64,000 bases of DNA, taken from Gemmatimonadota bacterium (GTDB lineage: Bacteria > Gemmatimonadota > Gemmatimonadetes > Longimicrobiales > Gaopeijiaceae). Below are positions 1 to 64,000 of the stretch, in pieces (within the stretch, counting starts at the first letter, position 1; every line of letters begins with the position of its first letter). Below the pieces are notes generated by a model. That model made no database searches, was not told where the DNA came from, and worked only from the letters and a program-made list of their open reading frames with translations. Made by a program: the position numbers and the translations under genes. The DNA is taken from the NCBI GenBank assembly GCA_009838975.1, contig VXQO01000117.1:1-64000 (forward strand). Reading direction: 5' to 3'.

Positions 1-1191
1 GCCCAGCCCGGCGACGTGGACCACGTCCTTGTCCCCCCGCCCGCTCAGGCAGATCGCCACCGGCGCCTCGATCTCGCCGCTCCCCCCCGCCTCGGCCACC
101 CAGGCCAGCGCGTGGGCGGTCTCGAGCGCGGGGATGATCCCCTCGAGCCCGGGCAGCTCCCGGAACGCCGCGTGAGCGGCCCCGTCCCCGACGCTCACGT
201 AGCGCGCGCGCCCGGTATCGTGCATGTGGGAGTGCTCGGGACCCACGCCCGGATAGTCCAGCCCGGCCGCGATCGAGTGCGCCGGCGCCACCTGCCCGTC
301 GGCGTCCTGCAGCAGGTAGCTCAGCGACCCGTGCAGCACCCCCGGACGACCCTCGCTGAGCGGCGCCGACGACCGTCCCGTGCCGAGGCCCTCGCCGGCC
401 GCCTCCACCCCGACCAGCGCGACCCCCTCGTCGGCGGCGAAGGCGTGGAACATCCCCATCGCGTTCGAGCCGCCGCCGACGCACGCCACCACCGTCGCGG
501 GCAACCGCCCCTCGACCTCGAGGACCTGCCGCCGCGCCTCGCGCCCGATCACGGCCTGGAAGTCGCGCACGATGAGCGGGAACGGGTGCGGCCCGACCAC
601 CGACCCGATGATGTAGTGGGTGTCCCCAACGTTGGTCACCCAGTCACGTAGCGCCTCGTTGGTGGCGTCCTTGAGCGTACGCGTCCCGGAATCCACCGGC
701 CGCACCTCGGCGCCGAGCAGCTCCATGCGGTAGACGTTGAGCGACTGCCGCACCACGTCCTCCGTGCCCATGTAGACGACGCACTCCAGGTCGAAGAGCG
801 CGCACGCGGTCGCCGTGGCCACGCCGTGCTGCCCCGCCCCCGTCTCGGCGATGATGCGCGGCTTCCCCATCCGCTTCGCAAGCAGCGCCTGGCCCACGGT
901 GTTGTTGATCTTGTGTGCGCCGGTATGGTTGAGGTCCTCGCGCTTCAGGTAGACCGGCGCGACCTGCGCCCGTGCCTCGAAGCGACGCGCGCGGTATAGC
1001 GGCGTGGGCCGCCCCACGTAGTCCGCTGCGAGCCGGTCCACCTCGGCGAGGAAACCCGGGTCGCGGGACGCCTGCGCGTACGCCTCGGCGAGTTCGTCGA
1101 GGGCGGGGATCAGCGTTTCGGGAACGTAGCGTCCCCCGAAGCGCCCGAAGCGCCCGGTCTCAGCCGTGCCGGCGGCCGTGCCAGTCTGCAT
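1..1191 (-). CDS. trpB: Tryptophan synthase beta chain (3' end beyond window edge)
   Basis: Condenses indole and L-serine to L-tryptophan with pyridoxal phosphate, as the beta half of the cytoplasmic TrpAB complex. The 397 visible codons are open to the left edge. Family motifs are clear: [13 protein letters not shown] near residue 14, the PLP lysine in [15 protein letters not shown] (Lys94), [13 protein letters not shown], and the glycine-rich phosphate loop [10 protein letters not shown]. Family members are about 400 residues, so only a few C-terminal codons are missing. The ATG at 1191 directly abuts the trpF stop (1194-1192), and a GGAGG ribosome site lies in the last trpF codons, which suggests translational coupling. 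trpA probably follows beyond the edge (inference). Confidence 0.97.
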
Positions 1192-1857
1192 TCATCCTCC
1201 CGCGCCGGCCCGTCTCACGGCTTCCACGAATGCGCGGATGCGTTCCGGGTCCTTGGCGCCAGGCGTCGATTCCACCCCGGAGCTGACGTCGAGCACGTCG
1301 GGCGAGAGTGCCGCGACGGCCGCGCCGGCGTTCTCCGGGGTCATCCCGCCGGCGGCAATGAAGGTCGCCGAACCGATCGCATCGCGCACCTCCCTGCCGA
1401 CGCCCGCCCACGCGAATGTGCGCCCGGTGCCTCCGGGAAGTGACGGATCCCACGCGTCGAGGAGGATGCCGTGGGCGGCGCCCGCGTAGGGGCCGGCCGA
1501 TTCCGCCATGGGAACGCCCGTTTTCGCGTGCACGGTCTTCCACACGCGCCACGGACCGGCCGCGGCGACCTCGGTCACGGCGCCGGGCGGCTCGCGCCCC
1601 GACAGCTGGACGACGTCGAGCTCGAGTTCGCGTGCAACGGCGGCCACGTGCCGGGCGTCGGCATCGACGAAGACCCCGACCCTTTTCGCAGGCGCCGCCG
1701 CATAGATCCTCCCCGCGTGCGCCAGGGCCACGCTGCGCGAAAAGCCCGGCGATAGTATCACACCCAGGTAATCGGCCCCCGCGCTCGCCACGGCGCCGGC
1801 GTCCCCGGGAGACATCACGCCGCACACCTTGGCCCGCACGCGCGTTGCGGCCCCCAT
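1192..1857 (-). CDS. trpF: Phosphoribosylanthranilate isomerase
   Basis: Catalyses the Amadori rearrangement of phosphoribosylanthranilate to CdRP, the third step of tryptophan synthesis. It is a small TIM barrel of about 220 residues, the usual length. Family signatures are an N-terminal KVCGV (the KICG motif with catalytic Cys), DYLGVIL, VGVFVDA, VQLSG, LLDAWD and the phosphate-binding end ending in DVSSGVESTPGAKD. The ATG at 1857 overlaps the trpC stop as TGATG. An in-frame GTG one codon earlier (1860) is an alternative start. It sits between trpC and trpB in a compact trpCFB unit. Confidence 0.95.
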   Translation of the reverse strand: MGAATRVRAKVCGVMSPGDAGAVASAGADYLGVILSPGFSRSVALAHAGRIYAAAPAKRVGVFVDADARHVAAVARELELDVVQLSGREPPGAVTEVAAAGPWRVWKTVHAKTGVPMAESAGPYAGAAHGILLDAWDPSLPGGTGRTFAWAGVGREVRDAIGSATFIAAGGMTPENAGAAVAALSPDVLDVSSGVESTPGAKDPERIRAFVEAVRRAGAGG

Positions 1858-2702
1858 CACCGCCGCCCCTCCACCCGCTGTACGGCGGCCATCTCTTCCA
1901 CCAGCCGGCCCCGCGCCCCGCTCCGCACCAGCGCTTCGCCCACCAGCACGGCGTCGGCCCCGGCGGCCGCCACCCGCGCCACGTCGTCCGCGCCGCCGAT
2001 TCCGCTCTCGGACATCAGCGCCACCTCGCCCGGCAGGTACGGCGCCAGGCGCTCCGTGACCGCGAGATCGGTGTGGAACACGGAGAGGTCGCGGTTGTTG
2101 ACGCCGACCAGTTCGGCCCCCGCGTCGAGAGCCGAGTCGACCTCCCGTTCGTCGTGGACCTCCACGAGGGCGGTCATGCCGAGGTCGTGGATCATGACCC
2201 TCAGGTCGGCCAGGAGCGCGGGTTCAAGGATGCGCACGATCAGCAGCATCAGGTCCGCCCCGGCCGCGCGCCCCTCGTACACCTGCAGCGGATCGACGAC
2301 GAAGTCCTTGCGGAGCACCGGAATGCCGCGCGCCTCGCGAATCGCCCGCAGGTCGTCGAGCGAGCCCCCGAACCAGGGCCCGTCGGTCAGCACGCTCACG
2401 GCGGCGGCGCCCGCGGATTCGTACTCGGCGGAAAGCGCGACCGGATCGAGTCCGGTGTCGATGTCCCCCGCCCCAGGGGAGCGGCGCTTGACCTCGGCGA
2501 AGACGCCGACGCACGGGCTCGTCCTCAGCGGCCCCAGGACCGGCCTGGGCGGATCCGCGTCGTCGGCCGCCCTCCGCAGGTCCGCCCGCATCCTTCGGAG
2601 CGCCTCCACTTCGTCCCGCTTGGTCGCGACGATTCGATCCAGGATTCCGAACCGCGCGTCCCTCTCACCGCGCGCCTCCGCGCCCACTTGCACTTCGGTC
2701 AA
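1857..2702 (-). CDS. trpC: Indole-3-glycerol phosphate synthase
   Basis: Cyclises and decarboxylates CdRP to indole-3-glycerol phosphate. TIM-barrel motifs are ILDRIVATKRDEVEALR near residue 20, the catalytic-lysine strand VFAEVKRRSPG, LRKDFVVDPLQVYE, GVNNRDL and a terminal phosphate site with SESGI and VLVGEALVRS. The TTG at 2702 is taken because the conserved N-terminal helix begins by residue 20. In-frame GTG codons at 2693 and 2687 are other possible starts, and the first internal ATG is too late. The gene is divergent from lexA with 67 bp between them, so the two promoters must be interlaced. Confidence 0.94.
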   Translation of the reverse strand: MTEVQVGAEARGERDARFGILDRIVATKRDEVEALRRMRADLRRAADDADPPRPVLGPLRTSPCVGVFAEVKRRSPGAGDIDTGLDPVALSAEYESAGAAAVSVLTDGPWFGGSLDDLRAIREARGIPVLRKDFVVDPLQVYEGRAAGADLMLLIVRILEPALLADLRVMIHDLGMTALVEVHDEREVDSALDAGAELVGVNNRDLSVFHTDLAVTERLAPYLPGEVALMSESGIGGADDVARVAAAGADAVLVGEALVRSGARGRLVEEMAAVQRVEGRR

Positions 2703-2703
2703 G

Positions 2704-2738
2704 ATTCGGTTACCATTCTTCGGCGGTTATTCGGTACC
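2704..2738. promoter_or_regulatory. Direct repeat between divergent trpC and lexA; possible operator
   Basis: ATTCGGTTACC (2704-2714) and ATTCGGTACC (2729-2738) are near-identical direct repeats 25 bp apart, filling most of the trpC/lexA gap. LexA proteins usually repress their own gene and phylum-specific LexA boxes vary, so this is a reasonable candidate for autoregulation. That role is inference. Confidence 0.35.
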
Positions 2739-2769
2739 GCACACGCATTCGACATAGAGGAGGCAGACC

Positions 2770-3375
2770 ATGGCCCTGACCAAGAAGCAGAAACGGATTC
2801 TCGACTATCTCAAGGATTTCATCCACAATCACGGCTATTCCCCGAGCTTCGAGGAGATCTGCCAGGCCTTCGGGTACACGTCCCTGGCGACGGTCCACGA
2901 GCACCTGACCAATCTGGAAGCCAAGGGATACATACGGAAGTCATACCGCGGCAGCCGATCGATCGAGGTCGCGCTCGATGTCGAACCGTCGGTCGCGCTC
3001 CCCCTGCTGGGCACCGTGGCCGCGGGGCAGCCGATCGAAGCCATCGAGGACAGCGAGACCCTGGCCGTTCCCGGCGACATGGTCCCGAGGCGCTTCCGGC
3101 ATTACGCGCTCCGCGTCGCCGGCGACTCGATGATCGACGAACAGATCCGCGACGGCGACCACATCGTGGTCCGCGCACACGAAACGGCGAACGACGGCGA
3201 GACGGTGATCGCCCTGATCCGCGACGAGGCCGCGACCGTCAAGAAGCTCTACCGCGAGCCCGGCAACCGCATCCGCCTGCAGCCGGCCAACGAGACCATG
3301 GAACCCATTATCGAGGACGCCGCCGACGTGCGGATCCAGGGCGTCGTGGTCGGGCTCGTCCGCAACTACCAGTAG
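2770..3375 (+). CDS. lexA: LexA repressor, SOS regulator
   Basis: Represses DNA-damage genes and cleaves itself when activated by RecA filaments. The 201 residues are the standard length. An N-terminal winged helix-turn-helix occupies roughly 1-65 (GYSPSFEEICQAFGYTS). The cleavage site is Ala85-Gly86 in GTVAAGQP. The S24 catalytic dyad is Ser120 (AGDSM) and Lys158 (ATVKKLY). The ATG at 2770 follows the ribosome site GAGGAGG closely. It stands alone, divergent from trpC. No imuA, imuB or dnaE2 gene follows it. Confidence 0.97.
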   Translation: MALTKKQKRILDYLKDFIHNHGYSPSFEEICQAFGYTSLATVHEHLTNLEAKGYIRKSYRGSRSIEVALDVEPSVALPLLGTVAAGQPIEAIEDSETLAVPGDMVPRRFRHYALRVAGDSMIDEQIRDGDHIVVRAHETANDGETVIALIRDEAATVKKLYREPGNRIRLQPANETMEPIIEDAADVRIQGVVVGLVRNYQ

Positions 3376-3596
3376 TCGACAGAGGGGGGTGAAGATGAGG
3401 ACGATGTTCGCAGTCGGGCACCAGAACCGCACACATACCACGATCGTCATCAAGGGGCGCCTGCAGCAGGAGCGCCGGACGGATGCGGCGAAGCGGGAGG
3501 GGCCGGTGGCTTCCGCTGCTCCACGGCGTGAGGCTCCCGTCGCGCTTCCGGCACGCACCAGGGTGCACTGAGGCGCGGGCGCGAGGCGCCGGCGGG

Positions 3597-4649
3597 CTAA
3601 CCCCGGGCCGCGGCCGCGCGCCGGCTGGCGCGAATGAGCCGGTCGAGCGCGGCCGCGGCGGCTCCGGAGTCGATTGATTCGGCGGCCGCCGCCACGCCGT
3701 CGGCCAGCGAGTCCGTGCGGCCAGCCACCTGGAACGCAGCGGCAGCATTGATCAGCACCGCTGTTCGGGCTGCCCCGCCCTCCTCGCCCGTGAGCACGGC
3801 GCGCACCACCGCCGCGTTCTCTTCCGGCTCCCCGCCCGCCAGTGCTTCCGGTGCGACGGGATCGAGGCCGAGCTCCTCGGGCGTGACCTCATAGTCGGAC
3901 ACCCTGCCGTCCCTGAGTTCCGCGACGCGGGTGGGTCCGCACGGGCTCAGTTCGTCGAGGCCCGGTTCGCCGTGCACGACGAGTGCCCTGTCGTGGCCCA
4001 GTTCCATGAGCGCCCGCACCACGAGGTCGATGAAGGCCGGATCCGCCACGCCGACGACCTGCCGCCGCGCCCGCGCCGGATTGGTGAGCGGGCCCAGCAG
4101 GTTCATGATCGTGGTGATCCCGAGGTCGCGACGCACCGGCACCACATGGCGCATGGCCGGGTGGAGGAGCGGCGCGAACATGAACACGACCCCCGCCTCC
4201 TCGAGGACCCGGCTCATCCCTTCCGGAGTCAGGTCGACCGCGACGCCCAGCGCCTCGAGCACATCCGCGCTGCCGCATTTCGAGGTGAAGGAGCGGTTGC
4301 CGTGCTTCGCCACCGGGACGCCGGCGGCCGCCACGACCAGAGCGGACGCGGTGGAGATGTTGAAGGTCGACACGCTTCCGCCGCCGGTTCCGCAGGTGTC
4401 CACGAGGGCTCCCGGATCCCCCGACGCGACCGGGATCATGGCACCGCGCAGCGCCTCGACGCCCCCTGCGACCTCGGACGGCGCCAGTCCCTTGGTCTGC
4501 AGGGCGGCGAGCAGTCCGCCAGTCCGCACCGGGGACTCGAGACCCGAGACGATGTGGCCGAACGCCCTGGCGGCTTCGGATGCGGTGAGATCTTCCCCCT
4601 CCACCACCTTGGCAAGAAGGGGAACCAGGCTGAAGGCCGTGTCTGTCAC
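3597..4649 (-). CDS. trpD: Anthranilate phosphoribosyltransferase
   Basis: Transfers phosphoribose from PRPP to anthranilate, the second step of tryptophan synthesis. The 350 residues match the family. Seen motifs are the PRPP loop CGTGGGSVSTFN (the more usual form is GTGGDG), KHGNRSFTSKCGSADVLEALGV, the metal/PRPP loop FAPLLHPAMRHV and RRDLGITTIMNLLGPLTNPA. The start is GTG at 4649, 10 bp after the stop of the upstream DUF5916 gene, so the two are probably co-transcribed. trpD is thus separated from trpCFB by lexA. Anthranilate synthase genes are not in the window. Confidence 0.96.
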   Translation of the reverse strand: MTDTAFSLVPLLAKVVEGEDLTASEAARAFGHIVSGLESPVRTGGLLAALQTKGLAPSEVAGGVEALRGAMIPVASGDPGALVDTCGTGGGSVSTFNISTASALVVAAAGVPVAKHGNRSFTSKCGSADVLEALGVAVDLTPEGMSRVLEEAGVVFMFAPLLHPAMRHVVPVRRDLGITTIMNLLGPLTNPARARRQVVGVADPAFIDLVVRALMELGHDRALVVHGEPGLDELSPCGPTRVAELRDGRVSDYEVTPEELGLDPVAPEALAGGEPEENAAVVRAVLTGEEGGAARTAVLINAAAAFQVAGRTDSLADGVAAAAESIDSGAAAAALDRLIRASRRAAAARG

Positions 4650-4659
4650 TGGTTCGACT

Positions 4660-6948
4660 CTATCTCGAGAACAGGTACGTCACCTTGACGATCAGCTGCC
4701 GCTCCCGGAAGGGATTGAACTCCGAGACCCCGCCCGGCAGATAGTCCTCGTAGTCCCGGCGCAACTCGTCGTAGACGATGTAGATGTCGCTTCCGGGCCG
4801 GTAGATGTAGTTCAGGCGCGCCGCGGTGCTCCATTGGTCGGTAAGCGAGTTGTACTGAGTGAGGGCGCGCAGCGTCATCGTAGGCGAGATCGCGTAGTCG
4901 ACTCGGAACGAGGCGATGTCGGCGCTGAAGTCACCGCCGGGCAGGAGGACGTCGTTGCGGGTGAACGCCCCCTCGGCCGCCAGCCGGCTGGTGAGCCGCA
5001 GCCCCGCGCGGGCGTTGTAGTCGGTGCGGTTGCCGTCGAAAAAGGTCTGCGGGGAGTAGTAGACCGTGCCGTAGAAACGGCGGGACGGATCACTGGTGAA
5101 GGAGAAGCGCCACTCGCCGAAGCGGTGGGTGCCCGGGGCCACCACAACGTCCGGCCGCACGTGGAAGGGATCGTCCAGCACCTCCAGGTAGTCGTTGTAC
5201 CAGATGTTGATGTAGGCCCCGTTCTCGAGCCTCGTGCCCAGCATGTTGTGGATTCGGCGCGTTACCAGCCGATTGTTCTGGTCGGTGGTGTAGGTGACGT
5301 TGACCATCGGGTCGAAGACCCGGACCCCGAAGCGGCCCGGCCGCGGGTTGCGCTCCAGGTGGACCTTGCTGATGCGGATGCCGCGCCGCGGAAGGAAGCC
5401 CACCTCGGGGTTGAAGTTCTCCTGCAGGTCGGCGTACTCGCCGTAGACGTTCCAGTTCTCGTCGAGCCAGCCGAGGCGCACGTACCCGGCCAGATCCCCA
5501 TCGACCACCCCCGTGGTGGAGGTCTTGGCGATGAAGCTGTTGACCAGGAAGGACGGATGCGGGGCGAGGGTCATGTCCGCGGCAAGGGTGCGGTTGACGT
5601 AGTCGCCGCTGCCCACGTGCTTGTTGATGATCAGCGCCCCCACCTTCGAACGCTCCATGATGTCGCGGCTGTAGCGGGCGACGAAGAAGTTCTCGCCGTC
5701 GCGGCGGACGAGGCCCTGCGCGACATCGCCGGGCAGGCCGTTGGTCTGGATGTCCATGACGGCGATGTTGTGGCGCCCCACCTTCCCCGTGAGCCGCGCC
5801 CCACCCAGGATGGGGATCGGGTCACCCGTCTCCGACAGGCCGATGCGCCGGCTGAAGAACAGGTCCGCCACGCGCTGGACGGCGCTGTTGGTGCCGACGT
5901 TGAACTGCCCGGAGTTCTCCAGGAAGAAGTCGCGCTTCTCGGGGTAGAAGAGCGCGAAGCGGGTGAGATTGACCTGCTCGTCGTCGACCTCCGCCTGGGC
6001 GAAGTCGGTGTTCCAGGTGAGATCCAGGTTCAGTCCGGCCGAAACCCCGTACTTGATGTCGAAGCCGATTTCGCGCCGCCCGTCGTTCTCGACAAGGCCG
6101 GCATCCGATACGCGGGTCGCACCCCCGGAGACGAAAGGCTTGACGCGCAGGTCCATGCCGCGGTTGAGCGACTCCAGGCCCGTGAGGTTCCCGGCCAGGC
6201 TGACGCGCGTGAGCGTGTAGGGCTTCGGGATTCCCGCCCAGAACGCCTGTTCGTTCTTGCGGCGGATGTTGCGCATGAAGTTGATGCCCCATTCCTGCCG
6301 CTCCTGGTCGGGGAAGCGCAGGGTAACCATCGGGATCGCGATCTCCGCGGTCCAGCCGTCGTCCGTTCGGCTCGCGCTGACGTGCCAGACCCCGTCCCAG
6401 TCCTTGTTGATGTTGGTCGCAACCCCGAAGCCCCGCCGGCCGCTGCCCTCGCCCTCCTCGAAGACCTGCTGCTCCAGCTTCGCACCCAGCGGAGTGGTGA
6501 CGAACATGTAGGCGGAACGGTAGTCCCTGAAGGTGTCGAGGATGATCTGGAAGTTGTCCTCGTCCAGGATGCGGTCCGAGTCCCGCCGCATCTCGGTCGC
6601 GATGACCCCGGCCGGCTCCGAGTCGAAGGCCCGGACCCCGATGTAGAGGTTCTCGCCGTCGTAGAGGATCCTCGCCTCGGTGCGTTCAGAGGCCGGAGCG
6701 CCCTCGTCGGGCTCCTGTTGAACAAACGCGTCGATGACTTCGGCCGCATTCCAGGCCGCCTCATCGAGGACCCCGTCCAGGACCGGCGCCACGTCCACGC
6801 GCGATGCCGCAACGGTGCGTCCGCTCCGGCCGTTTTGTCCGGAGAGGGGTGCTCGCGCGGCGAGGACAAGGAGGACCGCGACCGCTACGGCGTGCAGGTT
6901 CAGTCTCAAGAGGAAATCCTGTGGGGTTTGGAGGAAAACGCCGCGCAA
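4660..6948 (-). CDS. DUF5916 outer-membrane protein with N-terminal CBM9-like domain
   Basis: The first ~37 residues form a signal peptide (hydrophobic run AVAVAVLLVLAA). Residues ~45-235 resemble a carbohydrate-binding family 9-like fold (PVLDGVLDEAAWNAA, ILYDGENLYIGVRAFD, WTAEIAIPM). The remaining ~520 residues carry DUF5916 features, including NLDLTWNTDFAQAEVDDEQVN-type and FYPEKRDFFLENSG motifs, and look like an outer-membrane beta-barrel rich in alternating aromatic and polar residues. Such proteins are common in Bacteroidota and Gemmatimonadota; the substrate is unknown. The start is a TTG at 6948 with GGAG six bases upstream. A TTG at 6909 would give a shorter signal. It is divergent from truA. 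Confidence 0.85.
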   Translation of the reverse strand: MRGVFLQTPQDFLLRLNLHAVAVAVLLVLAARAPLSGQNGRSGRTVAASRVDVAPVLDGVLDEAAWNAAEVIDAFVQQEPDEGAPASERTEARILYDGENLYIGVRAFDSEPAGVIATEMRRDSDRILDEDNFQIILDTFRDYRSAYMFVTTPLGAKLEQQVFEEGEGSGRRGFGVATNINKDWDGVWHVSASRTDDGWTAEIAIPMVTLRFPDQERQEWGINFMRNIRRKNEQAFWAGIPKPYTLTRVSLAGNLTGLESLNRGMDLRVKPFVSGGATRVSDAGLVENDGRREIGFDIKYGVSAGLNLDLTWNTDFAQAEVDDEQVNLTRFALFYPEKRDFFLENSGQFNVGTNSAVQRVADLFFSRRIGLSETGDPIPILGGARLTGKVGRHNIAVMDIQTNGLPGDVAQGLVRRDGENFFVARYSRDIMERSKVGALIINKHVGSGDYVNRTLAADMTLAPHPSFLVNSFIAKTSTTGVVDGDLAGYVRLGWLDENWNVYGEYADLQENFNPEVGFLPRRGIRISKVHLERNPRPGRFGVRVFDPMVNVTYTTDQNNRLVTRRIHNMLGTRLENGAYINIWYNDYLEVLDDPFHVRPDVVVAPGTHRFGEWRFSFTSDPSRRFYGTVYYSPQTFFDGNRTDYNARAGLRLTSRLAAEGAFTRNDVLLPGGDFSADIASFRVDYAISPTMTLRALTQYNSLTDQWSTAARLNYIYRPGSDIYIVYDELRRDYEDYLPGGVSEFNPFRERQLIVKVTYLFSR

Positions 6949-7003
6949 ACCTATCTCCGTGCGCTTTCAGGTCGCCAGTCCACACCCGCCCGCCACCCGA
7001 AGG

Positions 7004-7031
7004 TTGACTCCCGCGCGTCCCCGGGTAGCTT
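7004..7031 (+). promoter_or_regulatory. Sigma70-like promoter for the truA-purF chain
   Basis: TTGACT (7004-7009), a 16-bp spacer and TAGCTT (7026-7031) lie about 75 bp before truA in the 158-bp gap to the divergent DUF5916 gene. This is the best -35/-10 pair I can see there. A match by eye only. Confidence 0.4.
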
Positions 7032-7106
7032 TTCCCTTTACGACACGCCGGCGTTCCCGAAGACTCGGCCGACATTCCGGAGCGCCCGGCACGTCCCGGC
7101 GGGAGA

Positions 7107-7958
7107 ATGGGCGACCGAGAGACCCGCTTCAAACTGATTCTCCACTACGACGGCTCTTCCTTCCGGGGATGGCAGAGCCAACCGGGCGCACCCACCGTCC
7201 AGGGGGAGATCGAGGCTGCGATCGCGCAGCTGACGGGGGAGCGTCGCCCGGTCGTCGGATCGGGACGTACCGACACGGGGGTCCACGCGACGGGGCAGGT
7301 GGCCGCGGTCACGATGCCCGCGCACTGGACGGCACAGGCTCTCCGTCGCTCGCTGAACGCGCTGCTCCCGGACGCCGTCTGGGTCCGGGAGGCCGTGGCG
7401 GTTCACGACGGCTTCCACCCCCGGCGCGACGCGGTCGCGCGCAGCTACTCCTACCGCGTGGGGACCGCCCCGGAGGTTGCGTCCCCGTTCCATCGAAGGT
7501 GGTGCTGGCCGCTCTGCCGCCCGATCGACCTGGAAGCCGCGTCCCGCGCGGCCCACCACCTTGCCGGTGAGCACGAGTTCCGTTCGTTCGCCAAGTCCGG
7601 CCAGCCGCAACGGGGGTATGCGTGCCGTGTCACGCATGCGCGCTGGCGCCGCTGGGAGGACCTCGGGGCGGTCTTCGAAATCTCCGCCAACCGCTTCCTT
7701 CACCGCATGGTGCGATATTTGGTGGGTACGATGGTGGACATGGCCCTTGGCCGCCGTGACGAATCGGAAATAGTCCTCATGCTGCAAGGTGACGCGAAGA
7801 AACACGGCCTGACGACGTCGCCCCCGGCACCACCCGAAGGGCTCTTGCTCACCAGGGTGGACTACGCCACATCTTGCAGCCCGTGGACAAAACCCCCGCG
7901 GCATTCGAGCGGCGATGCATCCGGCCTGGACGCTTCGCCCCACTCTTCGAAAACGTAA
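7107..7958 (+). CDS. truA: tRNA pseudouridine(38-40) synthase
   Basis: Isomerises uridines 38-40 of the tRNA anticodon arm to pseudouridine. Motifs include YDGSSFRGWQ near the N-terminus and the catalytic aspartate in GSGRTDTGVHA (Asp56). The C-terminal ANRFLHRMVRYLVGTMVDM is diagnostic of TruA. At 283 residues it is slightly long, owing to a tail of about 30 polar residues after LLTRVDY. The ATG at 7107 is preceded by GGGAGA. It is the first gene of the long plus-strand chain and ends 7 bp before the protease start. Confidence 0.95.
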   Translation: MGDRETRFKLILHYDGSSFRGWQSQPGAPTVQGEIEAAIAQLTGERRPVVGSGRTDTGVHATGQVAAVTMPAHWTAQALRRSLNALLPDAVWVREAVAVHDGFHPRRDAVARSYSYRVGTAPEVASPFHRRWCWPLCRPIDLEAASRAAHHLAGEHEFRSFAKSGQPQRGYACRVTHARWRRWEDLGAVFEISANRFLHRMVRYLVGTMVDMALGRRDESEIVLMLQGDAKKHGLTTSPPAPPEGLLLTRVDYATSCSPWTKPPRHSSGDASGLDASPHSSKT

Positions 7959-7965
7959 ACATAAC

Positions 7966-9390
7966 ATGACAACATGTAATGTCCAGTTGACATTTTTCAG
8001 AACCCCAATCGCACTCGCACTGCTGGCGGGGTCCATCGGGCTCGCGACGGCCGGGTGTGAGCTGGTGCCCAGGGACGGGGCCGGGCCGGCAGCCGCAACG
8101 GCGCAGTCCATCTCCCAGAGCCGCACCACGGCGATCGTCCGGGCGGCGCAGACGGTGGCGCCCGCGGTCGTCACCATCGCGGTCCGCCGCCGGGAGCGGG
8201 TCCGCCGCCGGAGCTTCTTCGACGACTACTATCTGCCCTTCCGCGAGACCCGGGGACTCGGCTCGGGCGTCGTCATCGACGACCGGGGCACGGTTCTCAC
8301 CAATCACCACGTCGTCGACGGCGCGACCGAGATCCTCGTCACCCTCCCCGACGCGCGCGATTTCAACGCCCGGCTGGTCGGCTCCGATCCCGCGACCGAC
8401 ATCGCCGTTCTCTCCCTCCGGAACGCCTCCGACCTCCCCGTCGCCCCCCTCGGCACGGCGAGGGATCTGATGATCGGCGAGTGGACGGTCGCGATCGGGA
8501 ACCCCTTCGGCGGACTGATCTCGAACCCCGAGCCCACGGTCACTGCCGGCGTGGTGAGCGCGCTGGGGCGCCACATCGTGCCCGGGGACGACGACGAGGG
8601 CTTCCACCTCGGCATGATCCAGACCGACGCCTCCATCAACCCGGGCAACTCGGGCGGCCCGCTGGTCAACGCGCTCGGTCAGGTGATCGGCATCAACGCC
8701 TCGATCCTTTCGCGCTCGGGCGGCAGCGAGGGCCTGGGCTTCGCGATACCCATCGACCGTGCACTCAGGATCGCGTCCGACCTGGCGCGCTACGGCGAGG
8801 TACGCCGCGCGTGGCTGGGGCTCGACGTGGACGCGGTAGAGGCCGACGACTTCGGCCGCTCGCGGGGGGTGCGGGTCGCACGCGTCACACCGGGTTCGCC
8901 GGCGGCCGAAGCCGGGATCAGGCCGGGTGCGCGGCTCGTCAGCGCGGGCGGCAACCGCATGGCAACCCCGCTCGACTACGCGGCGGCGCTTCTCGAACTG
9001 CGGGCCGGCGACCGGATCGAACTGGCGGTCGAGGGCACGGACGCGGTGCTCGTCGAGGCCGCGTCCCTGCCGTCCGTGAGCGCCGAACGCGTCGAACTGC
9101 TGCGCGATCTCGAGGTCGTCACGGTCACTCCCGGCATCCGGTCCGAACGGGGCCTGGCCGCGTCGGAAGGCGCGCTGGTGGTCGAGATCTCGGATCTGCT
9201 GGTGCGCCGCACGGGTCTCGCGCGCGGCGACGTGCTCCTCGCGGTCAACAACGCGCGGCTGCGCACGGCACGCGACGCCGCGGACGCGCTGCGCCGGACC
9301 CAGCAGAGCGGGCGTCCGTTCGTCCTGGTCTTCGAACGCGCGGGGCGCGTCGTTCGCACGGGGCTGCTGGAGTGGGCTTCGCAAGAGTGA
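7966..9390 (+). CDS. HtrA/DegP-family trypsin-like protease with two PDZ regions, lipoprotein
   Basis: A periplasm-facing serine protease or chaperone for misfolded envelope proteins. The ATG at 7966 gives a lipoprotein signal ending in LATAGC (Cys31). An earlier in-frame ATG (7915) would overlap truA and spoil the signal. The trypsin-fold triad is His115 (TNHHVV), Asp145 (DPATDIAVL) and Ser229 (NPGNSGGPL). Two PDZ-like segments follow, about residues 265-350 and 385-465. The stop overlaps purB as GTGA, which places an envelope-stress protease at the head of a purine operon. Confidence 0.9.
   Translation: MTTCNVQLTFFRTPIALALLAGSIGLATAGCELVPRDGAGPAAATAQSISQSRTTAIVRAAQTVAPAVVTIAVRRRERVRRRSFFDDYYLPFRETRGLGSGVVIDDRGTVLTNHHVVDGATEILVTLPDARDFNARLVGSDPATDIAVLSLRNASDLPVAPLGTARDLMIGEWTVAIGNPFGGLISNPEPTVTAGVVSALGRHIVPGDDDEGFHLGMIQTDASINPGNSGGPLVNALGQVIGINASILSRSGGSEGLGFAIPIDRALRIASDLARYGEVRRAWLGLDVDAVEADDFGRSRGVRVARVTPGSPAAEAGIRPGARLVSAGGNRMATPLDYAAALLELRAGDRIELAVEGTDAVLVEAASLPSVSAERVELLRDLEVVTVTPGIRSERGLAASEGALVVEISDLLVRRTGLARGDVLLAVNNARLRTARDAADALRRTQQSGRPFVLVFERAGRVVRTGLLEWASQE
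7978..7997. other. AT-rich stem-loop at the start of the protease gene
   Basis: AATGTC (7978-7983) and GACATT (7989-7994) form a perfect 6-bp inverted repeat with a 5-nt loop, followed by TTT, inside codons 5-11 of the protease gene. The stretch is markedly AT-rich for this window. It could attenuate translation or bind a regulator. Function is not known. Confidence 0.3.
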
Positions 9391-10826
9391 GCACCTCACC
9401 CGGCGACCGCTACACGCACCCGCTCCCGGGCCGGTACGTCTCCCGGGAGATGGAGCGCGTCTTCGCCCCGGGCTTCCGCTTCGGCACGTGGCGCCGGCTC
9501 TGGCTCGCGCTTGCCGAGGCGCAGCGGGATCTAGGGCTCGACATCCCGCCCGAGGCCATCCGGCAGATGCGCGACCGCCTCGACGACATCGACCTGGAGG
9601 CCGCCGCCGGCTACGAGAGGCGCTTCCGGCACGACGTCATGGCGCACATCCACGCCTTCGGCGACGTAGCGCCGGCGGCGCGCGGCATCCTCCACCTCGG
9701 CGCAACCAGCGCTTTCGTCGGCGACAACACCGATCTGATCCAGCACCACGAAGCCATGACGCTGGTGCGGGACCGCCTCGTCGCCACCGTCCGCGCGCTG
9801 ACCCGTTTCGCCCGCGAGCACCGCGGCCGGCCGACCCTCGCCTACACCCACTTCCAGCCGGCCCAGCCCACAACCGTGGGCAAGCGGGCCACCCTCTGGA
9901 TCCAGGACTTCCTCCTCGACCTGGAGGAGATCGAGCACCGGCTGGCGTCGCTCCGGCTGCGCGGCGTGCGCGGCACCACCGGGACCCAGGCCTCGTTCCT
10001 GCAACTCTTCGGCGGCGACCACGACAAGGTCGACGCCCTGGAGCGGGCAGTGTGCCGCCGCCTCGGCTTCCGCGGCGCGTACCCCGTCACGGGCCAGACC
10101 TATCCGCGCAAGGTCGACCAGGCGTTCCTCGCTACCCTGGCCGGCGTCGCGGCCTCGGCGTCCAAGATGGCGCACGACATCCGGCTGCTCTCACATCTGC
10201 GCGAACTCGAGGAGCCCTTCGAGAGCGAGCAGGTGGGCTCGTCCGCGATGCCGTACAAGCGCAACCCCATGCGCTCGGAGCGGATCTGCGCGGTGGCGCG
10301 CCACGTGATCGCGCTGGCCGCCGACCCCGCGCACACCGCCGCGACCCAGTGGCTGGAACGCACGCTGGACGACTCGGCCAACAAGCGGTTCGCGATCCCC
10401 GACGCCTACATGGCGACGGACGCGCTGCTGATCCTGGCCGGGAACGTCGCGTCCGGGCTGCGCGTCAATACCGGAGTCGTCGCGTCGAACCTGCGCCTGC
10501 ACCTGCCGTTCATGGTCATGGAGTCGGTGATGATGGAGGCGGCCGCCGGGGGCGGCGACCGCCAGGAGGCGCACGAGCGGATCCGGCGCCACACACTCGA
10601 AGCCGCACGCCGCATGACCGAGGGGGAGGAGGGCGATCTCTTCGCCCGCATCGCCGCCGACGAGTCCCTCGGGGTGAGCGCCGAGGCGCTCGAAGAGATG
10701 GCGCGCCCGGAGAAGCTGGTCGGGCGAGCCCCCGAGCAGGTGGACGAGTTCCTGCGCGGTCACGTGGAACGGATCCTGGCGCGCTACGGCGACACGACGC
10801 AGCACACCGGCGAGGTGCGGGTGTGA
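9387..10826 (+). CDS. purB: Adenylosuccinate lyase
   Basis: Cleaves SAICAR to AICAR and adenylosuccinate to AMP, releasing fumarate. The GTG at 9387 overlaps the protease stop (GTGA) and gives 479 residues. The fumarase/aspartase-superfamily signature SSAMPYKRNPMRSE is intact, with the conserved His segment LGATSAFVGDNTD and the TYPRKVDQ region. Length and motifs resemble the longer, eukaryote-like branch of adenylosuccinate lyases. Translational coupling on both sides is implied by the overlaps with the protease and with purC. Confidence 0.95.
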   Translation: MSTSPGDRYTHPLPGRYVSREMERVFAPGFRFGTWRRLWLALAEAQRDLGLDIPPEAIRQMRDRLDDIDLEAAAGYERRFRHDVMAHIHAFGDVAPAARGILHLGATSAFVGDNTDLIQHHEAMTLVRDRLVATVRALTRFAREHRGRPTLAYTHFQPAQPTTVGKRATLWIQDFLLDLEEIEHRLASLRLRGVRGTTGTQASFLQLFGGDHDKVDALERAVCRRLGFRGAYPVTGQTYPRKVDQAFLATLAGVAASASKMAHDIRLLSHLRELEEPFESEQVGSSAMPYKRNPMRSERICAVARHVIALAADPAHTAATQWLERTLDDSANKRFAIPDAYMATDALLILAGNVASGLRVNTGVVASNLRLHLPFMVMESVMMEAAAGGGDRQEAHERIRRHTLEAARRMTEGEEGDLFARIAADESLGVSAEALEEMARPEKLVGRAPEQVDEFLRGHVERILARYGDTTQHTGEVRV

Positions 10827-11773
10827 TTCCGCTGCCGCTGTTGTTTCGGGGGAAGGTCCGGGACGTGTACGAGGTGCCCGGAGAAGACGGCGGCGAAGGC
10901 GATCGCCTCCTCCTCGTGGCCAGCGATCGGGTCAGCGCCTTCGATGTGGTCATGGCCGAGCCCGTGCCCGGCAAGGGCGCCGTGCTGACTCAGATCACCG
11001 CGTGGTGGCTGAGCACGGTCCTGCGCGACATCCCCCACCACCTGATCGCGGTGCGCACCGGCGAGATCCGGGCGGCCGTGCCCGCGCTGGCCGGGTGCGA
11101 GGCCGAGTGGGCGGGCCGTGCCAGCCTGGTCCGCCGCACCCGGCCCATTCCGGTCGAGTGCGTGGTGCGCGGCTACCTGTCCGGGTCCGCATGGAAGGAG
11201 TACCGTGAGTCGGGGACGCTGGCCGGGGAGCTGCTCGGGGCGGGGCTGGTCGAGAGCGACGCGCTCGTCCCGGCCATCTTCTCGCCGGCGACGAAGGCGC
11301 AGGAAGGCCACGACGAGAACATCACCTTCGGCGCCGTCATCGACCTTCTGGGAGCCGAGCTCGCACACCGCCTGCGCGACCGCTCGATCGACATCTACGA
11401 GCGCGGCCGCGCGGCCGCCGCGGAGAGGGGAATCATCCTGGCCGACACCAAGTTCGAGTTCGGGATCTCGCCGGACGGCGAGCTGCTCCTGATCGACGAG
11501 GTGCTCACCCCCGACTCGTCGCGGTTCTGGCCGCGCGAGCACTACCGCACCGGGCGCGGACAGCCGTCGCTCGACAAGCAGCCGGTGCGCGATTACCTGA
11601 ACGGCCTCGACGACTGGCCGAAGCGGTACCCGCCGCCACCGCTGCCGGACGGCGTGGTCGCCGCCACCGAGGAGCGGTACCGCGGGGTATTCGAGAGGCT
11701 CACCGGAATCGTGCCGGGCGACTACGAGCCGCCGCGGTTCGGGGCTGCGATACCGGAGGCGATCGCGCCGTGA
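10823..11773 (+). CDS. purC: SAICAR synthase
   Basis: Couples CAIR and aspartate with ATP to give SAICAR. The GTG at 10823 overlaps the purB stop as GTGA and gives 316 residues, the longer yeast-like form. Seen motifs are the N-terminal FRGKVRDVYEVP, ASDRVSAFDVV, PIPVECVVRGYLSGSAW, the metal/ATP motif ADTKFEFG and EVLTPDSSRFWP. The next gene, psd, starts inside its stop codon. Confidence 0.96.
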   Translation: MIPLPLLFRGKVRDVYEVPGEDGGEGDRLLLVASDRVSAFDVVMAEPVPGKGAVLTQITAWWLSTVLRDIPHHLIAVRTGEIRAAVPALAGCEAEWAGRASLVRRTRPIPVECVVRGYLSGSAWKEYRESGTLAGELLGAGLVESDALVPAIFSPATKAQEGHDENITFGAVIDLLGAELAHRLRDRSIDIYERGRAAAAERGIILADTKFEFGISPDGELLLIDEVLTPDSSRFWPREHYRTGRGQPSLDKQPVRDYLNGLDDWPKRYPPPPLPDGVVAATEERYRGVFERLTGIVPGDYEPPRFGAAIPEAIAP

Positions 11774-12441
11774 GGATCCCCATCGCGCGGGAAGGGGTGC
11801 CATTCGTGGTGGTCTGCGTCGTGCTTGCCATCGGCACCCTCCTCTGGGCGCGGCACGGGGGATGGGGCGTCCGTACGGTGGCGCCGGCCGTCTTCGGGAT
11901 CGTCGCTCTCTTTGTCCTCTACTTCTTCCGCGATCCCGAGCGGACAGCCCCGCCAGGCGAGCATGTGGTGGTATCGCCGGCGGACGGCAGGGTCATGAGC
12001 GTGGGCCCGGTTGCGGGCGAGGACTTCATGGGCGGGACGGCGACCCGGGTGACGATCTTTCTCAGCGTGTTCGACGTGCACGTGCAGCGGGCCCCCGTCG
12101 CGGGGGGCGTCGGGCACTATTCCTACCGCGCGGGCCGGTATCTGGCGGCGTGGCGCGAGGAGGCGAGCAGCAGCAACGAGCGCGCTTCGCTCGGGATCCG
12201 GACCGGGGGCGGACCGGTCCTGGTTCGGCAGATTGCGGGGCTGGTGGCGCGGAGGATCGTGACCTACCCCCGCGGGGGGGACCGGGTGGCCAGGGGAGAC
12301 CGGATCGGCCTGATCCGCTTCGGCTCGCGGGTGGACCTTTTCCTGCCGCCGGACTGGCCGGTCACCGTCGCGCCGGGAGACGTGGTGCGGGGGGGCGAGA
12401 CACCTGTCGCGCGGATGGATCCACCGGAGGAGCCGTCATGA
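11770..12441 (+). CDS. psd: Phosphatidylserine decarboxylase, short form
   Basis: Makes phosphatidylethanolamine from phosphatidylserine in the inner membrane. At 223 residues it is the short archaeal/Bacteroidota-type enzyme, with two N-terminal transmembrane helices (~10-25 and ~36-52), then FFRDPER, SPADGRV and the histidine-bearing FLSVFDVHVQRAP. The self-cleavage site that creates the pyruvoyl group is Gly185-Ser186 in RFGSRVD. The GTG at 11770 overlaps the purC stop. It pairs functionally with pssA, which follows with an ATGA overlap. Confidence 0.93.
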   Translation: MRIPIAREGVPFVVVCVVLAIGTLLWARHGGWGVRTVAPAVFGIVALFVLYFFRDPERTAPPGEHVVVSPADGRVMSVGPVAGEDFMGGTATRVTIFLSVFDVHVQRAPVAGGVGHYSYRAGRYLAAWREEASSSNERASLGIRTGGGPVLVRQIAGLVARRIVTYPRGGDRVARGDRIGLIRFGSRVDLFLPPDWPVTVAPGDVVRGGETPVARMDPPEEPS

Positions 12442-13388
12442 CGCCTCGCAACCGCGGCACGCGACGCTGGCGCGGACTGCGCCGGGAACGCCCGCGCGGC
12501 AACCTGAGGCGCGGAGTGATCATCCTGCCCTCGGCCTTCACGCTGGGGAACCTCTTCTTCGGCTTCTACGCCATCGTCGCGGCCTTCCGGGGCGACTTCA
12601 TCTGGGCGTCGTGGTGCATCATCATCGCGTGGGTCCTGGACTACTTCGACGGCAGGGTCGCGCGCGTCACGCGCACGGGATCGGCCTTCGGGGCCGAGCT
12701 GGATTCGCTCACCGACGCGGTTTCCTTCGGGGTCGCGCCGGCGCTGATCCTGGTCCTGCTGTACTTCCCGGAATCCGACTGGAGCTGGCTGATCGGTTTC
12801 GCTTACGTCTCGGTCGCCGTGCTCAGGCTGGCGCGCTTCAACGTCGAACAGGGCGGCGAGGCACGCACGCACTTTCACGGCTTGCCGTCGCCCGCGGCCG
12901 GTCTGATTCTGGCCACGCACTACCCCTTCACCACCACACCGCTCTTCCAGCAGTACCTGGCCGGCCTCCCCTGGCCGCAGATCATGGTGATCACGACCGT
13001 TCTGGTCTCGATCCTCATGGTGAGCCACATCCCGTACGCCAAGCTGCCCCCGCTGGACTTTCGGACCCGGCGCGGGATCGTCAGGACGGCGCTGCTGCTG
13101 GCCTGCCTGGGACTCGCCGTCACGGTTCCGTACTACTGGTTCTTCCCCGCCATCGTCGGCTATGCGCTGTGGGGTCTGCTGAGGTCGGTCTTCCTCGGGC
13201 TGCTGCAGAGACTGCCCGAGCGGGACCCCCTCCTGGACGAGGAACCGGACGACGCCGACTCGGATGTCGAGCCCCGGGAGGTGGACTACCAGGAACTGAC
13301 CCACGAGCCGGAAACGGCCGAAGACGACCGCCGCACATCCGGCACCCCCGAAACCGATATCATTGAATGGAAGGAGAAGCGCTCTTGA
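12438..13388 (+). CDS. pssA: CDP-diacylglycerol-serine O-phosphatidyltransferase
   Basis: Makes phosphatidylserine from CDP-diacylglycerol and serine. The CDP-alcohol phosphotransferase signature D-x2-DG-x2-AR-x8-G-x3-D-x3-D is complete: Asp68, Asp71, Gly72, Ala75, Arg76, Gly85, Asp89, Asp93. About seven or eight transmembrane helices are visible between residues 30 and 250. A ~65-residue acidic, charged cytoplasmic tail follows (EEPDDADSDVEPREVDYQE), longer than in most homologues. The product feeds Psd, encoded just upstream. The stop overlaps the TTG of purS. Confidence 0.94.
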   Translation: MTPRNRGTRRWRGLRRERPRGNLRRGVIILPSAFTLGNLFFGFYAIVAAFRGDFIWASWCIIIAWVLDYFDGRVARVTRTGSAFGAELDSLTDAVSFGVAPALILVLLYFPESDWSWLIGFAYVSVAVLRLARFNVEQGGEARTHFHGLPSPAAGLILATHYPFTTTPLFQQYLAGLPWPQIMVITTVLVSILMVSHIPYAKLPPLDFRTRRGIVRTALLLACLGLAVTVPYYWFFPAIVGYALWGLLRSVFLGLLQRLPERDPLLDEEPDDADSDVEPREVDYQELTHEPETAEDDRRTSGTPETDIIEWKEKRS

Positions 13389-13651
13389 GCCGATTCACAG
13401 TGGAGGTCCTGGTCACGCCCCGGCCCGGCCTGCTGGATCCGCAGGGCAAGGCGATCCATCACGCTCTCTCGTCGCTGGGGTATGACGCCGTCGACGACGT
13501 GCGCGTCGGCAAGGCGATCTACCTGGAGGTGAGCGCCACGACTTCCCAGGCGGCGGCCGAACGGGTCGAGGAGATGTGCCGCAAGCTGCTCGCCAACCCG
13601 GTCACCGAGGACTTCCGCGTGACGGCGGCCGCGACCGGAGCGGGCTCATGA
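13385..13651 (+). CDS. purS: FGAM synthase subunit PurS
   Basis: A small structural subunit that holds PurQ and PurL together in the three-part formylglycinamidine ribonucleotide synthase. The sequence FTVEVLVTPRPGLLDPQGKA matches the family start. The TTG at 13385 is chosen because GGAGAAG sits about 8 bases upstream and it overlaps the pssA stop as TTGA, giving 88 residues. An in-frame ATG at 13367 would overlap pssA by 22 bases. Its own stop overlaps purQ as ATGA. Confidence 0.9.
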   Translation: MSRFTVEVLVTPRPGLLDPQGKAIHHALSSLGYDAVDDVRVGKAIYLEVSATTSQAAAERVEEMCRKLLANPVTEDFRVTAAATGAGS

Positions 13652-14349
13652 ACGTCGCGGTCATCACCTTCCCCGGTTCGAACTGCGACCAGGACTGCGT
13701 CCGCTCCGTCGAACTGGCGAGCGGGTCGGCACGCTACGTCTGGCACCGTGAAGTCTCGCTGGGCGACTCGGACGCCGTGATCGTGCCCGGAGGATTCGCG
13801 CACGGCGACTACCTGCGGCCCGGGGCGATCGCCCGCTTCAGCCCGATCATGGACGCGGTGATCGACTTCGGGCGCGGCGGGGGCCTCGTGATCGGGATCT
13901 GCAACGGATTCCAGGTGCTCTGCGAGGCGGGACTGCTGCCCGGCGCGCTGCTTCGCAACCGGTCGCTCCGCTTCCAGTCGCACGACTGCTTCATGCGCGT
14001 CGAGCGCGCCGACACCCCGTACACCGGCGACTACCGCGTCGGTCAGGTCATCGGCATGCCGCTCTCCCACGCCGACGGCAACTACTACGCGGATCCGGAC
14101 ACGCTGGCCGCGCTGGAGGCGGAGGGCCGCGTCGTGTTCCGCTACTGCGACGCCGACGGGACCGTGACGCAAGAAGCCAATCCGAACGGCTCGCTGAACA
14201 GCATCGCAGGCATCGCCAACGCGCAGGGCAACGTGCTCGGCATGATGCCCCACCCCGACCGCGCCATCGAAGCGGTGCTCGGCTCGATGGACGGGCTGCC
14301 GCTGTTCACGTCGCTGGTCGGCGCCCTGGCGCGCGCGGAGGTCGCGTGA
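13648..14349 (+). CDS. purQ: FGAM synthase glutaminase subunit PurQ
   Basis: A class I glutamine amidotransferase supplying ammonia to PurL. The nucleophile is Cys85 in GICNGFQVL. The His and acidic residues of the triad lie in [10 protein letters not shown] near the C-terminus. The N-terminal [14 protein letters not shown] and [14 protein letters not shown] are typical. The ATG at 13648 overlaps the purS stop. Its length of 233 residues is normal. Confidence 0.96.
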
Positions 14350-16625
14350 TGAGCACTGGAAACGGTGTCGCGCCGCGCCCCGGCGACCCGCCGATCACGC
14401 CCGAACTGGTCGACGAGCACGGCCTCTCGCCCGACGAGTTCGCACAGGTCCGGCGCATTCTCGGCCGCGACCCCACCTTTACCGAACTGGGCGTGTTCTC
14501 GGCGATGTGGTCGGAGCACTGCGGCTACAAGAACTCGAAGCGGCTGTTGCGGTTGCTGCCGACTCAGGCGCCATGGGTCATCCAGGGCCCGGGCGAAAAC
14601 GCCGGCGTGATCGACGTCGGCGAAGGCAATGCGCTCGCCTTCAAGATCGAGTCCCACAACCACCCCTCCGCGGTCGAGCCGTACCAGGGCGCGGCGACGG
14701 GGATCGGCGGCATCCTGCGCGACGTCTTCACCATGGGCGCGCGCCCGGTCGCGACCCTCAACTCGCTCCACTTCGGCGACCTGGACCGTCCCCGCGTGCG
14801 CTACCTCTTCGGCGGGGTCGTCAAGGGGATCGGGGACTACGGCAACTGTGTCGGCATCCCGTCCACCGGCGGCGAGGTCTACTTCGACCGCGGGTACGAG
14901 GAGAACCCGATCGTCAACGCCATGTGCCTGGGACTGATGCGCACGGAGGACCTGATCCGGGGCACCGCCGAGGGCGTCGGCAACACGCTGATGGCGGTCG
15001 GAGCGCGCACCGGCCGCGACGGGATCCACGGCGCCACCTTCGCCTCCGAGGAGCTGTCCGAGGGCGACGACGAGGCCAGCCGCCCGCAGGTCCAGGTGGG
15101 CGACCCGTTTACCGAGAAGCTGCTCCTCGAGGCGTCGCTCGAGCTGATCGCCAGCGGCCACATCGTGGGCATTCAGGACATGGGCGCCGCGGGGCTGACG
15201 TCGAGCGGTTCCGAGATGGCGGGGCGCTCCGGGACGGGCGTGGAGATGGACGTGGCGCTGGTGCCGGTTCGCGAGGACGGGATGACGCCGTACGAGATCC
15301 TCCTTTCGGAGTCGCAGGAGAGGATGCTCGTGGTCGCCGCGGCCGGCCGGGAGGACGCCGTCCGCGAGATCCTGGAGAAGTGGGAGCTGGAAGCGGCGAC
15401 GATCGGGAGCGTCACCGCCAGCGGCACGTTTCGCGTTCTCGAGGACGGCGTCGTGGTCGCGGACATCCCCGCCCTGCCCCTGACCGAAGGCTGCCCGACG
15501 TATGAGCGGCCGGGCGAGGAGGGCGACGAGGTGCACGCGCTCCGCACGATGGACATCTCGCCGTGTGCGGAGCCGCCCGCGGGCCTTCGGGACGCTTTCC
15601 TGCGCGTCGTGGGATCGCCCAACGTGGCCTCGAAGCAGTGGGTGTACGAGCAGTACGACACCACCGTGCGGGCCAACTCGATCGAGCGCCCGGGCGGCGA
15701 CGCGGGCGTGATCCGGATCCCGGGCACCAACCGCGGCGTCGCGGCGTCCACGGACTGCAACGGCCGCCACACGTATCTGAACCCGCGCGCGGGCGCCATG
15801 GGCGCGGTGGCCGAGGCGGCGCGCAATGTCGCGTGCACGGGCGCGGTGCCGATGGCGATCACCAACTGCCTCAACTTCGGCAGCCCGCTCAAGACCCACA
15901 TCATGTACCAGTTCCGCGAGGCGGTGCTGGGGATGCGCGACGCCTGCGCCCACTTCGAGACCCCGGTCACCGGCGGCAACGTGTCGTTCTACAACGAGAC
16001 CGACGGGAAGGCCGTCTACCCGACGCCCGTCATCGGGATGATCGGCGTCATCGGCAACCTGGACACGATCGTGCGGCACGCCTTCCGCGACGCCGGCGAC
16101 GCGATCTTCCTGCTCGGCACCAACACCGGCGAACTGGGCGGCTCCGAGTACCTGTACGCGGTGCACGACCTGGTCGCGGGCGAGCCGCCCGGCGTGGATC
16201 TGGCCGCCGAACGCACGCTCCAGCGCTGCGTGTTGGCGATGGCGGCGTCGCGGGTGCTGAGCTCGGCCCACGATGTGGCCAGCGGCGGGCTCGCGGCGAC
16301 TCTGACCGAGTCCTGTCTGGGCAGGCCGCGCAAGGGCGGCGGAGTGGGTGCGGCGGTGCGCTTCGAGGACGCGCTTCCCGACACCGCGCTGCTCTTCGGC
16401 GAGGACCAGGGGCGCGTCGTGGTCAGTTGCACGCCCGGCGACGAGGAGCAGGTGCGCCGGCTCGCGGTGGATTTCGGGGTGCCCTGCACGCGCATCGGAA
16501 CCGTGACGGGAGCCGGCTCGGCGCTTAGGATCGAAACCGTATCGTCCGCCCTGCGACTCGAACTCGACGTGCTGCGGGAGCGGTACTTCGGCGCCATTCC
16601 GGGGATCATGAACGAGGCGGGATAA
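14349..16625 (+). CDS. purL: FGAM synthase large subunit PurL
   Basis: Uses ATP and PurQ-derived ammonia to convert FGAR to FGAM. At about 758 residues it is the small PurL that works with PurS and PurQ. Motifs are [12 protein letters not shown] near residue 55, the FGAR/ATP segment [43 protein letters not shown] and the second-half [11 protein letters not shown]. The ATG at 14349 overlaps the purQ stop as TGATG; a GTG one codon earlier is also in frame. It ends in TAATG with purF. Confidence 0.97.
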
Positions 16626-18070
16626 TGCGACGCCGCGCTCCGACCGACATTCACCTGCCGCTGCTCGACGACCGTCCGCGCGAGGAATGCGGCATCGTCG
16701 GGATCTGCGGGATCGAAAACGCCTCGGAACTCGCCTTCCTGGCGCTCTATGCCCTGCAGCATCGGGGCCAGGAGGCGGCGGGCATCTGCGCGGCCAACAA
16801 CGGCCGCACGCGGGTGTACAAGGAGCTCGGCCTGGTCTCGGACGTGTTCGATGCGAAGCGGATCGCGTCGCTTCCCGGCAACACCGCGCTGGGTCATGTG
16901 CGCTACTCGACGGCGGGCGGCGGCCAGCGCGTCAACGCCCAGCCGATCGTGGTGCGCTACGCCGAGGGTGACCTCGCGATCGTGCACAACGGCAACCTGA
17001 CCAATGCGCGCATGGTGAAGCGCCAGCTCGTCCGGGAAGGCGCGATCTTCCAGAGCACTTCCGACTCCGAGGTCATCGTGCACCTCGTGGCGCGCTCGCG
17101 GCACCGAATGGTGCAGGCGCAACTGCGCGACGCGCTCAGCTTCCTCGAAGGCGCCTATTCGCTCGTGCTGACCGTCGGCGAGACGATGTACGCGGTGCGC
17201 GATCCGCGAGGGTTCAGGCCGCTGGTGATGGGCGAGCTGGACGGCGGACACATCGTGACCAGCGAGACCTGCGCCCTCGACCTCATGGGCGCGACCTACG
17301 TGCGGGACATCGAGCCGGGCGAGCTGGTGCGCTTCCGTGGAGGCGAGGTCGAGAGCCTCCCCGGTCTGCACCCGCAGACCCCCGCGCCCTGCATCTTCGA
17401 GCTTGTCTACTTCGCCCGGCCCGATTCGAACCTGTGGGGGATCAGCGTGGACCGGGCCCGGCGCGCCTTCGGGCGGCAGCTCGCGCGAGAGCACCCGGTC
17501 GTCGCCGACTGCGTGATCGCCGTGCCGGACAGCGCCAACTCGGCGGCGCTCGGGTACAGCGAGCAGAGCGGGATTCCCTACGAACTCGGCCTGCTGCGCA
17601 ACCACTACGTGGGCCGCACCTTCATCCGGCCGTCGCAGGCCGACCGCGACTTCGGGGCGCGGGTGAAGTACAACCCCGTGCGAGAGGTGCTGGAGGGCCA
17701 GCGCGTGGTCGTGGTGGACGACTCGATCGTGCGGGGCACGACTTCGACCAGCCTGGTCAAGTTCATCCGCGGGGCGGGGGCGGCCGAGGTGCACTTCCGG
17801 GTCGCCAGCCCCCCGGTGCGCCATCCCTGCTACTACGGGATCGACATGCCGTCGAAGGAAGAGCTCATGGGGTCCCGGAGGAGCGTGGACGACATCGCGG
17901 CCGCGATAGGGGTGGACTCGCTGGGCTATCTGTCGCTGGACGGGATGGAAAACGCGGTCGCGGAGCGTGCGCCGTTCTGCACGGCGTGCTTCTCCGGCGA
18001 ATACTCGGCGCCTTTGGTGGATCTGGAGGAACAAACCGACAATACTAAACAAATTGATTTAGTATTGTAG
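16625..18070 (+). CDS. purF: Amidophosphoribosyltransferase, iron-sulfur type
   Basis: The committed step of purine synthesis: PRPP plus glutamine to phosphoribosylamine. It has a 21-residue propeptide ending before Cys22 (EECGIVGICG), the N-terminal nucleophile. The phosphoribosyltransferase PRPP loop is VVVVDDSIVRGTTS. Cysteines in APCIFELVYFARPDS, RHPCYYGID and the FCTACF pair match the [4Fe-4S] ligand positions of Bacillus subtilis PurF. The ATG overlaps the purL stop as TAATG. The last ten codons and the TAG stop are formed by an AT-rich palindrome (18039-18068), giving an atypical C-terminus. Confidence 0.96.
   Translation: MRRRAPTDIHLPLLDDRPREECGIVGICGIENASELAFLALYALQHRGQEAAGICAANNGRTRVYKELGLVSDVFDAKRIASLPGNTALGHVRYSTAGGGQRVNAQPIVVRYAEGDLAIVHNGNLTNARMVKRQLVREGAIFQSTSDSEVIVHLVARSRHRMVQAQLRDALSFLEGAYSLVLTVGETMYAVRDPRGFRPLVMGELDGGHIVTSETCALDLMGATYVRDIEPGELVRFRGGEVESLPGLHPQTPAPCIFELVYFARPDSNLWGISVDRARRAFGRQLAREHPVVADCVIAVPDSANSAALGYSEQSGIPYELGLLRNHYVGRTFIRPSQADRDFGARVKYNPVREVLEGQRVVVVDDSIVRGTTSTSLVKFIRGAGAAEVHFRVASPPVRHPCYYGIDMPSKEELMGSRRSVDDIAAAIGVDSLGYLSLDGMENAVAERAPFCTACFSGEYSAPLVDLEEQTDNTKQIDLVL
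18039..18068. repeat. CTAAAC-N6-GTTTAG-type palindrome, copy 1 (purF 3' end)
   Basis: Perfect 11-bp arms, ACAATACTAAA (18039-18049) and TTTAGTATTGT (18058-18068), around an 8-nt centre. It lies across the purF stop in the gap to the convergent serpin gene. No T-run follows, so it is not a textbook intrinsic terminator. It has the same core and spacing as four other copies in the window. Confidence 0.75.
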
Positions 18071-18090
18071 GCGCCGAAATCGAGCGCGTG

Positions 18091-19365
18091 TCACATTCCC
18101 GGGCTCGCCGCCGGTGGGCTCGCGAGCTTGCCGGCAAAGAGTATAGTGCCGGAAAGGCGCTCCCGGATGAAGAAGAGGAAGGGGCGGTCCGCGCGCACGA
18201 CCGGGCCGGCGGAGGATTCGCGTATCTCGACCACGGTTGCGGCGGCCGCCTCCGTGCCCTCCTCGTTGACTTCCACCCAGGACTTCTGCTTGACCTCGGA
18301 GATGAACAGGCCGCTGACGTGAGAGAGTCTGCTGAAGTCGGCCCGCCGGTCGAATGCGTCGACCATGCCCAGCGCGGCGAGGTCGTCGTTGAGCTTGCGC
18401 TCGTAGGGCAACCGAAAGCGCGGAAGGTACAGCAGCAGTTCGGTATCGTTGAAGCCGCCGGCGATGTCCTCCCATTCGGCTGCGTCGAGCGACGCCGCGA
18501 GGACGTCCACGGTCACGCCTTGCCTCGGTAGTAGTACGGTCATCGAAAACGCACGGCCCCCGTACGGCAGGTCCACGGCCTGGAACCGGTCGTTCTCCTG
18601 ATACGGGAGTTCTCTGTGGAAGGTCATCAGCGGCACGGTCCGAACGGAACCGTCGTCGAGATGGAACGGCTCGGGTCGGGTGTCGGACGGATCGAATTGG
18701 TAGGTCCACGAACCCTTGAAGTAGATCGTGTTGATCAGATACATGACGACACTCACGGGAATCACCGCGGGGACGATGTCCTCGATGCGACCGTTTGTCG
18801 CGGCCTTGACCCACTCGTTGATCCGCGCGGACACGGCGGGGTTAGCGAAATCGAGTTCCGCGACCTCGGCACCAAAGGTCTCTCGCACGGAGGCCAGGAA
18901 GTCCGCATGCACCGGGAAGCCCTGCCGGGTCCACACGGAGTTGCCGATCGCGGTCTCCACGGCGGGATCGAGACCGACCAGGAGGTCGATCAGGGACTCG
19001 TAGGAGGCGTTGATCTCTTCCTGCGTCAGGGTCCCGAACCCGAGGACGCCGCGCATCTGGTCCCAGGTCTCCCCCGCCGCGCCGTTGAGGGTCATTCCAA
19101 GGGCCATCGACGCCGAGAGCGGCGACAGGAAGAGGTCCTCGCTGGGGCGGTTGGCCTGGCCGAGGAGATCGAAGGTGAAACGGTTGCTCGCCCCGATGAT
19201 CTCGCCCTCCGCCGCGGTCAGGGCGCGCGGAAGCTCGGTGATTTCGTGTGCGCCGGGACCGGTGACCGAATCTCCGCACCCGGTGACGGCAAGCATGAGG
19301 ATGGTTGCCGTACCGGGGAACCGCAGCGGTGGCCGGTGACTTCCTTCGCTGTCCAATGTTCGCAT
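18091..19365 (-). CDS. Serpin-family protease inhibitor, lipoprotein
   Basis: A suicide inhibitor of serine (or cysteine) proteases, predicted to be lipid-anchored. The ATG at 19365 gives a signal ending in LMLAVTGC (Cys30); a weak TTG at 19413 would extend it. The serpin core is clear: FLSPLSASMALGMTLNGAAG, YFKGSWTYQFDP and a C-terminal RPFLFFIRE with GTILFAGKLA. The reactive-loop hinge VNEEGTEAAAAT has small residues at P12-P9, the hallmark of inhibitory serpins. By the 17-residue rule P1-P1' would be Ser-Ser in RESSAG, with an Arg at P3, so target specificity is uncertain. Confidence 0.92.
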   Translation of the reverse strand: MRTLDSEGSHRPPLRFPGTATILMLAVTGCGDSVTGPGAHEITELPRALTAAEGEIIGASNRFTFDLLGQANRPSEDLFLSPLSASMALGMTLNGAAGETWDQMRGVLGFGTLTQEEINASYESLIDLLVGLDPAVETAIGNSVWTRQGFPVHADFLASVRETFGAEVAELDFANPAVSARINEWVKAATNGRIEDIVPAVIPVSVVMYLINTIYFKGSWTYQFDPSDTRPEPFHLDDGSVRTVPLMTFHRELPYQENDRFQAVDLPYGGRAFSMTVLLPRQGVTVDVLAASLDAAEWEDIAGGFNDTELLLYLPRFRLPYERKLNDDLAALGMVDAFDRRADFSRLSHVSGLFISEVKQKSWVEVNEEGTEAAAATVVEIRESSAGPVVRADRPFLFFIRERLSGTILFAGKLASPPAASPGM

Positions 19366-19426
19366 GACCGTGGCGGATGTTACGTTCGTGGCAAACCCGA
19401 GGGTGCCAGGCAAGGGATGGATAACA

Positions 19427-19733
19427 ATGTCACTTTCCCGACGAGAGTTTGTACAGGGAGCCGACGACGCTGGGCGCTCCGGGCGACCCTCCGTTCGGCT
19501 ACGAGCAGGCGGTGCAGGACATAGCGAGCTGGCACGGGTGGGACTTCCACGAGCAGTTCCACTTCAAGCCGGAGGTCGACGTGCGCTGGCCGCCCTTCAT
19601 CGAGGAACTCGACCGCCCGGAGAAGATGCACATCATCGCCGAGCGGCTGGAGCAGCGGGGATTCTCGGGCAGCGAGGTCGCCCAGATCATGGGCGGCAAC
19701 TTCATGCGGGTGTACGAGGAGATTCTGGGGTAG
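19427..19733 (+). pseudogene. Remnant of a Tat-exported M19 membrane dipeptidase
   Basis: The ATG at 19427 begins MSLSRREFVQG, a typical twin-arginine signal start. In a frame shifted by one, the DNA then encodes about 85 residues ending EQRGFSGSEVAQIMGGNFMR, the conserved C-terminus of M19 (renal dipeptidase-like) enzymes. An intact M19 protein has roughly 350-450 residues, so the metal-binding core is gone. The joint falls near 19450-19490. I read this as an internal deletion with a frameshift, leaving both gene ends. Only the C-terminal part could still be translated. Confidence 0.7.
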
Positions 19734-19754
19734 CTTGCGGATCCGGCGGCCCTG

Positions 19755-20159
19755 TCAGACGGACGCGCGAGGCTCGATTCGCGAGCGTATCCAGTCAGCG
19801 ATTGCTTCCTCGCCAAGCCTGCCGGATGCAATGGCCGTCATCTTGTCGACCACTTCCTCATCGGAAGCCACAAGGTCATATCCGTTGAGGCCGAGGAAGA
19901 CAACCGCTGCCAGGAATGAGATGCGCTTGTTGCCGTCACGGAACGGGTGATTGGTGCAAATCCCGAAGGCATAGCCAGCGGCGAGACGTGACAGATCCGA
20001 GTTGGGTTCATAGCTCCATCTCTGCCTTGCGCGCGCCAGCCCCGACTCGAGAGCGTTCTCGTCTCGAATGCCGATCAGACCGCCGTGTTCGCGGAGTTGG
20101 TCGAAATGGACTGCCTCAATGACCAGCCTGGGAACCCACAATGGTTCCTGCGGTGTCAC
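19755..20159 (-). CDS. doc: Doc-type toxin of a type II toxin-antitoxin pair (Fic fold)
   Basis: The Fic-fold motif HPFRDGNKR (His71 to Arg79) is the Doc form. Phage P1 Doc phosphorylates EF-Tu rather than AMPylating proteins. At 134 residues it is a typical Doc length, with the N-terminal LVIEAVHFDQLREHGGLIGIRDE. The GTG start at 20159 overlaps the antitoxin stop (GTGA), so toxin translation is coupled to antitoxin. The partner is AbrB/MazE-like rather than Phd. Confidence 0.9.
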   Translation of the reverse strand: MTPQEPLWVPRLVIEAVHFDQLREHGGLIGIRDENALESGLARARQRWSYEPNSDLSRLAAGYAFGICTNHPFRDGNKRISFLAAVVFLGLNGYDLVASDEEVVDKMTAIASGRLGEEAIADWIRSRIEPRASV

Positions 20160-20383
20160 CTGGCCAGTTCCCTGAGTGCTCCCCGATAGCGTTTCTGGGC
20201 CTCGGCTGCTATCGCCAACCCCTGGTCTACATTGAGATCGTAAGGGCTCAGAAGGATCCCGTTTGCCGTCTCCACGGCCAACACGTCATCACCGGCCTCC
20301 AGGTGAAGGCGTTCCGCCATATCCTTTGGCAGCGTGGCCCCGATAGACCCGCCCATGCGCCGTAGTTTGACATTTCTAACCAT
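20156..20383 (-). CDS. AbrB/MazE/SpoVT-type antitoxin
   Basis: A 75-residue swapped-hairpin AbrB DNA-binding protein: VRNVKLRRMGGSIGATLPK, then LEAGDDVLAVET. It probably neutralises the Doc toxin through its C-terminal tail and represses its own promoter (family knowledge). The ATG at 20383 is chosen for the GGAGG seven bases upstream. An in-frame start 7 codons earlier (20404) lacks a site. It is the first gene of the pair. Confidence 0.88.
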   Translation of the reverse strand: MVRNVKLRRMGGSIGATLPKDMAERLHLEAGDDVLAVETANGILLSPYDLNVDQGLAIAAEAQKRYRGALRELAR

Positions 20384-20561
20384 CGTGCCACCTCCGTGTA
20401 GCACCCGAATGCTACTCTAGTCCGCACATTCTCACAAGACAGTCGAAATGGACGCCTCTCGGCGTCGTGGCCATCCGCCAACTCCTGTCCGACTTGCGCG
20501 GCATTCTCTCATCGGCTACATGGACACACACTCTCATGACCGACGCTATGAAGTGCAGAGA

Positions 20562-21653
20562 ATGCCCCCGAAGCGCCTGACCTGGTTGGCTGTCCGTATC
20601 GCGGCCGGTGTCACACTGATCGTCGGGTCCTTCGGATATGCGTTCACCGGGGTCCACACCGATGTCCTGATAGGAGCGGGCTGCGGGGTTGCGTTCGGAG
20701 TGGGTGTCGGCCTCCGGGGGCGCTCGACGGGTGGCCAGTGGACCGGTATCCTGATCGGCTCGATGGTGGGGATCGCCGCGGTGTCTCTTGCCGGGGCGCT
20801 ATCTGGCGATCGATGGGGATTGATCATCCCGACCACGCTCGCCTTGGCGGTCGGCCTCATCAGCGGGATCCGCGGGCCATCGCTTGTGGGCTATCGCGAC
20901 CTGGGGCGCGAAACGTTCATCATGTCCGTGCTACTCGCGCTGGGGCTCCTTCCCTATGTATTGGTCGCCTCCTTCCGCACCTTGCTGATACCGATTGTGA
21001 TACTGATCCAGCCTTTCCTTTTGGCGCCGTGGACCGCGCTGATGGTCGGCTTCCTCAGCCGCCGCCGGGAGGGTTGGCAAGATGCCCGTCCTCCCCGGCT
21101 TCTGGTGCTGGGCGCCGTTGCAGTACTGGTCGTCATGGGTATTCTGTTTGCGTCCGAGGTCAGTGGGCCTGCGGTGGTCGTCGTGCTCATCGCCGCCGGT
21201 GTCCTGGCTGTGTTGCTGGTGGCGCTCCCGGCGGGCGCATTCCTTCTTGGCCGCGCCGTGATAACCTGGCTGCAGCCGCGGCTTCAGGTGTACGCTCGCC
21301 TTGCCGACTACCTGCGCGTCATGTGGGTCCCGATCGGAGGGTTTGCCGTAGGCTATCTGACGATCATCGCCCTGTTCGCCGGGTTCTACGGGACGCTGGA
21401 GCGTTTTCGTCCAGGCTCGTTTGCCGGCGCCGGCACAGGAATCACCGATTGGCTGTCCTTCGCGTTCTTCACCGCCCTTGGCCAGGACTTCGCGACCGTT
21501 GCCCCGGTCTCCGTCGCCGCGAGCGTACTGGTGGGAATCCACCTGATCTTCTCGGCGGGGTGGGCGCTTGTCTTGTTTGCGGCCGTGATGTCGTCCATCC
21601 GGCCGAAGCTTGACCGGATCGCACAGCGCCTCGGAGACGAGAGCCGCGACTGA
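20562..21653 (+). CDS. Polytopic membrane protein with a degenerate ion-channel-like pore loop
   Basis: About ten hydrophobic helices are visible, and I recognise no family with certainty. The last two helices (GGFAVGYLTIIALFAGFY and the one around VGIHLIFSAGWALVLF) flank a re-entrant-looking stretch DWLSFAFFTALGQDFATVAP. It resembles the pore helix and filter region of two-TM potassium channels (typically TVGYGD) but lacks the filter residues. The start is uncertain: ATG 20562 gives a normal membrane N-terminus, and in-frame ATGs at 20520 and 20448 are possible. None has a strong ribosome site. No operon partner is evident. Confidence 0.6.
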   Translation: MPPKRLTWLAVRIAAGVTLIVGSFGYAFTGVHTDVLIGAGCGVAFGVGVGLRGRSTGGQWTGILIGSMVGIAAVSLAGALSGDRWGLIIPTTLALAVGLISGIRGPSLVGYRDLGRETFIMSVLLALGLLPYVLVASFRTLLIPIVILIQPFLLAPWTALMVGFLSRRREGWQDARPPRLLVLGAVAVLVVMGILFASEVSGPAVVVVLIAAGVLAVLLVALPAGAFLLGRAVITWLQPRLQVYARLADYLRVMWVPIGGFAVGYLTIIALFAGFYGTLERFRPGSFAGAGTGITDWLSFAFFTALGQDFATVAPVSVAASVLVGIHLIFSAGWALVLFAAVMSSIRPKLDRIAQRLGDESRD

Positions 21654-21799
21654 CCGGCAGCCAGCCACCTTGCGCAAAGCGCCGATCGCTCCCGCTGCTT
21701 GCGCGCCCCGTCCGCCGCCCCCATGCTGGCACGCCCGAGACCGTCGTCACCGGTGAGGCCCGGCAGGAACGGTCGTCACGCAATCAGCGGAGGATACCG

Positions 21800-22693
21800 A
21801 TGACCAAACGAAAGAAGGCGAGCGATTTCCCCAAGGAGGTACTGGCCCTCTTCGATGGCTACGTACACGGGCACATTCAGCGTCGGGACTTCCTGGAGGG
21901 GGCCGGCAAGGTGCTGGGCGGCGGAGCGGCTGCGGCGGCGGTCCTCGAGGCACTTCGTCCCAACTACGCGTGGGCGCGGCAGGTGGCGACCGACGATGCC
22001 CGGATCCGGCAGGATTACGTCACCTACCCCTCTCCGGACGGCTCGGGGAACATGCGCGGCTACATGGCCGTGCCCGCCGGCGCGACGGAGCCCGAGCCCG
22101 CGGTCCTCGTCATCCACGAGAATCGCGGCCTGAACCCCTACATCGAAGACGTGGTCCGCAGGTTCGCCGTTGCGGGCTTCGTGGCGCTGGGGCCGGACGC
22201 TCTCACTCCCCTGGGTGGCTATCCCGGCAATGACGACGAGGGCCGGGTGATGCAGCGGCAGCTCGACCGGGACGTGATGATGGAGGACTGGGTGGCGGCG
22301 TTCCGGTTCCTGAGGGACCACGAGACGACCACCGGGCGAGTCGGGGCCGTCGGGTTCTGCTACGGCGGCGGAGTGGTGAATCAGCTCGCGGTCCGGCTTC
22401 CGGACCTGGGGGCCGGCGTGCCGTTCTACGGGTCGGCGGCGGCCCCGGAGGACGCGCCCTCGATACAGGCGCCCCTCATGATCCAGCTCGCCGGCCTGGA
22501 TGAGCGGATCAACGCCCGCTACCCGGCCTACCAGGAGGCGCTGGAGGCGAATGGGAAGGACTTCGTGGTCCACATGTATGAGGGCGCAAACCACGGCTTC
22601 CACAACGACACGACCCCTCGTTACGACCAGGAAGCCGCCAGCCTCGCGCAGGAGCGCACCATCGCGTTCTTCAACGAGCACCTGCGGGGCTGA
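21800..22693 (+). CDS. Dienelactone hydrolase-family protein with Tat-like signal
   Basis: An alpha/beta hydrolase of 297 residues. The DLH triad is Cys187 (GFCYGGG), Asp234 (LAGLDERIN) and His265 (ANHGFHND), with the helper Glu107 in HENRG. Residues 28-50 (RRDFLEGAGKVLGGG then an Ala-rich run) form a twin-arginine-type signal, so the enzyme is probably periplasmic. Homologues are often annotated as carboxymethylenebutenolidases, but the true substrate is unknown. The ATG at 21800 has GGAGG eight bases upstream. It is monocistronic and convergent with the NicX/M29-like operon. Confidence 0.88.
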   Translation: MTKRKKASDFPKEVLALFDGYVHGHIQRRDFLEGAGKVLGGGAAAAAVLEALRPNYAWARQVATDDARIRQDYVTYPSPDGSGNMRGYMAVPAGATEPEPAVLVIHENRGLNPYIEDVVRRFAVAGFVALGPDALTPLGGYPGNDDEGRVMQRQLDRDVMMEDWVAAFRFLRDHETTTGRVGAVGFCYGGGVVNQLAVRLPDLGAGVPFYGSAAAPEDAPSIQAPLMIQLAGLDERINARYPAYQEALEANGKDFVVHMYEGANHGFHNDTTPRYDQEAASLAQERTIAFFNEHLRG

Positions 22694-22801
22694 GTCGGCA
22701 GGCCGCCTATTGTACGTTGGGCCCAGGTTGGCGGGCGGTAGTGGTCAGCGGTGGGCGGGAGTGACACACCCGGAAAACGTTCCAGCTGAAACGTTGCAGA
22801 T

Positions 22802-22820
22802 CTATTCAGGGTTTGAATAG
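22802..22820. terminator. AT-rich stem-loop in the convergent gap, possible terminator
   Basis: CTATTCA (22802-22808) and TGAATAG (22814-22820) form a perfect 7-bp stem with a 5-nt loop between the convergent hydrolase and NicX-like genes. No T-run follows. Upstream, two AACGTT hexamers lie 8 bp apart (about 22780-22800). A termination role is inferred from position only. Confidence 0.3.
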
Positions 22821-22849
22821 TTGGGTGAGACCGACAGGAATCCGGGTAC

Positions 22850-23812
22850 TCAACCTTCCAAGCGAATCTCGCCGTCGCGAAGCACCAGTTCCTCGTCGAT
22901 CCACACCGTCGGGGCTCGTGTAACCGCATCGAAGTGGGTCTTCGCGGACACGCTGCCGCCCAGGTTGGCGGACGTGCCGATCCCGATGTGCACCGTGCCG
23001 TTCACGCCTTCGTCGTTGAGCATCTCGCCCGTGAACTCGGTGCAGGCCGGATTCAAGCCAAAGGCGAACTGGGCCAGGTTGTAGACCCAGCGATCCTCCT
23101 GGCGGGCGAGCAGATCGGCGAGGAAGTCGGCCTGGTCCCCACCCTCGATGCGCGTGACGAAGCCCTTGGAAATGTGGAAGGTGACCGGGTGGCTGACCGG
23201 GCCCACGCCGTAGTACGGGATGCTCCCGTCGCAAACGAACATGCCTTCGGCGGTTCCCTGGGTAGGCGCACAATTGGCTTCGATGTTTGGGACCGCCGAG
23301 AAGCCGGGTCCATCGAGCAGGCAGGCATGGCTGTTCCCGGTGACGCCCGCGAGGCTCATGCTCAGGTCCGTGCCGGATGGATTGGTGACCCACAGCCGCG
23401 TGCCGGCGCTAAGCCTGGCCGCGAGGGCGCGGCACAGCGGCTGGCGCGCGCGAAAGTCCGTAAAGAGTCCGCCTTCACGCATCATCCGTTCGGTGAAGGC
23501 GGTCATCGACAGGACGCGGGCGCCCGCACCGATGGCTTCGCGTACGGCGCGCGTGTGCGCCATGGCAAGAGTCACCGGTAGGAAGACGACGTCGGCGGCC
23601 GCCAGAGCCGCGGCGACGGGCGCCCCCGGCTCCTCGTTGTCGATGGACCGCTCCGGCGGGATCAGGATGCTCGCTACAGCTCCGGCCTCGCGTGCCTCGT
23701 CGGCGACGGCCTCGGCGATGCTTATCCGCTCCGGATCGGTCACGATCACCGCGTTTTCGGCGGCCTGGACGTTGGCGCACGTCCGCACGAGGATTCTCGC
23801 GCCCGCCTTCAT
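22850..23812 (-). CDS. NicX-like metalloenzyme (M29 aminopeptidase / dihydroxypyridine dioxygenase superfamily), paralogue A
   Basis: The family includes M29 aminopeptidases and NicX, the non-heme iron 2,5-dihydroxypyridine 5,6-dioxygenase of nicotinate catabolism. NicX uses a His-His-x-Asp set. Here His275 (TVHIGIG) and His293/Asp295 (KTHFDAV) fit that pattern, with Glu263 in TGEML. It is 320 residues, with FVCDGSIPYYG before the metal region. The ATG at 23812 overlaps the stop of a six-codon ORF (ATG 23829) that carries the good AGGAGG site, so initiation may be coupled. Paralogue B lies 30 bp upstream. Substrate not established. Confidence 0.8.
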   Translation of the reverse strand: MKAGARILVRTCANVQAAENAVIVTDPERISIAEAVADEAREAGAVASILIPPERSIDNEEPGAPVAAALAAADVVFLPVTLAMAHTRAVREAIGAGARVLSMTAFTERMMREGGLFTDFRARQPLCRALAARLSAGTRLWVTNPSGTDLSMSLAGVTGNSHACLLDGPGFSAVPNIEANCAPTQGTAEGMFVCDGSIPYYGVGPVSHPVTFHISKGFVTRIEGGDQADFLADLLARQEDRWVYNLAQFAFGLNPACTEFTGEMLNDEGVNGTVHIGIGTSANLGGSVSAKTHFDAVTRAPTVWIDEELVLRDGEIRLEG

Positions 23813-23842
23813 GTCGCCGGGCCCTTCATGCCACGTCCTCCT

Positions 23843-24856
23843 TCACACCAGCACCTCCGTGTCCCGCTGCACCACCCGGCCGTCGACGGCGATCGTCGGC
23901 GCCCACATGAGCAGGTCGTAGTGGGTCGGCGCCACGATTTCGCCACCCAGGGTGTGGCTGGTGCCGATGCCGATGTGGATCGTGCCCAGGACGCCCTCGT
24001 CCTCAAGCATCTCGCCGGTGAGGCGGGCGTTCGGGTTCAGGCCCACGCCCAGCTCGGCGACGTTAAAGCAGTGGGGGTCGGCGAAGGACTCCAGGTGCTC
24101 CCGCAGGAAGTCGGCCTGCGCGCCGCCGGTCATCTCGACGATGTAGCCGTCTCGCACCGAGCAGACGATGGGCTCGTCCAGGACCCCGATTCCGAGGTAG
24201 GGCACCGACGCGTCGACGATGATCGTGCCTTCGGCCGACCCGGTGACCGGCACCACGTTGACCTCGATGTCGGGGACGGGGGCGAGCTCGCCGGGCGCCG
24301 GAATGTTCGTCAGCACGTTGGCGACGCGGCCCTCGATGCCGAACCGGAGGTCGGTGCCGCGGGGCGAGGTAAGCCGCACCGAACTGCCGGCCGTAAACGC
24401 GGCCCCCAGGCGGCGGCAAACGGCGGCCTGGGCCTCGAAGTCGGTGTCCAGCAGCGCCGGACTGGTCATGATCGCGTCGGTGTAGGCCGTCATCATGCAT
24501 ACGCGCGCGCCCGCGTCAAGCGCGGCCCGCATCGCTCGCGTGTGGGTGATCGAGATGCTCACGGGCGAGAAGATCACGGCGGCCTCCGCCATCGCCCGAG
24601 CCACCGGCGGAGGCGGTTCCTGCCCGTCCTGGTCGCGCACAGGGATGATGCACACGGTGACCGCGGCCCCGGCCTCGCGGGCGGCAGCCGCCACGGCATC
24701 CGCGTACCGTCGCATCGTGGGGTCGGTCACGACGACGACCGCCTCGCCCGCCCGAACGCGTCCGTTGACGTGCACGAGTCGGTGGGCGCCGGGGCCCAGG
24801 GACGCGGCAGAGGCCAGCGACGCGGCGGGAGGCGGGTCAGCGCCCGCGTCAGCCAC
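23843..24856 (-). CDS. NicX-like metalloenzyme, paralogue B
   Basis: A tandem paralogue of the preceding gene over nearly its whole length: VVVVTDP, HTRAMRAALDAGARV, TGEMLEDEGV, TIHIGIGTS and PTHYDLL are shared. With the GTG start at 24856, the metal set is His294, His312 and Asp314. That GTG has GGGAG five bases upstream and overlaps the symporter stop by eight bases; ATGs at 24889 and 24877 would overlap more. The pair plus the upstream transporter look like one uptake-and-degradation operon. M29 peptidase activity is the alternative to ring cleavage. Confidence 0.8.
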   Translation of the reverse strand: MADAGADPPPAASLASAASLGPGAHRLVHVNGRVRAGEAVVVVTDPTMRRYADAVAAAAREAGAAVTVCIIPVRDQDGQEPPPPVARAMAEAAVIFSPVSISITHTRAMRAALDAGARVCMMTAYTDAIMTSPALLDTDFEAQAAVCRRLGAAFTAGSSVRLTSPRGTDLRFGIEGRVANVLTNIPAPGELAPVPDIEVNVVPVTGSAEGTIIVDASVPYLGIGVLDEPIVCSVRDGYIVEMTGGAQADFLREHLESFADPHCFNVAELGVGLNPNARLTGEMLEDEGVLGTIHIGIGTSHTLGGEIVAPTHYDLLMWAPTIAVDGRVVQRDTEVLV

Positions 24857-26015
24857 GGTCTCTCCCGAAGTACTCATCGAACCGGCCATCGAAAATGATC
24901 GCGGTGTAGCCGTCGCCGGTACAGTTGGTCGCCGTGCGGAGCATGTCGGGTATGCCGCCCGAGAGCGCGATCCAGCTCGCGACGAAGTCGCCCTGCGCCT
25001 GGCCCTCCAGACCCAGGATGCTCGCGAACAGCGTCGCGCTCCAGAGCGCCGTCCCCATACCGGCCGGCAGCCCCGGCGCCGCGATCGTGAACAGGACGAC
25101 GGCCGGCCACGCGGCCAGCATCATCACCCAGCTCAGCTCCATGCCGAAGACGTAGCTCACGACGAACGGTCCATAGGCGAGGTAGGCCAGCGCGCTCGCG
25201 TCCAGGTTCACCACGGCGCCGAATGGCAGGACGAAGTCGGCCACCTCGTCGCGGACGCCCGCCTTCTTCGCGTTGGCGAGGTTCACGGGCAGCGTCGCCA
25301 GCGACGAACACGTGCCCGCGGCGAACATCGCGGTCGGCACATAGTACCCGCTCAGCACGGGTCCCACGCGCCGGCGCCCCACCCGGCGCACGAGCACGAA
25401 CGTGTAGAACGCCCACCACATGAGCACGAGCGCCGCCGTGTAGCCGGTCATGGTGAGGTAGTGGGCCAGCCCCAGGCTCGCGCCGAAGCGCACCCCCAGT
25501 GTGACGCCGAACGCCAGGATGAGCGGGAGCATGGCGTAGGCCAGACTGCCGCCCGCCCTCTCGATTGCGCCGGCGACTCTCCGCAGCACTCCGTAGGTCG
25601 GATCGTGGCGCGCGCCGAAGAGCCCGAGCAGCACGCCCGCGAGGATCGCCAGCAACGGCCGGGAGGCCCCGCCCTCCCCGAGGCTCTGCAGCATCGCGAC
25701 CGCTTCCGTCCATACACCCTGGTTCCCCGCCGTTAGCGGGATGCGAAAAATCGCGGCCGAGGCCACCAGCGCGATCAGACCCGCGACCGTCGACGTGAAG
25801 ACGTACCAGAGAACGACCGCCCCCGCGAAGCGGCCCGCCAGCCCCCGCCGAACCAGCGTCGCGATCGCAGGGCTCAGCGCGGCGAGGATCAGCAGCGGCA
25901 CCACCGCGACGACCCAGCCGATCAGCGTCGACGTGGCGTCGGCCACGGGCGCAAGCGGTCCGGGAAAGAAGCCGCCCGCGGCCAGGCCCATCACGAGCGC
26001 CAAAAACGTCCACAC
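24849..26015 (-). CDS. Dicarboxylate/amino acid:cation symporter (DAACS/SDF family)
   Basis: A sodium- or proton-coupled importer of dicarboxylates or acidic or neutral amino acids in the inner membrane. Family motifs are AGTCSSLATLPVN (HP1), LPFGAVVNLDASAL (TM7), the HP2 region SGGIPDMLRT and the substrate-binding TM8 RTATNCTGDGYTA. At 388 residues it is slightly short at the N-terminus, and the GTG at 26015 is the first usable start in frame. It is first in the operon with the two NicX-like genes, so its substrate is probably what they act on. Divergent from the S9 gene. Confidence 0.9.
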   Translation of the reverse strand: MWTFLALVMGLAAGGFFPGPLAPVADATSTLIGWVVAVVPLLILAALSPAIATLVRRGLAGRFAGAVVLWYVFTSTVAGLIALVASAAIFRIPLTAGNQGVWTEAVAMLQSLGEGGASRPLLAILAGVLLGLFGARHDPTYGVLRRVAGAIERAGGSLAYAMLPLILAFGVTLGVRFGASLGLAHYLTMTGYTAALVLMWWAFYTFVLVRRVGRRRVGPVLSGYYVPTAMFAAGTCSSLATLPVNLANAKKAGVRDEVADFVLPFGAVVNLDASALAYLAYGPFVVSYVFGMELSWVMMLAAWPAVVLFTIAAPGLPAGMGTALWSATLFASILGLEGQAQGDFVASWIALSGGIPDMLRTATNCTGDGYTAIIFDGRFDEYFGRDRG

Positions 26016-26088
26016 GTAGGTGGGGATCCTGCGTCGCGCGGTCAGCCGTGCCTCCTCGTCAGGTCCTCGTCGATCTCGCTCCCACTGC

Positions 26089-26104
26089 GTATCATAAGGG
26101 ATAC
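26089..26104. promoter_or_regulatory. Small inverted repeat in the divergent symporter/S9 gap
   Basis: GTATC (26089-26093) and GATAC (26100-26104) are separated by 6 bp, in the 125-bp gap between the divergent symporter and S9 genes. The arm length and spacing resemble a dimeric-regulator site, but 5-bp arms can occur by chance. Confidence 0.25.
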
Positions 26105-26140
26105 ACGCCGACCACCAACCGATCAGCAGCGAGGCTCACC

Positions 26141-28393
26141 ATGCGCACCCTCTCCCTGGCCCTCACTTTCTCCGCCGCGGCGCTCTGGGCGCCACTCAAC
26201 CCGCAACTCGCCGCCCAGCAGCGGCCGCTCACCTTCATGGACGTGCAGGAGCTGAAGAGTGCGGGTTCCTGGACACCGAGCCCGGACGGGGCGTGGATGC
26301 TCTACACCGTCACGACCCCCGACTGGGAAGCGGCCGAGTCCCAGACCGACATCCACCTGGTGTCGCTCAGCGACGGCGTCGGGTCGGACCGGCGGCTGAC
26401 CTACACCGAGGACCACAACGAGAGGAGTCCGGCGTGGGCTCCGGACGGGTCGTTCTTCGTGTTCTCGTCCAACCGCGACGGGAACGACAGCCAGCTCTAC
26501 ATGATGCGGCACGACGGCGGCGAGGCCCGCAAGATCACCGACGCGGCCGAGGGGGTCTCTGGGTTTGACTTCAGTCCCGACGGTCGCTGGCTCGTCTACC
26601 GCTCCGGCGAGGGAGGCCGCGAACAGCTCTATCGGCTGCCGGCGGATGGTCTGGTTGGCGCCGCGGCCGAGGTGATCACCCATGGCGACGCGGGCGTCGA
26701 GCAGTGGGACTTCACGGCCGACGGCGCCAGGATCTACTTCGCGCGCCCCGACTCGTTCGACGAGGACGAGGTCAAGCGCGTCGAGAAGGGGTTCACCGTC
26801 GACGTGCGCAACGCGGTGACGCCCCTGTCGAGCCTGTGGAGCGTCGAGGTGGCGACGGGCGAGGAGCGGCGCGAGACCGACGACCCGGCGTACAGCATCA
26901 ACGGCTTCACGCTCTCCGACGACGGCCGCTGGATCGGCATCACCGGCGGCTCGCCGAAGCGCTACGAGCGCAACATCACGGCGCAGCGGCTCTACGCCGA
27001 CCTCTACCTCATGGAAGTCGCCACCGGCGAGATCGAGCGCCTCACCGACAACTACGAGGTCGGCGAGGGCGGGCCGAGCTTCTCGCCCGACGGCCGCTGG
27101 ATCGCGTTCTCGGCGCCGGACAACATGGAACGCTACACCATGACCGATAACCGCGTGTACATCCGCGAGGTCGCCGACCGCGGGGGCGCGTTCCGAAAGC
27201 TGGGCGCCGACTTCGACCAGAGTTCCAGCGTCGGGTTCTGGTCGGACGACTCCGGCACGATCTACTTCAACGCGGGTGTGACCGTGACCACGCAGCTGCA
27301 CGCGCTGGACGTGGCGACTGGCGCGGTCCGGCAGCTCACCGAGGAGCGGGCCGCGCTGTCCGTGTCGCGCGACGATGACACCGGCACGATCCTCATCGGC
27401 TACAGCGACCCGATGACGCCGCCGACCGTGTTTGCGGTGGCGAGCGTGGACGACGTCCCGAACCGCTCGGCGTGGACGCAGCTGGTGGACGTCAATCCGC
27501 ACGTGCGCGACATCGCGCTCGGCCAGGAAGTCGAGATCAACTGGCGCTCGTCAGACGGAAGGACGGTGGGTGGGGTGCTGGTCTACCCTGTCGGCTATGA
27601 GGAGGGGACGCGTTATCCGCTCATCGTCGCGATCCACGGGGGACCTGCGTCAGCCGACATCCTGCGCTTCAATGGCGGCTACAGCGCCCAGGTCTACGCC
27701 GGCGCGGGGTACGCCGTCCTCAAACCCAACTACAGAGGCTCGCGGAACTACGGCAACGCCCATCGCACGGATATCGTGGGGGATTACTTCACGATGGGTT
27801 ACGAGGACATCATCACCGGCGTGGACCATCTGATCGACGAGGGGATCGTGGACGGGGACCGGATGGGTGCACTGGGCTGGAGCGCGGGCGGCCACTGGTC
27901 CAACTGGATTCTGACGCAGACCGACCGTTTCAAGGCGATCAGTTCGGGCGCGGGGACGATGAACTGGATCAGCATGTACGCACAGAGCGACGTGCAGCGG
28001 AACCGGCAGTTCTACGTGGGCGACGGCTTCCTGTACGAGGACTTCGACACGTACTTCGACCAGTCGCCGCTCAAGTACATCAAGAACGCGAAGACCCCGA
28101 CGATGATCCACGTCGTGGAGGGCGATCCGCGCGTGCCGAGCCCGCAGTCGGTCGAGTTGCACATGGCCCTCAAGAAGCTGGGCGTGCCGACCGAGCTGTT
28201 CATGTACCCGGGCCGGAGCCACGGGATTCCGGATCCGCGCAACCGCCTGGTCAAGGCCGTGAGCGAGATGGCCTGGATGGATTACTACGTGCGCGGAATC
28301 GGCGAGAAGTTCCAGTGGCGGCAGGTGCTGGAGACGCTGGAGGCGGGTGAAGGGCCGGCGGTTGTGTCGGAGGAGGGGGGACGCGGGGGGTAG
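26141..28393 (+). CDS. Secreted S9 prolyl-oligopeptidase-family peptidase
   Basis: The ATG at 26141, with GAGG upstream, gives a signal peptide ending near PQLAAQQ; the open frame extends 31 codons earlier without support. Residues ~25-440 form a TolB/WD40-like beta-propeller (repeated WSPDG, FSPDGRW, LSDDGRW units). The C-terminal alpha/beta hydrolase domain has the nucleophile in LGWSAGGHW (about Ser578), an acid in EGDPRVPS (about Asp661) and a base in GRSHGIPD (about His693). It probably trims short exported peptides in the periplasm. Monocistronic. Confidence 0.92.
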   Translation: MRTLSLALTFSAAALWAPLNPQLAAQQRPLTFMDVQELKSAGSWTPSPDGAWMLYTVTTPDWEAAESQTDIHLVSLSDGVGSDRRLTYTEDHNERSPAWAPDGSFFVFSSNRDGNDSQLYMMRHDGGEARKITDAAEGVSGFDFSPDGRWLVYRSGEGGREQLYRLPADGLVGAAAEVITHGDAGVEQWDFTADGARIYFARPDSFDEDEVKRVEKGFTVDVRNAVTPLSSLWSVEVATGEERRETDDPAYSINGFTLSDDGRWIGITGGSPKRYERNITAQRLYADLYLMEVATGEIERLTDNYEVGEGGPSFSPDGRWIAFSAPDNMERYTMTDNRVYIREVADRGGAFRKLGADFDQSSSVGFWSDDSGTIYFNAGVTVTTQLHALDVATGAVRQLTEERAALSVSRDDDTGTILIGYSDPMTPPTVFAVASVDDVPNRSAWTQLVDVNPHVRDIALGQEVEINWRSSDGRTVGGVLVYPVGYEEGTRYPLIVAIHGGPASADILRFNGGYSAQVYAGAGYAVLKPNYRGSRNYGNAHRTDIVGDYFTMGYEDIITGVDHLIDEGIVDGDRMGALGWSAGGHWSNWILTQTDRFKAISSGAGTMNWISMYAQSDVQRNRQFYVGDGFLYEDFDTYFDQSPLKYIKNAKTPTMIHVVEGDPRVPSPQSVELHMALKKLGVPTELFMYPGRSHGIPDPRNRLVKAVSEMAWMDYYVRGIGEKFQWRQVLETLEAGEGPAVVSEEGGRGG

Positions 28394-28399
28394 CGGCGG

Positions 28400-28423
28400 A
28401 CGCTAAATGAGATTGTTTAGTAT
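28400..28423. repeat. CTAAAC-N6-GTTTAG-type palindrome, copy 2
   Basis: CTAAA (28403-28407), 8 nt, TTTAG (28416-28420), with degenerate outer bases (ACG on the left, TAT on the right). It occupies the 37-bp gap between the convergent S9 and MpaB-family genes. Same core and spacing as copies 1, 3, 4 and 5. Confidence 0.65.
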
Positions 28424-28430
28424 CTGACCG

Positions 28431-29600
28431 CTACCAGTCCGACGACCGCTCGTCGTGGAGGGCGGTAGGCAGCTTGTAGGAGTGCTCGAACTCGTCGAAA
28501 CTGGCGAACTGCATCAGGGCCTCGAATCGATCCTGGTTCTGCCAGGCTGCCAGACCGGGAAGCACCCTGCCGACCATTCGCCGGGCGCGGTGCCTGAACC
28601 GCAGCCACGGCACCAGCTTCCGTTTCCGGCGCGGGAACAGGAGCGAGTCCGCCAACTCGTCGCCGATCAGTTCGCGGGAAACCTGAGTCACCGTGCGGGC
28701 CATCTTTCGGCGCTCCGGGGGCGCCTTGACCCCGACGATGATGGGGGCGCTGTTGACCACGCTATTGGCCATGATGATCCCGTCGTCGTCGGTGGGAGGC
28801 TCGCACATCCTGCCGATCTCGAATGTTCGGACCGCCGAGGCCTCGTCGTGGAAGAGAATCTCCTCGGGGATGCCGAACAGAAGTCCGGCGTAGCGCCAGA
28901 CGTGAATGAAGGCCTCGCGCTCTTCCGTGGTAAAGTCGCCCCCCAGTGTGGCGACATGCCCCATCAGGCGGCCCGAGAAGGCCGACCCGGCCAAGAGGAT
29001 ATGCGCGGCGCTGAGGGGCGTTCCGTATCGCTCCCGGTCCCACTCTTCGGAGCCGTTGAGAAGATGCCTTGACTGGGCATGCACCAGACGGGCGCGGAGC
29101 GTCAGCCTCCATCCATCCCCGTCGGGCTCCATACCGCCCGGGAGATACTGCTCGACCAACTGCATGCCGTTGTGCTTGAGACGGCGTATGGCCGCAACGA
29201 CGAGCCGCCCGCGAATTCGAAACGACTTGCTGATCAGCGTCGAGAACCCCTCCACGATGCTGCCGCCCACGAGGGCTGCGAGGACGATGTCCGAGTTGCG
29301 GAGAAAGGCCTGGGAAGCGACTCTCGCGCGCCTTCTGTCGAACCATTCCGGTACCCTTCTGGCTTCCTGGACGAAAGCCAGCAGGGAATCGGGGACGCCG
29401 CGGCGCGATGCGTCCGGACCCTCCAGAACGCTGGCCAGGGTCTCGTGGATCTCCTCTGGAGACAGGGATCCCAGATCGCGGATCACCGCGTCCGCGAGCG
29501 GATCGCCGACTGTCGTATGACGGATGTATGCTGTCGCCAGCCGGGGATCGAGAGCCCGGGCCCTTTCGTATCCTGCTGCGTACGCGCTGGGGATTCTCAC
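28431..29600 (-). CDS. Oxygenase MpaB/Lcp-family protein (DUF2236)
   Basis: Belongs to the DUF2236 family, which includes fungal MpaB oxygenase and the heme latex-clearing protein Lcp. Seen landmarks are GGSIVEGFSTLI, RLVHAQSRHLL, YGTPLSAAHILLAGSAFSG and EAFIHVWRYAGLLFGIPEE, the conserved helical core. No signal peptide is apparent, so it is probably cytoplasmic or membrane-associated. The GTG at 29600 has only a weak ribosome site. Substrate unknown. It is divergent from the GntR operon and convergent with the S9 gene. Confidence 0.82.
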   Translation of the reverse strand: MRIPSAYAAGYERARALDPRLATAYIRHTTVGDPLADAVIRDLGSLSPEEIHETLASVLEGPDASRRGVPDSLLAFVQEARRVPEWFDRRRARVASQAFLRNSDIVLAALVGGSIVEGFSTLISKSFRIRGRLVVAAIRRLKHNGMQLVEQYLPGGMEPDGDGWRLTLRARLVHAQSRHLLNGSEEWDRERYGTPLSAAHILLAGSAFSGRLMGHVATLGGDFTTEEREAFIHVWRYAGLLFGIPEEILFHDEASAVRTFEIGRMCEPPTDDDGIIMANSVVNSAPIIVGVKAPPERRKMARTVTQVSRELIGDELADSLLFPRRKRKLVPWLRFRHRARRMVGRVLPGLAAWQNQDRFEALMQFASFDEFEHSYKLPTALHDERSSDW

Positions 29601-29720
29601 AGGCCGACATCGTGGTGCTTGCGAGGGAGGTGGCGAGGCGGGGTCTGATCATGGAGCCCGGCAAGCTGGCGGTCAACGTGCGAACGAGGGGCCACGACTC
29701 ACGACGGAGCGCCCCGCCCC

Positions 29721-29749
29721 TTGACACCCCCTCCCTCACCTCATACTGT
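29721..29749 (+). promoter_or_regulatory. Sigma70-like promoter of the GntR-ABC operon
   Basis: A perfect TTGACA (29721-29726), a 17-bp spacer and TACTGT (29744-29749), about 38 bp before the GntR ATG. The -10 hexamer lies inside the left arm of the inverted repeat at 29739-29782, as expected for repression by the operon's own regulator. Confidence 0.6.
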
Positions 29750-29782
29750 TGTATCTGTCGTATATGACTGCAACAGTTGAGG
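29739..29782. promoter_or_regulatory. Inverted repeat over the -10 region, probable GntR operator
   Basis: CCTCATACTGTTG (29739-29751) and CAACAGTTGAGG (29771-29782) match as inverted arms with one extra base on the left. The repeat covers the -10 hexamer and the expected transcription start. YtrA-type regulators bind such sites in their own promoters (family knowledge), so autoregulation is likely. Confidence 0.6.
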
Positions 29783-29786
29783 CACC

Positions 29787-30197
29787 ATGAAGATCCGACT
29801 CAGCCACGCCGACGGCCGACCGCTGTACGTCCAGATCATGGACGAGGTGCGCAGCGGCCTCGTTCGGGGAACGCTTCGGCCGGAGGACCCGCTCCCCTCG
29901 GTGCGGGAGCTCTCCTCGAGTCTCCGCGTGAATCCCCGGACTGTTTCGCAGGCGTACGCGGCGCTCGAGCGGGACGGCGTGGTTCTGGTCCGGCACGGAA
30001 AGGGAACGTTCGTGGCGCCGGGGGTGCGGCCGGACGAGAGGGAGCGCCCGCGTCTGGCGAGGGAGGTGGCGAGGCGGGCGCTGGCCGATGCCTCGCGGAA
30101 CGGACTCGCGCTGGCCGACCTGATGACGGCGTTGCGGGAGGTGGAAGGCGGAGATCCTCATCGAGACGGTGACGGTAGCAAGGAGGGTGGACAATGA
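29787..30197 (+). CDS. GntR-family regulator, YtrA subfamily
   Basis: A 136-residue repressor with an N-terminal GntR winged helix-turn-helix (PLYVQIMDEVRSGLVRGTL, PSVRELSSSLRVNPRTVSQA) and only a short C-terminal helical tail. That short form defines YtrA regulators, which control adjacent ABC transporter genes and often respond to cell-wall stress. The ATG at 29787 follows GAGG by four bases. It is co-transcribed with the ATPase (ATGA overlap). Confidence 0.92.
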   Translation: MKIRLSHADGRPLYVQIMDEVRSGLVRGTLRPEDPLPSVRELSSSLRVNPRTVSQAYAALERDGVVLVRHGKGTFVAPGVRPDERERPRLAREVARRALADASRNGLALADLMTALREVEGGDPHRDGDGSKEGGQ

Positions 30198-31141
30198 CGG
30201 ACATCGCCAGGGCGGCGCTGCCAATCGACCTCGGCGGCGGCCCATTCGCGGTCACGACACGAGGGCTGGCCAAGCGATTCGGCGCCGTGCGGGCTCTGGA
30301 CGGCCTGGATCTGCAGGTGCCGGAAGGAGCCGTATACGTGCTCGTGGGTCCCAACGGGGCGGGCAAGAGCACGCTGATCCGGACCCTCATGGGTCTTGTG
30401 CGCTACCAGGCCGGAGCGGTCAGCGTGCTGGGGCGGGACCCGGCCGACCGCGGAGCGAAGGTGCGCGCGGACATTGGCTACGTGCCGGAGGACTACCGGT
30501 TCGGCTACGCCTGGATGACGGTGGGGCGCTGGCTGGAGCACCAGGCGGTCTACCACCCGTCCTGGGACGCGGAGTACGCTCGCCAGCTGGGCAAGCGGTA
30601 CGAGATCGAACCTGGACGGAAGTGCCACACGCTGTCGAAGGGCCAGAGTCGACGGGTGCAGCTGCTTGCGGCGCTGGCGCACAGGCCGCCGCTGCTCCTG
30701 CTGGACGAGCCGACCGACGGTCTGGATCACGTGGTGCGCGATGAGACGCTGAGTATTCTGAGCGAACACCTCGCCGATTCCCCGACCACGGTCGTGATCT
30801 CCACGCACAGGGTCTACGAGGTGGAGCCCCTGGTGGATCACGTGGGCGTGCTCTCGGAGGGACGGCTCCTGGGACAACTGCCGCGCGACGAGTTGCGCGG
30901 AAGCCTCTTGCGCTACTGGGCGGACGTTCCGGAAGGCTGGAGCGGGCCTGGCGAGCTGGGAGGACGGGTGGTCAAGCGCAGCGGCGCGGCCCGCGCGATC
31001 GAATGGACGGTTTGGGGCGACCGTGACGTTGTTACGCGGGGCCTGTCGGAGGCGGGTGCGGCGGTGCGGGAGGTCGCACCGTTGTCGGTGGACGAAGCGG
31101 CAGTTGCACTGCTTTCGGAAACAAGTAGGGAGGCATCATGA
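30194..31141 (+). CDS. ABC transporter ATP-binding protein
   Basis: Walker A GPNGAGKST (residues 52-60), signature LSKGQ (147-151), Walker B LLLLDEP (167-173) and H-loop His205 are intact, so it should hydrolyse ATP. The ~100-residue C-terminal extension after the ATPase core is typical of YtrB/BcrA-like subunits. It overlaps both the GntR gene and the permease gene by ATGA. Export of, or resistance to, an envelope-active compound is the usual role for this gene order (inference). Confidence 0.92.
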   Translation: MTDIARAALPIDLGGGPFAVTTRGLAKRFGAVRALDGLDLQVPEGAVYVLVGPNGAGKSTLIRTLMGLVRYQAGAVSVLGRDPADRGAKVRADIGYVPEDYRFGYAWMTVGRWLEHQAVYHPSWDAEYARQLGKRYEIEPGRKCHTLSKGQSRRVQLLAALAHRPPLLLLDEPTDGLDHVVRDETLSILSEHLADSPTTVVISTHRVYEVEPLVDHVGVLSEGRLLGQLPRDELRGSLLRYWADVPEGWSGPGELGGRVVKRSGAARAIEWTVWGDRDVVTRGLSEAGAAVREVAPLSVDEAAVALLSETSREAS

Positions 31142-32022
31142 CGGACTCGACGGTGGGCCGCATGCCGGAGATGAGGGCGGTGTGGATGGAGCAGCTGCGG
31201 GTGGTCGGGTTGGCGATTCGCCGCGAGACTGGGTTGGCGGGTCTGGTGGTGGCACTTGCGTCCCTGGCCGTCATCGCCACAAGCAGGTTGCCGGTGCTGC
31301 AGGCAATCTTCAACGAGGATATGCACGAGCTTGTGTTCGATCCCGCAGTGTCCCCCTGGATGTTCCTGCCCGTGCTCGCCGCGCTGCTCCTTCCGCTCGT
31401 CGTATGGAAGGGCGAGCGCAGGTTTGGCGACACCCCACTGTGGTCAATGCCTGTCGACCACCGCAGGCACGCGCTCCTTAAGGTCGGGGCCGGATGGGTC
31501 TGGCTCATGGTCATCCTGGGGGCGGCCTTCGTGTGGGCCACGCTTACGACTCTGGTGAGCGGCGGGGCCCTGGGTGTCGATGAGGTTCGCCTGCTCCTCC
31601 TCGACCCGGCAGGAGCGCCCGCGGGCACGCCCGGCTCCATGGAATCGGTGAACTGGACCACTCCGTGGTGGCAGTGGGTGCTCCCATTCACCTCGGCGTC
31701 TGCCGCCTACTTGCTGGCGAGCACCCTGATGCTCTCCACGGCGCGACCAGTGTTCTGGGCCGTCGGGCTATGGGTCGCCGGCGCGGTCGTGCTGGGCATC
31801 GGCGAGATCTGGGACATCGGTTGGATGCAGCGGACCACTGAGTTCGTCGCCTGGTATATCGGTGGAGAATCGTTCGCGCGAGGGGTGCAGCTTCCGACTG
31901 GCTGGGAAGTGGTCTGGACGCTGGTGCCAACCGCTCAAATGTGGGCGGCATCGGCCGCGTTCTGGATCAGCCTGGGGCTGGTTGGAGTGCTGGTGGCGTC
32001 CGGCCGGCCGCGGAATCAGTGA
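31138..32022 (+). CDS. ABC-2-type permease subunit
   Basis: Six hydrophobic segments are visible, the usual number for an ABC-2 permease half, for example VVALASLAVIATSRLPVL, MFLPVLAALLLPLVVW and SLGLVGVLVAS. The protein is 294 residues with no ATPase motifs. The start overlaps the ATPase stop. It is the last gene of the GntR-ATPase-permease operon and ends 6 bp from a convergent gene. Substrate unknown. Confidence 0.85.
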   Translation: MTDSTVGRMPEMRAVWMEQLRVVGLAIRRETGLAGLVVALASLAVIATSRLPVLQAIFNEDMHELVFDPAVSPWMFLPVLAALLLPLVVWKGERRFGDTPLWSMPVDHRRHALLKVGAGWVWLMVILGAAFVWATLTTLVSGGALGVDEVRLLLLDPAGAPAGTPGSMESVNWTTPWWQWVLPFTSASAAYLLASTLMLSTARPVFWAVGLWVAGAVVLGIGEIWDIGWMQRTTEFVAWYIGGESFARGVQLPTGWEVVWTLVPTAQMWAASAAFWISLGLVGVLVASGRPRNQ

Positions 32023-32028
32023 GTTCGG

Positions 32029-33276
32029 CTACCGGACTCGCTGCGGCAATCGCCTGACCGCAATCACCGGGACATCGAACTCGTCCGTGTCGACGAACGC
32101 AGCGAGCCCATCGGGACCGAAGGCGTCCGGCATCTCCAGCCGACCCTCGGGGAACGTGCCCACGTAACGGCCGTCCGGCCCCAGCACGTCGATCGCGCCC
32201 GGCCCGCTCGTGGCCGGCTCCGTGCTCCGCTCGACCCACAGGCTTCCATCCCAGGTGACGCGCACGGCCGCAATCACCGGCACTTCCGCGTGGAACTGCA
32301 TATTCTCGACCCCCGCCCGTTGGGCCTCCATGTAGCGGTCGATCATCGCCCGGACCTCCGGCGGCGGATCGCCTCCTCGCTGGGTGAACTGCCGGTTGCT
32401 CTCCTCTTCCAAGCGGCGTTCCCGCTCCGCGCGTTGCATCCGCTCCGTCACGGGCAGCGGCCGTATGGGCCGACGAAGGATGCGCGAGACCGCGCCGGAT
32501 GCGTCGGTGAGCTTGATGGCGTACGCCGACGAATCGGAGAACGCGACTCCGCCTGCCGGCATGGCGTCGAACAGCACCTCCGGTTCGAACCCCCACTCCT
32601 CACCAACCGTTTCGAGCGCTTGCTCGAAGCTAAAGACTGGAGGAAGCTCGGTTGGCTCGCGTGCGACCCAGCCCTCCACAAGCACTCCGCCCCTAATCTC
32701 GGCCGAGGTCAGGTCCATCCGGAGGATCGAGCGTTCGTCCCGGACCAGTGCGGTCCGAGATCCCGTCCGTTCCGGTCGAAGGCCCGTGCGGGCCATGACC
32801 ATGAACCCGCCACTTTCCTGCGCCGTGTGTTCGAACTGGCCGTCGGGACCGAAGACGTGATACCCCCTGAGCCTGTCGCTGACGAGACTGCGCCCGTCCG
32901 CCCACACCATGAGCTGCGTCGCCATCTGGAACTCGCCGGGGCCATCACCGACGCGGCCGAAGTCCCGGACATGCCGCCCGAGCGCGTCCACGACGACGAC
33001 TCGCCTGCCGCCATCCGTGTCCGCTCCATCCAGCAGGTACAGGTTCCCTGCACTGTCGAAGCCGATTCCCTGGATGGCAAAGAACTCCTCCCATTCGGCC
33101 TGCGCCTGCGCCGATCCGATGCGGTACACCGGCTCGAAGTCGGTCGAGAGCGGGAGGTCCTCCGCAGGGAGATTGACGATGTCCTGGGCGCGGAGGTCGG
33201 TGGGCCCGAGAGCAGTGGCAAGCCCTCCGGTGATCCACATTCCCCCGATGGCCAGTATTCGCAGATTACGTAGCAT
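32029..33276 (-). CDS. 6-bladed beta-propeller protein A
   Basis: A signal peptide ends near LRAQD. The rest carries NHL-like blade repeats ([45 protein letters not shown]). There are no catalytic motifs, so it is probably a periplasmic binding or scaffold protein. It is a paralogue of the propeller gene at 35232; both end in a DAFGPDG segment followed by an acidic D-E and a VIRL/VRRL strand. The ATG at 33276 has GGAGG ten bases upstream. Four palindromes lie in its 211-bp upstream region, more potential regulatory sites than any other gene here. Confidence 0.75.
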
Positions 33277-33321
33277 TGCGGTCGCACCTCCGAGTGGGCT
33301 TCAGGTTACTCGCGTGACTTT

Positions 33322-33339
33322 CTACGATAATCTTCGTAG
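33322..33339. promoter_or_regulatory. CTACGA-N6-TCGTAG palindrome upstream of propeller gene A
   Basis: Perfect 6-bp arms CTACGA (33322-33327) and TCGTAG (33334-33339) with 6 bp between, 46-63 bp before the start codon. Reading the minus strand, TTGCGC lies 17 bp before TTATCG, so the palindrome would cover a weak -10. Its arm length and spacing equal those of the CTAAAC family next to it. The 11-mer ACGATAATCTT inside it recurs upstream of the giant LRR gene. Confidence 0.55.
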
Positions 33340-33364
33340 TACTGAGCGCGCAAGGACCGGCGAG

Positions 33365-33388
33365 ATACTAAACAATCCTGTTTAGCAT
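33365..33388. repeat. CTAAAC-N6-GTTTAG palindrome, copy 3
   Basis: CTAAAC (33368-33373) and GTTTAG (33380-33385) are perfect 6-bp arms with 6 bp between; the outer ATA/CAT bases partly pair. It is the first of three copies spaced 42 and 34 bp centre to centre. Confidence 0.75.
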
Positions 33389-33406
33389 TGTGGGGACCAG
33401 CGGCCG

Positions 33407-33430
33407 ACACTAGACATTCTTGTTTAGTAT
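33407..33430. repeat. CTAAAC-N6-GTTTAG palindrome, copy 4 (one arm mutated)
   Basis: The left arm is CTAGAC (33410-33415) and the right arm GTTTAG (33422-33427), with the outer TAT kept on the right. A single change separates it from the perfect core. Confidence 0.65.
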
Positions 33431-33440
33431 CGTGGAGCGG

Positions 33441-33464
33441 ATACTAAACCATTTTGTTAAGTAT
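33441..33464. repeat. CTAAAC-N6-GTTTAG palindrome, copy 5 (one arm mutated)
   Basis: CTAAAC (33444-33449) with right arm GTTAAG (33456-33461) and outer ATA/TAT retained. It lies 24 bp from the end of the amidohydrolase gene and about 170 bp before propeller gene A. Confidence 0.65.
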
Positions 33465-33487
33465 TCGCGGCGGCAAGAACGACACCC

Positions 33488-35077
33488 TCACCGCCGCAAC
33501 CGCGGCACCGTCAGCGGACTCGCCTCCAGCACCTGACCCCAGATCCGCTTCCCCACCGCGTCCGCTTCTCGGATGATCGCGTCCTCGTCCATGGTGACAA
33601 CCTCGCGGTCGCGCATGACGAACCGACCGTCCACCATCACCGACTCGATGTCACCGGGATGGCCGCTGTGGACCAGCGCCGAAATGACGCGCCCCGCCGG
33701 CACCAGGTGGGCGCGCAGCATGTCGACCACCAGCAGGTCCGCCTTCTTCCCCACCTCCAGCGTGCCGAGCGCGTCGGGCTGCTGGACCGCCAGCGCACCG
33801 CCCTGCGTGCAATCCGCCAGTACGTCTTCCGGCTGGGGCTGCAGGCCAGGCACCTCGTCCCCGTCGCGGTTGCGGCGGATCCGTTCGGTGAGCATGGCGA
33901 TGCGCATCACCTCGAAGACGTCGTTCGTGTTGTTGTCGGTGCCGAGGGCGATGGGGCAACCAGCCGCCCGAAGCTCCGGAATCGGTGGGCTGATGCCGCG
34001 GTTCGCCGCCATTCCCGCCTGGTGCGCGATGATCGTGCCCGAGCGCCCCAGTAGCGCGACCTCCTCGGTGTTGACGTAGCGGGCGTGCGCCGCGAACAGG
34101 CGGGGGCCGAGGAAGTCGTGCCGGTCGAGGTATTCGGCCGGGCGAAGGCCGTGGTGCATGACCATGAACTCGTACTCGGCGCGGCTCTGGTTCAGGTGAA
34201 TCGTGTAGCCGAGATCGTGCGTCTCGGCGAACTCGCGCACGGCCCGCAGCAGCTCGGGTGACGACGTCTCGGTGAGCGAGGCCGCCGGGAACACCGAGAT
34301 GCGGCCATCGCGCGCGCCGTGCCAGGTGGTGAACAGGTCGCTGATGCGCTGCATCCCCTCGTCCCGCAGACTGGCCGAGAAGCGGGGCGTCCCGCTGAAC
34401 GACCGGGCCATCGAACGGGTGGATACCGGACCTGGCACGTTCTCGGTGTCGCGGATCCCCTCGGCGAGGACGCAGCGGAGGCCGGAGTCGGCCAGCACCC
34501 CGGCCTGCCGCCCGACGTTGCCGGTGTACTCGACGATGGTCGTGGTCCCCGTCCGGATCGCCTCGAGCGCCGCGACCTGCACCATCAGGTTGCCCTCTTC
34601 GCCCTCGAGGAGGCTGGCGGGCGAGATCGCCAGGCCCGCGGTGTTGGGGAAGCCGAAGTCCTCATTGAAGCCGCGCGCGATCACGGCACGCATATGGGCG
34701 TGCGTGTTGATCAGACCCGGGAAGAGGGCCTTGCCGCGTCCGTCCTGGATCTCGGCCCGCGGGTACCCGGCCAGGACCTCGTCGGTGGGCCCGATCGCGG
34801 CGATCCGGTCGCCCTCGACGGCGAGCGCCACGTCGTCCTGCACCAGGTCGGGGTTGGCCACGGTGGTGTTTGTAAAGACGACCGTGGCTTCCTGGGCTTC
34901 CGGGGTCGCGCCGGGCGGGGCGGCGCTGTGCGTGTGCGCCTGCAGATGGTCCGGCTTCAGCATCAGGGCTGCCGTACCGGCCCCGGTGGCGGCCAGCCAT
35001 TTGCGGCGAGTAAAATCCTCTGGATTGCTCGAGGAGCGCTGCCTGCGAGTCGAGGTCCTTCGGGTCGTAGTCGACAT
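33488..35077 (-). CDS. Tat-exported amidohydrolase (SAH/chlorohydrolase-like)
   Basis: A metal-dependent hydrolase of the AtzA/TrzN/SAH-deaminase branch. Metal ligands are visible in INTHAHMRA (HxH), the IHLNQS strand, AAHARYVN and GTDNNTNDVFE. The first ~35 residues form a Tat signal (FTRRKWLAATGAG), so the enzyme acts in the periplasm, unusual for this mostly cytoplasmic branch. The ATG at 35077 has AAGG about nine bases upstream; a TTG two codons earlier opens the frame. The substrate (deamination or dechlorination of a heterocycle) cannot be told from sequence. Confidence 0.88.
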   Translation of the reverse strand: MSTTTRRTSTRRQRSSSNPEDFTRRKWLAATGAGTAALMLKPDHLQAHTHSAAPPGATPEAQEATVVFTNTTVANPDLVQDDVALAVEGDRIAAIGPTDEVLAGYPRAEIQDGRGKALFPGLINTHAHMRAVIARGFNEDFGFPNTAGLAISPASLLEGEEGNLMVQVAALEAIRTGTTTIVEYTGNVGRQAGVLADSGLRCVLAEGIRDTENVPGPVSTRSMARSFSGTPRFSASLRDEGMQRISDLFTTWHGARDGRISVFPAASLTETSSPELLRAVREFAETHDLGYTIHLNQSRAEYEFMVMHHGLRPAEYLDRHDFLGPRLFAAHARYVNTEEVALLGRSGTIIAHQAGMAANRGISPPIPELRAAGCPIALGTDNNTNDVFEVMRIAMLTERIRRNRDGDEVPGLQPQPEDVLADCTQGGALAVQQPDALGTLEVGKKADLLVVDMLRAHLVPAGRVISALVHSGHPGDIESVMVDGRFVMRDREVVTMDEDAIIREADAVGKRIWGQVLEASPLTVPRLRR

Positions 35078-35231
35078 GTTCAAGCACCTTCACGGGGTCG
35101 GTGACGGGTCATTCGCACATGGGTCCGAACATGCGTCTCGACCGGGTGCCCATCAAGCAGAACACGGCCTCTCGCAACCCGCAGGATGGCATGAGCTGTC
35201 TAACGAAGTGACAAGGAAAGGTGCGCCGATC

Positions 35232-36455
35232 ATGAAGACGAATCCGAAGCCTCCGCTTGCCATCGCCCCCCTCGTCCTCCTGGCCGCCTCCTGCGGCGAC
35301 GCGAGCCAGGACGGTGCGCCCGGCACCCGCGGAACCCTCGACGGTCCCGACGTGATGCTGAACGCAGTCACCGACGAGGTCTTCGCAGTCGGCTCGGTCG
35401 TGGGCGACAACTGGGACACGTTCGGCAACGTGCGCTCCGTAGCCTTCGACAATGGCGGCAACCTGCACATCTTCGACTCCCAGAGCGAGCACATCCTGGT
35501 GGTCGGGCCGGCCGGATCGCTGGTGCGCACGGTGGGCGGTCGCGGAGAGGGACCGGGCGAGTTCGGCAACGTCAGCTCGGCGATCGTCGCGCGCGACGGC
35601 TCCTACACGGTGCTCGGCTCCTCACGGGTCGATCTCCTCGCACCCGACGGGAACTTCGTGCGGAGCGTCACCCTGGAGCAGGGGTTGATTCTGTCAGACA
35701 TGGCGCTTCCCGACGGCCGCCTGGTCGCCTCACAGTTCGTTCGCATTGCGGACTTCATGGCGTCCGGCGAGTTCCCCGATCCTGAGGGCCGTCCCATTCA
35801 CGTCATCCCGCTGGACGGCAGCGAGCCCACAGCCCACTACACCGCGTGGGATCTCCCCGAGGATCCCGCGGCCGAGGACGCGGGCGACGACTCGGAACCG
35901 GGCACCATTCGCCTGTCGGCCGGGCGCGCCTTCGAGCCGGGACTCCACTTCGACATGCTGACCGACGGCCGGCTGGCACTTGCCGACTCGATCGGCTACC
36001 GCGTCAAGCTGATTGGACTCGACGGTGGCGTAGCCGGGGTCATCGAACGGCCGATTGCGCCGCTCGCGGTGAGCGAAACGATCATGGAGGCGGAGCGCGA
36101 GCGCTACCGTGAAGAGACCAGGCGACTCGAAAGCGTCAGAAACCGGACATTTCAGATCGAACGCGAGGGCGCGGAGGCACTTGTCTTCGCCGACGAGGTG
36201 CCGGTCATCGGGGATCTGAAGGTGGACTGGGAGGACCGGATCTGGGTGACCCGAAGCGGCCCGGACGGCGACGACGACGGGCCGACCGATATCGTGACCC
36301 CGGACGCCCGCTACATCGGGACGCTGGCCGCGGACGGCCTGCGGACCCCGGATGCCTTCGGCCCCGACGGCCTTCTGGCCTACATCGAGCTGGACGAACT
36401 GGAAGTTCCGACCGTGCGCGTGATTCGGCTGGTGGCGCTGGATCCGGAGGGCTGA
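35232..36455 (+). CDS. 6-bladed beta-propeller lipoprotein B
   Basis: A lipobox LLAASC marks a lipoprotein. Propeller blades include VAFDNGGNLHIFDS, VVGPAGSLVRTVGG and GEGPGEFGNV, then a charged helical insertion rich in Glu and Arg, then a last blade ending with [14 protein letters not shown]. It is a paralogue of the gene at 32029, and the two flank the amidohydrolase in opposite orientations. The ATG at 35232, preceded by AAGGAAAGG, is the true start; the open frame runs far upstream antisense to the amidohydrolase. 407 residues. Confidence 0.8.
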   Translation: MKTNPKPPLAIAPLVLLAASCGDASQDGAPGTRGTLDGPDVMLNAVTDEVFAVGSVVGDNWDTFGNVRSVAFDNGGNLHIFDSQSEHILVVGPAGSLVRTVGGRGEGPGEFGNVSSAIVARDGSYTVLGSSRVDLLAPDGNFVRSVTLEQGLILSDMALPDGRLVASQFVRIADFMASGEFPDPEGRPIHVIPLDGSEPTAHYTAWDLPEDPAAEDAGDDSEPGTIRLSAGRAFEPGLHFDMLTDGRLALADSIGYRVKLIGLDGGVAGVIERPIAPLAVSETIMEAERERYREETRRLESVRNRTFQIEREGAEALVFADEVPVIGDLKVDWEDRIWVTRSGPDGDDDGPTDIVTPDARYIGTLAADGLRTPDAFGPDGLLAYIELDELEVPTVRVIRLVALDPEG

Positions 36456-36519
36456 CTAAGCGACCGGCCTCGCCGGGGCCGTGGCAGCGGCGGGGATCGT
36501 CGGCCGCGTGCCCATCCGG

Positions 36520-38853
<2,334 letters not shown>

Positions 38854-38971
38854 GACTCCGGCTCCTTCCTGGATTGTGGGTCCGGCGTCTCTGCCGGAGT
38901 CAACACGTTAGGGAGGTATACCAGGCCGGAACCAGAGGGTCGCTGCCGGCGATCGGTCCCGCAGCCGGCGA

Positions 38972-41900
38972 TCAGCGCCGCGGCCGAAGCGTCACCGCCT
39001 CTCGGATCCCGCGTGTCGTCACTACCTGCAACGGATCGGTGGCCCCCATCGCGGCCACCGCGGGCCCATCCCAGTCCCGAAGGATCGACCGGATGCGACC
39101 GGTGGAGGGATCCGTAAAGACCGAGATCGACCTGGGATCCGAGTCGTCAACCGTCACTTCGCCCTCCGGCCCGGTGAGCACGATCCGCTCCAGCGAGCCC
39201 TCCCAGTCTTCCTCGATGGGAATGGTGAAGAAGAAGTACTTGTTGCCGTACTTGTCCTCGCCCGGCGTAAACGACAGGGAAAACTCGGTTTGCCCTTCGT
39301 CGGCGATACCCTCCAGGCGATAGGGCCCGGGCCGTTCCGGAAGCTTGGCGGTGGTGTACATCGAGAGTACGGGCTCGATGCGCAGTTCGTCTCCGAAAAC
39401 TCCGCCCCACAACACCAGCATCTGCGACTTCGGCCCGGCACCGGCCATGGGCGGCCGTGCCCCGCCGCCTTCCTTTTTCTCCCGAACGCGGATGACCTTC
39501 TCGTAGTAGTAGTCGCTCAGCCAGCCCTTCTCGTAGCAGTACCCCATGATGTCGCGGCGGCTGTTGGGGGATACCGCCGACCCGTCGCGGAAGTCGTAGC
39601 CCCACATGCCGATACCCCCGTTCGGATACGGGAAGTCGGGTTCCACGCCGCCGGCGCCGCCACAGGGCGCGTGCTTGAGGTCCAGGGTGTGGCCTACTTC
39701 GTGCGCGAGTTCGGTGTCCCACGGCTTCCCGAAGCTCACCCATCCGTTCAGGCGTGCGATCCCGCGCACGTATCCCTGGTCGCTGTCCGCCACGGCATAC
39801 CAGTAGCCCGTGGCCTCGTCGGCCTGGTAGACCGCTTCCAGCTCGAGGACCAGCGGCCACGTATTGTCCTCGTCGGTGAGGTCAAGGGACGTGACATAGC
39901 TTTCACGCGTCATCGCGCTGAACTCCGCGAATGGGAAGGAATACCTCAACAGGCCCACCTGCGGGCTGTCGTCGGAGATGCTGTCCGTCCACGCGAAGAT
40001 CGACGTGTCGGGGTTCGCGGCATTGAGCACGGGCACCACCGTCAGCTTGAATGGGGGGACATCGATGACATTGAGTGGCATCGCGCCGGCTTCCGGAAAA
40101 CGCGTCCGACTGCCGGCTGCGCGCGGCACCGTCTCCGCCGGGTCCGCCACCACCACCAGCTCGGTGCCCGGAACGACGTGTTCGGCGGAGATCACGGCAT
40201 TGTACGATGTGCCGAGGACGCCCTCGTCCGCGGCGGTGCTCAGCCGGTCGTCCGCAGTCCGCATAACCACTCGGTGGACCACTTCGCCGTCCCTCGTGAG
40301 GGTTGCCACGACCTCCGGCTCGAAGAAGGCGTTCGTCTGATCGCCGACCAGGAACACCCGCAGCAGCGCCTCCCGGCCCGAAAGGAGCGGGACATCGCCC
40401 GCCGGCCTCTGGATGGCCTGGGTCAGGTACACGACCGGCAGCGACAGCTTGACCGCTTCGGCGTTGTCACAGACCGCTCCCTCGGCCTGGTCCAGCCCAT
40501 CGAACCACTTCTGGAACGTCGTTGACGGGGACGCGCACATGCCCGTGTCGCCGTAGTAAAGTGCCTTCAATTCCGTCATTTGGGTCATCTGGAACGGAAG
40601 CGGCCCCTCCAGGCCCTCGTTGCCGCTGATTCGGATGGTGTCGAGCGCCTCGATAGAGGTGACCGCGACGGGGATGCCTCCCGTCAAGCTGTTGTTACCA
40701 AGGTCCAGGGTCTCAAGCTTTGTCAGGTTGCCGATTGCCGAAGCAAGCGACCCCCGCAGTCCATTGTCGGAGAGCACGAGCCGTCGTACGAGCGTATCCC
40801 GGCTGCTCACGGTGACGCCGTGCCAGTTGCCCAGCGCCGAATCGGTGCCCCAACCACGCCTGCTGATCCAGGAATCCCCCCCGGCTGCGGCGTAGAATCC
40901 GGCGAGTGCGAATCGTTCGGTCAGTGTGGGGGGACACTGCAGGCCGTACGCCCGCGAGATGCCGTTCAGCCACTCCTGGAACTCGTCATCACGCTGGGGG
41001 CATATCCATGTGTCGGAGATGTCGAGATAGTCGAGGGGAAGATTCAGCATACCCCTGGGCATCAGGCCCCCGAGATCGGGATTGCCGTGGACGTTGAGTT
41101 CCTCCAGGCTGATGAGACCGCCGAGTTCGGGCGGAAGGTGCCCCGAGAGGTTGTTTTCCCTGAGGGACAGCCCGAGGAGTGAAGTCAGTTGGCCGAGCTC
41201 CCCGGGAATGGGGCCACCGAGGTTGTTGTTCCGAGCCCCCAGGTACTTGAGCGAAGACAGCTTCCCGAGTTCCGGTGGTATTGAGCCCGTGAGGCGATTG
41301 TCGCCCAGGGTCAGGTCCTCCAGGGCGGAGAGGTTGCCGAGTTCGGCCGGGATGGCTCCCGAGAGTTCATTACGGAAGAGCCATAGTGTTTCCAGGTTGG
41401 AGAGATTGCCGAGTTCCGGGGGAATGGTGCCGGTGAGGTTGTTTCGCATGAGGAACATGCCCTCCAGCGCGGACAGCCTGCCGAGTTCCGGCGGTATGGA
41501 ACCGGTGAGCCCATTGGTGCTGATCGACAGATCCTTCAGGCTCGAGAGCTCGCCGAGTTCCGCCGGAATCGGTCCGGTGAACTCATTGTCGAAGATCCAC
41601 AGCGTTTCGAGGTCGGACAGCTTGCCCAGTTCCGGCGGAATGCCGCCCGACAGCTGATTCCTCATCAGGAAAAGCCCCTCGAGCGAGGTCATGTTGCCGA
41701 GTTCGGGGGGGATGGGCCCGGTCAGCTCGTTGTCGCCGAGCCCGAGTTCCTTCAGGTTCTGCAGGTTGCCCAACTCGGGCGGTAGCGTGCCCGTGATCTT
41801 GTTTCGCGATAGGCTGAGGTCCTCGAGCGAGGTCATGTCGCCAAGCTCGGGCGGCAACGGCCCTTCGAAATCGTTGTCGACCAGCCAGGCAGACTTGAGC

Positions 41901-44900
41901 TTCTTGAGCTTCCCGAATTCTGCCGGTAACGGCCCGCTCAAGTCGTTTTCGAAGAGTGCCAGGTGCTCAAGGCTGACGAGGTTCCCGAACTCGGGGGGGA
42001 TGGGTCCCGACAGGTCGTTTCCGGCGAGGTACATCGTGTCGACACTCACCATGCCGCCGATTTCGGGTGGAATCGGGCCCTCCAGCTCGTTGCTGGAGAG
42101 CAACAGCACACGAACCCTGTCCAGCTTGCCGAGTTCCGGGGGAATTCGCCCCGTCAGATCGTTGCCGTAAAGCCCCAGCACCTCGAGGCGAGCGAGGTTG
42201 CCCAACTCCGGCGGGATGCTGCCCGTCAGCCTGTTCCAGGGCAGGAAGATCTCGGTGACGTAGCCCTCTTCATCGGTTTCGATGCCCCGCCACGTGTTCA
42301 GGCCCTTGTCCGTCAACCAGTTGCGGTCCCTCCGCCACTCTGTCCCGCCGGTCTCATCATGGAGCGTGGTAAGTACCTCGCGGTCCGCGGTCTCCGGAAT
42401 GCACGGCAGCGGGTCGCTGTTGCCCAGGGTCTCGTACCACGCCGCCAGCGAACGCGGGACACACAAGCCGGTCCGGGAGTGGTAGAACTGATCGAGTTTG
42501 AGGTGGGCGAATGTCTCGGGCAGGGGGCCAGTGAGGTTGGTGTTGGTAAAGCTCAGGTACTCGAGCCTCGTCATGTTGCCGATCTCGGGCGGCACGGAGC
42601 CTTCCAGCCCGGTGTCGCGAAGGGTCAGGTCGCGGAGACTTTGCAGGCGTCCGATCGCGGGCGGGATCGATCCGGCAATGGCGTTGCCGTTCAGGTCGAG
42701 GATGAACAGATGATCCAGCAGACCGATGGCGGCGGGGATCTGCCCGTCAAGGTTGTTCTTGCCCAGATTGAGGTGATCGACGCGGCCGTCTGCGACATCA
42801 ACACCGTACCATTCCTCGAGGGGCTCATCGCTCAGCCAGTTGGTGTTGTCCTTCCAGTCGTCCCCACGGGTGGCGTGGTATAGGGCTTCGAGGGCGGCTC
42901 GGTCGCTGCCGGGCAGGCTCACCGCCACCTCGGCGCTGCCGGCGGTAACGGATTCGTAGGTGGCGGCTACAGCCGTGATTCCGGCGGCTCGAGCCGTCAC
43001 CAGCCCCGTTGGGTCGACCGTCGCGACCAACCGATCGGTGGTCTCCCAAGTGACCTCCGGCGACCCCACCACATTGCCCTCGGCGTCGACCACCGTCACC
43101 GAGAGCTGCGCCGTTTGGCCAGCCGCGCCGAAGGTGAGCGTGGAAGGCTCTACCGAGACACGGGCGGCGCATTCAGGTGGACTGTCCTTCTGCGGGATCG
43201 CGCCAAGCCACGTGGCCAGCGAAGGGGGCACGCACAGTTCGGTACCGCCCACCAGGAAGCTGTCCAGCTCGAGAGCGGCGAAGGACGCGGGCACAAGACC
43301 GGACAAGCTCGTCGCCGCCACATTGAGGTTCCGCAAGCTGGCCAGCGCCCCCAGCCCGGACGGCAGCCTGCTTGAGAATCCGTTGACGCTCAGTGCCAGG
43401 TCGCGAAGCCGGCTCAGGTGCCCGATCTCGGCCGGAATCGGGCCGGTGATCCAGTTTCGGCTCAGGTCGAGGGTGACCAACTGGTCCAGCTGGCCAATGG
43501 ACGAGTGGATCATCCCCCGCAGGTTGTTGCCCGCGAGGGACAGCCCTGTGACCCGGCCGTTTTCGTCGGTCTCGACCCCCGCCCATTCGGAGAGCGGCTC
43601 GTCGCTCAGCCAGTCGGCCCCGTCAGTCCACGCCGCGCCGCGGGTCCGGTCGTAGAGGATTCCCAGAACGTCCCGGTCGGTCTCCGGGAGCGCCACCTCC
43701 ACTGCAATTGACTCCGTCACGGTATTGTGGGTGGCCGTCACCTCGGTGGTTCCGTTGCCGACTGCGGTGACCTTCCCCCGGACATCCACCGACGCGACAG
43801 TGGCGTCTCCGGTCGACCAGGTGACCGATGCCTCGTACGTGCTGTCCCCTTCGGCGTCCACATAGGTAGCGGACAGGGTGACGGTCTCGCCGACGGCGTA
43901 GAAGGTCAGAGAGGGCAAGTCGACGACCCTGATCGCGAGGGAGGCCATGCAGCGGTCGGCATCGTCGGTCTGTTCGATTTCGGCGACCCACTCGTTGAGG
44001 GAGGGAGGCACGCACACTCCCGAGCCGGCGGTGTAGAGGGTGTCAAGCGCCAGCTGCCGGAACGATCGTGGAACCACGCCGCTCAATTCGTTGGTCCCGA
44101 TGTGGAGATACCGGAGTGCGGCCAGGGATCCCATGCTGGCGGGCAGCCGACCCTCGAGCGCGTTGTCGTTCAGCACGAGCGTGTGCAGGCGCGCCAACTC
44201 CTCCAGCTCCCGCGGAATCTCTCCCGAGAGCGCGTTTCCGCTCAGGTCGAGCGTGACCAGGTCGCCCAACTCCGCGAGCATGTCCGGCATCGGGCCCGCA
44301 AGGCCGTTGTTCGCGAGTGACAGCCCGACCACCTTCCCGACCCCGTTGGTTTCGACTCCGTACCATTCGGAGAGCGGCTCGTCGCTCAGCCAGTTGGTGG
44401 TGTCCGTCCAGTTCTCGCCCCCCATCAGTTGGTGGATGCTGTCGAGGACCTGCCGGTCGGTGAGCGTGAGGACGACCTGCACCTCGGCGGTGGCTGTGAG
44501 CGCGTCGGACGTCGCCGTGACCTGCGTCGTGCCGTAGTCGACCGCGGTCACCAGTCCCGCGGAATCGACCTTGGCGATGGTCGTGTCGGCGCTCGACCAC
44601 GTGATCTTGGCGTCGTGCATGGTGTACCCTTCGGCGGTTATCACCTCGGCCGTCAGTCTGGCAGTGTCGCCGAGGGGCGGTCCCTCGAAGTACAGCGACC
44701 CGGGATCGACGGTGATCTGGTCGGTGCAGATCGAATAGTCGTCGGTCGCTTCCGGGACCGTCTTTAACCACGCTTCGAGGCCGGCGGGAATACAAAGGTC
44801 GTCGCGGTCGAAATAGAAGTGGGTCAATTCGAGGTTCGCGAAGGTCAGCGGGACAGGACCATTGAGGTTCGTACCATCTGTGGAGAGGTACTCGAGTCCT

Positions 44901-45760
44901 CCGGTGTAGCCCAGCTCGGGGGGCAGCCTGCCGCTGATCTCTGCGTTGCCGTACAGGAGCAGGTCGCGAAGTCTCGTGAGCTTCGAAAGCTCAGGCGGAA
45001 TCGGACCCGATAGCTTGTTGTCGCTAAGGGAGAGGATGAACAGTTCGTCCAGCCCTCCGAGTTCGGGCGGAATCGTACCGACCAGGTTGTTGTCGTAGAG
45101 TCGCAGGTCATCCACCTTGTCCCCGGACATCCCAACCCCGTACCACTCCGATAAGTCCTTGTTGCTCAGCCAGTTCGTGTTGTCGGTCCAGCCGTCGCCC
45201 CCCGTGGCCTCGTAGAGGACCTCGAGTATCTCCCGGTCGGTCAGCGGCAGCGCGACTTCCACGGTGGCTTCGGCGGTCACGGAATTGTAGGTCGCTTTCA
45301 CCCCGGTCTTGCCGAGACCAGCCGCCGTGACCCGTGCCACCCCGCTCCCTGCCCCGCTCACCGTCGCGACCGTCGCGTCGGCGCTGGCCCACGTCACCTG
45401 CGGTGAGGCCACCTCGTTCCCGTCAGCGTCGGTCACCCGGGCTGTGAGCGTCCCGGTCGCCCCGGTGCCTTCGAGGGTCAGCCAATGGGGCTCGATGATG
45501 ACCCGCGCACTGTCCGCGGTCATCCCCATGGCGCTCTGGACAGCGGCGTCCGGAGCTGCGGGGGTGGTGGGGGTATCGTCCGTGCAGGCTTCCAGGAATG
45601 GCGAGAGGAGAAAGGCGCCATAAACAGCGATCCGGCGGAACCGGAACGGCGAGAGCCAGGGTACACCTTGCTCGGTGTCGCGTGGCTGTGGGGCCGACTC
45701 TCGCTGTTTGTCGCGACCCAACGCCGCCTGGCGGCGGTGCAGATACTCCATCTGGCCCAT
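38972..45760 (-). CDS. Giant lipoprotein: four Big2-LRR modules, LRR array, metzincin-like domain
   Basis: 2262 residues. A lipobox-like FLEAC lies near residue 59; Glu before Ala-Cys is unusual. Four modules of ~260 residues repeat, each a Big2-type Ig domain (VTWASADATVATV form) then an LRR cap (NWLSDEPLSEWYGV form, starting near 190, 443, 705, 963) and plant-type LRRs. A fifth cap (~1137) leads 16 consecutive 24-residue LRRs, and a sixth lies near 1622. The C-terminal ~450 residues include AHEVGHTLDLKH (first His at 2020) and DIMGYC ~50 residues later, matching a metzincin zinc site and Met-turn; the usual Gly of HExxHxxGxxH is Asp. Probably a surface adhesin-protease. ATG 45760; ATG 45748 also possible. 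Confidence 0.85.
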   Translation of the reverse strand: MGQMEYLHRRQAALGRDKQRESAPQPRDTEQGVPWLSPFRFRRIAVYGAFLLSPFLEACTDDTPTTPAAPDAAVQSAMGMTADSARVIIEPHWLTLEGTGATGTLTARVTDADGNEVASPQVTWASADATVATVSGAGSGVARVTAAGLGKTGVKATYNSVTAEATVEVALPLTDREILEVLYEATGGDGWTDNTNWLSNKDLSEWYGVGMSGDKVDDLRLYDNNLVGTIPPELGGLDELFILSLSDNKLSGPIPPELSKLTRLRDLLLYGNAEISGRLPPELGYTGGLEYLSTDGTNLNGPVPLTFANLELTHFYFDRDDLCIPAGLEAWLKTVPEATDDYSICTDQITVDPGSLYFEGPPLGDTARLTAEVITAEGYTMHDAKITWSSADTTIAKVDSAGLVTAVDYGTTQVTATSDALTATAEVQVVLTLTDRQVLDSIHQLMGGENWTDTTNWLSDEPLSEWYGVETNGVGKVVGLSLANNGLAGPMPDMLAELGDLVTLDLSGNALSGEIPRELEELARLHTLVLNDNALEGRLPASMGSLAALRYLHIGTNELSGVVPRSFRQLALDTLYTAGSGVCVPPSLNEWVAEIEQTDDADRCMASLAIRVVDLPSLTFYAVGETVTLSATYVDAEGDSTYEASVTWSTGDATVASVDVRGKVTAVGNGTTEVTATHNTVTESIAVEVALPETDRDVLGILYDRTRGAAWTDGADWLSDEPLSEWAGVETDENGRVTGLSLAGNNLRGMIHSSIGQLDQLVTLDLSRNWITGPIPAEIGHLSRLRDLALSVNGFSSRLPSGLGALASLRNLNVAATSLSGLVPASFAALELDSFLVGGTELCVPPSLATWLGAIPQKDSPPECAARVSVEPSTLTFGAAGQTAQLSVTVVDAEGNVVGSPEVTWETTDRLVATVDPTGLVTARAAGITAVAATYESVTAGSAEVAVSLPGSDRAALEALYHATRGDDWKDNTNWLSDEPLEEWYGVDVADGRVDHLNLGKNNLDGQIPAAIGLLDHLFILDLNGNAIAGSIPPAIGRLQSLRDLTLRDTGLEGSVPPEIGNMTRLEYLSFTNTNLTGPLPETFAHLKLDQFYHSRTGLCVPRSLAAWYETLGNSDPLPCIPETADREVLTTLHDETGGTEWRRDRNWLTDKGLNTWRGIETDEEGYVTEIFLPWNRLTGSIPPELGNLARLEVLGLYGNDLTGRIPPELGKLDRVRVLLLSSNELEGPIPPEIGGMVSVDTMYLAGNDLSGPIPPEFGNLVSLEHLALFENDLSGPLPAEFGKLKKLKSAWLVDNDFEGPLPPELGDMTSLEDLSLSRNKITGTLPPELGNLQNLKELGLGDNELTGPIPPELGNMTSLEGLFLMRNQLSGGIPPELGKLSDLETLWIFDNEFTGPIPAELGELSSLKDLSISTNGLTGSIPPELGRLSALEGMFLMRNNLTGTIPPELGNLSNLETLWLFRNELSGAIPAELGNLSALEDLTLGDNRLTGSIPPELGKLSSLKYLGARNNNLGGPIPGELGQLTSLLGLSLRENNLSGHLPPELGGLISLEELNVHGNPDLGGLMPRGMLNLPLDYLDISDTWICPQRDDEFQEWLNGISRAYGLQCPPTLTERFALAGFYAAAGGDSWISRRGWGTDSALGNWHGVTVSSRDTLVRRLVLSDNGLRGSLASAIGNLTKLETLDLGNNSLTGGIPVAVTSIEALDTIRISGNEGLEGPLPFQMTQMTELKALYYGDTGMCASPSTTFQKWFDGLDQAEGAVCDNAEAVKLSLPVVYLTQAIQRPAGDVPLLSGREALLRVFLVGDQTNAFFEPEVVATLTRDGEVVHRVVMRTADDRLSTAADEGVLGTSYNAVISAEHVVPGTELVVVADPAETVPRAAGSRTRFPEAGAMPLNVIDVPPFKLTVVPVLNAANPDTSIFAWTDSISDDSPQVGLLRYSFPFAEFSAMTRESYVTSLDLTDEDNTWPLVLELEAVYQADEATGYWYAVADSDQGYVRGIARLNGWVSFGKPWDTELAHEVGHTLDLKHAPCGGAGGVEPDFPYPNGGIGMWGYDFRDGSAVSPNSRRDIMGYCYEKGWLSDYYYEKVIRVREKKEGGGARPPMAGAGPKSQMLVLWGGVFGDELRIEPVLSMYTTAKLPERPGPYRLEGIADEGQTEFSLSFTPGEDKYGNKYFFFTIPIEEDWEGSLERIVLTGPEGEVTVDDSDPRSISVFTDPSTGRIRSILRDWDGPAVAAMGATDPLQVVTTRGIREAVTLRPRR
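41084..42235 (-). repeat. Sixteen tandem 72-bp repeats encoding 24-residue LRRs
   Basis: Each unit encodes N-x-L-[ST]-G-x-[IL]-P-P-E-L-G-x-L-x-x-L-x-x-L plus four residues, without indels across 1152 bp. DNA identity between units is partial, with the PPELG segment most constant. It is coding DNA, not CRISPR or a satellite. Unit number could vary between strains by recombination. Confidence 0.85.
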
Positions 45761-45787
45761 CGGAGTTTGGCGAATTGGACGCGATTA

Positions 45788-45866
45788 GGAGATCGCATTA
45801 TCAAAATTATCATGATTATTGCACGATAATCTTGTCAAGATATAGGATATGATGACGATTATCAGT
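45788..45866 (-). promoter_or_regulatory. AT-rich promoter and operator region of the giant LRR gene
   Basis: On the minus strand a perfect TTGACA (45838-45833) precedes TCATGATAAT; with a 17-bp spacer the -10 would be TCATGA (45815-45810), while GATAAT is 4-5 bp further. ATTATC/GATAAT words recur at 45796-45863 in both orientations. The 11-mer ACGATAATCTT (45823-45833) is shared with the palindrome upstream of propeller gene A, suggesting a common regulator. Confidence 0.45.
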
Positions 45867-45965
45867 GTGGCAGGGGGGACCGACGGGAGCCGGCATGCCG
45901 TCCGTTGCTCTGGCCGCCCGGCTTGACGGATTGGATGTCCGATCAGGCGCTGGACACAGTGGTCG

Positions 45966-45987
45966 CGCATTAAGAGCGCGTTAAGAG
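45966..45987. promoter_or_regulatory. Tandem 11-bp direct repeat
   Basis: CGCATTAAGAG (45966-45976) and CGCGTTAAGAG (45977-45987) differ at one base and are directly adjacent. Paired direct repeats of 11-bp period are typical of OmpR/PhoB-type response-regulator sites. They lie ~210 bp upstream of the LRR gene and just past the end of the S9 gene at 46015. Function inferred from geometry only. Confidence 0.35.
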
Positions 45988-46014
45988 AAGGCGGTAGGCG
46001 AGCGCCTTGGGAAC

Positions 46015-48204
46015 CTACATTTGCCCGGGCGGCAGGTGGTCCAGCAGGTACCGTACCATGAGCATGCGAACGTGGACGACGGTGCCCGCTCCCTCCGACA
46101 GCCCGTGGTTTCGATTCGGGTAGGCCGTGTAGTCGAAGGTCTTGCCCAGCTCCACCAAACGGTCCACCAGCCCCTCGACGATCTCCAGGTGCGTGTTGGT
46201 CTCCCCGGTTCCGTGAATGATGAGTAGGTCCCCTTCGAGCCCTTCGGCGTAGTTGATGGGGGCGGAGACGCGGTAGCCTTCCGGATTCGTCTCCACGGTC
46301 TCCATGTAGATCTCCTGGAACCACGCGTTGTACAGGTGTGGCTGGGGCTTGGGGACCACGGCAATCCCCACGTGGTAGACATCGGGCCTCCGGAACAGGG
46401 AATTCAGGGTGTTCGATCCGCCGCCGCTCCATCCCCAGATCCCCACCCTGGACAAATCGACGTAGGGGAGAATCCGGCCGAGCTCCAGCACTCCCGCCGC
46501 GTGCTCCTCAGTCGACTGCACCCCGATCGTCGGAAAGGGCGCCCTCCGCCACTCGGCACCCTTCGGCGCCGGCGTGCCCCGATTCTCGATCGACACGACC
46601 AGGTACCCGAGGTCCGCGATGGCGCGATGGTAGTTGTTGCGGGTCGACCACCGGTCCAGGACGGTCTGGGCGTGCGGCTCGCCGTAGACGTAGATGAACA
46701 CCGGGTACTTGCGGGACGGGTCGAAGTCCCGCGGCTTGATCATCCACGCGTCCATCACCACGCCGTCCCCGATATCCAGCTGCAGGAACTCCGTGGGGTG
46801 GGTGGTCGTGGCCTCGGCCCGGCGCCGGACCTCCGCGTTGTCCTGTAGAACGCGGACGACGCGGTGCTCCGGCAGGCTGATCAGCGAGGTCACCGGGGGA
46901 GTGTCGAAGTTGGAATACGTGTGAAGTGCCCAGCGGAGGTCGGGGGAGAAGTCGTAGGAGTGGGTGCCCGGCTGGCCTTCGGGACTGACCCGCTCGGGCG
47001 CTTCGGAACCATCCAGCCGGACCCGGTAGAGGTACCGCTGCGTGGCGTTGTCGGGCGAGGCGAAGTAGTAGGACCACCCGTTCCCGTGATCGACCGGCCC
47101 CCGTTCCATGACATCGCTGGCTCCCGGGGTCAGGAGGCGTTCCTCTCGCCCTTCTCGTGAGTACACGTAGGCGTGGCGCCACCCGTCCTTCTCGGTCAGG
47201 AAAAGGAAGGAATCGCCGCCCCGGATCCACTCGAGGCCCGCGTTCAGGCGATAACTGGCGATGACCCAGGCCGGATCGGACTCGTGGTATATCCGGTCGA
47301 CTTCACCGGTGGTCACGTTGGCGATGTAGAAGTCCCGTTCGTCCCGAAAGCGGCTGAACTGCTCCACCAGCAGATCCTCGGAGTTGCCGGCCCAGCTCAC
47401 CTGCCCGAGATAGAAGCCCTCGTTCGGTGACGGGACGGATATCCAGCGGACTTCCCTTCCCTGCGCATCCACCACTCCGACCCGCAGCTTGGCGATGGTC
47501 TCGCCCACCCTCGCGAATCGGACCTGCCGGATTTCGGGATAGGAGGGATCGGTGGGGACGAGCATGGACCTCATCCGCACTCCGGAGGCGTCGGACTGGA
47601 CGAAGGCGATCCGGTTTCCGTCGGGGCTCCAGACGGCCCGGCCATTGGAGAAGGATTCGGCGGTGGTCCAGGTCAGACGGGTCGTCTGTTCGGCCGAGAG
47701 GTCGTGAACGTGAAGGTCGCCGTCGCGGCTGAAGAGGATGCGGTTGCCGCCCGGAGAGATCGTATTCCCCCCTCCCCCGTCCACCTTCCTGAGCGCGGAC
47801 GTGACCAGGTCGAACATCCAGAAACCGTCGCCACTGGTCTGGACAAGGACCCAACTGCCGTCCGGGGCGAACTGGAAGCTGGAGATGCTCAAGGGCTCCG
47901 AAGCGCCGGATGGCGTGAGGTTTGACAGGGAGGCGAGCACCGTGCGGGCGCCGCTCGCGGCGGCGTACCGGATCAACTCCCGTTGCGAGGGTCCCGCAGG
48001 AGTCTCCAGGGTCGCGTATCCCGATCCGTCGGGCAGCCACGACGCCTGGAAGGACCGGGCGTCGAAGTCCCTCGCCTCGAAGATCGACCGGAGACGGGCT
48101 TCGGTCTCGGCGGGGACCTGGGCCGAGACCAGGGTTGGAGAAACGGTGGGGATGGCGAGGAAGCTCACCAACCAGAAGCTCCGCAAAACCCGTCTTACGG
48201 TCAT
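46015..48204 (-). CDS. Secreted S9B peptidase with Glu at the catalytic-acid position
   Basis: A signal peptide ends near TLVSAQ. A DPP-IV-type propeller (FAPDGSWVLVQTS, WSPDGNRIAFVQ, SPDLRWALHTYS) covers ~50-480. The hydrolase domain has the nucleophile in GIWGWSGGGS (about Ser593) and the base in YPNRNHGLSE (about His699). Where DPP-IV has HGTADDNVH, this protein has HGTGETNTH, so the acid position is Glu (about 669). Activity may be altered but is plausible. It is divergent from another S9 gene at 48525. Confidence 0.9.
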   Translation of the reverse strand: MTVRRVLRSFWLVSFLAIPTVSPTLVSAQVPAETEARLRSIFEARDFDARSFQASWLPDGSGYATLETPAGPSQRELIRYAAASGARTVLASLSNLTPSGASEPLSISSFQFAPDGSWVLVQTSGDGFWMFDLVTSALRKVDGGGGNTISPGGNRILFSRDGDLHVHDLSAEQTTRLTWTTAESFSNGRAVWSPDGNRIAFVQSDASGVRMRSMLVPTDPSYPEIRQVRFARVGETIAKLRVGVVDAQGREVRWISVPSPNEGFYLGQVSWAGNSEDLLVEQFSRFRDERDFYIANVTTGEVDRIYHESDPAWVIASYRLNAGLEWIRGGDSFLFLTEKDGWRHAYVYSREGREERLLTPGASDVMERGPVDHGNGWSYYFASPDNATQRYLYRVRLDGSEAPERVSPEGQPGTHSYDFSPDLRWALHTYSNFDTPPVTSLISLPEHRVVRVLQDNAEVRRRAEATTTHPTEFLQLDIGDGVVMDAWMIKPRDFDPSRKYPVFIYVYGEPHAQTVLDRWSTRNNYHRAIADLGYLVVSIENRGTPAPKGAEWRRAPFPTIGVQSTEEHAAGVLELGRILPYVDLSRVGIWGWSGGGSNTLNSLFRRPDVYHVGIAVVPKPQPHLYNAWFQEIYMETVETNPEGYRVSAPINYAEGLEGDLLIIHGTGETNTHLEIVEGLVDRLVELGKTFDYTAYPNRNHGLSEGAGTVVHVRMLMVRYLLDHLPPGQM

Positions 48205-48524
48205 GTCTCTCTTCCTCGCTCCGGCCGGCGCAGGCCGGGTGGGAAAGCCTCACCCGCGTGGTGTTTTCGAGAGCATACTCCTGAGCTTCACTGGCCGCAA
48301 CGGTGTCCCCCTCGACAAAGGCTGGCTTGGCCGTCGGCCGGAAGACAGACCGCGGCCTCGGCCTCTCAGCACGATATCGGCCGGTCGATCCGCGACTGGC
48401 TCGCAGACGGCCCGACAGCTAGTGTCAGTCACCACAATTCGAGAGGCTTAACCGCCCAGGTATCAGCGGGCGAGAGGAGCTGAGAGTCCTGTCGGCGGCA
48501 GCTCTTCCGTTTGGAGGTTCTGTC
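48205..48524. other. 320-bp intergenic region between divergent S9 genes
   Basis: It holds the promoters of both flanking S9 genes. For the plus-strand gene a GGAGG lies eight bases before ATG 48525. A GC-rich partial hairpin (CCGGCCGGCGCAGGCCGG, about 48216-48233) is near the minus-strand start. I see no convincing small gene, repeat or strong -35/-10 pair. The open frames here have no ribosome sites. Confidence 0.5.
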
Positions 48525-50513
48525 ATGTCGTTCTGCATTCGATTCGTTTTCCTGCTGCTCCTTTTTGCTGGCGCCGCCTCTGCACAGGAGCGACTCGGCC
48601 TCGATCATATCGGCGAGATCGTTCAACTCTCCGATCCGCAGATTTCGCCGGATGGCCGCTCCGTCGCCGTCATTGTCTCCCACGCCGATTTCGAGGAGAA
48701 CCGCCGCGACATCGAACTGGTGCTCGTGGACGTGGCGACGGGCGCGCAGAAAGTGATGACGCGCAGAAGCGTCGCTCAGCCCGACTGGTCTCCCTCCGGC
48801 TCGACTCTGGCGTTCCTTTCTCCGGTCGAGGGCAGGCGTCAGCTCTTCGTCCTTCCCGTCGATGGCGGCGAGGCGACGCAGATTACGGACGCGCCGACGG
48901 GCATCAACTCCTACTCGTGGCGTCCCGACGGCAACGCGTTCGTCCATGTCTCGGAAGAAGAGCCGGAGACGGGCGAAGGAGCGGAGCGTCACAACCGCTC
49001 GTTCGAGGCGGACGTGAACTACCTGCTGACGGAGGCGCCGCGTTCTCGGCATCTGTGGCTCGTCCCCGCCGACGGCGGAGAGGCGGAGCGCCTGACCTCG
49101 GGCGAATGGTCGGTCGGAAGCGCGTTGGCAGACGGCCGGTCGATCGCGCCTTCATGGTCTCCGGACGGGCAGGCGGTCGCGTTCGCACAGCAGCCCGAGC
49201 CGGGGCCCAGGCATATCTACGACAACGCCATCCGGATTCTGGATACCTCGACGCGAGCCATCCGACCGCTCAACTCGAAGAGGCATAGCCTGAGAGGGGG
49301 GGCGGCGTTCTCTCCGGACGGGTCCCTTGTCTCCTACTCGTTCCCGCATGAGGGGGACACGCGTTTCGTCAACGAGCTCTACATTGCTCCCGCGGAAGGT
49401 GGGGACGGGCGCAGCCTCACCCATGCTCTCGACCGAAACATCAGGACCTCCCGGTGGATGCCGGACGGCAGTTCTCTCCTCATCCTGGCCAACGACACCA
49501 CGACGGCAGGTCTGTGGATTCAGCCGCTCGAGGGCGCCGCTCGCCGCATCGACACGGGCAGCGCCGTTCCTTCGTCGAGCCTGTCGGTCTCCCGCTCCGG
49601 CCAGATCGCGATGCTCGCCAGTGAGCCGAATCGTCCCACCGAGCTCTATGTTCAGAGCGCACCGGGGGGTGCGTTCGAACGCCTCACCGATTTCAATGCT
49701 CATATCGCCGCGCTCGACCTCGGGCAGCGGGAATCCATTCAGTGGCGCGGTGCGGACGATTTCGACATGGACGGCGTCCTTACCTATCCGCCGGGGCATC
49801 AACCGGGCCAGCCGTACCCCCTCGTGCTCCTCATCCACGGAGGACCCCGCGGGACTTCCACGGTGGCCTTCTCGGCACGCGCGCAGTGGCTCGCCTCGCA
49901 CGGGTGGGTGGTGTTCGAACCCAACTACCGCGGCGGCGACGGCCGCGGGACGGCCTTCCAGGCCGCCATATGGAACGACGCGGGCGAGGGGCCCGGCCGG
50001 GACGTCATGTCGGGCGTCGATCTGCTTATCGAGCAAGGCATAGCCGACCCCGACCGGATGGCGGTCTCGGGCTGGTCCTACGGTGGCTACATGACCACCT
50101 GGCTGCTCGGCAACTATCCGGACCGCTGGCGCGCCGGTGTGGCCGGCGCTCCCGTGACGGATCACATCGATCAGTACGTCCTCAGCGATATCAACGCGCC
50201 TGTCCGAACCTACTACGGCGGCTCACCGTTCACCGATCCGGACCGCCTTCGGGCGTTCCGGGAGCAGGCTCCCATCACCTACGCCGCGCAAATCAGGGCA
50301 CCGACCCTGGTTCTCTGCAACACGGGGGATCAGCGCGTACCGATCACGGAATCCTTCATCCTCTACCACGTCCTTCGGGACAACGGCGTGAAGACGCAGT
50401 TCATCGCATACCCTGTCGACGGACACTTCCCCGCGGACCCGGTTCATCAACGCGACATAGACCGACGATGGGCCGCCTGGCTGAAGGAACACCTCGACGA
50501 GAGCACACCCTAG
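48525..50513 (+). CDS. Secreted S9C acylaminoacyl-peptidase-like peptidase
   Basis: A signal peptide (FVFLLLLFAGAASAQ) leads a TolB-like seven-bladed propeller (ISPDGRSVAVIVS, WSPSGSTLAFLS, WSPDGQAVAFAQ, FSPDGSLVSYSF) up to about residue 410. The alpha/beta hydrolase domain follows, with Ser in VSGWSYGGYM (about 517), Asp in NTGDQRVPI (about 601) and His in PVDGHFP (about 632). The motif set places it with S9C oligopeptidases. The start at 48525 is supported by TTGGAGG upstream. 662 residues, convergent with the esterase gene. Confidence 0.92.
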   Translation: MSFCIRFVFLLLLFAGAASAQERLGLDHIGEIVQLSDPQISPDGRSVAVIVSHADFEENRRDIELVLVDVATGAQKVMTRRSVAQPDWSPSGSTLAFLSPVEGRRQLFVLPVDGGEATQITDAPTGINSYSWRPDGNAFVHVSEEEPETGEGAERHNRSFEADVNYLLTEAPRSRHLWLVPADGGEAERLTSGEWSVGSALADGRSIAPSWSPDGQAVAFAQQPEPGPRHIYDNAIRILDTSTRAIRPLNSKRHSLRGGAAFSPDGSLVSYSFPHEGDTRFVNELYIAPAEGGDGRSLTHALDRNIRTSRWMPDGSSLLILANDTTTAGLWIQPLEGAARRIDTGSAVPSSSLSVSRSGQIAMLASEPNRPTELYVQSAPGGAFERLTDFNAHIAALDLGQRESIQWRGADDFDMDGVLTYPPGHQPGQPYPLVLLIHGGPRGTSTVAFSARAQWLASHGWVVFEPNYRGGDGRGTAFQAAIWNDAGEGPGRDVMSGVDLLIEQGIADPDRMAVSGWSYGGYMTTWLLGNYPDRWRAGVAGAPVTDHIDQYVLSDINAPVRTYYGGSPFTDPDRLRAFREQAPITYAAQIRAPTLVLCNTGDQRVPITESFILYHVLRDNGVKTQFIAYPVDGHFPADPVHQRDIDRRWAAWLKEHLDESTP

Positions 50514-50574
50514 GGCGTTGCGGTCCGGTAGCCCCTGAACGCTGTCCGGCCGAGTCCGAATCCGCCCGTCCAGG

Positions 50575-52065
50575 TCAGTCCTGGTTGACGCGAGTCGCCT
50601 CGGTCGTCTCGCCGGCCTGATCGATCGCAACGCCGGTCACGCTCCCGTCTTCGTCGGACCTGAAGGTGACGTAGACCGGTACGACCACCACCTTGAAGCG
50701 CGTTGGCGAAGTCGGGTACAGCTCGTACGTGCGGCCCTCGAGCTCCACCGCGAGCACCTCTCCCTCCAGCAGGAAGCGAAGCACCTCGTCCGGATCGTCG
50801 GGCACGACATACGTTCCCACGTACGACTCCAGGACGCTGACCGGCACGTCCACCGACTCGGGATAGTCGGAAAGGTCGACACCATACTCCGTCAGTTTCT
50901 CGCGGGCGGGGCCGTTCCTCGGATCGATCCGCAGTGCGTGCTGGTGGTGCTCAATGGCCAGATCCCGATGGCCCATGAGGGCGTGCGCCTCGGCCAGTCC
51001 GTTGTGGGCGGGCGCCAGATTGGGGTCCATTTCGACGAGACGTGAGAAGACCAGCTCCGCGTCGGCGGCGTTGCCGTCTTCGAGCGCCCTGCCGCCAATC
51101 GGACCGAGAATCCCCACCGACGGCGTCCTCTCGTACCCGAACCGCGCCGATGCTCGTGCGAAGTGGCGGTCGACGGCCTCCAGGCCGGCCGCAACGTAGA
51201 GGCCGACCGGATCGTGCAGATTCCAGCCGTCGAAGATCTTCTCGAGCCCGTAGTAGGTCGATCTGTGCGGTACGGAGCCGTGGCTCTCCTCTTCCATGAG
51301 CTTGAATTCCCACCGGAAATCCTCGGGCGCCTTCGCTTCGAGAATGCCCGCGAACTTCAGCGCGCCGCCGAGCATCGCACCGCCCTCGTCGCCCATGGTC
51401 ATGTAGAAGTCGCCGACCAGGTCACCGGCATGGTCGAACGCGGAATCGGCCTGCGCAACCAGACGCTGCTCGTCCCACCAGAGACTCGGACTGATCGAGA
51501 TGTACGCGTCGAAGACGTCAGGCCGATGCACCAGCGCGTGATTCGCGAACAGGCCCCCGAGCGAATGTCCGATGAGAACGGCGTATGGTCTGGTCCTGTA
51601 GTGCTCATCGATGAACGGCATCAGTTCGGCACTGATGAACTCGAGGAAGTTGTCGGCTCCGCCGGCACCTGGACGCGGGGGGCCCTCGTCGGATTGGATC
51701 GGAGGCGACATGTCGCGCGTCCTGTCCGTATTGGCAATGGCCACGACGATGACGTCCGGCATGCGCCCGTTTCGCGCCAGGAATCGGGCCGTTCCGGTCG
51801 TGTGGTGGAAGTGCGACGGGCCGTCGAGGAGATAGACCACGGGGTACGTCTCGTCGCCGCCTTCGTAGCCGGCCGGCACGCCCACGATGATCTCCCGCTG
51901 CTCGCCTAGCACGTTGGAATGGAGTTCGCGGCGCTCCCCGAGGGACAGGAACGGTTCGGCGTCCTGGGCGAGGGCCGCGCCTGGCGCGAGAGCGATGAGG
52001 CCCGGCAGGAGAAGTGCGGAAAGGACGACCGGCATCCTGGCGACTCGATGGGTGAGCCCGGTCAT
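50575..52065 (-). CDS. Secreted esterase (esterase D family) fused to TPR region
   Basis: A signal peptide ends at GAALAQD. Residues ~38-290 form a putative-esterase fold as in S-formylglutathione hydrolase, Fes-like esterases and antigen 85: YPVVYLLDG, the nucleophile in LIGHSLGGLF (about Ser168), SPSLWWDE and the base region EESHGSVPH. Residues ~320-395 look like a TPR pair (AHNGLAEAHALMGHRDLAIEH). A ~90-residue C-terminal beta domain resembling the DUF3471-like tail of beta-lactamase-related proteins follows. Substrate unknown. Confidence 0.85.
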   Translation of the reverse strand: MTGLTHRVARMPVVLSALLLPGLIALAPGAALAQDAEPFLSLGERRELHSNVLGEQREIIVGVPAGYEGGDETYPVVYLLDGPSHFHHTTGTARFLARNGRMPDVIVVAIANTDRTRDMSPPIQSDEGPPRPGAGGADNFLEFISAELMPFIDEHYRTRPYAVLIGHSLGGLFANHALVHRPDVFDAYISISPSLWWDEQRLVAQADSAFDHAGDLVGDFYMTMGDEGGAMLGGALKFAGILEAKAPEDFRWEFKLMEEESHGSVPHRSTYYGLEKIFDGWNLHDPVGLYVAAGLEAVDRHFARASARFGYERTPSVGILGPIGGRALEDGNAADAELVFSRLVEMDPNLAPAHNGLAEAHALMGHRDLAIEHHQHALRIDPRNGPAREKLTEYGVDLSDYPESVDVPVSVLESYVGTYVVPDDPDEVLRFLLEGEVLAVELEGRTYELYPTSPTRFKVVVVPVYVTFRSDEDGSVTGVAIDQAGETTEATRVNQD

Positions 52066-52274
52066 GTGGCACCTGCCTTGTTGGGTGACGAAGAAGAGTC
52101 CGGACCCAGAGACGATAACAGGTGTCCGATCGTGGCTGGTGTCGGCAACCTGCTCGGCCCGTTGCCCGGCGGCCAGTTTGGATACCGCCCCCGCCTCCGG
52201 TATCTTCTCATCGAGACCGCCGCAGAGTTCCTCCGGCAGGTCCAGGGAACTTGAGTTCGACGGAGGCTTGAGCG

Positions 52275-52709
52275 TTGGCCACTATCGGGAACAGAGTCGC
52301 CTTGAGCGTGTCGGCCGTACTGCTGCTAACGGCCTGCGGCATACGTCCCCGTCCGAACCTGCCGGATGCGCAGGCAGGCACCGTGATTTCGGCCGACCAG
52401 ATCCTTGCGTCCGAGGCGACTACGATGTGGGAAGCGCTGCGGCGAACGGTCCGCTACGCAAACTTCGGGGAGTCATCGAGTGGCGATCCCGCGCGTGTTC
52501 ACCGACGGGGTTTCTCCAGCATCGCGCTCGTCGAAGACATGCCGATCTACATCGATCGGGTCCAGGTTCGTGACCTCGGCCTTCTGGATGCGCTGCCGGC
52601 CGTGGACATCGAACGCATTCAGGTGCTCACCGGCGTGCATGCGACCACATACTACGGCACTAATGCCGGCGATGGCGTGATCCTGATCCGGACCCGAACG
52701 GGCACATGA
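52275..52709 (+). CDS. Stand-alone TonB-receptor plug-domain lipoprotein
   Basis: 144 residues. A lipoprotein signal ends in LLLTACG. The rest matches only the plug domain of TonB-dependent receptors (RVHRRGFSSIALVEDMPIYIDRV, PAVDIERIQVLTGV, YYGTNAGDGVILIRTR) and stops where a receptor barrel would begin. It could be a soluble partner or decoy for SusC-type receptors, or a degraded receptor. The lipobox argues for a real small protein. The TTG at 52275 has GGAGG about nine bases upstream. The strong terminator at 52714 follows directly. Confidence 0.78.
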   Translation: MATIGNRVALSVSAVLLLTACGIRPRPNLPDAQAGTVISADQILASEATTMWEALRRTVRYANFGESSSGDPARVHRRGFSSIALVEDMPIYIDRVQVRDLGLLDALPAVDIERIQVLTGVHATTYYGTNAGDGVILIRTRTGT

Positions 52710-52713
52710 CCGA

Positions 52714-52747
52714 GGGGCGCCCCACCTCGTGGTGGGACGCCCCCTTT
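52714..52747. terminator. Bidirectional terminator between plug gene and SusD gene
   Basis: Stem GGGGCG-C-CCCACC (52714-52726), loop TCGT, stem GGTGGG-A-CGCCCC (52731-52743) with one internal mismatch, followed by CTTT. On the other strand the stem is followed by only a short T-run. It lies in the 84-bp gap between convergent genes and is the clearest terminator hairpin in the window. Confidence 0.75.
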
Positions 52748-52793
52748 GGCCGCCTGTGCCAGCCAGGCTGCGGAAGTCAGCCCTGTGTGGCCG

Positions 52794-54113
52794 CTAGGCT
52801 TCGCGGTCCAGGCACAGCGACTGTCCTTCCAGCCCCGACAGCGCTTCGTTCTCGTGTTCCTCGAAGGGGATCGGGAAGTTGACGTCGCTCCCGTACGCGC
52901 CGCCCTTGAAGAAGCTGCCTGTCGGGAACACTTCGTCCTGCCGATACCCGTACTGGCGCACGAGCCGGCGCAGGTCACCCAGGCGGTGTCCGGTCCCGAA
53001 CAGCCACCTGGCGCGCTCCTCGAAGAGCATCCTGACCTGTCCGTCACGGTCGCCGGGATCCGACAGGGCCGGCAGCCCAACGCCCCCGCGCAGTGCATTC
53101 AGCGTGGCCAGCCACGGGCCGCCGTTGCTCAGCTCGACCTCGGCCTTGATGAGCTGAGCCTCGAGGCCGCTGCCGAGCACGACATCGGACTCCTCGGAGG
53201 TGTACTTGAGCTGGTGGAACAGCGGGGTCTCCTGGTCGAAGCCCGGGCCCCCGCTGTCTTCCCACGGCACGCGCGCATCAGCGGCTGACCGGAACGCCAC
53301 GCCGTTCTCTCCCTCTGCGTCGGAGATCGACCAGCGACGCTGGCGCTGATTGAGTTCGAAGACGGCGTTCCGCTGTCCGAAGTCTCCGCCCTGCTTGCTT
53401 CGGACGTAATACTCCCAGTCGGCGGGAATGGTTGCGGCCGCGCTCGCGGCGCCGGCGTAGTCGTCCATGTTGAGGCGGGTTCGCGCGGTACCGATCGCCG
53501 CCAGGTTCTTCTGGTTCGCGTCACCGCTCGCCGCCTGGTCCGCGGCCCCGAAAGAGGCGAGCGCCGCGTCGTAGATCTCCTGCGTCGTCTGGCGTTCGCC
53601 GTAGACGATGTCGCCCTCGTTGGGCGTGTCGCTGAAGGGGACGCCGGAGCAGTAGTTCTCCGCAAAGAAGAGGTTGACGAACGCGTTCATGTTCCACATC
53701 TCGGCGATGCGGCTGTCACCCGGCAGAAGTTCGGCCATCCGCTCGGCGGCGTTCTTGGTCCCCACTCGGGCCCTGTGGTAGGTCCGGTACTGGCCGAGAA
53801 GCGTGCCGTTGCGATCGTCCATCTCGCGCCGGTCCACTTCGTTGCGGGTCGGGAAGGTACCGGAGAGATGGAACTCGTCGGACATCATTCCCGAGTAGAC
53901 CACCTGTCCCCCGCCCCCGCTGGAATAGGCACCGGCGAAGAGGCCGACGGCACCGGCCCAGTACAGCTCGGCGCCCTTCTCTCCCACCACGTCGCCGGGC
54001 GTTACGATGTCGGGGTCGACCACGTTCAGAAGCTGGTCGGTGTCGCACGCTGCCAGGCGTGTCGCCACCAGAACCACCAGGAACGGCCGAACCGTGTTTT
54101 TCAGATACCTCAT
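52794..54113 (-). CDS. RagB/SusD-family nutrient-binding lipoprotein
   Basis: The cell-surface binding lid of a SusC/SusD importer. The lipoprotein signal ends in RLAAC. The all-helical SusD body is suggested by TPR-like helices (YHRARVGTKNAAERMAELLPG, IYDAALASFGAADQA) and the C-terminal EERARWLFGTGHRLGDLRRL with FPIPFEEHENE. 439 residues is usual. The gene follows susC with a 14-bp gap, in the expected order, and should form the complex with it. The ligand may be a peptide given the many peptidases nearby (inference). Confidence 0.92.
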   Translation of the reverse strand: MRYLKNTVRPFLVVLVATRLAACDTDQLLNVVDPDIVTPGDVVGEKGAELYWAGAVGLFAGAYSSGGGGQVVYSGMMSDEFHLSGTFPTRNEVDRREMDDRNGTLLGQYRTYHRARVGTKNAAERMAELLPGDSRIAEMWNMNAFVNLFFAENYCSGVPFSDTPNEGDIVYGERQTTQEIYDAALASFGAADQAASGDANQKNLAAIGTARTRLNMDDYAGAASAAATIPADWEYYVRSKQGGDFGQRNAVFELNQRQRRWSISDAEGENGVAFRSAADARVPWEDSGGPGFDQETPLFHQLKYTSEESDVVLGSGLEAQLIKAEVELSNGGPWLATLNALRGGVGLPALSDPGDRDGQVRMLFEERARWLFGTGHRLGDLRRLVRQYGYRQDEVFPTGSFFKGGAYGSDVNFPIPFEEHENEALSGLEGQSLCLDREA

Positions 54114-54127
54114 TGGTCGGTCTCCTG

Positions 54128-57100
54128 TCAGAAGGTGAGGTTGAGGCGGGCGGTGTAGTAGCGAACCGGAGGCTGGGTCAGGAACTCGGAGATACCGAAG
54201 TTGTCACCCGATCCGTTCCAGTTGATCTCGGGGTCCATCCCCGTGTAGTCCGTCCACACTCCAAGATTGCGTCCCGACACGGTGAGCGTGCCGCGCGACG
54301 CTCCGATCCGGCCCGTGATCAACTCGGGCAGAGTGTACCTCACCGAGACCTCGCGAAGCTTCCAGAAGTCACCCCTTTCCATGTACCCCCAGACCGTCTG
54401 GCTCGGATGCAACAGGGACGCAACCGCCCGGGCCTGTTCGTCGATCGGTGTCCCCGGATCGATCAGCGCCTGGCAGAGCCGGAAGCGGCACCGGAACCGT
54501 TCCGTGTTGTTGTACGCGATGTAGTTGCCCCGATAGTCGAGAAGCCCGTAGACGTTGATGTTCTCGAAGATCTGGAAGTTCGAGCTGATCGTGAGCTGGT
54601 TTTCGGGCTGGCCCGGTCCGATGTACTCGATCGTGTCACCGATCACGAGTTCGTCCGGCGTGAGAATGCCGTTGCCGTCGGTGTCGCTCCAGCTCTGGAT
54701 CGGGCGGTCCCACTGGCCGCCGAGCGGGAATCCGGGTACGAAACGGGTCTGTGAACCGATCGGCTCGGTCCCCTCGCCCAGCGAGAGAAGCTCGTTCTGA
54801 TTGATCGAACCGGAGAAGGTCAGGTCCCAACCGAACTGGTCGGTGTTCACCAGGTCGGTTGTCAGCGTGGCCTCGAAGCCGCGGTTCTGCACCTCGCCGA
54901 TGTTGACCCACCGCGACGCGCTCGCACCCAGCGACGGGGCCAGGGGCACGGTGATCAATGCCCCGTCCGTGCGCTTGTCGTAGTAGGTGAACTCGAGCCC
55001 GGCGCGTCCGCCGCCGAACTCCGCGTCGAAGCCGAGTTCGATTTCGCTGGACCTTTCGGGCTCGAGAAGGCTGTTTCCGATGTTCCCGATCGACACTCCC
55101 GAACTCGTCTCGTCGCCCGGTGTCGTGATCGCCGTCGCCGACAGCGTCCGGATGGCGTCGTCGGATCCCGGCTGCAGGCCGGACTTGCCCCAGGCCCCGC
55201 GGAACCGAAGCTGGTCCAGGAACGCGATCTCGGGGAAGAACTCTTCCTCCGAGGCGATCCACGACAGGCCCGCCTTGGGGTAGAAAATCAGGTCGAAGTC
55301 CTGGCCGAAAGCGCTGTTGTCGTCGGCGCGAATGGCGCCGGTGACGAAGAGGCGATCATTCAGGCCGAACTGCTGGTCGACGAAGAGCCCGGCGGTTTTC
55401 TCGAAGGTGTGGAATTCGCTCGAGAAGGTCTCGGCGGCGAGCCCGATCGAGGAGCCACCGTTGACGATGTCGATCCCCCAGGCGCTGGTGCCCTGGTATT
55501 GGTTTTCGAAGTATTGCACTCCCACGGTCGATCTCGAGGTGATCGATCCGGGCAGGTCGAAGGATGCCGTGCTGCTCATGTCCAGGGTGTACTGCCACTG
55601 GTTCAGGTAGTCGGTGTCCTTTCGCCCGCGGTCTCTGTCGCCCGGCACGCCGATGTCGCGAGCGAAGAAGGAGATGTCTCCGCGGTTGTAGTAGTCGATC
55701 CCGCCGGTGCCGCGCATCGACAGCCACTCGAACGGATCCCAGGTAACCGTGCTGCCGGCAGTCAAACGGTTCGTGTCCTGGTAGAACGTCCGGCCGAAGA
55801 GCTGTGCGGGGCGCTGGAATCCCCAGGCGCGGTCAGGGTTCGATCCCCCGAAGAAGGCGCTCGGCAGGAAGCCGAACGAGTTGTTGTCATTCCCCATGTA
55901 GGCGAAGTGGCTGTCGAGGTAGGACATCTGGAGCGCCAAGGTGACCCGGTCGGCCACCTGGCTGTTCAGGTTGATGCGAATGTTCTTGCGCTCCAGCTGG
56001 TTCGGGCGCTCCACCTCGCTGGTGACCGGCACGCCGCGCGCCTCGAGATCCTCGCGGTCTTGCTGCGGCAGGGAGTACGGCCCCACCTCTGTTTCGAGTT
56101 CGGCCGCGATGTAGTAGTTGATCCGCTCTGAACCACCGGTCAGCGACACACCGAGCTGTCTGCGATTGCCGTCGTCGATCGGCGACAGCGCAGGGTCGTG
56201 CAGGACCTGGTACGATTCGACGGATGTCTGGTTGCACAGTCCGTTGGCGACCTCGTTCAACCGGCATGCCCGCGCATACCTTCCTCCGGCCGCGTCGAGC
56301 CCCGCGAAATTCAGCGGGTACGTGTTCGGCTCCTGGATCACGCCGCCTTCGGTCCAGATGTTCCAGCGCGTGGCTCCCGGAAGTCCACGGCGGGTCGTGA
56401 TCCGGATCACACCATTGGCGGCTTCGGTGCCGTACAGCGTCGCCGCCGACGGGCCCTTGACGATCTCGATCGACTCGATGTCCTCGGGGTTGAAGTCATC
56501 CAGGCGAGAGGCTTCCTGGCCTCCGGCCCCGAGGCCGCTCATGCGGTTGTCGACCCGAATCCCGTCGACGTAGATGAGCGGTTCGTTCGACAGGGAAATC
56601 GAACTCGATCCCCGAATCCGGATCCTGGAGCCCACGCCCGAGGTACCCGCGGAGTTGAAGACCTGGACCCCGGCCGAGCGGCCCTGCAGAAGGTCGGAGA
56701 TGTTGTTGATCGGGGCCACGTCCCGAACCTCGGACACGTCGATGTCCCCCACCGCGTTGCCGAGCTCCCGCTTGCGTTGCTGACCGGTTGCCGTGACAAC
56801 GAGCTCGTCGAGCGCGAGGGCCGAGGCGGCGAGTTCGAAATCCAACTCGGCGGTCCCGCCGTCGGCTACGGTGAACTCGTGTGCCACGGGGCCGTAGCCG
56901 ATGAACGTGGCGCGCAACGTGTACGTCCCCGGAGGGATGTTGAGGATGAGGAAACGGCCTTCGGCGGTCGTCAGGCCTCCGAAGTTCGTACCCTCGATCA
57001 GCATCTGCGCGCCAGCGAGAGGCGCCATTGTGGCGGCGTCTCGCACTGTGCCGCTTACGGAGGCGCGTTCCTGTGCACTCGCAGGCATTGCGAGGGCCAG

Positions 57101-57139
57101 CAGCGCCAGAGCGGCTCCTGTCTTACGAAGTAGACTCAT
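54128..57139 (-). CDS. SusC/RagA-family TonB-dependent outer-membrane transporter
   Basis: 1003 residues. A signal peptide (ALALLALAMPASAQ) is followed by a carboxypeptidase-regulatory-like domain (~25-110; VSGTVRDAATMAPLAGAQM, PPGTYTLRATFIGY). The linker LDELVVTATGQQRKRELG acts as TonB-box/STN-less region, then the plug (~125-235; LQGRSAGVQVFN, IRIRGSSSISLSNEPLIYVDG, EDIESIEIVKGPSAATLYG) and a 22-strand barrel ending in aromatic Phe (ARLNLTF). The ATG at 57139 has CAGGAGG upstream. It pairs with the SusD gene downstream. Confidence 0.95.
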   Translation of the reverse strand: MSLLRKTGAALALLALAMPASAQERASVSGTVRDAATMAPLAGAQMLIEGTNFGGLTTAEGRFLILNIPPGTYTLRATFIGYGPVAHEFTVADGGTAELDFELAASALALDELVVTATGQQRKRELGNAVGDIDVSEVRDVAPINNISDLLQGRSAGVQVFNSAGTSGVGSRIRIRGSSSISLSNEPLIYVDGIRVDNRMSGLGAGGQEASRLDDFNPEDIESIEIVKGPSAATLYGTEAANGVIRITTRRGLPGATRWNIWTEGGVIQEPNTYPLNFAGLDAAGGRYARACRLNEVANGLCNQTSVESYQVLHDPALSPIDDGNRRQLGVSLTGGSERINYYIAAELETEVGPYSLPQQDREDLEARGVPVTSEVERPNQLERKNIRINLNSQVADRVTLALQMSYLDSHFAYMGNDNNSFGFLPSAFFGGSNPDRAWGFQRPAQLFGRTFYQDTNRLTAGSTVTWDPFEWLSMRGTGGIDYYNRGDISFFARDIGVPGDRDRGRKDTDYLNQWQYTLDMSSTASFDLPGSITSRSTVGVQYFENQYQGTSAWGIDIVNGGSSIGLAAETFSSEFHTFEKTAGLFVDQQFGLNDRLFVTGAIRADDNSAFGQDFDLIFYPKAGLSWIASEEEFFPEIAFLDQLRFRGAWGKSGLQPGSDDAIRTLSATAITTPGDETSSGVSIGNIGNSLLEPERSSEIELGFDAEFGGGRAGLEFTYYDKRTDGALITVPLAPSLGASASRWVNIGEVQNRGFEATLTTDLVNTDQFGWDLTFSGSINQNELLSLGEGTEPIGSQTRFVPGFPLGGQWDRPIQSWSDTDGNGILTPDELVIGDTIEYIGPGQPENQLTISSNFQIFENINVYGLLDYRGNYIAYNNTERFRCRFRLCQALIDPGTPIDEQARAVASLLHPSQTVWGYMERGDFWKLREVSVRYTLPELITGRIGASRGTLTVSGRNLGVWTDYTGMDPEINWNGSGDNFGISEFLTQPPVRYYTARLNLTF

Positions 57140-57364
57140 GTGTGACCTCCTGGTGGAGAATGGGTGAAGCGGGCGCCACTCTTTGGACGCCCCTGGAAGT
57201 TCGAACGGTTTGGCGGGAAAGGGAGCTTCAGGTACACGTACCCCGGAGTTGCTCCTTCGTTACAGCCGATCCGCTACACCGACAAGCCCCTTGGGGGGGA
57301 TCGTGGGAAGAGCATACCCGGCAGCACACCCTGGCGCAATACTGTCCAGGTCGGGGCTGTTCCA

Positions 57365-58990
57365 CTATGGATCCCGTGTCAGGGACTTGAGCAGCCCTGC
57401 GATCATGAACAGCAGTACGACGCTCACGGGCAGGGCAGCGGCTACGGCCGCGGTCTGCAGGGCCTGGAGACCGTCGGCAAGCAGAAGTACCGCGGCCACG
57501 GCTCCCACGCCGAGCCCCCAGACGATGCGGAAGCGGCGTGGGGGGTGAGGGTCGCCCATGCTCAGGAAAGTGGTGATGACCAGGGTGCCGGAATCCGAAG
57601 ACGTGATGAACCAGCTCGCCAGCAGGAGTGTGGCCACGGCGGACATGGCCCAGGCGAGCCAGCCGACGTCGCTCATGCGGCCGATGGTCGCGTAGAGCGC
57701 GGCTTCGTAGTTCGCTGCCCGTACCAGTTCGATGATCCCCGCCGTTCCGGCACCGCCCGCGGCGTTGAGTTCCAGATGGAGCGCGTTGCCGCCGAAAACC
57801 CCGAACCATAGCAGCCCCAGGCCGGTCGGGACGAACAGCACCCCAAGAATGAACTCGCGTAGCGTGCGCCCGCGCGAGATGCGAGCGATGAACGTGCCGA
57901 CGAAGGGTGCCCAGGAGATCCACCACCCCCAGTAGAAGATCGTCCAGGCGTTCTGCCAGGCGGCCTCGCCCGGGCTGCCGGCGATCCAGAAACCCATGGG
58001 CACCAGGCCCCACAGGTACGCTCCGACGGAGGTGGCAACGAATTCGACGAGCCATGTGAATGGGCCCAGGAACAGGAAGACCCCCAGCAGGAGCACGCTC
58101 ACAACGATGTTCCACTCGGAGAGAACGCGGATCCCTCGGCGCACGCCGGATACCGCCGACAATGTGGCCGCAAGCGAGATGGCCGCGATGAGCGCGATCT
58201 GCGTCACGACCCCCGGATCGATGCCGAGCAGCACGTTGAGTCCGGTGGCCATCTGACTCGCCCCGAGGCCCAGGGAGGTCGCGATGCCGAAGACCCCGCC
58301 GAACACCGCCAGCAGGTCCACCAGATCCCCGATCGGGCCGTAGATCCGGTCGCCGATGAGCGGATGGAGGGCGGAGCGCAACGTCAGCGGCAGCTTCCTG
58401 CAATACCCGAAGTAGGCCAGGCACAGCCCGACCACGGCATACACGCCCCATCCGTGTATGCCCCAATGAAAGTAGGTGACGCGCATGGCGTGCACGGCGC
58501 GCTGCTCGTCCGGCAACGTGGCGCCCGCGAGATCGGCGAATGGGTTGTTTGGATAGCCCGCCGTCCCGGCGTTGTCGAAATAGAAGAGTGGCTCGGCGAT
58601 CGAAAAGAACAGGAGTCCGATCCCGACGCCGGCCGAGAACAGCATGGCGATCCAGGAGGATGTTCTGAACTCGGGTGGGGAAGCGTCGTCACCGAGCCGG
58701 ATCCTGCCGAACCGGCTGAACACCAGGAACAGGCAGGTGAACAGGGCTGCGCAGACGGTCAGGATGTAGAACCAGTCCAGCGTGCCCTCGATCCAGGCGC
58801 GGATGCGGCCGAAGACGGCGCCCGCGGCGTCGACGTCCCATACGGCGGCGAGGACGAAGGCCAGGACGACGCCCTTGGCGGCCAGCGCCATCGCGGGATT
58901 CAGCCCCTTCCACGGCCCTGCTTTCGCCGCGGCCCGCCGATGCCGCCCGTTCTCTGCGCAATGCCGGGGTCTGGCGGACTTTGCGAACAC
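57365..58990 (-). CDS. BCCT-family betaine/carnitine/choline transporter
   Basis: A sodium- or proton-coupled importer of quaternary ammonium compounds. Twelve hydrophobic helices are visible. The family signature in NAWTIFYWGWWISWAP (TM8 tryptophan box) and GTFIARISRGRT are intact, with GVGIGLLFFSIAEP in TM3. The start is uncertain: a GTG at 58990 is used, a TTG at 59062 extends it with low-complexity sequence, and neither has a clear ribosome site. It may support osmoprotection or choline/betaine use. It stands between the susC promoter region and the divergent S15 gene. Confidence 0.92.
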   Translation of the reverse strand: MFAKSARPRHCAENGRHRRAAAKAGPWKGLNPAMALAAKGVVLAFVLAAVWDVDAAGAVFGRIRAWIEGTLDWFYILTVCAALFTCLFLVFSRFGRIRLGDDASPPEFRTSSWIAMLFSAGVGIGLLFFSIAEPLFYFDNAGTAGYPNNPFADLAGATLPDEQRAVHAMRVTYFHWGIHGWGVYAVVGLCLAYFGYCRKLPLTLRSALHPLIGDRIYGPIGDLVDLLAVFGGVFGIATSLGLGASQMATGLNVLLGIDPGVVTQIALIAAISLAATLSAVSGVRRGIRVLSEWNIVVSVLLLGVFLFLGPFTWLVEFVATSVGAYLWGLVPMGFWIAGSPGEAAWQNAWTIFYWGWWISWAPFVGTFIARISRGRTLREFILGVLFVPTGLGLLWFGVFGGNALHLELNAAGGAGTAGIIELVRAANYEAALYATIGRMSDVGWLAWAMSAVATLLLASWFITSSDSGTLVITTFLSMGDPHPPRRFRIVWGLGVGAVAAVLLLADGLQALQTAAVAAALPVSVVLLFMIAGLLKSLTRDP

Positions 58991-59213
58991 GGGAAGGCGC
59001 CTGAAGGCAGAGGGTGAAATGGAACCCCGGCGTTGAGGCTGGGGGTGGTTGCCGGTCTGCAATATTCCGGCCTATGTCGGAAGGGGGCAAACGAGTTGGC
59101 GGGTCTTTGCGTTCTGGTCGCTCGAGCATCACGGTACCAGGCAGATGGGTCGCCGACGGAATGCAGCCGGGATTGCGTCCAGTGGCGCCGGACGCCGAGA
59201 AAGGAAGGAAGCC

Positions 59214-61103
59214 ATGAGACCGCCGATGCACCGAGCCGGAGCGCTGACCATTTTCCTCGTCGCCGCACTGGGTATGGCGGCGTGCACGGCGCCCGACGCC
59301 GGAGAGCAGACTCCAGGCTCCGACCTCCCCGACAGGCCCGTCACCGATATCGACATCCACGGGCTGCTGGAGAAGCGCGTGGCAATGATCCCCATGAGGG
59401 ACGGCGCCCGCATGCACACGGAGATCTATGTGCCGAGGGACGTGGACGAGCCGCTTCCGTTCATCATCGAGCGGACGCCGTACGGGCTGCTGCGCGATTC
59501 GCGGGGCTACAGCACGCGGCTCTATGACCACCCGGATCTGATCGAGGACCGCAACATCCTCGTGTTCCAGGACCTGCGCGGGCGTTTCGATTCCGAGGGG
59601 GAATACCTGTCGCTGCGTCCGCCCAGGGACCCCGACGACCCCGACGGGATCGACGAGACCACCGACGCGTGGGACACGATCGAGTGGCTGGTGAACAACG
59701 TGCCGGAGTCCAACGGGCGCGCGGGCATTCTGGGGATTTCGTACGGGGGTTTCACGTCGATACGCGCCTCCCACGATCCGCACCCGGCGCTCAAGGCCGC
59801 CTCACCGCAGGCTACGTGCGCGGACATGTTCATCGGGGACGACTGGCATCACAACGGGGCCTTCCGGCTGGAGTACGCGTTCAACTGGATCGCGCGGGTG
59901 GAGGGAGCGGGGCGGGTGGTTGACCAGCACGACCTCTACGAGTGGTTCCTGGACCTGGGGGCGCTGTCGAACATCAACGCGCGGTACTTCCACGGGGAGG
60001 CGCCGACGTGGAATGCGTTCGCCGAGCACCCGAACATGGACGAGTACTGGGAGACCGAGATGTGCGGGGTGCTGCCCTTTGTCGACGAGCCGCTGATCCC
60101 CCTGCTCCACGTGCTCGGGTGGTACGACAGCGAGGACTTCTACGGACCGCTGGAGGTCTACAAGAAGCTGGAACTGAAGGACGCGAACGACTGGAACAAC
60201 CTGGTGATCGGCCCCTGGACCCACGGCGGCTGGACGTTCCACACGGGCGACAGCATGCTGGAATTCGACTTCGGGTCGGAGACGGGACGCTACTACAAGA
60301 AGGAGATCGAGGCGAAGTGGTTCGCGCACTGGCTGAAGGACGGGCCTGCGCCGGATCTGCCGGAGGTGATGGCGTTCAGGACGGGGGCGAACGAGTGGGA
60401 GACGTTCGATTCGTGGCCGCCGACGGGTGAGCTGCGGGACGTCTACCTGCACGCGGGTAGGCGCGTGTCTTTCGATCCGCCGGCTTTGGACGGGGCTTCG
60501 GGGCGCGACTACGACGAATACGTCTCGGACCCGTGGAATCCCGTCCCCTACCGGTCGCGGCCGATCCAGTGGGACGGATGGCCGACGTGGCAGGCCGAGG
60601 ATCAGCGGATCGCGCACGGACGGCCCGACGTGCTCTTCTGGGAATCGGAGCCGTTGGAGGAGGACCTGACCATGACCGGCGACCCGGTGGCGCACCTGTT
60701 CGCGTCGACCTCGGGCACCGCGTCGGACTGGATCGTGAAGCTGATCGACGTGTACCCCGACGACTACGAGCCCAATGCGAACCTGCGCGGCTACCAGTAC
60801 ATGGTGGCGGGCGAGGTCTTCCGGGGACGCTACCGGAACTCGTACCGGGACCCGGAGCCGATCCCGGCCAACGAAGTCGTGGAGTACACGATCGCGCTGC
60901 GCGACCGGAGCCACACCTTCAAGACGGGCCACAGGATCATGGTGCAGGTTCAGAGCACCTGGTTCCCGGTGATCGACCGGAATCCGCAGTCCTGGGTGCC
61001 GAACATCTATGTGGCGACCGAGGACGACCTGCAGATGGCGACGCAGCGCGTGTACCGGTCGGAGCGGTACCCGACGCGGATTACGCTGCCGGTGAGGAGG
61101 TAG
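59214..61103 (+). CDS. S15/CocE-NonD-family hydrolase, lipoprotein
   Basis: X-Pro dipeptidyl-peptidase / cocaine-esterase family. The lipoprotein signal ends in LGMAAC. The alpha/beta hydrolase triad is Ser in GILGISYGGFTS (about 176), Asp in LGWYDSED (about 303) and His in GPWTHGGW (about 335). The C-terminal jelly-roll domain (from about 400; YLHAGRRVSF, GDPVAHLFASTS, HRIMVQVQSTWFP) is typical. The ATG at 59214 follows AAGGAAGGAAG. 629 residues. It may cleave peptides, acyl esters or beta-lactam-like amides (glutaryl-7-ACA acylase relatives). Confidence 0.92.
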   Translation: MRPPMHRAGALTIFLVAALGMAACTAPDAGEQTPGSDLPDRPVTDIDIHGLLEKRVAMIPMRDGARMHTEIYVPRDVDEPLPFIIERTPYGLLRDSRGYSTRLYDHPDLIEDRNILVFQDLRGRFDSEGEYLSLRPPRDPDDPDGIDETTDAWDTIEWLVNNVPESNGRAGILGISYGGFTSIRASHDPHPALKAASPQATCADMFIGDDWHHNGAFRLEYAFNWIARVEGAGRVVDQHDLYEWFLDLGALSNINARYFHGEAPTWNAFAEHPNMDEYWETEMCGVLPFVDEPLIPLLHVLGWYDSEDFYGPLEVYKKLELKDANDWNNLVIGPWTHGGWTFHTGDSMLEFDFGSETGRYYKKEIEAKWFAHWLKDGPAPDLPEVMAFRTGANEWETFDSWPPTGELRDVYLHAGRRVSFDPPALDGASGRDYDEYVSDPWNPVPYRSRPIQWDGWPTWQAEDQRIAHGRPDVLFWESEPLEEDLTMTGDPVAHLFASTSGTASDWIVKLIDVYPDDYEPNANLRGYQYMVAGEVFRGRYRNSYRDPEPIPANEVVEYTIALRDRSHTFKTGHRIMVQVQSTWFPVIDRNPQSWVPNIYVATEDDLQMATQRVYRSERYPTRITLPVRR

Positions 61104-61110
61104 GGGGACG

Positions 61111-62199
61111 TCACCCCGGGGGCCCGTCGAAGTACTCCACCACCATCCTGGCCACCTCGGCCATGCGGATTTCGGCGACCGCCGTGGGGCCCGCGATCTC
61201 CTTGTTGTAGAAGGCCATGACGACGGGCCCCGAGCGGGCGTAGATGATGCCGACGTCGTTGGTGACACCGGTGGTCCCACCGGTCTTGTGACCGACCGGG
61301 ACAGACAGGTGGATGGCCAGCGCGCCGGCGATCGGCGTGCCGCTCGCCTGGGTGTTGCGGAGTATCCGGCGCATCTCCTCACAGCTGGCTTCGGAGGCAA
61401 TGGTGCAGGTCTCGATGCGTTCGAGGAGTTGCCCCATCGCCCGGGGCGTGGCTACGCCGAACCAGTTCTCTTCGGGGTGCAGCAGGTCCGAGGTTCCCTG
61501 CTCGCCGGGAGCCGGCGCGCTTTGTGCAACCTCGCGGTTCAGGCTGTCACGCCGCTCGGCGAGCGATGGCACGTTGCCGAGGAGCGTGTTGGCGCAGCAG
61601 AGCGCATAGACGTCTTCACGCGACAGCGAGACGAATCCGGGGTTGATGCGCTCGTAGAGGCCGCGAAAGTAGCTGTAGACGGTGTGGCGCATCCGAAGGG
61701 CATCGAGCCCCTGCTCTTCAAGGAACTCGTTCACCGGGTCCACCCCGCCGATCCTCCGGAGCAGCATGTCCGTAGCGGTGTTGTCGCTGGTGATGATCAT
61801 CTCGGTGATCAGATCGCGAATGCTCGGATTGAGTCCGACGCCCTTGTACCGGAAGATCCCGGATCCCCCCACCAGATCCGACCGCTGGAGCTCGATGCGC
61901 TCGGTCAGGTCGATCTCGCCGGCATCGGCCATCCGGTAGATGTGACCCATGATGGCGACCTTGATCGTGCTGGCGCTCTCGAAGCGCTCTTCTCCGCGGA
62001 CGCTCGCCGCCTCGCCCGTCCCCAGGTGCCTCACGTAGAGCCCGGCGATCCCGGGGAACCTGCCGAGCTCCGCTTCGAGAAGGCGCGAGAGCGGGGAATC
62101 CGGTGCCTCCTGGGCGGAGGCGCCTGCCCACCCGAAGGGCGCCGCGAGGAGTGCGTGCACGAGGAATACGGCCACGCTCACAGCTGTCCTGAATCGCAT
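61111..62199 (-). CDS. Class A beta-lactamase-like serine hydrolase with enlarged omega region
   Basis: A signal peptide ends near GASAQE. Class A motifs are SxxK (Ser77-Thr-Ile-Lys80), SDN (138-140) and KTG (305-307). Between SDN and KTG lie ~165 residues, versus roughly 100 in TEM-type enzymes, with extra segments around YSYFRGLYERINPG and the CCANTLLGN to PGEQGTSDLL stretch. No EPELN omega motif is seen; HPEENW before ATPRAMGQLLERI may take its place. It could be a beta-lactamase or a related amide or ester hydrolase. It ends 7 bp from the convergent S15 gene. Confidence 0.85.
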   Translation of the reverse strand: MRFRTAVSVAVFLVHALLAAPFGWAGASAQEAPDSPLSRLLEAELGRFPGIAGLYVRHLGTGEAASVRGEERFESASTIKVAIMGHIYRMADAGEIDLTERIELQRSDLVGGSGIFRYKGVGLNPSIRDLITEMIITSDNTATDMLLRRIGGVDPVNEFLEEQGLDALRMRHTVYSYFRGLYERINPGFVSLSREDVYALCCANTLLGNVPSLAERRDSLNREVAQSAPAPGEQGTSDLLHPEENWFGVATPRAMGQLLERIETCTIASEASCEEMRRILRNTQASGTPIAGALAIHLSVPVGHKTGGTTGVTNDVGIIYARSGPVVMAFYNKEIAGPTAVAEIRMAEVARMVVEYFDGPPG

Positions 62200-62242
62200 T
62201 GTCGCCTCTTTCCCGGCGGCGGACGGACGGTCCGGCGGCCCG

Positions 62243-63682
62243 TCACCGCATTCCGACGAGCCCTTTCACCGCATCGGTGAGCCGCTTCGCGTCGTAGCCC
62301 AGACCGTCCTTGAAGACGAGCAACACGTTGCGGATGTCGGACGCGTTGCTGCCGATGTCGCCCTCGATCACGAGCAGGTCCGCGAGCTTGCCCGCGGCCA
62401 CCGTACCGACCTCGTCATCAATGCCGATCACCTTCGCGCCGTTGGCGCTCACGATCTGCACCGCGGTGGGCGCGTCGAAGCCCCCCTGCACGAGGAGTTC
62501 GAAGTTGCGCTGGTCGCCGTAGCCGGGAAGCGCGCCCCAGGCCGGGTCGACGCCCGCCGCGAGCAGCCCGCCCGCCTCCACGAAGCGGCGTTCGAAGGCG
62601 AACATGTTGTGCAGGAGGTCGATCATCCATTCCGTGGTCCCCGACCGGATCATCTGTCGGCGCTCCATTTCGGCCTGAACCACGTGATCGGGGAGCGCTT
62701 CGAGATCCCTCGCCGTGAGATCGGGGACGGCCGGAGTCGCCTGCTCCGCGACGGCCAGCGTCGAGGTGATGGCCACACCCGCCTCGACGATCTCGTCGAT
62801 CGTGACGTCCACGGCGGGGCTGTTGACGTCGAGCTCGGCCAGCGAGAAAGAGAGGTTGGGACTGCACTTGTCGGGTTCGCGCGTGGCATCGAAGTCCGAG
62901 TTGGCCCAAAGGCTGTGCTCGAGGTTGTCGATGCCGAGCGCAGTGGCTTCGCGGAAGCTCACGGAGCAGAGGTGGCCCATCACCTTGATCCCCTGCCTGT
63001 GAGCTTCGTCGATGATCGTGCCCAGCGCCTCCCGGGAGATCTGCGTGTAGACCTTGACCCACTCCGCGCCTTCCGCGGCCCAGTAGCGAACGTACCGCCG
63101 CGCCGACTCCTCGTCCCGGATCACGTACATGCCCAGGTCCCTGAGCCGCTCGTCCGGTCCGGGGCTGATGACGTATGGCGCCGTGATGACGATACGGGGG
63201 CCGGGTGTCTCTCCCCGTTCGATCGAGCCCTTGAGCGAGATGTCCTGATACGGCGACATGCTGCCGGTCGTCCGCACAGTGGTGACGCCGGCACCCAGAT
63301 ACAGGCGAGGCCCCGAGTACTGCATCTGCGCCACCCTCGGGGCACTCTGGTAGTAGTACAGGTGGTTGTGGAGGCCGACCATTCCGGGCATGACCGAGTG
63401 GCCCGCCAGGTCCAGGCGCTCCGCATCGGCGGGGATGTCGACGGAGCCCGCCGCACCGACCGCCTCGATGCGGTTTCCGCGGATGACGATGGTCCGCCCG
63501 GCCTGCGCGGGTCCGCCGGTGCCGTCGAATAGGAGCACGTTTTCGAGCGCCACCACGGGCGCCGACACGCTCAGGTATGACCGCACCTCGTCCGAAAGTG
63601 CGTTCCCGTCCTGGCCGCTGGCCTGGACGGGGTGGAGGGCGACCGCTGTCGCCGCGAAAAACGCCCAAACACTCCTGCGCAT
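62243..63682 (-). CDS. Secreted amidohydrolase (imidazolonepropionase/prolidase-like)
   Basis: The ATG at 63682 has GGAGA six bases upstream and gives a signal peptide ending in VQASGQD; the frame opens 13 codons earlier without a site. Metal ligands are HxH in GLHNHLYY, a carboxylatable Lys in EWVKVYTQ, His in VMGHLCS and DNLEHSLW, and Asp in AAGVDPAWG, the pattern of the Zn-dependent prolidase-like branch. The terminal GTVAAGKLADLLVIEGD is the standard amidohydrolase ending. It probably hydrolyses Xaa-Pro-like dipeptides or cyclic amides in the periplasm. Confidence 0.9.
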   Translation of the reverse strand: MRRSVWAFFAATAVALHPVQASGQDGNALSDEVRSYLSVSAPVVALENVLLFDGTGGPAQAGRTIVIRGNRIEAVGAAGSVDIPADAERLDLAGHSVMPGMVGLHNHLYYYQSAPRVAQMQYSGPRLYLGAGVTTVRTTGSMSPYQDISLKGSIERGETPGPRIVITAPYVISPGPDERLRDLGMYVIRDEESARRYVRYWAAEGAEWVKVYTQISREALGTIIDEAHRQGIKVMGHLCSVSFREATALGIDNLEHSLWANSDFDATREPDKCSPNLSFSLAELDVNSPAVDVTIDEIVEAGVAITSTLAVAEQATPAVPDLTARDLEALPDHVVQAEMERRQMIRSGTTEWMIDLLHNMFAFERRFVEAGGLLAAGVDPAWGALPGYGDQRNFELLVQGGFDAPTAVQIVSANGAKVIGIDDEVGTVAAGKLADLLVIEGDIGSNASDIRNVLLVFKDGLGYDAKRLTDAVKGLVGMR

Positions 63683-63716
63683 GTGATCTCCTGGTCTCGG
63701 GTCCCGGATACGGTAC

Positions 63717-63745
63717 AGCATACAGGGCGCCGCACGGGCCGTAAA
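63717..63745 (-). promoter_or_regulatory. Sigma70-like promoter of the amidohydrolase gene
   Basis: On the minus strand TTTACG (63745-63740), a 17-bp spacer and TATGCT (63722-63717), 35 bp before the ATG. A reasonable match by eye with ideal spacing. Confidence 0.5.
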
Positions 63746-63753
63746 GGAGCCGT

Positions 63754-63782
63754 TTGCGACGGGGTGCGGTGCGGTCTATTGT
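63754..63782 (+). promoter_or_regulatory. Sigma70-like promoter of the right-edge S9 gene
   Basis: TTGCGA (63754-63759), a 17-bp spacer and TATTGT (63777-63782), about 55 bp before ATG 63838. It is back to back with the amidohydrolase promoter. Confidence 0.5.
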
Positions 63783-63837
63783 CCCGACAGTCGCACCCGG
63801 GCCCGGATGGCGCCGTATGCCGGATTGGAGCAACCCC

Positions 63838-64000
63838 ATGATTCTGTACTCGCGCCCGCTCGTCCCTTCCCTGCTGTTCCTGGCGGCCCTCGTCCCGCCT
63901 GCCTCCGCGCAGGTTACCCCGGACCAGGAGTCCGCGTATCAGCGCTACCTCGACTTTGGTTCGCTGATCCAAGGCGGCCGCGTCACCCCCAACTGGATGC
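63838..64000 (+). CDS. S9 peptidase, N-terminal part only (runs off right edge)
   Basis: 54 codons are visible. A signal peptide (LLFLAALVPPASAQ) is followed by YQRYLDFGSLIQGG, which resembles the start of DPP-IV-like S9B peptidases of this phylum. No propeller or catalytic part is in the window, so the family call is tentative. ATG 63838 has GGAG nine bases upstream; an in-frame ATG at 63817 would put extra polar residues before the signal. Confidence 0.6.
   Translation, partial: MILYSRPLVPSLLFLAALVPPASAQVTPDQESAYQRYLDFGSLIQGGRVTPNWM

Follow-up and report, generated by a model that had tools for sequence, protein, structure and literature searches.

Dispersed palindromes in a Gemmatimonadota lineage as probable operators of an ArsR/SmtB-type autorepressor

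Palindromes in the window and the genes beside them

The window, i.e. the whole stretch of 64,000 nucleotides that was analysed, contains five palindromes of one design, three of them clustered at 33.4 kb and two standing singly (Table 1). Pattern matching recovered all five at the places given in a preliminary description of this DNA, and the centre spacings of 42 and 34 bp within the cluster were also as claimed there. The earlier statement that the palindromes are not random was borne out as well: five matches (at most 2 mismatches) were obtained versus 0.20 expected by dinucleotide shuffling, which is far over chance, and none of 100 shuffles of the window reached five. The 6-bp arms and 6-bp spacing that had been described are present, but they are a section of a longer, 28-bp motif, YRATACTNAACAWNNWTGTTNAGTATYR, for which a weight matrix was derived from 25 sites. 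No common helical phase was found for clustered sites, the spacings of which ranged from 34 to 223 bp.

The cluster had been placed upstream of a propeller gene, which is correct, but it is not only there, being also directly 3' of an amidohydrolase gene. At purF (18042-18070) the palindrome lengthens the reading frame, the match to motif-negative species breaking off some 11 residues before its end. The window additionally harbours a complete serpin gene, here in a bacterium, as well as four S9/DPP-IV-type peptidase genes and a gene for a protein of 2262 aa that contains many leucine-rich repeats along with bacterial Ig-like (Big_2) domains.

Table 1 Palindromes and selected genes of the window
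Feature	Position	Core	Strand	Remarks
Putative operator, copy 1 of 33.4-kb cluster	33365..33388	33368-33385	.	ATACTAAACAATCCTGTTTAGCAT; motif score 42.1
Putative operator, copy 2 of 33.4-kb cluster	33407..33430	33410-33427	.	ACACTAGACATTCTTGTTTAGTAT; motif score 37.7
Putative operator, copy 3 of 33.4-kb cluster	33441..33464	33444-33461	.	ATACTAAACCATTTTGTTAAGTAT; motif score 45.4
Putative operator at purF 3' end	18042..18065	18045-18062	.	within last purF codons; convergent gene pair
Putative operator 3' of S9 peptidase gene	28400..28423	28403-28420	.	convergent gene pair
Propeller-type gene, candidate target	32029..33276		-	no Pfam match; 5' end faces three-site cluster
Amidohydrolase gene	33488..35083		-	stop codon ~24 bp from nearest cluster site
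purF-type gene	16625..18070		+	glutamine amidotransferase / phosphoribosyltransferase domains; putative operator forms last codons
Serpin gene	18091..19413		-	convergent with purF
S9 peptidase gene	26048..28393		+	S9/DPP-IV type; site directly after stop codon
MPAB/Lcp-type gene	28431..29600		-	convergent with S9 peptidase gene
S9/DPP-IV-type peptidase gene	36520-38853
S9/DPP-IV-type peptidase gene	46015-48204
S9/DPP-IV-type peptidase gene	48525-50513
Gene of the 2262-aa protein	38972-45760		-	leucine-rich repeats, Big_2 domains

Genomic distribution of the motif and a candidate regulator

The excess of the motif, for which the preliminary description had proposed a genome scan, was evident in the whole 4.5-Mb genome G000, where 16 sites with at most 1 mismatch were found versus 3 for the reversed pattern; a longer pattern gave 29 sites versus 1 for its reversed control. 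Motif scores were bimodal, all sites scoring 29 or more and the range from 7 to 29 being empty, a gap that arises in part because the matrix sites of G000 were picked by pattern and the stretches from other genomes were fetched around pattern matches. Using the weight matrix, no match was found in 400 kb of the motif-negative relative G021.

Among the 23 genomes of the genus (Longimicrobiales-like MAGs of the Gemmatimonadota), ten contain 13-33 copies each. The remaining 13 have 0-3 copies, which is not above the reversed-pattern control (0-3), and stricter matching produced the same split. Beyond the genus, motif counts in the order and class were low or equalled by the control, with the exception of G084. 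This order-level relative possesses a second palindrome family, ATA[CG]TTAAG-N6-CTTAA[CG]TAT, with the same 9-6-9 geometry and other arms, in about 18 copies versus none for the reversed-pattern control (e.g. L287-L297, L299 and L300, near base 1501); no homologue of the ArsR protein described below adjoined the copies examined, except at one odd site (L286). A search for a palindrome family of different sequence in 400 kb of G021 gave only scattered palindromes, one type occurring twice.

The window was said to hold no regulator gene, and this is right; a candidate is encoded on another contig of G000 (C129:44723-45052, minus strand), where a distance of 49 bp separates the motif site at C129:45106 from the start of the gene, which specifies a 110-aa protein of the HTH_20/ArsR type. 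This was the first regulator candidate tested. The protein matched Pfam HTH_20 (2.8e-15) and also HTH_5, and scored 74.7 bits with the NCBIfam ArsR/SmtB subfamily profile (cut-off 55), while the score of 49.1 bits for the SdpR autorepressor subfamily (NF033789) was below the cut-off of 100. An AlphaFold model (pLDDT 90) displayed the ArsR fold and a long helix at the C-terminus, and winged helix-turn-helix fold and family profile together place the protein in the ArsR/SmtB family. The best PDB match of the model in Foldseek, and the closest solved structure, was 3f6o (2.8e-8, 42% identity over 90 columns), the ArsR family regulator RHA00566 of Rhodococcus, for which we know of no operator or function. 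The regulator gene is paired with a downstream gene for an AHSA1/SRPBCC-domain protein and is divergent from a TonB receptor gene. In the papers searched, nothing relevant turned up on ArsR proteins with AHSA1 or SRPBCC partners, and none was found that links NolR with ArsR and an inverted repeat.

Within the 23-genome genus, an orthologue of the regulator was detected in exactly the ten motif-positive genomes, in all ten with a site about 45-90 bp upstream of its own start. All ten further homologues (51-65% identity), from seven other genera of the family, also have a site upstream of the start. Thus, in 20 of the 20 orthologues examined, covering 8 genera, the palindrome lies just upstream of the start codon (the contig of G024 is cut, and its site was placed 41 bp ahead of where the match begins, L216); those orthologue records that bear a name are Gemmatimonadetes/Gemmatimonadota and Longimicrobiales MAGs. 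Apart from these sites, motif counts in the seven other genera are at background or close to it; with the site at or near a single copy there, the operator appears to have been multiplied in the motif-rich lineage. Most relatives that possess the putative repressor would use it to regulate no gene but its own.

More distant relatives with 46-60% identity, from Alphaproteobacteria, Burkholderiales and Planctomycetes, frequently show related palindromes at their start codons, e.g. ATACTTAACC-N4-GGTTTACTAT and typically [A/T]AACC-N4-GGTT, although some of the 80 loci from other phyla (L237, L245 and several Rhizobium loci) gave no clear palindrome match. In G003 and G019, two paralogues have the recognition helix RPAISKH instead of SLVAVSRH, and these carry a different palindrome, GTAACCATATGGTTAC, at their start.

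The co-occurrence of regulator and motif is partly explicable by the shared ancestry of the ten genomes, as an OppA-like gene is distributed in the same way. A purF tree required three changes and rejected a single clade weakly (AU p 0.017), with one independent contrast only on well supported branches. The position of the site at the regulator's own gene is stronger evidence than the exact co-occurrence within the genus.

Arm variation, placement of the sites and other readings

Across 53 distinct site groups the arms did not covary: 498 complementary cells were counted versus 499.7 expected, and two-sided arm changes numbered 23 versus 26.5 expected (p 0.87). The loop between the arms was not conserved from copy to copy. 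Because covariation is absent, the arms are best understood as a pair of half-sites, each recognised separately by a dimeric protein, and not as a stem-loop. The preliminary description had offered operators of a dimeric repressor or a REP-like element; the former is well supported by independently varying arms and by a regulator of a dimeric family with a site at its own promoter, and the latter is not upheld, as the stem is not kept by compensatory changes between copies.

Placement was surveyed for 97 sites in 53 gene-neighbourhood groups from parts of seven motif-positive genomes, the genes being called by a simple codon-usage script with approximate starts. The groups comprised 21 tandem, 16 convergent and 7 divergent placements, 8 inside a called gene and 1 at a contig edge. 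A start codon was situated within 250 bp of 56 of the 97 sites, and a stop codon was overlapped or lay at most 60 bp before the site in 59; for 33 sites a gene 3' end only was nearby, without a start codon in reach. Together with the intragenic sites, these 33 are not what is expected of a plain promoter operator. Convergent placement was enriched (16 of 44 intergenic site groups versus 18.5% of placeable bases, p 0.004). Of 43 tandem sites, 34 were closer to the stop than to the start (p 9e-5, a value that is too small as orthologous sites were counted separately).

Both biases would suit a REP-like or other palindromic repeat element, or else an RNA hairpin or bidirectional terminator at gene 3' ends, acting via a stem-loop. 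Some compensatory change is indeed seen at the purF 3' end of G003, G019 and G001 (L071, L072, L073), where a GC-richer palindrome, GCCAGA...TCTGGC, has three to four pairs of compensatory differences that preserve the symmetry; the ArsR operator model does not explain it. The purF copy was the sole look-alike match within 367 kb of G001, and GCCAGA/TCTGGC was dismissed as a second palindrome family. Against a stem-loop stand the missing arm covariation among the 53 distinct sites, the loops that differ between copies, the presence of sites in promoters and coding regions as well, and the palindrome at the start of a DNA-binding protein gene in all 20 orthologues examined. Altogether, we consider this reading very improbable, and the RNA hairpin and REP forms of it were rejected for lack of arm covariation.

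Many sites are conserved at orthologous loci, the preliminary description having named a lack of such conservation as evidence against its reading. The site upstream of the gene encoding the OppA-like oligopeptide-binding protein was present in all ten motif-positive genomes; it falls within the final stretch of thiI, the coding sequence upstream, and codon constraint may add to its conservation. The 3'-end site of the S9 peptidase gene was found in five of seven genomes, also in G001, G005, G013 and G019 (393 bp away), and a pair of sites 74-75 bp apart follows a DUF5107 gene in three genomes. The purF site occurs in G000, G013, G015, G005 and G009, and in motif-negative genomes purF is shorter with no such palindrome after it (G004 was not judgeable owing to its contig).

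In G001, seven of 18 sites fall within 110 kb (G001:C1:1547814-1657448), a region syntenic with the window's contig C20, which has 8 sites in 77 kb. Such clustering could point to chromosome-organising sites, like parS or matS, for a nucleoid protein, be it the ArsR protein or another binder; gene-end placement and sites within coding regions would then be natural, since position relative to promoters would not matter. However, the G001 cluster is neither at the origin (dnaA is at 264 kb) nor opposite to it, so that a link to origin or terminus was discarded on the basis of dnaA and skew, and in other genera the lone site, located at the promoter of the regulator itself, fits a promoter operator. 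This possibility appears slightly fainter still than a stem-loop. The chance that a BlaI/MecI-type repressor is the binder, as first suggested, is very small, and this identity was rejected: an AT-rich symmetric operator in GC-rich DNA and the BlaI genes of G000 (7 matches) would agree with it, but all 23 genomes of the genus have 2-15 BlaI genes each, including the 13 without the motif, and the motif is located at an ArsR gene promoter.

Comparison with known ArsR-type operators and proposed function

SmtB/ArsR proteins bind 12-2-12 repeats, e.g. AATACCTGAACA-GA-TGTTCAAGTATT (PMC8790569). The proteins at the SmtB, ZiaR, AzuR and AztR operators likewise have the winged-helix ArsR fold, and the operators resemble the palindrome studied here in being imperfect inverted repeats of 26 bp overall, in sharing the ATAC...AACA / TGTT...GTAT arms and in lying near the start codon (PMC8790569). 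An inverted repeat of 12-2-12 length is thus present at the promoter of the candidate regulator, with slightly different half-site spacing: the AACA arms are 4 bp apart here versus 2 in the printed example, and ATAC and AACA are separated by 2 bp versus 3 (PMC8790569). Unlike in the SmtB/ArsR systems, there are 13-33 copies per genome, the neighbouring genes have no metal-resistance theme and many sites are at gene 3' ends. An ArsR-like autorepressor from Mycobacterium tuberculosis, Rv2034, binds its own start at an inverted repeat whose arms are separated by 4 bp, and a few other promoters as well; its arm, CCGTAAGT, is different, and five further promoters were predicted for it (PMC3338718) versus up to about 30 sites here.

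What the sequences show, namely the motif and how it is distributed, its presence at the gene of the regulator, its conservation and the absent arm covariation, argues that the palindrome is very probably the operator of a homodimeric ArsR/SmtB-type autorepressor, multiplied into a dispersed regulon in one lineage. Binding, dimerisation, repression, a signal and the role of the 3' sites are what we infer from these features. The earlier operator reading would accordingly be right in kind, with an ArsR/SmtB-like and not a BlaI-like protein. Each subunit of the ArsR dimer would contact one half-site, RATACTNAACAW, within a predicted target palindrome ATACTAAAC-N6-GTTTAGTAT. In the presumed ancestral state, a single site over its own promoter would allow the protein to repress its own gene, and in one lineage of the genus the operator would have been multiplied to about 13-33 chromosomal copies to give a dispersed regulon with recurring secreted peptidase, peptide uptake and amidohydrolase genes.

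Genes beside the sites encode S9/DPP-IV and M1-like peptidases, Met-zincins, gamma-glutamyltranspeptidases and amidohydrolases, as well as an OppA-like binding protein, a POT peptide transporter and a TonB receptor. Scavenging of proteins and peptides may be indicated by these neighbours, although such genes are in any case abundant in the region surrounding the window. Repression would be expected where the protein is bound at promoters. Where it is bound at the 3' ends of genes or between convergent genes, a roadblock effect or control of antisense transcription might result, which we prefer with low confidence; alternatively, new sites may be tolerated in unimportant sequence, and no function is needed. 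The wider proposal, that operator multiplication turned the autorepressor of one gene into a genome-wide regulator whose 3' sites serve as roadblocks (terminator or antisense control) and not as promoter operators, is tentative and in this complete form rather unlikely.

New here are the proposed assignment to an ArsR protein, the bias towards 3' ends and the multiplication of the operator in a single lineage. For an uncultured lineage, an orphan motif is linked to its probable binding protein, and the genomes provide a natural before-and-after series: homologues from seven other genera have a single, presumably autoregulatory site, versus 13-33 sites in one lineage. The series allows asking how a local repressor becomes a regulon and at which places operators are newly formed. 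Should the sites at gene 3' ends prove functional, this would be an uncommon way for an ArsR-type protein to act.
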